Below, one piece after another: positions 1-39,015 of a stretch of 39,015 nt of DNA (positions within the stretch are counted from its first letter, which is position 1; each line of letters opens with the position of its first letter). The notes beneath the pieces are model-generated. The model was given only the letters and a program-made list of their open reading frames with translations. It was not told the origin of the DNA and made no database searches. This stretch comes from a virus: the IMG/VR virus record IMGVR_UViG_3300032893_003192, positions 1-39,015 of that record; one strand, given 5' to 3'. The position numbers and the translations under genes are program-made.

Positions 1-933
1 TCAACTGGCCAGCTTTCTCCGGCCGGTGTGCCAACGAATCGGTATTCTATCGTTCGGCGCCTCAGCAAGGCGCTGCCGAGTTCCTAAATACGACTCGGTG
101 ACCTGGACGCTTGAATGCCCGAGCAGCAGTTGAATCTGTTCAAGGTCGCCGCCTTGGTGGCGGCACAGCTTCGCGCACGTGCGCCGCAGGTCGTGCGGGC
201 GAATTGAAACGCCAATAGCTTTCCCTTGTTGGACCACAATATCAAAAACCGTTTGCGCGCAGATAGGTCGACCGGTCACGCCGCCGCCGCGCTCGACAGC
301 CCGAAACAGTCGCCCTTCCGTGATCCTCGCCGATTGAAGCCAGGCGTCGATCGCGGTTTTGACCCACGGTGGAACTGGCACTGTTCGGATGCGCCCGTGT
401 TTGCCTTCGATATCGAGAAGGACCCAGCGGCCTTCCCGCCGCTCGAGATGCCGTGTTTCAAGTGAAACCAATTCAGCCCGTCGTAGCGCGCACCCGACCA
501 GCAGCGCGAGAATCGCGCGGTCCCGGAGGCCTTTCGCGGAACTCGGGTCTGGTGCGTTGACCAGCGCTTCCGCCTGTTCGGGCGATAGCCAGTTTCCGAT
601 ACGTACTCCGCGTTTGCGGACACCCGCAATCCGTGTGGAAATCAACGCCTGCGCAGCAGGCAAAAGACCTTCATCTCCGGCCTGGAGAATGAGCCTCCTA
701 ATCGCCGACAGCCGCTGGTTAACGCTCGAAGACGAGTACTTCAAACCGCTCAGATATGTTCTGTAGGTTTCAAGCAGCGAACGGGTTAGGGCGCACGGTG
801 ACCGGTCCCCGTGCCATAAGAGGAAGTCGCGGATAGCTTTTCCGTACATCGCCCGCGTAACGGAATTGTCGAGACTCCCTATCAGACGTTCGGCGACAGC
901 ATGGAGCGTCGGTAGCACAGATGGGGCGACCAT
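1..933 (-). CDS. Tyrosine recombinase (integrase A, XerC/D-like)
   Basis: A 310-aa site-specific recombinase that cuts and rejoins DNA through a 3'-phosphotyrosine intermediate. An N-terminal SAM-like core-binding domain (about residues 10-95) is followed by the catalytic domain. The catalytic set is visible: R151 in ALRRAEL, K178 in GKHGR, H247 and R250 in HDLRRT, H273 in LGHSS and nucleophile Y282 in ESYLG. The length is normal for Xer-like integrases. I chose the ATG at 933; a TTG directly before it is also possible. No Shine-Dalgarno sequence precedes it, and a TATAAT lies only 8 bases upstream, so a leaderless message is possible. It sits downstream of, and in the same direction as, a second integrase. 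It may be the element's second recombinase or belong to a neighbouring element. The family call is secure; the target site is unknown. Confidence 0.93.
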   Translation of the reverse strand: MVAPSVLPTLHAVAERLIGSLDNSVTRAMYGKAIRDFLLWHGDRSPCALTRSLLETYRTYLSGLKYSSSSVNQRLSAIRRLILQAGDEGLLPAAQALISTRIAGVRKRGVRIGNWLSPEQAEALVNAPDPSSAKGLRDRAILALLVGCALRRAELVSLETRHLERREGRWVLLDIEGKHGRIRTVPVPPWVKTAIDAWLQSARITEGRLFRAVERGGGVTGRPICAQTVFDIVVQQGKAIGVSIRPHDLRRTCAKLCRHQGGDLEQIQLLLGHSSVQVTESYLGTRQRLAEAPNDRIPIRWHTGRRKLAS

Positions 934-940
934 CAAAGGG

Positions 941-960
941 GATTATAACACAGATTATAA
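941..960. repeat. GATTATAA direct repeat pair upstream of integrase A
   Basis: Two identical 8-base copies of GATTATAA lie at 941-948 and 953-960, separated by CACA, which gives a 12-base period. Read on the minus strand, each copy contains TATAAT, a perfect -10 box, just upstream of the integrase A start. They could be alternative -10 elements, binding sites for a regulator, or arm-type integrase sites; the sequence alone does not decide. No convincing -35 hexamer sits at 17 bases from either copy. Confidence 0.45.
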
Positions 961-1046
961 AAGGCAAAGAAAAGACGAAAATGATAGCAAGCGCGATTGT
1001 GGGCTGCACAAGTGCTCCTCGCGGGGACGCCCTCGGATGTCATTGC

Positions 1047-2252
1047 CTAGTTTACGGTTTTGGATTTCTCTGTCTCGCTGCGCGATCGCTGCATGATGTC
1101 GTCCCAACACTGGGCGGCGGCGTGGTCCTTGCCGCGGATCGCGTGGCTGTAGATGTCGGCGGTCGTGCGCACGGACGAGTGGCCGAGGCGCGCGGAGACG
1201 GTGGCGAGGTCCACGCCGTCGGCCAGCAGGAGGCTCGCGTGGCTGTGCCGCAAGACGTGGAGCGATGCTCCCTTGGGCAGGCCTAGACGCCGGCAGAGCC
1301 GCGACACCGTTGACGAAATGGAATTCGGCATCAGCGGTGATCCGTCCGGGTTGGCGAAGATCAGGTCCAGGTCGCTGCGGTAGTCCGGGCCGAATTGTCG
1401 GCGGAACTCATCCTGGCGCAGTCGATGCGCCTTGAGCGAAGCCACCATCGACGGCGGCAACTCAACCTTGCGAGGCTCCTCCGTCTTGGTGCTCTTGAAC
1501 ACCAATCCTTCCCTTGTCTGGCAAATCGATCGATCAATCACAATGATCATGCCTTGAAGGTCCGACCATCGCAAAGCCAAGATCTCCCCGCGCCTCGCGC
1601 CACTTGCCGCCGCCACATCGAGGAAGACTGAGAGGCACCAAGGGCCGGTCGCACACTGGGTCAGGCGATCCTGCTCCGATGGAAGCAGAGCCATTCCGAT
1701 GCGCTTCCTGACCTTCGGAAGGTCGCTGTGGGTAACAGGATTTGTGGTGGCCAGCCCCCACTTGATCGCGCGCACAAACGCAGAGGACACCAAGCCGGCG
1801 ATGTTCCTGACCGTCTTCGGCTTCATGGCGCGAGGCGTCGTGGATTTGCGCTTGTGGCCGCCGCACTTCAGCAACCGCGTCCACTCGCGGCTCAGATGAA
1901 GCGGAGTGATCTCGGTCATGTTCATTGCGAGCAGTTCCGGCGCAAGGTACGCTGCCATCTCGCGATATCGCTCTACGGTTTTCGGAGCCAGATTTTCCTC
2001 GGCGTGCTGCTTCATGAATTCCGCCAAAAGCATCGACAGAGTCGTCGGCATGGGCGCGGCGACGCCGCCGGTGGCGGCCTGGCGCACTAATTCTTCTGCG
2101 CGGCGCACGGCTTCGGCGTCCGCGGCCTCCTGCTTCGTGGCGAATCCGGACTCCGTGACAAGGTTCTGTTTCTGGCGAGTCGATCCGGGTAGCGCAAATT
2201 GGTAGTACCACGCGACCTTTCCGGACCGATACCTACGTTTGTAGACGGGCAT
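1047..2252 (-). CDS. int: Phage-type tyrosine recombinase (integrase B)
   Basis: A 401-aa integrase of the phage/ICE type. The N-terminal 60 residues, basic and beta-rich, fit an arm-binding (AP2-like) domain. A SAM-like core-binding domain covers about 70-170 and the catalytic domain about 185-385. Catalytic residues are visible: R220 in GARRGEI, K253 or K256 in the beta-hairpin, H332 and R335 in HVLRHSH, H358 in LGHSS and Y368 in DIYSH. It starts with ATG at 2252, with an AAGGTG-like ribosome site about 12 bases upstream. The stop of the excisionase-like gene lies 4 bases before its start, so the two are probably co-transcribed as an integration/excision pair. This is the more likely integrase of the phage in the window. 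Confidence 0.94.
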   Translation of the reverse strand: MPVYKRRYRSGKVAWYYQFALPGSTRQKQNLVTESGFATKQEAADAEAVRRAEELVRQAATGGVAAPMPTTLSMLLAEFMKQHAEENLAPKTVERYREMAAYLAPELLAMNMTEITPLHLSREWTRLLKCGGHKRKSTTPRAMKPKTVRNIAGLVSSAFVRAIKWGLATTNPVTHSDLPKVRKRIGMALLPSEQDRLTQCATGPWCLSVFLDVAAASGARRGEILALRWSDLQGMIIVIDRSICQTREGLVFKSTKTEEPRKVELPPSMVASLKAHRLRQDEFRRQFGPDYRSDLDLIFANPDGSPLMPNSISSTVSRLCRRLGLPKGASLHVLRHSHASLLLADGVDLATVSARLGHSSVRTTADIYSHAIRGKDHAAAQCWDDIMQRSRSETEKSKTVN

Positions 2253-2256
2253 AACG

Positions 2257-2463
2257 TCACGTCACCTTATGCTCGGTTTTCCGTTGAAGTCCAGTCGGCA
2301 TCCCGCAGGTGCGCTCCCAGTTTTCGAATGCGTGGCGGGTTACGATCCACCGTCGGCCGAGGCGGATGGCAGGAATAATGCCCTGTTCCAGCATCGTGTA
2401 GACGGCGATCCGCCCGACGGCGAGCCGCTTAGCGATTTCGGGAATCGACATTCGGCTGCTCAT
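2257..2463 (-). CDS. Excisionase-like helix-turn-helix protein (MerR/Xis family)
   Basis: A 68-aa DNA-binding protein. The core fits the helix-turn-helix 17 / excisionase family: MSIPEIAKRLAVGR, then YTMLEQG, then IPAIRLGRRW and an AFENWE helix, i.e. helix-turn-helix followed by the wing. Such proteins bend att DNA to direct excision or act as small regulators. I chose the ATG at 2463 because it falls 4 bases after the stop of the upstream 104-aa gene and leaves the domain intact. The longer reading frame up to 2514 would overlap that gene by 47 bases and add a non-conserved tail. Its position directly before integrase B supports an excisionase or recombination directionality factor role, which remains an inference. 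Confidence 0.8.
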   Translation of the reverse strand: MSSRMSIPEIAKRLAVGRIAVYTMLEQGIIPAIRLGRRWIVTRHAFENWERTCGMPTGLQRKTEHKVT

Positions 2464-2467
2464 GTCG

Positions 2468-2782
2468 TCAGACGCCACCCTTTCGCTCCTGGTACTCGCG
2501 CAGCCGCGCATCAAATCTGCGCTTCCATTCGTGAATCTCTAGAACGATGGCGGGATCGCCAATCTGAACCACGCGACGCAGTTCATCTGCCGTGTACACC
2601 GTGCCCCTCGGCTCGCCCAGGCGGCGCGCGTCCTCTTCGTCGGCTACGATGAAGAGGCTCCCGGCGCGATCGCTCCAAAGTTCGATGGCCAAGCCCTTCA
2701 GAACGCCTTCCAATGGTTCGGGTTCCTTCGGGGTTTCGGGTCGCAGCAGTGCCCGCCTCGCGATGCTCAGATAGTCAGGCAT
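2468..2782 (-). CDS. Hypothetical protein, 104 aa
   Basis: Not recognised. The 104-residue product has no signal peptide or membrane segment. Residues 30-60 (LAIELWSDRAGSLFIVADEEDARRLG) look like a small alpha/beta fold. The stretch YTADELRRVV plus the charged C-terminal helix (HEWKRRFDARLREYQERK) suggests a soluble, partly helical protein. It begins with ATG at 2782, about 50 bases after the end of the primase-like gene, and is followed 4 bases later by the excisionase-like gene, so it belongs to the leftward early operon. It may be an accessory replication or regulatory protein of the phage. Confidence 0.72.
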   Translation of the reverse strand: MPDYLSIARRALLRPETPKEPEPLEGVLKGLAIELWSDRAGSLFIVADEEDARRLGEPRGTVYTADELRRVVQIGDPAIVLEIHEWKRRFDARLREYQERKGGV

Positions 2783-2814
2783 GGCGTGTTCGCTCCGCTG
2801 ACGGTGCGCGATAA

Positions 2815-2878
2815 GCGCGGAAAGCGCGGAAAGTCATGGCTCGACGCCACCTTTCCGCTCTTTACGCGCTTTCCGCGC
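2815..2878. repeat. Long imperfect inverted repeat across the primase stop codon
   Basis: A 19-base left arm (2815-2833) pairs with a right arm (2860-2878) at 18 of 19 positions, with a 26-base loop that contains the stop codon of the primase-like gene (2834-2836). The left arm is itself two tandem copies of GCGCGGAAA (2815-2823 and 2824-2832). A shorter alternative stem pairs GCGGAAAG (2826-2833) with CTTTCCGC (2851-2858). On the leftward transcript this would be a strong hairpin at the gene end with no U-tract, so it is not a standard intrinsic terminator. RNA stabilisation, attenuation, or a replication structure next to the primase gene are possible. Confidence 0.6.
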
Positions 2879-4981
2879 ACCTTCGTTCACCGCAAACCAG
2901 CGCTCGGCCGCCCGGCCGCCGGTGTCTTCTTTCTGGAACCCGGCCAACCCGCGCTCACCCAGGATGCGGAGCGCGGCGCCGATCTCTTCGGAAGAGCGGT
3001 GCCTGCCGAACAGATCTCGGATCTCGTTTCTCGTCAGGCCGTCCGACGCATTTCGGAGCGCCTTCAGAATCTGATCTAGAACTTGGTTGCCCTGAGCATC
3101 GCCGAAGATGTACTCCGCCGAGTCCTCACAATACTTCCACAGCGCCAAAGCTGCCTCAAGGTGGGGCCGCCTGATTTCAGTTGAGCGATCGAGCAGGGCA
3201 TAGACGCAGGACAGTCTGAGAACGTGCGCTTCGGCCCGCGACGTAAGGGCACCAAACAGACCGGCGCGTTCACCCACCAACTGGCCGTAGACCTCGTGCC
3301 ACATCGCCCCGGCTTCGGCATCCCGGCGAATCTCGCCTACACCGCGTGCGAAGTCGACGACCTCTTTAAGGCGGCTGACGAGTAATCCAAGATCGAGGCT
3401 CCTCCAATCACCGCCGTCAGGAAGAAGCTTGGAGCGCTGGACGCAGAGCCACAAGTTCCTATTTCCGAAGCCGTTGACCTTGTCGTTGTTGCTCAACTCG
3501 ATCAGGAGTTCCTCGCGCGTGATGTGCCCGATGATGCTGATATGGGCACCCGTCGCGTTCACCGGGGAGTTCTTGTTGAGCACTCGCAGGAGGCCGGAGT
3601 CCCATCCTTGCCGGTAAACGCTCGAGAGCGTGTTCCCATCTCGACCGGCCACCCGCAGTACGGAGGCAAACTCAGGCTCGATGACGAGCAACCGTTTGTC
3701 ATCGACACCGTGGTCCGTTATAACGGTCTGGTAGCCGGTGATGGCCTTTGTCTTGTCGCGGACAGGCTCCTGTTTTTCGATTTGATCCCGTACAGCCCAG
3801 ATCAAGCCCTCGCCGCTCGAAAGGCCTGCAACTACTCGGTTCTCGGCCCAACCTGGATCCACGCGGCCGAGAAGGTTGAACGTGTCGGATTTTGCGGTTC
3901 CCTTGCGCGCGCTAGAGGTCTTCCCCACGCAGATCGCATTTTCGTTCGTGTGGTGGTTCGTGCCTCCCACGCGAGCATGCGGCCCCCGCCCCACGAGGCT
4001 CCCCACGCCCACCAGCACGTGAATCAGAAGCGCGATGGGATCGGCTTCCGTCTGGGGTTCAATCATCCTCACGACGTCGCCGGCAAGGCCGCAATATGCA
4101 GCCTCGTTAACCGGGTCTGGCCACGGTGCAGGGGCCGGCATGGGAATGTGGTCTGCCCGATCTTTCAGGTCGCGTACAGCACGACCCAAACCGCGGTTGT
4201 CGCTGGGTGTGTAACGGCAGATGCTCTCTGCGATCCGCTTGATGTCTGCCTCCGGGGCCGGCTCCTCCAGGCGGGTTTTGTTTGTCTCAAGTAACGCGGC
4301 CTCGATTTCGGGATACTCACATCCGCGTGCGCGCATTGTCCCTGCAAGGCTCACTAGCGTGTCATGCTGCGTGCCCTTGCGGATCTTGCCCTCATCGATT
4401 GTGAATGGCACCTTCTTTGCACCGTGAGGCGAGAGCGTGAGCAGCCACTCAAGATCGGCTTGGTGGTCCTCGATGTCTCGCATCTGGCCACCCCAGTGAT
4501 TGCCGGTAGCGGTGAAGTATCGCGCCTGATCGTAAATCTCGACTCGACCATCACCCAGGGGAAACGCAGTGCCGCCGCCCGGCAGCTTTCCCTTTCCCCA
4601 GATCTTGATTCCCTTGCCGCTCGGGGAAATCTCGGCGTATGTGTCAGCGAACCGCTCCAATATCGGTTGCGCCCACGCCTTCAGTTGTCCAGTAGGATCG
4701 AGGCAATGATCAAGATCAACTCCGAAGAATGGATCGCTGGCCGAAAACACGAATCCGATTCCAGCAAAGCGTTGTAAGTTCTCTTGCCAGGTTTTCAGCG
4801 CGATGTCAAAGGAGCACCATGTGGTGGGGTCCGTGCTGCTGGCGTAGTTTCCATCAGTCTGGCAGGGAGTCTTCGTGGGCTTAGCGCCGCCGCGGTTCTC
4901 GTATCTCCATGGAACCCACTGGTCGAGTTCCGCGAGACTATCGGGGACGTGAATCCTTCGAACCGCCGGCGGTGTTGTCAT
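2834..4981 (-). CDS. Phage replication protein: PrimPol-like, PriCT and DUF3987-type ATPase domains
   Basis: A 715-aa multidomain replication protein. Residues 15-165 match the archaeo-eukaryotic primase-like fold of phage primase-polymerases: WVPWRYE at the start, acidic pair D89 and D91 in GVDLDHC, EISPSGKG at 117-124, and VEIYDQARYFTATG at 147-160. Residues 200-260 look like a primase C-terminal (PriCT) helical domain. From about 290 on it resembles DUF3987/YfjI ATPases, with the P-loop-like motif GKTSSARKGT at 353-362. It would prime, and perhaps unwind or extend, phage DNA. It starts with ATG at 4981, overlapping the stop of the upstream 105-aa gene by 4 bases, so translation is coupled. 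No separate DNA polymerase is seen. Domain calls are from motif reading, not searches. Confidence 0.85.
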   Translation of the reverse strand: MTTPPAVRRIHVPDSLAELDQWVPWRYENRGGAKPTKTPCQTDGNYASSTDPTTWCSFDIALKTWQENLQRFAGIGFVFSASDPFFGVDLDHCLDPTGQLKAWAQPILERFADTYAEISPSGKGIKIWGKGKLPGGGTAFPLGDGRVEIYDQARYFTATGNHWGGQMRDIEDHQADLEWLLTLSPHGAKKVPFTIDEGKIRKGTQHDTLVSLAGTMRARGCEYPEIEAALLETNKTRLEEPAPEADIKRIAESICRYTPSDNRGLGRAVRDLKDRADHIPMPAPAPWPDPVNEAAYCGLAGDVVRMIEPQTEADPIALLIHVLVGVGSLVGRGPHARVGGTNHHTNENAICVGKTSSARKGTAKSDTFNLLGRVDPGWAENRVVAGLSSGEGLIWAVRDQIEKQEPVRDKTKAITGYQTVITDHGVDDKRLLVIEPEFASVLRVAGRDGNTLSSVYRQGWDSGLLRVLNKNSPVNATGAHISIIGHITREELLIELSNNDKVNGFGNRNLWLCVQRSKLLPDGGDWRSLDLGLLVSRLKEVVDFARGVGEIRRDAEAGAMWHEVYGQLVGERAGLFGALTSRAEAHVLRLSCVYALLDRSTEIRRPHLEAALALWKYCEDSAEYIFGDAQGNQVLDQILKALRNASDGLTRNEIRDLFGRHRSSEEIGAALRILGERGLAGFQKEDTGGRAAERWFAVNEGARKARKERKGGVEP

Positions 4982-5295
4982 GCCAGCACCTCAGCATCGG
5001 CGCCGATCGCTCGCGCGATCGCCACGCAGATCACGCGCGCCTTTTGTGCGCCGGATGCCTTGCCGACCCGGTTCCCGATGCGGACCTCGGCCGTGAATAG
5101 TCCGTCTGTGTCTCCGGAGAGTTTGTAGGCGGCTGCGCCGGCGTCGAGGAGATCGAAGGCCTGCGCGATATTCTCCAGCGGAGCAAATCGCCAGGAAGGC
5201 GTCCAACTTCGACCCGGTTTGATGAACCTACCAGGCGCGGTCTTCCAGCCGAGGACATCGACGGCGAGCTTCACCGTAAGTTGAGCATCCGTCAC
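4978..5295 (-). CDS. Small phage protein, ABA-sandwich-like (105 aa)
   Basis: The 105-residue product begins with GTG at 5295, inside a GTGA overlap with the stop of the repressor-like gene, and ends in an ATGA overlap with the primase-like gene. The layout is an alpha/beta start (LTVKLAVDVLGW), a WTPSWRF segment, and a C-terminal strand-helix pair in which a helix rich in Ala closes the protein (ARVICVAIARAIG). This resembles the phage ABA-sandwich proteins, small proteins common beside phage replication genes and without known function. The match is by eye and weak. Tight coupling on both sides implies dosage matched to the repressor-like and primase-like proteins. Confidence 0.75.
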   Translation of the reverse strand: MTDAQLTVKLAVDVLGWKTAPGRFIKPGRSWTPSWRFAPLENIAQAFDLLDAGAAAYKLSGDTDGLFTAEVRIGNRVGKASGAQKARVICVAIARAIGADAEVLA

Positions 5296-5546
5296 GCGTA
5301 CTCTCCTGGCTGACTCCGTTTTTTGTCAATCGAAGAAGAGAATTGGCTGAGGTCAATGAGGGCGGAGACACTCTGGAGCCGCTCTGCCTCCGCGTGAAGG
5401 GCGCGGCGGATCTTCTCTACGTCATCCGGCCCCAGCGCCGTGTCTCCAAGTTCAAAGGTGCAGATCTTGAAGCGACTGACGCCAGACAACCGGGAAAGGC
5501 GGCTTTGGGAGAGGCCGAGAGTTTTTCGGGCGACTCGTAGCTCCAT
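5292..5546 (-). CDS. XRE-family repressor-like regulator
   Basis: An 84-aa protein that is almost all helix-turn-helix. Residues 1-50 give the XRE/Cro pattern: ELRVARKTLGLSQSRLSRL, then SGVSRFKICTFELG, then DDVEKIRRAL. A short acidic/amphipathic tail follows, and there is no peptidase domain, so it is Cro-like in size rather than full CI. I chose ATG at 5546; two in-frame TTG codons just before it lie inside a perfect palindrome (5547-5561) that is better read as its operator. It is the first gene of the coupled set leading to the 105-aa and primase-like proteins, so it probably autoregulates early replication genes. That role is inferred from placement. Confidence 0.85.
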   Translation of the reverse strand: MELRVARKTLGLSQSRLSRLSGVSRFKICTFELGDTALGPDDVEKIRRALHAEAERLQSVSALIDLSQFSSSIDKKRSQPGEYA

Positions 5547-5561
5547 CAACAATGATTGTTG
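5547..5561. promoter_or_regulatory. Perfect 15-bp palindrome at the XRE gene start (probable operator)
   Basis: The arms CAACAAT and ATTGTTG flank a single central G, giving a perfect dyad that touches the repressor-like ATG at 5546. A second, smaller dyad (CGAAG-A-CTTCG, 5563-5573) lies next to it. Arms of this size and A/T richness are typical of XRE/Cro operators. Its position would block transcription or ribosome access for the repressor-105 aa-primase set. No direct binding evidence is available. Confidence 0.6.
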
Positions 5562-5601
5562 ACGAAGACTTCGCTACGTAATAGAGCCGTGCGTTAAGTC
5601 G

Positions 5602-5625
5602 CGCTACGGAATGAGTTTCGTAGCG
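5602..5625. repeat. Hairpin with CGCTACG arms at the end of the 304-aa gene
   Basis: Ten-base arms starting CGCTACG (5602-5611) and ending CGTAGCG (5616-5625) pair at 9 of 10 positions around a 4-base loop. It straddles the stop codon (5604-5606) of the 304-aa gene. A third copy of CGCTACG lies at 5572-5578, on the other side of the short intergenic space. There is no U-run after the hairpin, so it may be a binding site cluster or an RNA structure that separates the 393/304 pair from the repressor-led operon, rather than a plain terminator. Confidence 0.45.
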
Positions 5626-6518
5626 AGCTGCCTTTTACCGCGCCGAACCGTGTTGCCAACTCGATCGCGTAGCCTCTTATGGAGCTTGCTGCCGACGGTA
5701 ACGCTTTTCCACTCGGCCGGATAGGCCTCACGAGCCAGTTTGTCACAGACCTTCGCGTTCAAGGTGGGCGATCCCATGGCGATCCACGCGGCGACAATCT
5801 CTTGTGTTTGGACCGCGACCGGTCGCCCCCCTGCTTTTCGGGCGCTTGGGACTATATTCGCGGTTAACTCGCTTATGGGTAGCGTGCGAACGGCGATCAA
5901 CGCCCCGGACTCGTCCATTCCGACGCGATCATTCAGAGAGATGAACGTGATTCGAGGGGGCCGCAACTTCTCCCGAAGAGTTCCAGTCCAGTGTCGGCCT
6001 GTGGGGGCAACGATCGTGAACGGCCCGTCTAGATCGTTTGCCAGGGACATCGCGGCCTGGGCGAAATCCTCCGCGCCGCCGAACACGAGCAGGTACGCGG
6101 CCTGAAGCACCAGATCCCCGCCAACCGCGAGGCCGACGTTCCAAACGCCGTGGCCCCGACGCTCAAGTTGGGGGTTCCGAACGCCAACAGCTACCAACGC
6201 CGGCTTGATGAATCCAAGGAGGTCAAGTTCGTGGAGCAACACGTCCTTCAAGCCGAGAGGAAGATCCAGGCAGATCTTGTGAGGGTCTTGGCAGAGCGCC
6301 TCAAAGGGACCGCCGTCATCTCCGATGATCAGCCTCGGGCAGTTGTATCCAGCAGGATGCGGGCATGGGTATCTGGCGGAGCGGTCCTTGGTCGGAGACA
6401 GAAATCGCTCGATGCGGGCAAAATCGTCGGTGCCGCATTTCTCAGCCCACACCGCCGGCAACGCGAGGAGGTCGGAAATGTCTTCAATCGCCAGCCACAG
6501 TCGCGTCAGGCTTCGCAT
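5604..6518 (-). CDS. Unrecognised protein with a Cys/His cluster (304 aa)
   Basis: Not recognised. The 304-aa soluble protein carries a likely zinc-binding cluster at about 51-82: CPHPAGYNC, then a 22-residue loop (PRLIIGDDGGPFEAL), then CQDPHKIC. The middle (about 110-240) is alpha/beta and hydrophobic but has no obvious catalytic motif. The last 70 residues are strongly basic (SKLHKRLRDRVGNTVRRGKRQ), which suggests nucleic acid contact. It starts with ATG at 6518, 35 bases inside the end of the 393-aa gene, so the two are translated as a pair. It could be a DNA- or RNA-binding regulator, or half of a two-protein phage or defence function; the sequence does not say which. Confidence 0.78.
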   Translation of the reverse strand: MRSLTRLWLAIEDISDLLALPAVWAEKCGTDDFARIERFLSPTKDRSARYPCPHPAGYNCPRLIIGDDGGPFEALCQDPHKICLDLPLGLKDVLLHELDLLGFIKPALVAVGVRNPQLERRGHGVWNVGLAVGGDLVLQAAYLLVFGGAEDFAQAAMSLANDLDGPFTIVAPTGRHWTGTLREKLRPPRITFISLNDRVGMDESGALIAVRTLPISELTANIVPSARKAGGRPVAVQTQEIVAAWIAMGSPTLNAKVCDKLAREAYPAEWKSVTVGSKLHKRLRDRVGNTVRRGKRQLATKLIP

Positions 6519-7665
6519 CTTTCTTAGCAGATTGGATCAAAATGAAGCCGCGCTGGCGTAGCCACTCCTCGATGATCAGGGCCTCTTCGCCCCGGCTTGC
6601 GTCCGTCGTGTTACGGGCGATGATTTTCACGAATCGTGGGCGCGCTTCATCAGTCAGCTTTACAGTGAACTTCGCCGTGACGAAGTCGGCGCACTTTATG
6701 GTGTTCCACCGTCGCGATAGCGCGCGAAAAACATCCGTCGCTCGGCTCGTGTCTCGATGATCAAATGGGCCTGGCCATCGATACTCTAGCTCGGTCAACG
6801 TAACCGACTTCATTCCTTCGATATCGCTGCACTCCAGCGCAGCCTTTCCCTTCGCTTTCAGCGGCTCCAGGGTGTACTTATCCGCATAGACGAAGCGGTC
6901 TTTATCACCGAACAGGTGCTGGCAGAAGACCTCCCGGTAGAGCTTGACCACGGTGACGCCCTTGGCATTGACGCGGAGCTCGTTGTTAATCACATCTACG
7001 ATTACGAAATCCGTCCTTTCTGGACGATAGAAGGTCGCTCCGGAATTCTCGTCGTCGCAACTTGGCTGGCGCGTGTATGGCTCACCTCGCTGAATCAGGA
7101 ATCGAATCTCCCCTGGACAATCCTTGCGCGTCACCGTGCACTTGCGGCCGAGTTTCTTCTTTACGAACTGGGCGCGCAGGTCCGTTTCGATTGCTGACAT
7201 GTCTTTGGGTAACTGATTGACTTGGAGGGTTGGGGCGCCTTCACGTGCGACGAAGCTGTCGAACCGTCTCCGGCGCTGGAAGGAATTCGCGCGCTCCATC
7301 TTCTCGAGGTCCTGCGGCGCGACGAGATAGATTCGTGCGGCAAGGTCCGCAGCTGTGACCTGCAGATCCGAAACGTCCACTGAATTCTTCGCAGCCACTT
7401 CCAGTAATTCGTCGAAACGTTCATCGATGCCGACGTTTGCGATCAGGTAGATGGCCTCGATCAGGGAGTTTAGCTTGTCGCTAGGCTCAGCCAGGATTGC
7501 TGCAAGCAACCTGTAATCTATGCTCTTTGTAATGTCTTGAGGTAACTCGAAACCCTTTTCCTTCAGCGCGCCAAGGAACGGCGAAAGGATCTTGAGGAGA
7601 ACTGTGGTGTGGAGCTTCCTGAGGAAGTCCGCTTCGAGACAGCTCTTGAGGTTGCGCCTAGCCAA
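6484..7665 (-). CDS. Unrecognised protein, 393 aa, partner of the 304-aa gene
   Basis: Not recognised. It begins with TTG at 7665, preceded about 9 bases upstream by GAGGGA; no in-frame ATG or GTG lies upstream before the promoter region. The N-terminal half (1-150) is helical. A central part has beta-rich stretches (KCTVTRKDCPGEIRFLIQ; RTDFVIVDVINNELRV). The C-terminal part has an alpha/beta pattern ending EEALIIEEWLRQRGFILI, reminiscent of a small winged-helix or restriction-fold edge but without a clear motif. It overlaps the 304-aa gene by 35 bases. It is divergent from the four-gene defence operon and shares a 264-base intergenic space with it, so it may be a regulator or accessory of that operon or a phage early gene. 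Confidence 0.78.
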   Translation of the reverse strand: MARRNLKSCLEADFLRKLHTTVLLKILSPFLGALKEKGFELPQDITKSIDYRLLAAILAEPSDKLNSLIEAIYLIANVGIDERFDELLEVAAKNSVDVSDLQVTAADLAARIYLVAPQDLEKMERANSFQRRRRFDSFVAREGAPTLQVNQLPKDMSAIETDLRAQFVKKKLGRKCTVTRKDCPGEIRFLIQRGEPYTRQPSCDDENSGATFYRPERTDFVIVDVINNELRVNAKGVTVVKLYREVFCQHLFGDKDRFVYADKYTLEPLKAKGKAALECSDIEGMKSVTLTELEYRWPGPFDHRDTSRATDVFRALSRRWNTIKCADFVTAKFTVKLTDEARPRFVKIIARNTTDASRGEEALIIEEWLRQRGFILIQSAKKDAKPDATVAGD

Positions 7666-7735
7666 ATGACGTCCCTCATTGTCAGCGGCACACGCTTCCC
7701 TGGCGGTCCGCTGCAGCGAACCGAATTTAGCGACG

Positions 7736-7748
7736 ATTATAACATGTT
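7736..7748 (-). promoter_or_regulatory. Putative promoter and AACATGTT palindrome for the leftward 393/304 genes
   Basis: On the minus strand a perfect TATAAT covers 7736-7741, 70 bases upstream of the 393-aa start. The 17-base-spaced -35 position reads AAAACA, a half match. A perfect 8-base palindrome AACATGTT (7741-7748) sits between the two hexamers and touches the -10 box, a typical place for a repressor site. The rest of the 7666-7885 intergenic space shows no other convincing element except the hairpin before the helicase gene. Confidence 0.5.
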
Positions 7749-7885
7749 CAGTCGATTCTGTTTTTTAGGACTACCGCGCAGTACGGGCCAGAGGCGGGTC
7801 CTGAGGCATCGCAGGGTTCAGCTTCAACGTTCTGCAAGAGAATTCCGTTTGTTTTCAGGCCTGTCGATGTGATCTCATGGACGCT

Positions 7886-7908
7886 TGGCCGGCGTGTTTC
7901 GCCGGCCA
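7886..7908. promoter_or_regulatory. Perfect hairpin just before the helicase ribosome site
   Basis: GGCCGGCG (7887-7894) and CGCCGGCC (7900-7907) form a perfect 8-base-pair stem around the loop TGTTT. A further T-A pair (7886 with 7908) extends it to 9. It ends 5 bases before the AGGAGG at 7914-7919. A GC-only stem of this strength in the leader would affect ribosome loading, or it may be the DNA target of a dimeric regulator of the operon. Confidence 0.6.
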
Positions 7909-7913
7909 GCATC

Positions 7914-7919
7914 AGGAGG
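7914..7919 (+). promoter_or_regulatory. Ribosome binding site deciding the helicase start
   Basis: A full AGGAGG lies 10 bases before the GTG at 7930. The longer frame would begin at a TTG (7885) that falls at the foot of the hairpin and has no ribosome site, so the GTG is preferred. Confidence 0.75.
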
Positions 7920-7929
7920 CACTTTCATC

Positions 7930-10779
7930 GTGGCTGTTAGCGCCATCGCCCCCGGAGCGAGGGTGCTCATCCGGGATGCAGAATGGATTGTAAAGCGTGT
8001 CGATCGAACCGGTACTGGTGGCCAGTCGATCCAGGTGGTTGGTGTCTCAGAGATCGTTCGACACAAGGAGGCGCGTTTTCTCTCCGAAATAGAGGGAAAA
8101 AGTATCACCATCCTCGATCCAGCGGAGACAGAGCTGGTGCCCGACACCTCTCCACTATTTCGGAACAGCCGTCTATACCTCGAAAGCCTGCTTCGTCAAT
8201 CGCCACCCACGGGCAATGATCTGTGGATCGGCCACCGTGCTGCCATCGACGACTTGCCTTACCAGCTCGATCCGGCCTTGCTGGCCCTCGAGCAGCCCCG
8301 TCAGCGCATCCTGATGGCCGACGCCGTTGGGCTTGGCAAGACTATCGAGATGGGCATCTTGCTCAGCGAACTGATCAATCGCGGCAAGGGCAAACGCATT
8401 CTGGTGGTCACGACCAAGAGCATGATGGCCCAATTCCAGAAGGAACTCTGGGCGCGGTTCACCATCCCACTCGTCCGCCTCGATTCTGTGGGGCTGGAGC
8501 GCGTCCGCAGCCGAATCCCGACCAACGCGAACCCATTCCATCATTTCGACAAAGCGATCATCTCCATCGACACCCTGAAACAGAACGCCGAGTTCCGCGT
8601 CTGGGCGGATAAGAGCTATTGGGACATCATCGTCATCGACGAAGCGCATAACGTCGCTTTCCGCGGCTCGACGCTTTCCCTTCGTGCCAAACTCGCCGAC
8701 CTGCTTTCGCGTCGGTCCGACACGCTCATCATGGCGTCAGCCACGCCGCATGACGGCAAGGCGGCGTCCTTCGCCAGCCTGATGAACATGCTGAATCCGA
8801 CGGCCATCGCCAATCCGGACGATTACGGCCCAGATGACATCAAGGGTCTCTTCCTGAGGCGGTACAAGAAACACATCCAGGATCAGGTTTCAGGCTCGTT
8901 CCTGGAGCGCCAGGTCAGCAAGCACGCGGTCCCCGCTTCTTCCCGGGAGGAGGCCGTGTACGATCTCCTCGCCGACGCACGCTTCCTATCTTTCGACCAG
9001 ACCCGCCGCACAGGGCAGCTTCTATTCAAAACGGTTCTGGAGAAGTCTCTCTTCTCCTCGCCGGCCGCCTGCCTGGAGACCGTCCGCCAGCGACTCCACA
9101 AAGTCGAGAAGCAAACCGGAGCGGATGCCGATAAGGACCGCGTCACCCTAGGTGGAATCGCCAAAGCCATCGAACGCGTTGGAGTAGACAAGTTCTCAAA
9201 GTACCAACGCCTCGTCAAGATGCTGGAGCTAGGTGGCAGTCTGCAATGGAAACCTGCCAACCCCGCCGACCGCATCGTCCTTTTCACTGAGCGCATCGAA
9301 ACCCTGCGCTTCCTCGAACAGAACTTGGCCCGCGATTTGAAGCTGAAGCCGGAGCAGATCGCGGTAGTCCACGGCTCCGGTATTGAGGACGTGGATCTTC
9401 AACAAATGGTCGAGGACTTCGGGCGTGATCGTTCTCCGGTGCGCCTGTTGATCGCCTCCGACATCGCGAGTGAAGGCCTCAACCTGCACTTCCTTTGTCA
9501 CAAGCTGATCCACTTCGACATCCCGTGGTCACTGATGGTTTTCCAGCAGCGGAATGGCCGCATCGACCGCTACGGACAGGAGAGGCAGCCGCACATCGCC
9601 TACCTCTATACCGAACCCGATAACCCCAAAGTCCGCGGCGACCTGCGCATCCTGGAACTCCTGATGGAAAAGGACGAGCAGGCGGCGAAGAACATCGGCG
9701 ACCCTTCCGTATTCCTGAATGTCTTCGATGCCAGCCAGGAAGAGCAGATGACTGGCAGGGCTATTGAGGAAAACCTGGCGCCCGCCGAGTTCAACCGGCG
9801 CATGGAGAAGGCGGCCGAAGACGATCTGCTTTCCATCCTTCTGGGAGATGCGCCCATACCGGCGGGCGAGACAGTTCGCAGCCGATGCCACACGTTCCCC
9901 AGCTTGTTCGCCGATGACCTGGTCTACTTCCGAGAAGGACTCTCGGCGCTCAAAAGCACCGTTGATCTCCAGGCTGATTTTGACCCTGAGCGCCAGTTGG
10001 TCACCCTCACCGTCGATGAAGACCTCCGGCGCGCATTCCGGGCCCTGCCGCGCGAGGCGATTCCGGAGGATGGCCGGCTTCATCTCACCACGAACCGCGA
10101 CCGCGTAAAAAGAGCTATCAAGGACTCTCGCGCCGAGGAAAGCAACTGGCCCCATATTCATCTCCTGTGGGATCTCCATCCCGTCATGGAGTGGCTCAAC
10201 TTTAAGCTGATGGTCGCCTTCGGGCGCAAACAGGCGCCGGCCATTCGCTTGGCGGGGGTGCTCTCCGCAGGCGAGGTTTTATTCCTCATGCAGGGGGAAA
10301 TCCCCAATCGCAAGGGACAGCCGGTCATCCATGAATGGTTCGCCGTCCGCTTCGACGGTCACCGTAACGCCGGCGTGCTCACGCTCGAGGACTTCTTGAA
10401 GCGCACCCAGTTGAATACCCGCACATTCCCCAGTCCCGGCGATTTCGAGATTCCCGTTGCGGTTGGCAGCCTGCTACCCGATGCCGTCGCCGAAGCCCGC
10501 CGCTACATGTCAACCCGTCGTCAGGCGTTTCAGGAGAATCTGCAAGCACGACTTGACGAGGAGATGGAGAATCTTGGAACTCTTCAGGGCCGCCAGCTTT
10601 CCTTTCTGGAATTCGAATTTCCTGATGACGCGACACTGGTTGGCGTGCGCCGCAACAAGAAGCTCGAGCGAAAACGGCACATTGATGCGATCTTCGCCAG
10701 TTACCGCCGCTGGGTCGAAGACACTTTGACTACGGAGGACAGCCCCTTCCTGCGCGTGGCCGCAGTGTTCCTCGGGTGA
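7930..10779 (+). CDS. SNF2/HepA-type helicase, DISARM DrmD-like
   Basis: A 949-aa superfamily 2 ATPase, first gene of the operon. An SH3-like beta segment at the N-terminus (PGARVLIRDAEWIVKRV) is followed by the Snf2 core: Walker A GLGKT at 134-138, motif II DEAH at 237-240, SATPHDG in motif III, SDIASEGLNLHFL in motif V, and RNGRIDRYGQ at 541-550 in motif VI. A long C-terminal region of about 350 residues follows, as in RapA/DrmD-like proteins. Snf2 enzymes translocate on duplex DNA; in class 1 DISARM, DrmD is such a helicase next to an adenine methyltransferase. The GTG start is set by AGGAGG. The next gene begins 6 bases after the stop. The helicase call is secure; DrmD equivalence is a family-level inference. 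Confidence 0.92.
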   Translation: MAVSAIAPGARVLIRDAEWIVKRVDRTGTGGQSIQVVGVSEIVRHKEARFLSEIEGKSITILDPAETELVPDTSPLFRNSRLYLESLLRQSPPTGNDLWIGHRAAIDDLPYQLDPALLALEQPRQRILMADAVGLGKTIEMGILLSELINRGKGKRILVVTTKSMMAQFQKELWARFTIPLVRLDSVGLERVRSRIPTNANPFHHFDKAIISIDTLKQNAEFRVWADKSYWDIIVIDEAHNVAFRGSTLSLRAKLADLLSRRSDTLIMASATPHDGKAASFASLMNMLNPTAIANPDDYGPDDIKGLFLRRYKKHIQDQVSGSFLERQVSKHAVPASSREEAVYDLLADARFLSFDQTRRTGQLLFKTVLEKSLFSSPAACLETVRQRLHKVEKQTGADADKDRVTLGGIAKAIERVGVDKFSKYQRLVKMLELGGSLQWKPANPADRIVLFTERIETLRFLEQNLARDLKLKPEQIAVVHGSGIEDVDLQQMVEDFGRDRSPVRLLIASDIASEGLNLHFLCHKLIHFDIPWSLMVFQQRNGRIDRYGQERQPHIAYLYTEPDNPKVRGDLRILELLMEKDEQAAKNIGDPSVFLNVFDASQEEQMTGRAIEENLAPAEFNRRMEKAAEDDLLSILLGDAPIPAGETVRSRCHTFPSLFADDLVYFREGLSALKSTVDLQADFDPERQLVTLTVDEDLRRAFRALPREAIPEDGRLHLTTNRDRVKRAIKDSRAEESNWPHIHLLWDLHPVMEWLNFKLMVAFGRKQAPAIRLAGVLSAGEVLFLMQGEIPNRKGQPVIHEWFAVRFDGHRNAGVLTLEDFLKRTQLNTRTFPSPGDFEIPVAVGSLLPDAVAEARRYMSTRRQAFQENLQARLDEEMENLGTLQGRQLSFLEFEFPDDATLVGVRRNKKLERKRHIDAIFASYRRWVEDTLTTEDSPFLRVAAVFLG

Positions 10780-10785
10780 TACGCC

Positions 10786-13700
10786 ATGCCTATCGACCTC
10801 ACCGGGATCACGAACGAGAACGAGTTCTACACGCACCACTACCTGGCCGCAATCCTGGAAGGGGACCTGAAACCACTATTCGAGGCCTGGGCACAACAGG
10901 AGCGGGCGCCCTGGGAGGCGCTCCGCGCGCTCGCCCGTCCCTTCCAAGCGATCGATCGAGAGAGCGACTCCACCGAGCGGCAAGCCCTCCGGCAGAAGTG
11001 GTTCGCCGATTTGTTCGGTGTCCTCGGCTACCAACTGAACGCCGACACCGTCGAGTTGGAGGACGGCACTCTGCTGTCTCTGGCCGGCCACATTACCCGC
11101 GCCAACGGCCAGCCGGAGCTGTGGATACTCGAAGCGCTCAATGGTGGCGAAGAAGATGATCCGCTCGTCGCGCAGGAAGAGATCCTAACCAAGCAGGTCT
11201 TCGCCGCCGCGGAGCCCCCGCGCTGGGTTCTACTCTACGGGCCGCAACAACTTCTCCTGCTGGACCGGACGAAGTGGCCTTCCAAGCGCTTCCTCCGTTT
11301 CGATCTTGAGGAGATCCTCGGCCGCCGCGAACTCTCGACGCTCAAAGCCACGGCCGCACTGCTCCATCGCGATTCCGTGTGCCCGCCGGACCAGATCAGT
11401 CTCCTGGACCGGTTGGATGAAAACTCCCACAAACACGCCTTCGCCGTCTCAGAAGACCTGAAGTACAGCGCACGCGAAGCCGTGGAACTGCTGGGCAACG
11501 AAGCAGTCTGGTATCTCCGGGAGGTTCTCAAGGAGGGAGTCTACGGCAAGGACCTCGCCGAGCAGCTTACGCGGGAGTGCCTGCGCTACCTTTATCGCCT
11601 GCTGTTCCTCTTTTACGTCGAAGCACGGGAAGAACTCGGCTACGCTCCCATGAAGAGCGAAGAGTATCGCACCGGCTATTCCCTCGAAAGCCTGCGTGAG
11701 GCTGCGGAGATGGATCTCTCCACGGAAGAAGACCGTAGCGGCTTCTTCCTGCACCACTCGCTGCAAGCACTGTTCCGATTGATCCACGACGGGTGGCTGC
11801 ATGAATTGAAGCCCGAGCAGATCGGCGACAACACCTTCCGCATGGAGCCTCTGCGCTGCGACCTGTTTGACCCGGCACGCACGCCTCTGCTGAACCGCGT
11901 TCGCTTGCGGAATCACGTTCTTCAAAAGGTGATCGAGTTGTTGTCGCTGTCGCGCGAGGGTAAAGGACGGCGCCGGGGACGCATCAGCTATTCGCAACTC
12001 GGCATCAACCAACTCGGAGCGGTGTATGAAGGTCTGCTTTCCTACACCGGATTCTTCGTCGAGGAGAAAGACGGCCTCTACGAGGTGAAGCCCGAGGGCG
12101 AGGATTACGACCCGCTCAAGCAGGCCTATTTCGTGCCCAAAAGCGCGCTGGGCGAGTATAAAGACGAAGAGAAGGTCTACGCCAACGGCCGCCTGGTGCA
12201 CCACCCGCAGGGCAGCTTTGTCTATCGGCTCGCTGGGCGGAATCGTCAGAAATCGGCGTCCTACTACACGCCCGACGTTCTCACGCGGTGCGTCGTGAAG
12301 TACGCGCTGAAGGAACTCCTGACAGACAAGTCCGCCGATGACATCCTCAATTTGAATGTCTGCGAGCCCGCCCTCGGCAGTGGCGCCTTTTTGAACGAAG
12401 CTGTGAATCAACTCGCCGACGCCTATCTGGAACGTAAGCAGCGTGAGACGGGCCGAGTGATCGGGCACGACGACTATCTGCTCGAAAAGCAGAAGGTGAA
12501 GGCTTTCCTCGCGGACAACCGCGTCTTCGGAGTGGATCGCAACCCCGTAGCCATCGAACTGGCGGAGATTTCCCTCTGGCTCAACACCATCTACGAGGGC
12601 CACACCATCCCCTGGTTCGGCGGCCAGCTCGTCGCCGGCAATAGCCTGATTGGCGCGCGGCGTGAGGTGTTCACACGGGCGCAGCTTGAAAGCCAGAACC
12701 GCGAGTGGCTGGACTCGGTTCCTGAGCGCGTGCCAATGGGGAAGGACCGCGCCAACGGACAGATCTGGCATTTCCTGGTCCCGGACCAGGGAATGTCGGA
12801 CTACACGGATAAGGCCGTCAAAGAGATGCTGCCAGCGGAGATGAAGCAGATCAGAGACTGGCGAAGGGACTTCACCAAGCGGTTTTCCGCAGGCGATGTC
12901 AAAGCATTGGAGCGGCTCTCCACCGCCGTGGATCGTCTCTGGAAGAAACACTGCGCCGACCTTTGCCAGGTTCGGCGCGATACCGCCCATGTTTTCCCCG
13001 TCTTCGGGCAAGAGGCGAATCCCGCCTTTTCCGAGCGTGGACACAGGCTCACGACACACCAACGCGATGAGATCTTCGAGCGCGCGATCATTCCAAGCGG
13101 CGGGCAGGCCAGCGCCTACCAGCGGCTGAAGCTGGCCATGGACTACTGGTGCTCCCTCTGGTTCTGGCCGGTTAGCGGGGCGGATCTTCTGCCATCACTC
13201 GATGAGTTTTTGCTTGAGCTGTCCGCCATTTTGGAGGGGACTTCCCACGAGCTCTCACCGTTATTAGGGGCCGAACAACAACAGCTGTTCCCGACCGGCA
13301 AGCCGGAGCAGGAGCAGTTGCGCCTAGCCGAGGAACTCGGCGTCGTTAACCTGATCGAATTGAGTGCGAACCTACCGCGGCTTAACAAGGTGCGTGAGTT
13401 GGCCGAGCAGCACCGTTTCCTCCACTGGGAACTCGAATTTGCGGATCTGTTTGAGGATCGGGGGGGCTTCGATCTCATTCTTGGCAATCCGCCTTGGATC
13501 AAGATTGACTGGAACGAGGGTGGGCTCATGAGCGACTTCGAGCCGCTCTATGCGTTGCGCGCATATTCGGCCGCCCAACTCAATGACCTTCGGGCAGATG
13601 CGATCTCGAAACACTCTAATCTATCGGCGGTCTACAGGGCGGAGTACGAGGATTTCGCAGGATCACAGAGCTTTCTTAATAGCATTCAGAATTACTCGTT

Positions 13701-15357
13701 ACTCGTCGGTGGAAAAGCCAACACCTATAAGTGCTTTATTAATAGAGCGTGGACACTATCAACATCTTTAGGAGTGCAGGGTTTTCTACACCCAGAAGGT
13801 ATCTATGACGACCCGAAAGGCGGTCAGTTTAGAGGGGCAATCTATGGGCGTCTTCGTTATCATTTTCAGTTCCAGAACGAACTCAGGCTGTTTTCAGAAG
13901 TACATCATGAGACGCTGTTCAGCGTCAACGTATACGGCGCGATTGGAAACGCTTCTTTCAAGCACCTTTCAAACTTGTTCGATCCAGTAACGGTAAGCGC
14001 GTGTTTTGACCATGATGGGAACGGCAAAGTCTTAGGGATCAAAGATGATGCGAACAAATGGAATACGCTCGGCCACAGTCATCGGATTGTGGATGTGGAT
14101 GAAGACACCCTGAGAACATTCGCTCGGCTCTATGACGAAGCGAACACGCCCGCCATGGAGGCCCGGTTACCCACAATCCACGCACGTGAACTCGTGGCGG
14201 TCTTGCGCAAGTTTGCGGCATTTCCGAAGCGGCTTGCCGACCTGGAGTACAAGGCAGCCGTCAGTGTGTTGGACGAAAACGCAAGAACGCAAGACGGCAC
14301 AATCCGGCCGTGTACGCAATTTGCAGCCCAGACTGAGGACCTAATCATCTCCGGGCCGCACTTCTCAGTGGCCAACTTTTTTGCGAAAACGCCACGATCA
14401 GTCTGCACCGTCAATTTGCATTATGATCCGCTGGACCTCACGAGCCTTCCGGAGGACTACCTTCCGCGGACGAATTTCGTTGTTGCGCAGCCCAAAGAGG
14501 TCTTCTTTGCTAAATGGCCAAAAGAGCAGTGGAGCCATTTGCCTGTGACTAACCACTTCAGGTTTATGTGCCGAAGACAGCTCAGCCAATCGGGGGAGCG
14601 GACACTCATATCCTCAATTGCACCGCGATTTGCGAGTCACTTGAATACAATTATCTCGCTCGCGTTCACCGATGCGGCGACGTTGGTCTCCTTCGCGGCA
14701 GGCTGCTCGTCTATTCCGTTCGACTTCTTCATCAAGAGCACAGGGCGCAGCGATGCCTACGAACCCGTTTTGCGCGGCCTTCCTGCCGTCTGTGCTAGTC
14801 CGGCTTTGGCAGCGCGTACGCTCCTGCTCAACTGTCTCACGAGGCATTACTCTGATTTGTGGAAAGAGTGCTTTGAGACCTCATTTAACACTCAGTCGTG
14901 GACAAAAGAAGATCCGCGTCTGTGCAATGACAGATTTGGAGCCCTACAGAGAGACTGGTCTTGGGCCACGCCATTGAGAACGGACTATGAACGCCGCCAA
15001 GCCCTCATCGAGATTGACGTCCTGATTGCTCGCACTCTTGGACTCGCACTAGAGGAGTTGGGGACCATTTACCGCATCCAGTTTCCTGTGCTACGAAAGT
15101 ACGAAGCCAATACTTTCTATGACAGACGTGGTCGCATCGTGTACTTGGACGGGGACAGCTCTTTCGGGTTTCGAACGCCGGACTGGAGGGGCATTGTAAA
15201 TTTGAAATCGGGGCTGGTCTCCCGAACCATTCAAGACGACACGCTTCCTGGTGGCTCGAAAGAACGAGCAATCGAATACGAGGCACCTTTTGATCGCTGC
15301 GACCGTGAGGCTGACTACGCTACCGCGTGGAAGTTCTTTGACGAGGCGGGTATATGA
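10786..15357 (+). CDS. Large adenine-specific DNA methyltransferase (type IIG / PglX / DrmMI-like)
   Basis: A 1523-aa N6-adenine methyltransferase. SAM-binding motif I is EPALGSGAF at 527-535 and catalytic motif IV is NPPW at 901-904. The gap of about 365 residues between them is long and mostly helical. An N-terminal region (1-380) resembles type IIG/PglX N-termini (GQPELWILEAL, then LLLLDRTKWPSKRFLRFDLEEIL), but I see no complete PD-(D/E)xK site. After motif IV comes a probable target recognition region (VVAQPKEVFFAKW, GERTLISSIAP). GC falls here: 55 of 120 at 13621-13740 against 73 of 120 at 12361-12480. It would mark host DNA as self, as DrmMI or PglX do. ATG at 10786 has a weak ribosome site and probably depends on readthrough from the helicase gene; it ends in an ATGA overlap with the next gene. 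Confidence 0.92.
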   Translation: MPIDLTGITNENEFYTHHYLAAILEGDLKPLFEAWAQQERAPWEALRALARPFQAIDRESDSTERQALRQKWFADLFGVLGYQLNADTVELEDGTLLSLAGHITRANGQPELWILEALNGGEEDDPLVAQEEILTKQVFAAAEPPRWVLLYGPQQLLLLDRTKWPSKRFLRFDLEEILGRRELSTLKATAALLHRDSVCPPDQISLLDRLDENSHKHAFAVSEDLKYSAREAVELLGNEAVWYLREVLKEGVYGKDLAEQLTRECLRYLYRLLFLFYVEAREELGYAPMKSEEYRTGYSLESLREAAEMDLSTEEDRSGFFLHHSLQALFRLIHDGWLHELKPEQIGDNTFRMEPLRCDLFDPARTPLLNRVRLRNHVLQKVIELLSLSREGKGRRRGRISYSQLGINQLGAVYEGLLSYTGFFVEEKDGLYEVKPEGEDYDPLKQAYFVPKSALGEYKDEEKVYANGRLVHHPQGSFVYRLAGRNRQKSASYYTPDVLTRCVVKYALKELLTDKSADDILNLNVCEPALGSGAFLNEAVNQLADAYLERKQRETGRVIGHDDYLLEKQKVKAFLADNRVFGVDRNPVAIELAEISLWLNTIYEGHTIPWFGGQLVAGNSLIGARREVFTRAQLESQNREWLDSVPERVPMGKDRANGQIWHFLVPDQGMSDYTDKAVKEMLPAEMKQIRDWRRDFTKRFSAGDVKALERLSTAVDRLWKKHCADLCQVRRDTAHVFPVFGQEANPAFSERGHRLTTHQRDEIFERAIIPSGGQASAYQRLKLAMDYWCSLWFWPVSGADLLPSLDEFLLELSAILEGTSHELSPLLGAEQQQLFPTGKPEQEQLRLAEELGVVNLIELSANLPRLNKVRELAEQHRFLHWELEFADLFEDRGGFDLILGNPPWIKIDWNEGGLMSDFEPLYALRAYSAAQLNDLRADAISKHSNLSAVYRAEYEDFAGSQSFLNSIQNYSLLVGGKANTYKCFINRAWTLSTSLGVQGFLHPEGIYDDPKGGQFRGAIYGRLRYHFQFQNELRLFSEVHHETLFSVNVYGAIGNASFKHLSNLFDPVTVSACFDHDGNGKVLGIKDDANKWNTLGHSHRIVDVDEDTLRTFARLYDEANTPAMEARLPTIHARELVAVLRKFAAFPKRLADLEYKAAVSVLDENARTQDGTIRPCTQFAAQTEDLIISGPHFSVANFFAKTPRSVCTVNLHYDPLDLTSLPEDYLPRTNFVVAQPKEVFFAKWPKEQWSHLPVTNHFRFMCRRQLSQSGERTLISSIAPRFASHLNTIISLAFTDAATLVSFAAGCSSIPFDFFIKSTGRSDAYEPVLRGLPAVCASPALAARTLLLNCLTRHYSDLWKECFETSFNTQSWTKEDPRLCNDRFGALQRDWSWATPLRTDYERRQALIEIDVLIARTLGLALEELGTIYRIQFPVLRKYEANTFYDRRGRIVYLDGDSSFGFRTPDWRGIVNLKSGLVSRTIQDDTLPGGSKERAIEYEAPFDRCDREADYATAWKFFDEAGI

Positions 15358-18300
15358 TTCCTTCCGTCATCGCCCGTCAGATTCAGCGCGGCGTGGAGGA
15401 CTTCCTCCTCACGACATTCCCGATCACGAATCCCTTCTTTGCCGGCACTCTCGAAAAGCTGATTGGCGCACCGGGCATGTTGTTCCGGGGACCGTACCTC
15501 TCCGTGAAGTTGCCGTTCGTGCCGGCGGATGAAGGGCCGCGTCCCTTCCCTGAGATTCTTCCCGAGAGCTTCGCGCCCTACCGCCACCAGCAACAAGCGT
15601 GGGAGCGGCTGGACACACGCGCCGGCCGGTCAACCATCGTCGCCACCGGCACCGGGTCCGGAAAGACGGAGTGTTTTCTCTATCCGGTCCTCGACCATTG
15701 CTTCCGGCAGCGTGGGCGAAGGGGGATCAAGGCCATCCTCATCTATCCGATGAACGCGCTGGCCACGGATCAGGCACAGCGGCTGGCGAAGATGATCTGG
15801 CGGAATCCAGAACTGCGGGGCTACGTCACGGCCGGACTCTGGATCGGGGGCTTGGAACGCAAGCCCTCCCCGGTGATGACGGAAGAGGACCTGATCACCG
15901 ACAAAGAGATGCTGCGCGCCGCCCCGCCGGACATCTTGATTACCAACTACAAGATGCTGGACTACCTGTTGGTCCGGCCTCGCGACGCCCGGCTCTGGCG
16001 GTTAAACGAACCGGAAACGCTCCGCTACCTGGTGGTGGATGAACTGCACACCTTTGATGGCGCGCAGGGCGCGGACCTAGCTTGCCTCCTCCGCCGCATC
16101 AAGGAGCGCGTGCATACTCCTCCCAATCATCTCTGCTGTGTCGGGACGTCGGCCACGCTCGGCGATGGCAGTCAGGCGGACCTGGCAAACTACGCGCGCC
16201 AGCTCTTCGCGGAGCCGTTTGACGCGGAAAGCGTCATCGGTGAATCGCTCTTGACGCCGGATGAGTTCCTGAAGGGCTGCCTGGTCACGCGGTTCCAAAC
16301 GCCAGGGAAAGGTGACTTGGGCACGATGGACCCGCTCGCCTACGAGTCGGCGGAGGAGTACCTCAAAGCCCAGGTGAAGCTGTGGATGGGGCAGGACTTA
16401 TCCCAGGATTCGGTGGCTCTGGGGGAAGCGCTCAAGCATCACGCGTTCTTCCGCAATCTGCTGGTGATTCTTGCCAACCGCGCCGTTGCCGCCGGCGATC
16501 TGGCGGCTGAATTGAAGAAGCAGCTCCCTGGATTCGCCGGATTGGAGGATGTGTATCTCGACCGTCTGCTGGGTAGCTTTCTGGCGCTGGTCTCTCGCGC
16601 CAGGGTTCCCGGCCTGCTCATCGATGGCACACAGAAACATGATCCGCTGGTCCGGATCCGGATGCAGCTCTGGTTGCGCGAGCTCAGACGCATGGTGGCC
16701 TCGGTCCGCCGCGACCCGGTGCTTGGCTTCGCAGACGACCTGAAGCCCGACGAGTTGAAGCGCAGCCTGCCGGTGATCCACTGCCGCGAATGCGGGAACA
16801 CGGGCTGGGGCGGCACGGTCCGGGATGCCGATACCCGCATCAATCCGGACCTGCAAACCTTTTACAACAGCTACTTCGCGAATTCGCCTCACGTCCACTT
16901 TCTCTATCCATACTCCGAAGATGACAGGAAGAAGCAGCGAGAGATTCCGCACTACGTTTGTACGGATTGCCTGAACATCCAGCGCATGACCGAGCCGGGC
17001 ACGTGCGCCAACTGCGGCGCCAATTTCGAGCGGATGCTGCCGGTCTGGATTCCCAACACGAACTACACGGTAAAGAAGAACGACGGAACCGAGAGGCGCC
17101 TGGGTTCTCATGATTGCCCAAGCTGCGGCGGCCACAACTCGCTGACCATCCTGGGCTCGCGCGCGGCCAGCCTGACCAGCGTCATCATCGCGCAATTGTT
17201 TTCCTCGCCGTTCAACGAAGACAAGAAGCTGCTGGCGTTTTCCGACTCCGTGCAGGACGCGTCGCACCGGTCCGGCTTCTTCGCTGCGCGCACGTATACG
17301 TTCAATTTACGGAGCGCGATTCAGAAGACCATTCTAGCCGCCGGCGGACCGGTTCCGTTCGAAACCCTCACGGCCCGATTTCTGGATGACTGGCGGCAGC
17401 GCCTCAAGTCTGAATCATTCCTGGCAACCTTCCTGCCGCCGGACTTGAACTGGCTGGAAGACTATGAGGCATTGCGAGCCACGGGGCGGTTGCCCGAAGG
17501 CTCCGATCTCATGAGCCTGCTCGATCGGCGGCTCGCATGGGAGATCTGGAGCGAGTACACATTCGACTGCCGCATCGGACGCACGCTGGAGAAAACCGGC
17601 AGTTCGACGCTGGAAGTGAAGCCCGATTTGCGGAAGCGAGCGATCGAGGCGCTGCTGCCGCGGTTGCGAGAGAAAATAGGTCCGCTTCGGGATCTGGACC
17701 AGATTGCGCTTGCGCGCTTCCTGGCCGGATTGGTGCAGAACCTGAAGAACCGCGGGGCCGTGGACGAGAGCGACCTCGCGCCGTATATCGAGAGCCTGGG
17801 TAATAGTTGGCTGCTCGGCAAGCAGGGCGGCCGCGCCCTATGGCGGCCAAACTTCTCGCGCGGCTCGCGGTCGCCTGTTTTTCTTACATCGCGTGGCGGT
17901 GAGCGATTTCAGACACTGATCCGCCAGCCGAACAATCCGACGCCTACCTGGTATGAGGATTGGCTGGAAAAATCGTTTTACGGCCTCGATCCGAATGTTG
18001 CCAATTCAATGCAGGTGATCTATGAGGCCGTGCTGAGTGCGCTTGTGGAAACGGGCCTCGTCTTTGAGCGGAACGCGAAGGGCGCGCGTGTTTGGGGACT
18101 CAAACCGGACGCCTTTCAGGTCACCATCGGCGTGATTCAGTTCCGGTGCAAGTACTGTAGCTACGCTGTTTCCGTGGGTCCTGACGATGCCGAGACGTTT
18201 GAAGGCAGCCATTGCATGCGGTACAACTGCGACGGGCACTTCGAGCGTGCGCCGGATAAGGAAGACTATTACCGCCGACTGTACGAATCAGGCGACGTGC

Positions 18301-21300
18301 AGCGAATCTTCTCGGAGGAGCACACGGGTCTGCTTGACCGCGAGACGCGGGAACGGGTCGAAGACGGATTCCGTCGCGAGGACAAAAAGCGCATGCCCGG
18401 CGATCCGAACTTGCTGTCCTGCACGCCGACGTTGGAGATGGGTATCAACATCGGCGATCTCTCGTCGATCGCGCTCTGTTCCGTGCCGCCGAAGGCGAGC
18501 AATTACCTGCAGAGAGTCGGACGAGCCGGGCGAGTAGACGGTAATTCCTTCGTGCTCACTGTGGCCAACGCGCGGCCACACGACTTGTTCTTCTACTTCG
18601 AGCCGGAAGAGATGATCCAAGGGCGCGTGGAAACGCCTGGTTGCTTCTTGAATGCGTCGGCAGTGCTAGAGCGGCAGTTGACAGCCTACGTGTTTGATCG
18701 CTGGGTAGAGACGGGCGTGCCAGAAGGAGCGCTCCCCGACGAATTGCGATCCGTGCTCGATGTGGTGGAGAACGGTGACCGGACCAAGGGGTTCCCAGCG
18801 AACCTACTTGCCTTCTTTGAGCAAAACCGCACCGAGATGGAGGATGGCTTTCTCGCGCTGTTCGAGAACGAGGTCGCCGATTACACCCGCGAAAGGATTC
18901 GGGCCTTCTCACGTGGGACAGACCTCGACATCACAGGGCTGGAACGTTCGATCTGGGAGGGGCTGGAGGAGTTGGCGGCGGAACGCAAGGCCCTGCGCGG
19001 CCGCATTCAGGCTCTCACCAAGAGAATCCGCGACGTGAAGCAGGACCCGGCACGCGATCAGAACTTCGAGGACACTCTTCAGCAACTGCTCCGCGAGAAA
19101 GCAGCAATGAATGAGATTGTCCGGTCCATGAACGAACGGCAGGTCCTGAATTTTTTCACCGACGAAGGGCTACTGCCTAACTACGCTTTCCCGGAAGCCG
19201 GTGTCATCCTGCGATCGGTTATCTACCGGCGGAATCCCAAGGCGGAAGATGAAGAACGGAAATACAAGACGCGGACGTATGAGTATGAGCGGCCGGCATC
19301 CTCCGCGATTCTGGAACTGGCGCCGGCGAACCACTTCTATGCAGAAGGCCGCAAGCTGGAAGTCGATCAGGTGAACCTCCAGGTTTCTCGAATCCAACCG
19401 TGGCGGTTCTGTAGCGATTGCTCATACCTGGAACTGGAAGGATTGTTGGAACCACGGGCCTCGTGCCCTCATTGCGGTAATCCGCTTTGGTCGGACGAGG
19501 GGCAACGGCGCAACATGCTGCGAATGCGGCAGGTCATATCGACCTCCTCGGAGCAGGAAAGCCGGTCCTACGACGAGAGCGACGACCGCGAGCCACAGTT
19601 CTATCAGAAGAACATGTTCGTGGTGAAAGAAGACGCCGACATCACCGAGGCATACTTCATCGACCGCGAAGAGGTGCCATTCGGATTCGAGTTTTTCCGG
19701 AAGATCAAATTACGGGAGGTGAACTTCGGCGAGAAGATGGCCGGTGGCCCGCAACTGACGATCGCCGGTCGATCAGTTGTAGACAGGCCCTTTGAGTTGT
19801 GCGGCGCGTGCGGGAAGGTCAAGAAGAACGGCAAAATCGAGCATGCCATCTACTGCCGCTATTGGGGCAAGGAAGAGAAAGAAAAGGTCATCGAGGCATG
19901 CTTCCTCTACCGGGAATTCACATCGGAGGCCATCCGCATGCTGCTCCCCGTGGCGAGTTTCGACGTGGAGCGCAACATCCACTCCTTTGTCGCGGCGCTC
20001 GATTTGGGTCTCAGGAAGAAGTTCCGAGGTGATCCCGGCCACCTCCTTACAACCGTGATGGATGAACCGGTGCCTGGTTCCGACGTGCGCAAGCGGTATC
20101 TCGTGCTCTATGACGGTGTGCCAGGAGGAACCGGCTACCTGAAGGAGTTGATGCGTGACCAACAGAGCCTCCTGGAAGTGTTCGAGCTAGCCCACGACGT
20201 CCTTAAGAATTGCATCTGCCAGAACGACCCGGAGAAGGACGGCTGCTATCGCTGCCTCCTCGCATACCGGGGGCGGCACGACCAGCAAAACACATCCCGG
20301 CAGGCAGCCCTCGAATTGTTGAAGCTGATCCTCGACAACCGGCAGCACTTGAAGCGAACCGACCGGCTGGATGCCATCCGTATCAACCGGTTGCTGGAAA
20401 GTGAGTTGGAGGGCCGTTTCATCGAGGCTCTGCGCCGAACCCCGGAAGGCGAGCCGCCGCGTAGTGTCACGCATCATGTGGTGAACGGCAAAGAAGGCTT
20501 CTACCTGCGGTCGGAATTTGGGAATTATCTGATTGAACCGCAGGTGGACGTTGGCTTGGCACAGGGGGTGGCTGTTCCAAGCCGCGTTGATTTTGTTTTC
20601 TATCCTGAGCGCCCAGAGAGGAGCGACCTGCCTATCGCCGTCTTCACGGATGGTTACGAGTACCATGCCGATCCGAACTCAGGCCTTCGCGTGGGCACGG
20701 ACACCGCCCAGCGAATGGCGCTCATGCGTTCGGGGAGATTTCGCGTCTGGTCGCTGACATGGGACGACGTACAAGAGCAGTTCAAAACCCCAGTGCCCCG
20801 ATTTGAGGCGGACCTTCTGTCTCCTGGAGCGAAGCTCGGTGCTCTACTCGCCAAACTCGACCCGGCAAATACAGGCAATTGGAAGAGCATTGGCGGCTTG
20901 TCGTCCTTTGGGATTCTCATGCTCCTGCTCGGGGCCGGGCGATCCAGATCCTGGCCGACCTATGCGCAGTCTTTTGTGGTGAGTCTGCTGGAGAATGATC
21001 GCGACACTCCTGGCCGTCTGCGGCTCCACTGGCAGCGGACCCACTCTGACGGGAGCCCATTGCTCCAAGCTGAGGGCGGAATGGATTCCGCGGCCTTGCA
21101 GGCGCGCGACTTCGCCAATCTCAACGTGCGCCTCTGTCTGTTCGACGATTATGCCCATCACGGACCGGTCGAGTGGAAAAGAGCCTGGCGTGAATTCCTC
21201 CGGCTGGGCAATCTATTACAGTTCCTCGATCATTTCGACTTCGTCAGTTCGCTCGGCCTGAACGGCGAAGTCTACGCGCCGATCTTCGAGCCCGCGCGCC

Positions 21301-21623
21301 GGCCGCACGAGGGTGTAGTCCCTGACCGGCTCGCCGCGCTTATGGAACTAGTGGCTCCAGAGATGCACGATCTTTGCCGCAGGGCTGCCGAGCGCGGCAA
21401 GGCTTTACCGGAGGCAGGGTTTGAGTTGACCAGCGAGGAAGGCGAGATTATTGCCGCTGCTGAACTCGCATGGCCCGTTTGCCGCCTTGCCGTTCTGCTG
21501 GAACATGAAGCTGATGGCGCGTGCTGCTTCGAGAGGGCAGGTTGGCGGGTGTTCTTTGCCGATGCCGTACTGAGTACACCGGAGGCGCTGCTGGATCTAT
21601 TGCCCGATGAGGTTGCCGAATGA
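15354..21623 (+). CDS. Giant DEAD/DEAH helicase with DUF1998 (MZB) domain and Vsr-like C-terminus
   Basis: A 2089-aa superfamily 2 helicase. RecA-like domain 1 holds Walker A GTGSGKT at 99-105, DELH at 229-232 and TSATLGDG. Zinc-ribbon pairs follow (CRECG; CTDC/CANCG; CPSCGG; CKYC), then domain 2 with LEMGINIGDLSS and QRVGRAGR at 1053-1060. The DUF1998/MrfA zinc-binding region carries CSDC/CPHCG, CGACG, YDGVPGGTGYLKEL near 1585 and the CIC..DGCYRCLLAYR cluster near 1620-1640. Near 1740-1790, RVDFVFYP, IAVFTDGYEYH and RMALMRSGRFRVWSLTWDDV resemble a Vsr/DUF559-type nuclease fold with an atypical acidic site. DISARM splits helicase (DrmA) and DUF1998 (DrmB); Druantia DruE joins them as here. 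GAGG precedes ATG 15354; both ends overlap neighbours by 4 bases. Confidence 0.92.
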   Translation: MIPSVIARQIQRGVEDFLLTTFPITNPFFAGTLEKLIGAPGMLFRGPYLSVKLPFVPADEGPRPFPEILPESFAPYRHQQQAWERLDTRAGRSTIVATGTGSGKTECFLYPVLDHCFRQRGRRGIKAILIYPMNALATDQAQRLAKMIWRNPELRGYVTAGLWIGGLERKPSPVMTEEDLITDKEMLRAAPPDILITNYKMLDYLLVRPRDARLWRLNEPETLRYLVVDELHTFDGAQGADLACLLRRIKERVHTPPNHLCCVGTSATLGDGSQADLANYARQLFAEPFDAESVIGESLLTPDEFLKGCLVTRFQTPGKGDLGTMDPLAYESAEEYLKAQVKLWMGQDLSQDSVALGEALKHHAFFRNLLVILANRAVAAGDLAAELKKQLPGFAGLEDVYLDRLLGSFLALVSRARVPGLLIDGTQKHDPLVRIRMQLWLRELRRMVASVRRDPVLGFADDLKPDELKRSLPVIHCRECGNTGWGGTVRDADTRINPDLQTFYNSYFANSPHVHFLYPYSEDDRKKQREIPHYVCTDCLNIQRMTEPGTCANCGANFERMLPVWIPNTNYTVKKNDGTERRLGSHDCPSCGGHNSLTILGSRAASLTSVIIAQLFSSPFNEDKKLLAFSDSVQDASHRSGFFAARTYTFNLRSAIQKTILAAGGPVPFETLTARFLDDWRQRLKSESFLATFLPPDLNWLEDYEALRATGRLPEGSDLMSLLDRRLAWEIWSEYTFDCRIGRTLEKTGSSTLEVKPDLRKRAIEALLPRLREKIGPLRDLDQIALARFLAGLVQNLKNRGAVDESDLAPYIESLGNSWLLGKQGGRALWRPNFSRGSRSPVFLTSRGGERFQTLIRQPNNPTPTWYEDWLEKSFYGLDPNVANSMQVIYEAVLSALVETGLVFERNAKGARVWGLKPDAFQVTIGVIQFRCKYCSYAVSVGPDDAETFEGSHCMRYNCDGHFERAPDKEDYYRRLYESGDVQRIFSEEHTGLLDRETRERVEDGFRREDKKRMPGDPNLLSCTPTLEMGINIGDLSSIALCSVPPKASNYLQRVGRAGRVDGNSFVLTVANARPHDLFFYFEPEEMIQGRVETPGCFLNASAVLERQLTAYVFDRWVETGVPEGALPDELRSVLDVVENGDRTKGFPANLLAFFEQNRTEMEDGFLALFENEVADYTRERIRAFSRGTDLDITGLERSIWEGLEELAAERKALRGRIQALTKRIRDVKQDPARDQNFEDTLQQLLREKAAMNEIVRSMNERQVLNFFTDEGLLPNYAFPEAGVILRSVIYRRNPKAEDEERKYKTRTYEYERPASSAILELAPANHFYAEGRKLEVDQVNLQVSRIQPWRFCSDCSYLELEGLLEPRASCPHCGNPLWSDEGQRRNMLRMRQVISTSSEQESRSYDESDDREPQFYQKNMFVVKEDADITEAYFIDREEVPFGFEFFRKIKLREVNFGEKMAGGPQLTIAGRSVVDRPFELCGACGKVKKNGKIEHAIYCRYWGKEEKEKVIEACFLYREFTSEAIRMLLPVASFDVERNIHSFVAALDLGLRKKFRGDPGHLLTTVMDEPVPGSDVRKRYLVLYDGVPGGTGYLKELMRDQQSLLEVFELAHDVLKNCICQNDPEKDGCYRCLLAYRGRHDQQNTSRQAALELLKLILDNRQHLKRTDRLDAIRINRLLESELEGRFIEALRRTPEGEPPRSVTHHVVNGKEGFYLRSEFGNYLIEPQVDVGLAQGVAVPSRVDFVFYPERPERSDLPIAVFTDGYEYHADPNSGLRVGTDTAQRMALMRSGRFRVWSLTWDDVQEQFKTPVPRFEADLLSPGAKLGALLAKLDPANTGNWKSIGGLSSFGILMLLLGAGRSRSWPTYAQSFVVSLLENDRDTPGRLRLHWQRTHSDGSPLLQAEGGMDSAALQARDFANLNVRLCLFDDYAHHGPVEWKRAWREFLRLGNLLQFLDHFDFVSSLGLNGEVYAPIFEPARRPHEGVVPDRLAALMELVAPEMHDLCRRAAERGKALPEAGFELTSEEGEIIAAAELAWPVCRLAVLLEHEADGACCFERAGWRVFFADAVLSTPEALLDLLPDEVAE

Positions 21624-23740
21624 CGATTGCCCTTTCCAGTGATTTTCTGCTGGCCTTCTCGAACGTCCAGAAGAGCCACCAGAAGCAAGTGCGGGAGTTC
21701 ATCGAACGTTTCCGCGAGCGGCCCGATGCGCCGGGGTTGAACTACGAGGTGATCCAGAGCGCCAAGGGCAAGGATCTCTATTCTGTGCGCATCAACCAAG
21801 CGTATCGAGCCGTGGTCTTCCATCCTTCGAATTCGCAGGTCTACGTTCTGTCATGGGTGGATCACCACGACGAAGCCTACCGTTGGGCAGAACGGAAGCA
21901 ATTTGTCGTGCATCCAGCCACTGGCGCATTACAGATGCTCAGTGCGGAACCTCAGGAGGCGCCTCCGGCCGCGCCTGCTCCCGCCGCTGCCAAGACGGGG
22001 CTATTCTCTGAGATCAAGGACAAGCAACTATTGCGCTTGGGGGTGCCGGAAGAACTGATCGGCGCTGTGCGAGGCATTAACTCAGACGCCGAGTTGGAGG
22101 CTGCGGAGAGACGGCTTCCGCAGGAGGCCTACGAAGCACTATTCATGCTCGCCTCCGGCTTCAGCTTGGACGACGTCTTCCGCGAGATGGAGAAACCGGA
22201 AGAGGAAGTTCCGGTCGATCAGAAGGACTTCGTTGCCGCTCTGCAAAACGAAGACTCCAAGCGGCGGTTCTACGTGGTCGACGAGGCCAAGGATTTGGCC
22301 GAGGTGCTGAACGCTCCGCTCGAGCAATGGCGCGTTTTCCTCCATCCGAAGCAGCGAAAACTTGTTTCGATGCAGGTCAACGGCCCTGTTCGCGTACTCG
22401 GTGGCGCCGGTACGGGGAAGACAGTTGTCGCGATGCACCGCGCCCGTTACCTGGCGGAGGAGGTCTTCAACAAGAAAGAGGACCGCATACTGTTCACGAC
22501 GTTCACGCGGAACCTGGCCACGGATATCCAGGAGAATCTACGCAAGCTCTGCTCGGTTGACGCGCTCTCACGCATCGATGTCGTGAACCTGGATGCCTGG
22601 GTGGCGAATTTCCTGCGCGGGCAGGGATACCGGCATCAGGTCGTTTTCGATGAAGACGAAAACGAGGCATGGGCCTACGCCCTCAACCAAGCTCCGTCTG
22701 ACCTCGGGCTCGCTCCGAACTTTTATCGCTCCGAGTGGGAACAGGTCGTTCAGGCTCAGAACATCACAGACGCTGATCAGTACCTCAAGGCGTCCCGCAT
22801 TGGCCGTGGAACAAAACTGGGCCGCGACGCCAAGAAACGGATCTGGCCTGTCTTTCAGGAGTACCGGGCCCAACTCAACGAACAGGGAAAGAAGGAGTAC
22901 ATCGATCTTCTGCGCGACGCCCGCGGCCTGATCCAGAGCAAGGGAATCTCCCTGCCCTATCGGGCGGTGATCGTCGATGAGGCGCAGGATATGAGCGCCG
23001 AGGCGTTCCGCTTGATGCGGGCGATTGTGCCGGAAGGGACCAACGACTTGTTCATCGTCGGCGATGCGCACCAGCGGATTTACCGCCATCGCGTCTCGCT
23101 AGGCCAGTGCGGGATCAACATCAAGGGCCGCGGCAAGAAGCTCAAGATCAACTACCGCACCACCGATGAGACTCGCCGGTTTGCAGTTGCGCTCCTGGAG
23201 GGTCGCGAGATCGACGACCTGGATGGTGGAACGGACCAACAGAAGGGCTACGTCTCCTTGACCCATGGTCGGCCTCCGTTGGTCCGGAGCTTCGGCACCT
23301 TTGCCGAGGAAGTCGCTTTCCTGAAACAGCACATTGGGGAGATTCAGAAGGACGGTGCGCCACTGGAATCCGTATGCGTGGTGGCCCGAACCAAGCGCCT
23401 CGTGGAGGGCTACATCTCCCAGTTGCAGGCCGCCGGGTTTGGTACGTACGAGATTAAGCGCAATGCAGCCGAGCAGCGGGACAAGCCCGGTATCCGTGTC
23501 GCCACCATGCACCGGGTCAAGGGGCTTGAGTTCGAGCACGTCATCGTAGTCGCGGCGAACGAGGGCATCCTCCCCCTAAAGGCCGCGGTCGTTGACGCGG
23601 AAGACACGGTGGCGCGGCGCGACGCCGAAACCGGGGAGCGATCCTTGCTCTACGTGGCGCTGACTCGCGCCCGGCGATCTGCAACCATCACTGGCTATGG
23701 CCAGGCAAGTCCTTTTCTGACAAAAGCTGGCCCAGTTTGA
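21620..23740 (+). CDS. RelE/ParE-like domain fused to UvrD-family helicase
   Basis: A 706-aa, two-part protein. Residues 1-100 read as a RelE/ParE-type toxin fold: a helical pair (FSNVQKSHQKQVREFIERF), then VRINQAYRAVVF, VYVLSWVDHHDEAYRWA. A Pro/Ala linker lies at about 112-128, and a helical spacer at 130-240. The superfamily 1 helicase core follows: GGAGTGKT at 261-268, VDEAQD at 452-457, GDAHQRIY, INYRTT, VATMHRVKGLEFE, and LLYVALTRAR near the end. UvrD-type enzymes unwind 3'-5'. No antitoxin gene is present, so the toxin-like domain may be tamed by fusion or used as a sensor. GAGG lies 7 bases before ATG 21620, in an ATGA overlap with the large helicase gene. It is the last gene of the operon and ends convergent with the phage gene at 23786, with no clear terminator between. 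Confidence 0.9.
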   Translation: MTIALSSDFLLAFSNVQKSHQKQVREFIERFRERPDAPGLNYEVIQSAKGKDLYSVRINQAYRAVVFHPSNSQVYVLSWVDHHDEAYRWAERKQFVVHPATGALQMLSAEPQEAPPAAPAPAAAKTGLFSEIKDKQLLRLGVPEELIGAVRGINSDAELEAAERRLPQEAYEALFMLASGFSLDDVFREMEKPEEEVPVDQKDFVAALQNEDSKRRFYVVDEAKDLAEVLNAPLEQWRVFLHPKQRKLVSMQVNGPVRVLGGAGTGKTVVAMHRARYLAEEVFNKKEDRILFTTFTRNLATDIQENLRKLCSVDALSRIDVVNLDAWVANFLRGQGYRHQVVFDEDENEAWAYALNQAPSDLGLAPNFYRSEWEQVVQAQNITDADQYLKASRIGRGTKLGRDAKKRIWPVFQEYRAQLNEQGKKEYIDLLRDARGLIQSKGISLPYRAVIVDEAQDMSAEAFRLMRAIVPEGTNDLFIVGDAHQRIYRHRVSLGQCGINIKGRGKKLKINYRTTDETRRFAVALLEGREIDDLDGGTDQQKGYVSLTHGRPPLVRSFGTFAEEVAFLKQHIGEIQKDGAPLESVCVVARTKRLVEGYISQLQAAGFGTYEIKRNAAEQRDKPGIRVATMHRVKGLEFEHVIVVAANEGILPLKAAVVDAEDTVARRDAETGERSLLYVALTRARRSATITGYGQASPFLTKAGPV

Positions 23741-23785
23741 AAATTGCTGGCCGCTCGCGGATGAAAAGGGTGGGGGCGGAAGAGC

Positions 23786-24133
23786 CTATCCAGCAGCCGC
23801 AGCGAAGAGCACGAGGATTAACGGTTCGAGCCAGCCCCGATCCGCGGCCGCACCGTACGCATCCCACCTTTCGATCGCCGTCTTGATACGGGCAACCTCT
23901 GGGTCAGAGAACTCAAACTCCTTGGCTGGCAGCGAAAGCGTGGGATTCCACACCACGCGCTCCTGGCCGGCGAGCATCTCGCGCTTCAACTCAAGCGCCT
24001 GCTCTTCGTCGGCGTCAAGTGCGATGCGATCCTGAATGGCCCAGATCGCGCGAATAGAACCGACGTCTGCCCGCTGCGCGCCCAGGAGTGCATGGAGGTT
24101 CAGACGCTGAGTGTGATTCAGTGTCACTTTCAT
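23786..24133 (-). CDS. Small phage protein downstream of the tail fibre (115 aa)
   Basis: A 115-aa product without a recognised family. It is helical at the start (NHTQRLNLHALLGAQRADVGSIRAIWAIQDRIAL), acidic in the middle, and ends in a hydrophobic segment (WLEPLILVLFAAAAG) that is short for a membrane helix. It begins 13 bases after the tail fibre stop on the same strand and is the last tail-side gene before the convergent defence operon. Small proteins at this place in phages are often fibre-assembly or lysis accessories; neither can be shown here. Confidence 0.75.
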   Translation of the reverse strand: MKVTLNHTQRLNLHALLGAQRADVGSIRAIWAIQDRIALDADEEQALELKREMLAGQERVVWNPTLSLPAKEFEFSDPEVARIKTAIERWDAYGAAADRGWLEPLILVLFAAAAG

Positions 24134-24146
24134 CTGGTTTGTCCTT

Positions 24147-26459
24147 TTACGGGTTGGAGTAGAGCAGAATGTAGCCGGCCGTCACGCCGGCCGGATTCTT
24201 CACTTTGATCACGCCAGCCCACCCGGACGGATTGCTGGCACCCATCAGTTCGGCAAGCCGGTAGCCGTTGCCACTGCTGCCCGCAATAATCAGTTCGCCG
24301 CCCGCCGTCACCTGCAATAGCGTGTGATCCGCGAGATTTGATCCGGGGCCAGCAACGCGGAACGGCGACTCGCTGGCGTCTTTCGCCACCACCAGCAACG
24401 AGCCGCACGCGACTCCGGCCGCAACCGGCGACGTTTGGTAGCCCCACGTCCTGGCGTATGCCTTCTTCGGATCGTTGCCCTGCTGGAGGCACGCACCCCA
24501 GAGATAGATGTCTCCGCTCGTCCAGCTGTCGCCGTTGCCGGCGAACTGGCGGACGACGATCCAGAGGCCAGTCTGTCCGCCCGCAAGCGTGCCGATAATT
24601 TTGAACCGCTGCCACGAGGTTGTGAGCGTGATGCTGGTCGGACCCGCCAGGTACGAGGCGTACCCGTTGTCTACAATGGCGATCGAGACCTGCTTCGTCC
24701 CGCTCGCAACCTTCGCCCAGATGTAGAACGTGTACTGCCCGCCCGAAACCAAGCCCGCGATCTGCTGTTGGATGACGGGCGTCGTCGTGTTCGCGGTGAC
24801 CGTATCGGCTGTTGTGTTGGCGTCCGGAGCGGTGGTGCTGTCCACCGACACCGAGCAGGAACCACCGTTCTTGTCCCACGTTCCGACGGTGAAATCCTCC
24901 GAGTATTTCGCCATGTTCTCGAAGGAACCGCCCACAGTCTGATAAGCGCCGCACTCGACCGATTGCAGGTGCGAGTCGAGATACCCCCACAGATTGTTGG
25001 CGGCTACGTAGCCGAAGTTTGCGCCGGCGGAACCGTCACGCTGGACCACCGTGCTGGCGGTAGCGGTGGCAGTCGCGTCGATGATCTGAGATGACGTGTG
25101 CGTGTGCGTCGGCAGGTCGCCACTGGCCAGCGCAGCTACGGTGACTGCTGCCCCCGCAGACGCCTGCTTCAGAAAGCCGGGCCCAGTCGCAGACAGATCG
25201 GCGGCCGTACCGCCGCGCACGAGCGTCACCGTCCCGGAGTTGATGTCTCCCGCCGCGTGGTTGTGGGTGGGAAGATCGCCGGCCACCAGCGTGTCCCACG
25301 ACGGAAGCGCCGACGCCGATCCGGTCCCGACCTGCCGCAGGAATTTCCTGGTGGTCGTCGTCTGGCCAGCCAGGCGCACCCAAGCTGGGCTGGCGTTCGC
25401 GGCGATGAGGTCGCCCAGCACCGGCGACGCCGCCGCCGTGTCGGGATGGGTCGCGGAGAGAAGATTATGGTTCGCACCGCCCGAAGCAGCGATCGTCACG
25501 GTCACACGGTCGTTGCCGGGGTCATCCGCAATCGTGAGCGTTGTGTTGGCACCCTCGATCAGGTTCAATGCCCTTCGCGTGCCCACGGCGGAGCCGTTGT
25601 TTTGGATCGTGAACGGCAGCGATCCGGAAACGATGTCGGTGGCCACGTGCGTGTGGGCGGGGATGTCGCCAGCAACCAGGGTCGCACCAGTGGTCACGCG
25701 CCCTTTCGCATCCACAGTGGTCTTGGTGTACGTGCCAGGGGTGACGCCGGAGGCAGCCAGCCCGATCACTCCGGCGTCGATCGTCAGCCCGCCAACCGGA
25801 TCGACCTGGACGATACCCTTGCTCGTGGTGGTTGCGTCCGGATAAGAGAAGGCGCCGAACGTCTGGCCCGCCGCGAAGTCGATGATCGCGTCCATCGCGA
25901 GATGGTTGTTCGCATTAAGCGCCATCCCGAGATCGCCAGAGTTGTCGGCCTTGCGCCACTTCAATGCGCCGAGGTTCGGGAGACGGACCAGGCCGGTGCC
26001 CGCCTTGTTCCCTGTGCCGAACTCCGCGCCGTCCTGGAAGGTCTTGATTCCGGTGATGGTGACCGCACCGTCCTTCCGGACGTAGTTGCGAGCGGCGACG
26101 GTTCCCAATTCTGTTTCGACCGCCAGCACCGCGGATTGAAGAGCGGTAATGAAACCAGACACCATGTTCGCCCGTACCGTCGCGCCGTTCGCGTGGCTGG
26201 CGGCCGTGGTCCCGAAGGCTCCACGCTGGCAGCCCGTAAACTGCGATCCGGTACGCGCAGTGTAGATGACGAGCTCGTCGTCGATCGTGAGCACACCATA
26301 GGCATCGGCGAACCCACCAGCCGTCGATTGGACACTGATGGTCGAGTCGCCCGCACCGACGGCGACCGTGGTCGTCGTTTCGAGCGGCTTGGTCGAAAAC
26401 GCGTCGGCTGGCGTGAACAGCGTTGCCGCAGTGTCGATCGCCGACGGAAAGTTACTCAT
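24147..26459 (-). CDS. Tail fibre / receptor-binding protein with HxH motifs
   Basis: A 770-aa phage fibre-like protein. Residues 29-97 are a small beta module (TISVQSTAGGF, LTIDDELVIYT, FTGCQRGAFGT) that recurs in the two larger tail proteins of this window. The middle is a low-complexity, Thr/Ala/Gly-rich fibre shaft with three HxH sites in similar contexts: GDIPAHTH at 269-271, GDLPTHNH at 399-401 and GDLPTHTH at 452-454. HxH motifs bind metal in trimeric fibres such as T4 gp37. Residues about 515-690 resemble a jelly-roll carbohydrate-binding fold (YTFYIWAKVASG; LTTSWQRFKIIG). The C-terminus may form the tip. An AGGTGA ribosome site precedes ATG 26459, and the gene follows the 1170-aa tail gene by 4 bases. 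It probably decides host range. Confidence 0.85.
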   Translation of the reverse strand: MSNFPSAIDTAATLFTPADAFSTKPLETTTTVAVGAGDSTISVQSTAGGFADAYGVLTIDDELVIYTARTGSQFTGCQRGAFGTTAASHANGATVRANMVSGFITALQSAVLAVETELGTVAARNYVRKDGAVTITGIKTFQDGAEFGTGNKAGTGLVRLPNLGALKWRKADNSGDLGMALNANNHLAMDAIIDFAAGQTFGAFSYPDATTTSKGIVQVDPVGGLTIDAGVIGLAASGVTPGTYTKTTVDAKGRVTTGATLVAGDIPAHTHVATDIVSGSLPFTIQNNGSAVGTRRALNLIEGANTTLTIADDPGNDRVTVTIAASGGANHNLLSATHPDTAAASPVLGDLIAANASPAWVRLAGQTTTTRKFLRQVGTGSASALPSWDTLVAGDLPTHNHAAGDINSGTVTLVRGGTAADLSATGPGFLKQASAGAAVTVAALASGDLPTHTHTSSQIIDATATATASTVVQRDGSAGANFGYVAANNLWGYLDSHLQSVECGAYQTVGGSFENMAKYSEDFTVGTWDKNGGSCSVSVDSTTAPDANTTADTVTANTTTPVIQQQIAGLVSGGQYTFYIWAKVASGTKQVSIAIVDNGYASYLAGPTSITLTTSWQRFKIIGTLAGGQTGLWIVVRQFAGNGDSWTSGDIYLWGACLQQGNDPKKAYARTWGYQTSPVAAGVACGSLLVVAKDASESPFRVAGPGSNLADHTLLQVTAGGELIIAGSSGNGYRLAELMGASNPSGWAGVIKVKNPAGVTAGYILLYSNP

Positions 26460-26463
26460 TGAA

Positions 26464-29400
26464 TCACCTCGTATTCGCGCGAAACTGGTTCAGCGCGCCG
26501 CCGGCTACAGGCAGCACCGGCTGCGCCATGACCATCTCGACTGCGCGGGCGGCGTTCGGCTTGAAGTATTGCGCGTTGCTCACCTGAATTTGACTGATTG
26601 GGAGCGGCACAGGTCGTGAGTTCAAGCAGAACTGATCGAACGCCCAGAAGCAGAACGAGTAGAGCGTCAAAGGTCGCCACATCCCATAGGCCTGTGCCAT
26701 CGGCGGGTCTGGGGGACCGTACAGTCCGGACAGGAACATGCACTCCGAAGCAGGCCGCCCCAGCGTGGTACCGAAAGCGATCACCTGCCGGATCAACGTG
26801 GAGCTCTTCTGCCACACGTCGTAGTCGAATCCTTCGCATCGGAAATACTTGATGCCATAGGACGAGCTCTTCCATTGGTTGGGCAGGTTCACATAGGAGT
26901 TGAGCGCGCGGAACTTCGCGCTGGGCGCGGGCGAGCCCTGGTTTGCGTCGAGCGGCCAGAGGCATTCGAACACTGCGGTCGGATGGTATTGCCGCACGTA
27001 GGTGATCACGTCCTGGCAGTAAGCCCAGATTCGGTCGCGAAGGAAATCGGCAGTCTCGTTTGGGTGCGCCGGGTCGCCCCTCGGGTCATCCGTGTTCGCG
27101 CGAAACGGCCAGATCTGGCGCCCTTTCGCCGCCGCGAAATCGTCGATCGTGTCCTGATCGTAGTAGGGCATCCCGCCATTCGGGTCCTGCGCCTGGTTGT
27201 CGAAATACCACCACTGCGTCTCACCGAACTGGAGCACCACCGGCAGGCCCGCAGCTTCGATCTGGTCGGCGCACTCCTTGTACATCTGGCGCAGGTACGT
27301 TCGGACCCGCGAGCCGAAGTGCATCTGGTGGGAAGGGACGCCCAGATCAACATCCGCGCCTGGCGCGACGACGCCGTCGATGTACGAGAGGTACTTCGCG
27401 CGCATCGCCGCCGGCGGCAGGTAACATTCCATGGAGAATGCAAACGAAGCCTTGATGCCTGCCGCCTGGAATTGGCTGGCCAGATCCTTGATCCACCGGC
27501 GCGCGCCCTCGGTCATCACCGGAGAGATCCCGTCGATCATCTCCCAATCGCCCTCAGCGCCGGCAGCGCCCATATGATCCGTGAGCGTGAGCGTGAGGGA
27601 ATTCGGCGCGCTCACCGCCAGGCCAGTGAAGGTCCACGAAGGAGCCTTCGATTCGATTCGCAACGTGGTGCTCGATCCGAAGTTATCGTCGGCCCATACG
27701 CCGGAGAACATGCCGTTGATGGTGGCGCGCATCTGGGAGACGATCTGCTGCAACGTCTCGCCGTACCCAATCGCGTGGTTGATGGTGGTCCCGCCGATGG
27801 AGAATGAAACAACGTCGCCGGATGCTGGCGTACCGGAGAACTCAACCGTCGCGTACGGGTAGCTCGCGCCCACGCGCCGTCGCTTGTTGTTCCAGAAGAC
27901 GCCCATGTACACATCGGCGTGGCCGTTGAAGCCGAGCTTCTGGAGCTGCCAAAGATGCCAGGCCGGGGGCTTCTTATAGCCGTGGTCGGTGTCGAAGTCG
28001 ACGGCGAGCGACACATCGGAGTAGACCTGCGGTGGGTCCGGAACGTCCTGCGGGACCAACGGCCATAGGTAGTCGAAATAGAAGTAGTATCCGGTGCTCG
28101 CGGGGTTCTTCTCGAACATTGCGGTGATCTCGACACTGTGTGTTCCGGCCGCGACGCCGCCTGCGACCTTCAGCATTGCCGTGGTCCCGCCGTACTCATT
28201 CAGGTACAGATCGAACGGCGATCCTGGGACAGCGACGCCGTCTACTTTGACCGCGACCTTGCCGCAATCGGTGTTCAGGAAAGTGCCGAGATACAAATCA
28301 TGCTGCTCGGTCTGCGAGTAGCGAAGCGACACCTTGCGCACATCCTCCGCGTTTGCGGGCGCGGTACGGCTGGCGTGGCCTGTGCTCCACCACTGTGACG
28401 GCCAGCCCGCGCCGTACTTGTAATCCTCCCAGTAGCCGGTGGTCTGGCAGCGCGGGTCCGACTCCTCGATCCGCGGCGACCCGCCGCCGACCTTCAGGCT
28501 GCCATCGCCGGTGACCTGGATATTCGAGATCGTGCATCCCCACTCCACGTCGCTGGCGAACCCGCTCACCGCAGAGAGCTTCTTCATCCGCGCGCCAGCG
28601 GACCAGGAGCCGGGCGTCGAGGATTGGTATCCACGCGCTACAGTGATCTGCGTCGCAGACACGACCGAAACCAACTGGACGCGTTCTTCCAGATCTGGAG
28701 TGCCGATGAAATAGCGACCGCCCGTGAGCTTCGAGCAGTCGTCGACCTGCCAGGTTGTGTCCGAGGGACCAACATCGGCAGTGAGGAAGCAGCCGTCCTC
28801 CAGTTCCGTTTCCATCTGCTCGAACCGCGGCGCGAAGACCATGTAGATCTTCCGGCAGTCGTTCATCGGCACGGCGGTATTGTTGCGATCCAGGAGTTCC
28901 TGGGTGAAATCGAACGTGATGTGGTACCTGGTGTCGTTGTCCCCGCCCGCAAACCGAAGACTCGCGCCGTTCCCCGCACCCCACTGAAAGCCCTGGCCGC
29001 TCCCAACCGGGGCACCGCCCATCGTTCGTCCATGCGCCAGGAAGACACGGTCTAGGTTGCCGAGCTTCCCGTAACGCGGTGTCGATCCGGACGCGGTGAC
29101 GAACGTGAGCGTGATTCCGCCGCTGCTCGGACCACTCTGCCAAACCTGCGCCTGGATCACACCGCTCTGGTCCGGCCCAAAGCGGCCCGATACGGCGTCG
29201 CCCGCCGCATTGATCATGTCCGCGAGCTTTTGCGCGACGTGCCACGCCTTCGTTTTCCGAGTGATGAAGGAGCCGCTGGGGTGGTCCTGCGTCACGCTCG
29301 CGGTGAGCGAACTGCCGCCAACTCCGGCCACCGTGGTCTGCTCTTCATTTGTCCCGGTGCGCTCGATCCAGATGCCGTCACCTGCGGCGTAGCCTGCAGT

Positions 29401-29976
29401 GCTCTGAACCGGCAGGCTGGAATCGCTGGCTTTCACGTCCGCTGTGAGTTGAGTTTCCACCCGGCAATCCGTGCTGGTCACCGTGTAGCGGGTATCCCGG
29501 AAGTAGAGGTGCAGCCAATCGATCCCGCCGTCCATGTTTTCGTCGCCGGTAATATCGATGAGGACGGTCGCTGGCGTCTCGCCGCCCGAAACGACGCTCG
29601 CGTGCGGTAGCAATGGGACTTCGTGTACGTCGCCCTTACCGGTGACGAACGTCATCGCGTCCCAGGAGACGGACGGGTACTTGGCGGCATCGAGGCGAAT
29701 CGCGCCGTCGAGTTCCTGGTCGTATTCGATGTCGAACTCCAGCTTGAGGCCGGATAGGTCCGTCTTCGGCAGGTGCTTCAGTCGCAGGTGGTTGAAGTAG
29801 TCGTATGCGTTCCACCAGCCCAGCACCGCGAAGTCCTCGGCCGCTTGGAAGATTCCCGAGATAGACACACCCGTCTCGGTGGCGTCGTGAATGGTGGTAG
29901 TCGCGCCATGGCCAGTGAAGCCTTGCATCTGGAAGTTTCGGCGCGGATCGAAAATGTATAGTAGTTCCGCCGGCAC
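26464..29976 (-). CDS. Large tail protein with beta modules and a probable TIM-barrel region
   Basis: A 1170-aa structural protein not assigned to a named family. Two copies of the small beta module sit at about 176-240 (LPVQSTAGYAAGDGIWIE) and 397-465 (TWQVDDCSKLTGGRYFIG). Residues about 520-640 look like a beta-sandwich (YLGTFLNTDCGKVAVKVDG). From about 690 to 1110 the alternation of strands and helices suggests a TIM-barrel like those of glycoside hydrolases, with acidic residues at strand ends (FAFSMECY, VVLQFGETQWWYF, AVFECLWPLDAN). It could be a glycan-degrading or glycan-binding tail component. The start is GTG at 29976, the first start after an in-frame stop, with a poor ribosome site. 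It precedes the fibre gene by 4 bases. Function is inferred from place and fold pattern. Confidence 0.82.
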   Translation of the reverse strand: MPAELLYIFDPRRNFQMQGFTGHGATTTIHDATETGVSISGIFQAAEDFAVLGWWNAYDYFNHLRLKHLPKTDLSGLKLEFDIEYDQELDGAIRLDAAKYPSVSWDAMTFVTGKGDVHEVPLLPHASVVSGGETPATVLIDITGDENMDGGIDWLHLYFRDTRYTVTSTDCRVETQLTADVKASDSSLPVQSTAGYAAGDGIWIERTGTNEEQTTVAGVGGSSLTASVTQDHPSGSFITRKTKAWHVAQKLADMINAAGDAVSGRFGPDQSGVIQAQVWQSGPSSGGITLTFVTASGSTPRYGKLGNLDRVFLAHGRTMGGAPVGSGQGFQWGAGNGASLRFAGGDNDTRYHITFDFTQELLDRNNTAVPMNDCRKIYMVFAPRFEQMETELEDGCFLTADVGPSDTTWQVDDCSKLTGGRYFIGTPDLEERVQLVSVVSATQITVARGYQSSTPGSWSAGARMKKLSAVSGFASDVEWGCTISNIQVTGDGSLKVGGGSPRIEESDPRCQTTGYWEDYKYGAGWPSQWWSTGHASRTAPANAEDVRKVSLRYSQTEQHDLYLGTFLNTDCGKVAVKVDGVAVPGSPFDLYLNEYGGTTAMLKVAGGVAAGTHSVEITAMFEKNPASTGYYFYFDYLWPLVPQDVPDPPQVYSDVSLAVDFDTDHGYKKPPAWHLWQLQKLGFNGHADVYMGVFWNNKRRRVGASYPYATVEFSGTPASGDVVSFSIGGTTINHAIGYGETLQQIVSQMRATINGMFSGVWADDNFGSSTTLRIESKAPSWTFTGLAVSAPNSLTLTLTDHMGAAGAEGDWEMIDGISPVMTEGARRWIKDLASQFQAAGIKASFAFSMECYLPPAAMRAKYLSYIDGVVAPGADVDLGVPSHQMHFGSRVRTYLRQMYKECADQIEAAGLPVVLQFGETQWWYFDNQAQDPNGGMPYYDQDTIDDFAAAKGRQIWPFRANTDDPRGDPAHPNETADFLRDRIWAYCQDVITYVRQYHPTAVFECLWPLDANQGSPAPSAKFRALNSYVNLPNQWKSSSYGIKYFRCEGFDYDVWQKSSTLIRQVIAFGTTLGRPASECMFLSGLYGPPDPPMAQAYGMWRPLTLYSFCFWAFDQFCLNSRPVPLPISQIQVSNAQYFKPNAARAVEMVMAQPVLPVAGGALNQFRANTR

Positions 29977-30129
29977 GCGTAGATGATTGGCCTGGAGAGG
30001 CTCTTACGGGCACTGCGGCTACGAACGCCTGAGGCTGCCCGTCGGTGACAGGGTTGCTGTGGAGACCATTCTGCGGGAGAATCGCTCTCTGATATGCTTT
30101 ATTGCTGATAGTGGAAAGACCGGGATTGC

Positions 30130-30702
30130 ATGGACTCTTCGGAACCGCAAGCGATCGATCTCAGGCTGAGTCCCGAGGCAGAGCGCTACTTGGTCGAAGT
30201 AGAGCAACGTAGACTCGCCGTTCTTTCAGCCGTCTCCCGCCTCCCAATCGGCGTTCTGATTTGGGGACCCGCTCCTACCGGCGATTCACGCGTAGCCCAG
30301 GCTAGGAGGCTGTTACGAGACGAAATGATCCGGCGTGGTCACCTCGCTCAATTCAGTGAGGATCTGCTTCTAAAGGACTCCACGTATTCGGTCCAACTGC
30401 AGCAGCTTTCGCATGTGGAGGCAGCAGACATCGTATTCTCGCTTCCGGACTCTCCCGGTTCAATCGCCGAAGTGCACGACTTCGCCAAACTCCCGAAACT
30501 TTCACATAAGATCGTGACCTTCCTGGATAGGCAGTGGAACGATGGATATGCAAATCGAAGCCTGATTGAATTGCAGTCGCGTGTTACTTGTGCGATTGAG
30601 CCATACGACGCCGAGCAATTGCCCTCCTGCATAATCTCGAAAGCCGCTGAAATGGTGGGCAGGCTGCAGGAACTCTACTGGCTGCTTGGGAGGCGCCTAT
30701 GA
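30130..30702 (+). CDS. NDT/SLOG-like Rossmannoid enzyme, cassette A
   Basis: A 190-aa plus-strand protein inside the minus-strand tail module. The pattern fits nucleoside 2-deoxyribosyltransferase-like or SLOG/TIR-like folds: strand VLIWGPAPTG at 42-51 with a Gly-rich turn, a helix, then ADIVFSLPDSPGSIAE at 99-114. E114 after the PGSIAE turn sits where NDT-type enzymes keep a catalytic or ligand-binding Glu, followed by the strand HKIVTFLD. Such domains act on nucleotides or NAD in several defence systems, including retron effectors. The gene overlaps its wHTH partner by 4 bases (ATGA), so the pair is co-translated. No ribosome site is obvious. The specific substrate cannot be read from the sequence. 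Confidence 0.82.
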   Translation: MDSSEPQAIDLRLSPEAERYLVEVEQRRLAVLSAVSRLPIGVLIWGPAPTGDSRVAQARRLLRDEMIRRGHLAQFSEDLLLKDSTYSVQLQQLSHVEAADIVFSLPDSPGSIAEVHDFAKLPKLSHKIVTFLDRQWNDGYANRSLIELQSRVTCAIEPYDAEQLPSCIISKAAEMVGRLQELYWLLGRRL

Positions 30703-31841
30703 GCAGCACGGTGTACCTCCTCGACGACTATCGCTTCCCGATACTGTCAAACAAGAACGCCCTCACGCTATTGGCGTTGCTTTTGCGTGAAGGCGCGAAA
30801 ACACAAGAGGAGTTGGCCGCAAATTCAAAGATTCCGTCCGCTGCCCTTCGATCGCTGGCTCGGGATCTGTTTCATGCTGGTTTAGTCCGATTAGTGGAGG
30901 GAGACACACTATCGCTTACGGACAAGGGCGCGGCAATCCTTGATCGTCTGGGTCTCCTCGGTCTGATGGTCGATTCCGTCGTCACATCTTATTCCCTCCC
31001 CGACGAACCAGGTGTCGGCTTGAAGCGATTGTTGAGTTCCGGCCGATCGGCCATGCAGAAGTCCCTTCGTCTTAGGGTCGTGGACCGACTAGCGAAGGCT
31101 TGGGCTCGCGACCCTAACGAAGCGTCCCGGTTCTTGCTTGCCTCGGTTCTAGCCATGCACGATCAGGACGCACCAATTCGCAGTCCAGAACATAGTTCGA
31201 TACCCTTATTGCATTTCTCTGGGCATGGACATGCTTGGGAGAACCTCTGGCTGCGCGCATCTTCCGATTTGGATGATGCCAAAGCGTTCTGTTCACACTG
31301 GCGCCTTCCCGCCGCAGAAGACAAGAAGCGCGTCGTCCAGTTCATTTTGTTCGAAACGTGTGCAAGCGCTCTTGCCCAGGTTGATCGCCCGTCAATGTGG
31401 TTACACAAGGCCTGTGTCGAGGATGGATCGTTGCCATCGCGGCTGACGGAACACATGATTGCTTGGGTGCCGAATGCCGACGCGCTACTGACGCAGCTAG
31501 CTCACAGATACCAGCCCGAATATCTGCAATTCCAGTTGGCTTTCCAGAAAGAAGCGGTCTGGGACGCGCTCTGTGAGGTCCTTCGGGCCCAATTAGGGGA
31601 TGATGATTCAACTCCGGTGACCATGCGGAATCTGATCGGCGATTTGCTCGAGGGACCTCTTGACGGACCGGAACGAGTCGAGTTGGCATTGTTACGCATT
31701 TCCGAACTACGGCATGAGATCGAGACAGGTTCTCTGAGGAGCCTTTCTGTTCAGGACTGCCAGCGTCTTGAAGAAGAGGTAGCAAAGTTGGCTGAGTCCT
31801 TGTCTTCAAAGCGATCAACTCCGAGCCACGACGACGAGTGA
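30699..31841 (+). CDS. Winged-helix partner protein, cassette A (380 aa)
   Basis: A 380-aa protein with a winged helix-turn-helix at about 15-85: NALTLLALLLREGAKTQEELAANSKIPSAALRSLARDLFHAGLV, then the wing (LVEGDTLSLTDKG). The rest is helical and not recognised; one segment (WENLWLRASSDLDDAKAFCSHWRLP) and a terminal coiled helix (EEEVAKLAESLSSKR) are visible. In retron-type defence a DNA-binding wHTH accompanies an NDT effector; here the same pair occurs without a reverse transcriptase. It may regulate the effector, sense DNA, or bind it as an antitoxin-like partner. The gene ends 10 bases before the convergent tail-tip gene, so any terminator would lie inside coding sequence. Confidence 0.83.
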   Translation: MSSTVYLLDDYRFPILSNKNALTLLALLLREGAKTQEELAANSKIPSAALRSLARDLFHAGLVRLVEGDTLSLTDKGAAILDRLGLLGLMVDSVVTSYSLPDEPGVGLKRLLSSGRSAMQKSLRLRVVDRLAKAWARDPNEASRFLLASVLAMHDQDAPIRSPEHSSIPLLHFSGHGHAWENLWLRASSDLDDAKAFCSHWRLPAAEDKKRVVQFILFETCASALAQVDRPSMWLHKACVEDGSLPSRLTEHMIAWVPNADALLTQLAHRYQPEYLQFQLAFQKEAVWDALCEVLRAQLGDDDSTPVTMRNLIGDLLEGPLDGPERVELALLRISELRHEIETGSLRSLSVQDCQRLEEEVAKLAESLSSKRSTPSHDDE

Positions 31842-31851
31842 ATTATCGGCC

Positions 31852-34800
31852 TCATGTCTGGATCACGACTGTAAGATCCGCTCCAGGATCGGGGGAAGCC
31901 ACGGCCTTGATATCGAACGCCAAGTCATATCCTTCGTTAAGAATAGGCGTTGGCCAGATGCACGGCCGAATCGCGCACGCCGGGTGGTCCCTCGTGATGA
32001 CGGCATCGAACGTCTGGTTTGCTGGATCGACCGCCAGTACCTGGACGCACTCTTCGGTCGCGCCACCCAAGTCGAAGAACACGAACCGGCCCACCTCAAG
32101 GCCGGTCGTGGATGCATCATAGGAGGCTGTGGAAATCGTCTGGACCGAACCGCTACCCGTGATTGCGTTGATGCTGACCAGCCCATAGTCCGCATACGGA
32201 AGCCGTCGCGTCTCCGGCTTGCCGTAGCCCTGGCCGACCAGGAAGTCGTATGTGTTCTTCGCGCCGTCCGGAAGCATCTGCGCTATCCCCATTTTTTCGA
32301 GTATGTTCCAGGTCGAGCCTCCATCAGCCGAGTACTTCACCACGTAAGCCGACTGCCCATCCGTGGTCGGTTGTTGGACATAAGCGAAGACGCACCGCAT
32401 GGACGCGGCATCATGGACCTTCATCGGGATGGCCACGTTGTCCTGAGCCGACAGCGGGCCGGGGATCTGAAACGTGTAGGCGCCGCCTGAGCAGGTCCGG
32501 TCGCCCGGCATGAACGGTTCGTTGTGGTGGGACAGCCCCCAGACCGTGAACGGTCCGTAGCCGAAGTGATTGGCTACACCAACCAACACCGACACGATGC
32601 ACGCCGAAGGGAGCTTCGCCTCGATCCGGGCCGGCAGTCCCGGCGTCCGGAAGAAACCTTTCTTCACGGCCATCGTGAACATCTTCATGTCGAGCTTGTA
32701 GAACCGAACGCCCTCCAAGTGTGCGCAGCGCAGCGTGCCGAAGGTGGCTTGGCCGGCCGGAACTCCCGGATACGCCCGTTGGAACTGAAAGGATCCGGTC
32801 GGCACCACGTCGCCAGTCTCGCCCCGTCCCACGATTTGCGCGCATTCATATGATCGGCGGCCCGGATTGTCCGCGTCGGCAGCTTCGTCGTTGAACACCA
32901 CGAAGTCACCTACCTTGAACGTCCGCGCCACATCCGGATTTACCGTGCAGTTGACCGTCGCCGGATCGGTGGGCGAATCCAGTGCGGCGTCGAGGCTGCC
33001 CCACAGATCGGTGGCGAGCTCGTCCACGTAGTACAAGCCCATGGCGATCTCGGTGGCGCCGGCGATATTGTCGTTCCCCGATGCATCGGGATCGACCGAA
33101 ATATCGTCGACAGCAAACGAGCCGTAATCCGTAAGCTTGGGCGTTCCGTGAACAATCCCCGGCACTCCCGTGTCATGGAACAACTCATCGGGAACCGGCG
33201 AGGCCTCTACGTCGGCGGGCTTCGGGCCGTCCACGAGATCGTACATCGAGTCCGTGGTCGTGCGGCCCTGGATGTCGATCGAGTAATCCTTGTTGAGCTT
33301 CCAGCCGGTTACGCGAAACTCTCCCGAGCCGTTCGGCATGTCGTCGTGCGTCATCGAGCAAACCATGCCGGGCTCGCTGTTGAGTGCGAGCACCGTGGTC
33401 CGGAACGACAACTGACGTGCAGCTTTCCATTCCGCAGCGTTGATCCCGCCCAATTCTTCCCGAAGCCGGGTGCTGATGATGCGCGCCGCCTGAGATTTGG
33501 TGAAGGTGCCGGAGAGGTTGACGTTCGATTTCAGGAACAGCGGGCCCGCGCCGCTACCGATCTGCGTCGCGTAGTCAATGTCGTAGACGGTGACCGAGTT
33601 GTTGACGAACTTGTAGTCTTGGTCGGCGAAGTTTGCCGTCAGATGGTTGAAGGATGGCTTGATCGGAGCCAACTGGAGCGACTGGAATAGGATGTTCCCG
33701 ATGGTGAAGGCTTCCACCGTCGAGGAGTTCTCGCGGATACCGATCTTGAGTTTGCCGAAAGCAAACGTGTAGTAGCCCAGGCAGTTCATCAGGACTTCCT
33801 GGAGCCAGTCGCGGAGCGGCTTCTCCTCCTGCAGCACGCCACGGAATTTGAACTGCGTCTCGCTGCCCGACCCGACCAGTTTCGTTACGCTGTCGTTGCA
33901 GATCGCCGCCGCGTCCAGCACCGCTTGCACGTCGAAGAACGTCTCGGCGAGGTCCAGTTGCGCCGTGGTCGCGTTGCCGCCCAGCCGGAGGCCGCGCGCA
34001 CGAAGCAGCATGTTGACCGCGATCCACACCGGGTTGGTGAGCGCCGGCCCATAGGCGCGCGCGCCGAGCGAGGTCCACACCCAGCCGCTCATCCCCTGCT
34101 GGACGTAGGCGATCATCGCGTGGTCGCCGGGTTTCGTGAGTTGCAGGCCCTTGGCGTCGCTGCGCCGGATCACGATGAACGCGGTTCCGGCCGCGAAGTT
34201 GTCCTTAAATGTAGAGGCACCCGAGTACACCTTCCGCCAATCGCCGCCCGTGGTGTTGCCGGATTGATCGAGCGAAAAGAAGTCGGTCGCGCCGGCAGGA
34301 TCGGTCCCCAGGCACTGGCGAATCCCATATGTCGGCTGGTTGGGCCAGCCATGCTGGGCCTGGCCGTCCAGCGTGCTGCCGACGAACACGGCTCCGGCGG
34401 CGTTTGCGCCGACAGGGTTTCCGTCCAGATCCTCGTAGTGCGCGTCGGTGTACGCGATGAGCGGGCCTTCGCCCACGATCCCCAGCGCTTCGTAGAAATC
34501 GCTTTCGTCCCGGCCGGCGGCGACCTTGCAGTTCACCGGCATCTCGCCGTCTGTGTAGATCTCCGGAACCACCTGATCGTAGATGGAGTCCGCAACCAAG
34601 GAAACGCTGGTGATGGTTGACCGCCCGAAGCCGAACACTCCGGTCGAGTTGTCCTTGATCGTTACACCCTGCGGCTCCGCAATGATGCCGCCGTACGACC
34701 GCTTCATGCCGTGTGCCAGGCAGCCGTTCGGTGTGTCGTAGCCCTTGTCGCACTTGGTCGGATCGCCATCCGGGAAGTGGACCAGGTCCATCGCGCCCGA

Positions 34801-35724
34801 CGTCGAAAACGGGCAGGCCTGGGTGTTGAACGGCTTCCAGCAGGTTCGCGAAATCTTCCGGCAGGGGTAGGGCAGGTTCAGTTCGTACAGGCCGTCGGCG
34901 GCCGTGACCTTGAACTCCGGCCCGGAGTCGAACTGCCAGTTGACGATGTCGCCCCTCCACAGATCGAGCTTGATCAGCGTGCCGACATGAAAGAGAGAGA
35001 ACTCGATCGACGCGCGGAACAGGTCCACATCGTTGGCAAGGTCGCGCATGACGCGATCAGCGTTTCCGAAGGTGAATGTGGCCTGGTCGGCCTCGTTCCC
35101 CATGCTCTGGGAGATGCCATCGAAGTCCACGAGCCGGGGCAGATATAGCTGTGTGCCCACCGTGCAGCGCCGGTCAGAGACATGAATTGCGGGGTAGCCG
35201 GCCTGAAGCGGCTGGAGCTTGATGAGCGGAATCATCTGCTGCACCTGCGGCAGCAGTGCGTCCTTGAGCCCTTGCGGCGGGAATCTGGTAGCGGTGGTGA
35301 TCGGGCTGTAGGTGGGACTGGTCGTGGGGATCTCGATCAGCGTGACGCCGACGCTGCACACCCAATCGGCCACCATCTGCCAGGACAGAGGCTCGTTGCC
35401 GAACCGGCAGGTGTACGCCGTGGTCCCGTTGCCATCGTCGTTAGGCGCGTTGTAGGTGAACGCGCCGAAAGGCCCGTACTTCGACTCCCAGAAGTTCCGA
35501 AGCGCGATCCTCTGCGCGTCGTTCACCCACGCGCGGCGCACGGTGAACCGCTTGGCCCCGTTGCCGAGCAAGAAGCGCTGCTCGATTTTTGCATTGCCGG
35601 AGCCAAACTGGTGGATGGCCACGTCCGAATGGTTCGAACGTCCGTATGGATAGTCTGGGACTATCGGAAAGGTTCCGGACGGCGCGATGTCCGGAACGGT
35701 GATGTTGCCGATCGTGTCAGGCAT
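31852..35724 (-). CDS. Tail-tip hub protein: fused gpM-, gpL- and gpJ-like regions
   Basis: A 1290-aa protein. The first 130 residues resemble lambda gpM/DUF2460-type minor tail proteins (WVNDAQRIALRNFWESKYGPFGAFTY). Residues about 170-350 resemble gpL: C295, C304, C325 and C335 are spaced like the Fe-S ligands of that family, ending in YGGI. From about 600 to 870 it resembles the gpJ/Tip-J hub (LRDWLQEVLMNCLGYYTF; FRTTVLALNSEPGMVCSMTHDDM). The remaining C-terminal part is beta-rich, with module-like repeats near 950-1010 and 1215-1275. It would form the tail tip that contacts the cell and opens the channel. ATG at 35724 has a weak ribosome site. Cassettes A and B flank it on either side. No separate gpK or gpI gene is seen. 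Confidence 0.85.
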   Translation of the reverse strand: MPDTIGNITVPDIAPSGTFPIVPDYPYGRSNHSDVAIHQFGSGNAKIEQRFLLGNGAKRFTVRRAWVNDAQRIALRNFWESKYGPFGAFTYNAPNDDGNGTTAYTCRFGNEPLSWQMVADWVCSVGVTLIEIPTTSPTYSPITTATRFPPQGLKDALLPQVQQMIPLIKLQPLQAGYPAIHVSDRRCTVGTQLYLPRLVDFDGISQSMGNEADQATFTFGNADRVMRDLANDVDLFRASIEFSLFHVGTLIKLDLWRGDIVNWQFDSGPEFKVTAADGLYELNLPYPCRKISRTCWKPFNTQACPFSTSGAMDLVHFPDGDPTKCDKGYDTPNGCLAHGMKRSYGGIIAEPQGVTIKDNSTGVFGFGRSTITSVSLVADSIYDQVVPEIYTDGEMPVNCKVAAGRDESDFYEALGIVGEGPLIAYTDAHYEDLDGNPVGANAAGAVFVGSTLDGQAQHGWPNQPTYGIRQCLGTDPAGATDFFSLDQSGNTTGGDWRKVYSGASTFKDNFAAGTAFIVIRRSDAKGLQLTKPGDHAMIAYVQQGMSGWVWTSLGARAYGPALTNPVWIAVNMLLRARGLRLGGNATTAQLDLAETFFDVQAVLDAAAICNDSVTKLVGSGSETQFKFRGVLQEEKPLRDWLQEVLMNCLGYYTFAFGKLKIGIRENSSTVEAFTIGNILFQSLQLAPIKPSFNHLTANFADQDYKFVNNSVTVYDIDYATQIGSGAGPLFLKSNVNLSGTFTKSQAARIISTRLREELGGINAAEWKAARQLSFRTTVLALNSEPGMVCSMTHDDMPNGSGEFRVTGWKLNKDYSIDIQGRTTTDSMYDLVDGPKPADVEASPVPDELFHDTGVPGIVHGTPKLTDYGSFAVDDISVDPDASGNDNIAGATEIAMGLYYVDELATDLWGSLDAALDSPTDPATVNCTVNPDVARTFKVGDFVVFNDEAADADNPGRRSYECAQIVGRGETGDVVPTGSFQFQRAYPGVPAGQATFGTLRCAHLEGVRFYKLDMKMFTMAVKKGFFRTPGLPARIEAKLPSACIVSVLVGVANHFGYGPFTVWGLSHHNEPFMPGDRTCSGGAYTFQIPGPLSAQDNVAIPMKVHDAASMRCVFAYVQQPTTDGQSAYVVKYSADGGSTWNILEKMGIAQMLPDGAKNTYDFLVGQGYGKPETRRLPYADYGLVSINAITGSGSVQTISTASYDASTTGLEVGRFVFFDLGGATEECVQVLAVDPANQTFDAVITRDHPACAIRPCIWPTPILNEGYDLAFDIKAVASPDPGADLTVVIQT

Positions 35725-35782
35725 TGCTCGACATTGGGACTAAAGAATTGCTCTTGGATTTTGAGTTAAAATCGTTGCCGCT

Positions 35783-36502
35783 ATGGACCAGGGCTCAGTC
35801 ACTCCTACACGCGTCCTGAAGACGATACGTGACGGATCCGGCGTTGACCACGATTCCATCGATCACGCGCTCGCCGGTTGCGACGGTGATCGTTATTTGA
35901 TCCGCAAGGCAATCGGCGACCTACAGGAAGCCGGTCTGATCAAGTTCGAAGGCAGCCGTTTCATCGTCACCGAGCACTGGATGAAGCTGCAAGGACTTCT
36001 GGGAATCAGCCTAAAGACATTGATTGATGCGCAGCACGCTTTATCCGGCCTCTCAGTTCATCCGATCTTCGGGTTGCCAAGTAAGGCAACGGCACCAGAC
36101 GTCTTTGTCTTGATGTCGTTTGAGCCCAGCTTGCGGCCGGTTTACGACGATCACATAAAAAAGGTCGCCGGTCAACTAAACCTCTCCGTCGGAAGGGCTG
36201 ATGATTTCTTCACTGCGCATGCCGTGATCGACGATATATGGTCAGCCGTGTACAATTCAAGACTGGTCATAGCAGACTGCACAGGCCGAAACGCGAACGT
36301 CTTCTATGAGATTGGGATGGCCCACACTGTTGGCAAGCCCGTCGTCTTGACAACTCAGAACGAGGCGGATGTGCCCTTTGACCTTCGATCCATTCGGTAC
36401 ATACATTACAACTACACTCCGCCAGGGATGCAGAAGTTCGAAGAACGTCTGGCGAAGACGATCTCGGGGATACTTGGTGCCGTAGGCGCACGCCCCTCGT
36501 GA
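35783..36502 (+). CDS. Winged helix fused to a TIR/NDT-like domain, cassette B
   Basis: A 239-aa protein. Residues 5-70 form a winged helix (DRYLIRKAIGDLQEAGLIKFEGSRFIVTEHW). Residues 104-232 form a TIR-like or NDT-like Rossmannoid: DVFVLMSFEP, YDDHIKKVAGQ, the helix-strand unit SRLVIADCTGRNANVFYEIG with E176 in the usual Glu place, then GKPVVLTTQ and the VPFDLRSIRYIHY segment. Such domains bind or cleave nucleotides, often NAD, in defence. It lies on the plus strand within the minus-strand tail module, 58 bases divergent from the tail-tip gene. TAAAAT lies about 10 bases before ATG 35783, so a leaderless promoter is possible; no ribosome site is seen. The precise enzymatic activity is not established. 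Confidence 0.83.
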   Translation: MDQGSVTPTRVLKTIRDGSGVDHDSIDHALAGCDGDRYLIRKAIGDLQEAGLIKFEGSRFIVTEHWMKLQGLLGISLKTLIDAQHALSGLSVHPIFGLPSKATAPDVFVLMSFEPSLRPVYDDHIKKVAGQLNLSVGRADDFFTAHAVIDDIWSAVYNSRLVIADCTGRNANVFYEIGMAHTVGKPVVLTTQNEADVPFDLRSIRYIHYNYTPPGMQKFEERLAKTISGILGAVGARPS

Positions 36503-36544
36503 CGCCTTCTTCTGAATCCATATACAGCCGACAGCAAGAGGAAC

Positions 36545-36946
36545 TCATGCGAGTTCCAGTAATTCGATCTCAGCGTCGGACCTTCCCGGTCCGGACGACT
36601 GCTGCCAGTCCGAGTTGAAGCGGACTGTATAGCGGCCGGTGGTCACCTGGCCGGTCGGATCATAAGAGAACTTCGGGTTGGTGTCATACGGATCGTAGAA
36701 GTAGAACGGCTCCGTGGTGCCATTCCGTGCGTCATAGAAGGTGCGGAGCGCCTGAAGCGCCGCCGGAGTCAGCCGCTTGGTCAGCCGCCACCGCTTCCGG
36801 CTGTTGGTCGCCAGCACCGACCGCTGCGATTCCCCGTTCTTGTACTCGTTCTCGATCAGCGGGTAAGCGCGCTCGTGCGTGAACGCTCGGCACAGCGACT
36901 GCGGCAGCACGGTGGCGGGTGCCGCGTTCTGCACGGAGCCGGGCAT
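36545..36946 (-). CDS. Minor tail protein, gpM/DUF2460-like
   Basis: A 133-aa protein. The segment WRLTKRLTPAALQALRTFYDARNG followed by the aromatic run EPFYFYDPYD and a beta-rich end (GRYTVRFNSDW) matches the pattern of lambda gpM-like and DUF2460-like minor tail proteins, which cap the tape measure at the tail tip. Its ATG overlaps the tape measure stop in a TAATG, so translation is coupled. This places it after the tape measure gene, as gpM is in lambda. Cassette B separates it from the tail-tip gene. Confidence 0.85.
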   Translation of the reverse strand: MPGSVQNAAPATVLPQSLCRAFTHERAYPLIENEYKNGESQRSVLATNSRKRWRLTKRLTPAALQALRTFYDARNGTTEPFYFYDPYDTNPKFSYDPTGQVTTGRYTVRFNSDWQQSSGPGRSDAEIELLELA

Positions 36947-39015
36947 TATGTCACCAGCGTCCCAGGACTCAACTGAAGCGCAGTCAATTCGCGCCGACCG
37001 ACGTTGCTCTTCATCGCCGTGATCGCACCTTGGGCTACCACGCGTCCGTCCTGGATCACCACGTTGCCGACCGCCGTCGAGTCGATCTGGAGAGGGATCA
37101 CGATCGTCCCGCCCGCATTCGTCGCCACACCACCGGCGACTCGATCGAGCGACGGCAGTCCTCCAAGCGCCGGAAGCGGCGTGCCATTGTTGTACTGCGG
37201 CGACTGGAACAACGAGCCACCGGTCTCGACCAGTGAAAGCGGCGTCACCGAGCCGGGCATGCCGGAGACCTTCTGTCCTGTGGTCATCGCGTACAACTGG
37301 ATCAGGTCGCGAACCTGGGGCGAGCGGATCGCCATGTCGATATTGCCGCCGAACCCGGATTTCGCCGTGTCAACGATCTGCTGGAGTACTCCCTTGTCCG
37401 AGATGTCCACCCCGTAGAGGGCCTTGATCTTCTCCTTCGCCTTGTCCGCCGCGCCTTTGATGAACATCCGGACGATGCCGGCAATCGCTCCGGCTGCGGC
37501 ACCGATGGCCGCGCCGAGTGGTCCGCCGAACTTGAAGCCGATCATCGCGCCACCAGCGGTATCTTCGGCCATGCCGGTCCAGCCGCCACGCTTCAGACCG
37601 TCGAGCAGAAGCATGCCGCCGGCCAGGAGCGCGGCGTTCGATTTGCCAATCGCGGTGAGCTTATCTCCGAAGGACCCGTACTGGCTGATCCACCCGCCGG
37701 TGGCCATGCGGCCGCCGCCCATGTCGGTCCACTGATTTTCGCCGAGACCGAAGAACGACTTCAGGCCCGGAAGAAAGCCCGCGAGCCCAGCTTTGGAAAA
37801 CACTCCTCCGGCTGCAGGCGCGGCACCGATACCAGCACCGCCGCCCGTGCCGCCTGCTCCACCGCCACCAGTGGGAACGAAGATCGGAACACCACCGGCC
37901 ATTCCCGCCAGGGCAAGACCACCGAATCCACCGCCATTCCCACCGCTGAAAGCCATCCCACCAGGCGGGGTTTGATTCGGTCCCGTCCAACCACCTGACC
38001 ATCCGCCGCTCCCACCACCAAACACCGGGACCGCGCCGACACCGAAGATGCCGCCCAACTTGCCCAAGATCCCGCCGCCGGCGGACTTGCCCACACCGGT
38101 CTGCTGCATCTCCACGCTCGCGCCCGGAACGAACATGTTCATCAGCGCCGCCGCGACGCGCGACGTCACCACATCCTTGATCGCGGTGAGCAACGCCGTT
38201 TTCAACGAATTGCCAATGGCCGCCCATACCGACTGCGACTTCGTCACAAGCGCATCGAACACACCGCCCGCTTCCTGTTTCAGCGTCTGAAAGATGGTTT
38301 TGTACTCATCGACGACGATCTTCCGCGTAGCGTTCGCGCCCTTGGCCTGCGCCACGTCCACCTCGGAGGTGGTCGCCTTTTGAAGCGCGTCCTTTTCGTG
38401 CTGGCTCAACTCCCGGATCTTGTCTTCGATCTCCTTCAGGTAGGGCTCGTAGAATATGCCCTGCGCCATCGCCGCCTTGCGCGCCTCGTCAACCTGGCGC
38501 TCCGTTTGGGCGTCGATCTGCTCTATCTCGATCTTGGCGCGCTCCTTGAGAGCCTGGACCTCGATAGCCGTTTTGGTCTGCTCCAACCGGATCTTGTCCT
38601 GGATCGTAACCGCATCGACGGCTTCCAGTTGGGCCAGCTCGAGGTTCTTTCGCTGCTCCACTGCCGCAATCCGGGCGGATCGGCTCTGATCCTCGATCTT
38701 GTCCTGCCACTCCCCTTTCCGCTCCCACACGTACAACTGCTGTTTCATCGGCTCGATGTACAACTGCTCGAAGAGCTTCCGGGACCGCTCTGCACCGGCT
38801 TTCAACATGGCCTGGACGCGGCGCGATTCCTCCTCGTTGAACTGCATGTCGAACGCCGCGATCTTCTCAGCCGTGGCCTTGTGGATGTTCTCAAGTGCCG
38901 CTGCGCTCAACGTGATGTGCCGCACCACGCCACTCTTTTCATCAACGCGGCTGGACAGTTGCTCGATTTCCCGCTTCTCCTCCTCGCGGATCTTAGCGAT
39001 GCCGGCTGCGTGTTC
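36946..39015 (-). CDS. Tail tape measure protein (5' end cut by the window)
   Basis: An open frame of 689 residues that runs off the right edge. A GTG at 38928 could start a 660-aa form, but the 29 codons upstream to the edge are open and coil-like (AKIREEEKREIEQL), so the true start is outside. Residues to about 250 are charged, Ala/Glu/Lys/Gln-rich coiled coil. A glycine-rich stretch (GGGSGGWSGGW and similar) follows at about 310-400. Ala/Gly-rich hydrophobic helices come next (GGPLGAAIGAAAGAIAGIVRMFI), then a globular end. Tape measure proteins set tail length and carry such hydrophobic segments for channel formation. Placement before gpM- and tip-like genes supports the call. Confidence 0.88.
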   Translation of the reverse strand, partial: EHAAGIAKIREEEKREIEQLSSRVDEKSGVVRHITLSAAALENIHKATAEKIAAFDMQFNEEESRRVQAMLKAGAERSRKLFEQLYIEPMKQQLYVWERKGEWQDKIEDQSRSARIAAVEQRKNLELAQLEAVDAVTIQDKIRLEQTKTAIEVQALKERAKIEIEQIDAQTERQVDEARKAAMAQGIFYEPYLKEIEDKIRELSQHEKDALQKATTSEVDVAQAKGANATRKIVVDEYKTIFQTLKQEAGGVFDALVTKSQSVWAAIGNSLKTALLTAIKDVVTSRVAAALMNMFVPGASVEMQQTGVGKSAGGGILGKLGGIFGVGAVPVFGGGSGGWSGGWTGPNQTPPGGMAFSGGNGGGFGGLALAGMAGGVPIFVPTGGGGAGGTGGGAGIGAAPAAGGVFSKAGLAGFLPGLKSFFGLGENQWTDMGGGRMATGGWISQYGSFGDKLTAIGKSNAALLAGGMLLLDGLKRGGWTGMAEDTAGGAMIGFKFGGPLGAAIGAAAGAIAGIVRMFIKGAADKAKEKIKALYGVDISDKGVLQQIVDTAKSGFGGNIDMAIRSPQVRDLIQLYAMTTGQKVSGMPGSVTPLSLVETGGSLFQSPQYNNGTPLPALGGLPSLDRVAGGVATNAGGTIVIPLQIDSTAVGNVVIQDGRVVAQGAITAMKSNVGRRELTALQLSPGTLVT

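Follow-up and report, generated by a model that had tools for sequence, protein, structure and literature searches.

A phage tail-module gene pairs a probable winged helix with a TIR/N-glycosidase-like domain and is a candidate one-gene abortive-infection effector

What is a small gene doing between two tail genes of a phage, on the strand opposite to both? The locus lies in a virus contig, IMG/VR record IMGVR_UViG_3300032893_003192, of which we analysed positions 1 to 39,015 (the window). An earlier note had marked a "cassette B" here and read it as a winged helix (wHTH) and a TIR/NDT-like domain joined in one candidate abortive-infection protein. Its open reading frame was located exactly: 35783..36502 on the plus strand, with an ATG start, encoding a protein of 239 aa (P0001), in a frame conserved with the closest homologue.

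Cassette B is a genuine, intact gene under purifying selection and not a chance frame, a conclusion that follows from a 74% homologue, a third-position bias and dN/dS. That homologue, L002 from an Acidobacteriaceae MAG, is 74% identical across residues 1-231. The two genes differ at 50, 29 and 135 first, second and third codon positions, mostly third positions therefore, and NG86 dN/dS is 0.187/3.10, with dS so near saturation that the values can be read only as strong purifying selection. Identity extends over both parts of the protein, at 48 of 66 N-terminal residues and 100 of 131 residues of the C-terminal domain. The two genes also share an upstream block (35764..35782, + strand, in cassette B) with a -10-like TAAAAT and no visible RBS. 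The TAAAAT/TACAAT element ends 9-10 bases 5' of the ATG in both, a comparison of two sequences only, and a consensus promoter scan upstream of the cassette B frame found none. From this sequence it is possible to infer that cassette B has its own promoter and a leaderless transcript.

The C-terminal domain is modelled as a member of the TIR/nucleotide N-glycosidase Rossmannoid fold class. In an AlphaFold2 model built on seven aligned sequences, residues 103-233 (36089..36481, +) have block pLDDT values of 82-96, except for 62 at residues 141-150. Among the matches listed, Z runs from 12.2 to 13.6, and TIR domains and nucleotide N-glycosidases are tied: 4w8g (Z 13.6, residues 104-229, 120 aligned, 2.6 A), the TIR domains of SARM1 and SPARTA (13.2 each), MilB (13.1), DNPH1 (13.0) and SfSTING (12.9). 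P0001 also matches the PADLOC model "Effector, TIR" at E 1.3e-10. The TIR/NDT-like Rossmannoid of the first reading holds in outline. In Pfam, no family reaches E 0.001 for P0001 (PF05014, at E 0.028, falls below the cut-off), a curated TIR model included, and as a single query against PDB sequences it gave one insignificant match only.

A profile of 50 domain sequences related the domain to solved enzymes: DNPH1/Rcl at E 4e-4 to 0.083, NDT at 0.006, MilB at 0.037 and CAP12 TIR-STING at 0.23. The alignment places E176 on the Glu of the DNPH1/Rcl YELG motif. E176, which had been picked out from the letters alone, is the Glu within ADCTGRNANVFYEIG; it belongs to the NANVFYEIG motif at residues 170-178 (36290..36316, +), with its codon at 36308-36310. 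The conserved residues are compatible with a working N-glycosidase. Judged by nearest sequence, its substrate would first of all be (d)NMP, with DNPH1/Rcl, NDT and MilB ahead of the CAP12 TIR; by analogy only, NAD(P)+ is placed ahead of (d)NMP as the more likely substrate.

The N-terminal part, residues ~1-66 (35783..35980, +), is likely but not firmly modelled as a winged helix. AlphaFold2 predicts helices at 8-17, 23-29 and 34-49, strands at 53-56 and 59-62, and a helix at 64-73, which is the winged-helix order. Confidence is low, with block pLDDT of 46-63 in the whole-protein model and 47-79, mean 66, when the part is folded alone. Foldseek returned no match below E 0.001 for the N-terminal model. 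In a VIA comparison of the N-terminal 90 residues, the nearest solved structures are mostly winged helices with Z of at most 7.0; the top two rows are retron-Ec86-with-effector entries (Z 7.0 and 6.8), on a par with generic winged helices, and others are MarR- and BlaI-type repressors. Of the wHTH previously drawn at residues 5-70, then, the order of elements is recovered, but with low confidence.

Judged by sequence, the family that carries the cassette B domain is modular. As a single query, P0001 found no relative in viral_contigs; an alignment-based search there reached 153 relatives, from which a set of 80 members, P0001 included, was kept. The PADLOC "Effector TIR" model (PDLC00733) is matched by 78 of the 80, and Pfam finds NDT in 26, CAP12-TIR in 3, DUF4062 in 2 and AbiJ_NTD5 in 1. 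The TIR/NDT-like domain sits at the C-terminus in 42 members and at the N-terminus in 35, and 3 are extended on both sides. The two DUF4062 members, L003:1969-2907 and L004:5521-6447, carry an N-terminal DUF4062 (E 5.3e-18 and 1.5e-9, respectively) ahead of a C-terminal cassette B domain, giving two TIR/NDT-like domains per protein. The PHROG families matched (3634, 10872, 26406 and 16139) are all listed as of unknown function.

Active-site-like positions are conserved in this family. Of the 80 rows, 76 retain R138, 73 retain D140, 73 D165 and all 80 D200. These counts exclude NxNVFYE, which belonged to the motif used to search for that set; complete conservation of N[PA]NVFYE was dropped as evidence since most of the loci had been found by the motif. 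A second set of 44 domain copies, recovered by similarity, retains E176 in 41 of them, D200 in 42, N170 in 39, N172 in 37 and D165 in 35. The HMM behind this second set used the motif-found set as its training data, and motif-found genes recur among a few of its copies (from L239-L241 and L297).

Cassette B occupies a cargo site between two tail genes. The site (35725..36544) has a GC content of 0.53, against 0.63-0.64 on either side. Its neighbours, each defined by its ORF and relatives, are a 1290-aa gene (31852..35724, -), which we take to encode a tail protein, and a 133-aa gene (36545..36946, -), presumably a DUF2460-like tail gene; cassette B is antisense to both. Searches with the two flanking proteins, of which we took the best 80 of 143 and the best 80 of 130 confirmed matches, gave 151 loci. 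Both flanks lie in order in 145 of them, and 97 junctions remain after removal of identical ones. The tail genes are adjacent in 25 (with an 8-base overlap in 22, and spacings of 0, 6 and 38 bases in 3 more), and other DNA, 312-5161 bases long, separates them in 72.

Fillings of low GC content stand apart by strand. Where GC lies at least 6 points under that of the tail genes, the longest ORF is antisense in 8 of 8 fillings, against 8 of the 64 others; near-duplicates (L205/L206 and L156/L211) reduce the eight to about six kinds. In the remaining 56 of those 64 the longest ORF is on the tail strand, and these may be ordinary structural genes. The low-GC fillings include a PLD-type, DrmC-like gene in L130 and a cupin in L206, while those of L156, L177, L121 and L122 have no Pfam match. 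The L130 protein (8413-9624, -; 403 aa) is itself low-GC antisense cargo at the tail site. Defence models run against 10 cargo proteins gave only one match at E 0.1, and the called ORFs of other cargo at the site hold no P0001 homologue. A survey of tail modules, as suggested at the outset, showed that the cargo site varies in content and found cassette B at it only once.

At this site cassette B has the features of a moron: variable content between conserved phage genes, a strand of its own and atypical GC. That setting is not general, since only 13 of 65 readable viral relatives are antisense to both neighbours, and an antisense rule for the whole family was dropped on this count. The 75 viral relatives divide into 13 antisense to both neighbours, 23 of mixed orientation, 29 co-directional and 10 at a contig edge. 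Of three phage records that we opened, SA13 and a Latilactobacillus phage carry the relative antisense to the genes on both sides, and phiEf11 carries it co-directionally.

Outside this phage group the homologues are patchy. In the phylum of the L002 MAG, 37 of 297 genomes gave matches, as did 50 phage and 79 plasmid records; most matches are to the C-terminal domain, and none in the phage or plasmid records covers 80% of P0001. A tyrosine integrase adjoins the closest homologue (L002/L297), about 650 bases away, so that this homologue may be mobile too. We mapped the surroundings of bacterial homologues as ORFs in 20 genome regions, with Pfam run on ten genes from two of them. The other genes near L002 are ordinary-looking chromosomal genes, and a defence scan of four gave one weak match (7e-7). 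The homologues examined, patchy and modular with an integrase beside the closest copy, do not look like host metabolic enzymes, the finding that the earlier note had named as fatal to its reading. The smaller flanking tail protein is matched in 2 of the 297 genomes, once clearly (61%, E 1e-47) and once weakly with stops; the genome with the clear match has both flanks, separated by about 3.2 kb, which ties the phage group, thinly, to that phylum.

The phage itself is probably temperate, given two tyrosine integrases at one end of the record. These neighbouring recombinases (window 1-936 and 1047-2252, both -) match different SAM-like Pfam models in their N-terminal parts. Elsewhere, at window 7885-23740 (+), four large neighbouring genes have restriction- or defence-like matches: SNF2/DrmD-like (E 2.6e-92), type IIG RM/DrmMI-like (5e-260), DruE-like (6.5e-104) and UvrD/GajB-like (1.2e-34). 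By its matches this block looks like a composite restriction/defence system.

A second pair of genes, cassette A (30130-30702 and 30699-31841, +), recalls cassette B in domain types. Its first protein has weak retron II-A NDT matches (PADLOC E 5e-4, NCBIfam STM3845 E 1e-3) and its second has weak winged-helix matches at residues ~18-85. The gap that holds it (window 29977-31851, 1875 bases) is also variable, at -3 to 2 bases in 19 of 84 rows and up to 3792 elsewhere; these rows may include duplicates, and three at about -300 resemble alignment artefacts. The parallel in domain logic that the first reading drew between the cassettes survives only as an analogy: neither BLASTP nor profile comparison related their NDT-like parts significantly, and the N-terminal parts matched with a probability of only 9%, at a place outside the cassette A winged helix.

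We think it slightly more likely than not that cassette B is a prophage-borne, single-gene abortive-infection effector with a wHTH sensor and an NAD(P)/nucleotide N-glycosidase. It would be a lysogenic-conversion ("moron") gene with a single product of abortive-infection type. The N-terminal winged helix would serve as its sensor or oligomerisation part and would recognise an infection cue, either a virion protein (as in Swarozyc, below) or DNA. The C-terminal TIR/NDT-like N-glycosidase, with E176 as putative nucleophile, would once activated cleave NAD(P)+, the more likely target, or a (deoxy)nucleotide; the cell would stop, and the lysogen population would be protected against superinfecting phages. 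The analysis itself shows the frame and its conservation, the fold class of the modelled C-terminal domain, the conserved Glu, the variable content of the cargo site and the integrases of the phage; from these we infer a sensor role for the wHTH, catalytic activity and its substrate, toxicity, defence and expression in the lysogen.

The effector reading is favoured because of the TIR/NDT fold, the conserved catalytic-type Glu, the DUF4062 and AbiJ_NTD5 partners and the antisense low-GC cargo setting, and because the same phage carries integrases and defence-like genes and one other filling of the site is PLD-type and DrmC-like. Counting against it, the sequence is nearer to dNMP/CMP N-glycosidases than to NADases, the wHTH reaches only a mean pLDDT of 66 and Z of at most 7.0, other cargo at the site holds no copy of the gene and only 1 of 10 scanned cargo proteins is defence-like. 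The one-gene effector proposed from the letters alone thereby becomes the best-supported reading on fold, Glu, partners and setting, with a putative function and NAD as one candidate substrate.

A ligand-controlled transcription regulator is an unlikely alternative. The winged helix would sit on DNA and the TIR/NDT-like domain would sense a nucleotide (NAD+, ADP-ribose or dNMP), leaving the pool intact. A small lone gene whose N-terminal winged helix has MarR- and BlaI-type rows would suit such a role. So would L003 and L004: DUF4062, described as a TIR-like NADase in a preprint (PMC13174449), precedes the cassette B domain there, so that the latter might play the accessory role in those proteins. 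A regulator fits poorly with the retention, in diverged members, of the nucleophile-type Glu and of further residues like those of an active site, and with a domain found at either protein end, which is thus not tied to one N-terminal reader.

Slightly less credible than the regulator is an enzyme of nucleotide metabolism or counter-defence, a hydrolase like DNPH1 or MilB that would act on (d)NMP or on a second messenger of defence and so benefit the phage in lytic growth. DNPH1/Rcl, NDT and MilB are indeed the nearest solved sequences, and the Pfam NDT matches noted above agree. The modelled winged helix and the AbiJ_NTD5 and DUF4062 domains of relatives argue against it, as does orientation: being antisense to the surrounding tail genes, cassette B lies outside their operon. 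An orphan or decayed toxin that has lost its partner (a retron effector without RT), inert or kept for another reason, agrees with a record that lacks a reverse transcriptase and gives no Rfam match at gathering score, yet it is very improbable given purifying selection on both domains and the presence in P0001 of the family-conserved residues.

As a candidate prophage-borne abortive-infection effector, cassette B can be set against several known systems. P2/P4 defence hotspots are fixed sites in temperate phages and satellites that hold variable accessory genes, TIR genes among them (PMC9122126), and prophage morons such as Tab offer a comparison case for fixed-site accessory genes (PMC10884400). 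The cassette B spot is similarly fixed and filled with variable accessory genes. It differs in lying between two tail genes, in that few of its fillings look defence-like by sequence, and in a phage group drawn from IMG/VR contigs and one bacterial genome only.

CBASS and Pycsar TIR effectors (CAP12) are resembled through PDLC00733, presumably a CBASS-derived effector model, the 3 CAP12-TIR Pfam matches and the SfSTING fold match. P0001 has no STING or other cyclic-nucleotide domain in Pfam, and the window proteins scanned, a subset of the ORFs, include no cyclase gene. To DNPH1/Rcl and MilB the domain is linked by the best profile sequence matches, the aligned YELG Glu and Z of about 13; these are small single-domain enzymes, whereas the cassette B domain shares its chain with a modelled winged helix, and its family carries N-x-N-V-F-Y-E.

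The effector of Retron-Eco1 (Ec86; PDB 7xjg, 7v9x) likewise unites an NDT-like domain with a winged helix, and Retron-Eco1 is said, in work attributed to Carabias in 2024, to hydrolyse NAD+. The likeness lies in an NDT/TIR-like domain and a winged helix within one protein and in the top VIA rows of the P0001 N-terminus. The difference from Retron-Eco1 and type II-A retrons is that the cassette B record, which may be a fragment, has no RVT_1 reverse transcriptase match and no Rfam match at gathering score, though many retron RNAs may be absent from Rfam. A limited search of open papers found no mention of the exact cassette B architecture, which does not prove its absence from print.

The closest design is that of Swarozyc (KpSwz). 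According to its preprint, a DUF4062 TIR-like domain hydrolyses NAD+ through a Glu and is antiphage, an HTH/winged AUX domain binds the phage portal and so activates it, and a wHTH with a TIR-like NADase is an experimentally tested antiphage design (PMC13174449). Cassette B shares a single protein with a TIR-like domain, a (modelled) winged-helix accessory domain and modular partners; DUF4062 and the cassette B domain are even fused within the L003 and L004 proteins. It differs in that P0001 has no DUF4062 match (nor has any other protein of the record), its winged helix is N-terminal and its gene sits in a tail module. P0001 fits the working principle of Swarozyc and Retron-Eco1 and is a member of neither, which is why we take it as a probable prophage-borne abortive-infection effector.

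More tentatively, and with doubts that outweigh our confidence, P0001 might be an immune receptor made of one phage-encoded protein and built like Swarozyc, but with the domains the other way round: the N-terminal winged helix would read a structural protein of the incoming phage and switch on the C-terminal TIR/NDT N-glycosidase, from a family in which we found no experimentally studied member, and the tail-module site would be an exchangeable defence slot of an Acidobacteria-linked phage group. If this were true, a function would be suggested for the four PHROG families, and the tail-module site would be a place to collect accessory genes. A winged helix with a TIR/NDT N-glycosidase would then be a recurring, order-swappable immune architecture common to Swarozyc, the Retron-Eco1 effector and the cassette B family, and its minimal form would fit into one 0.7 kb phage gene.
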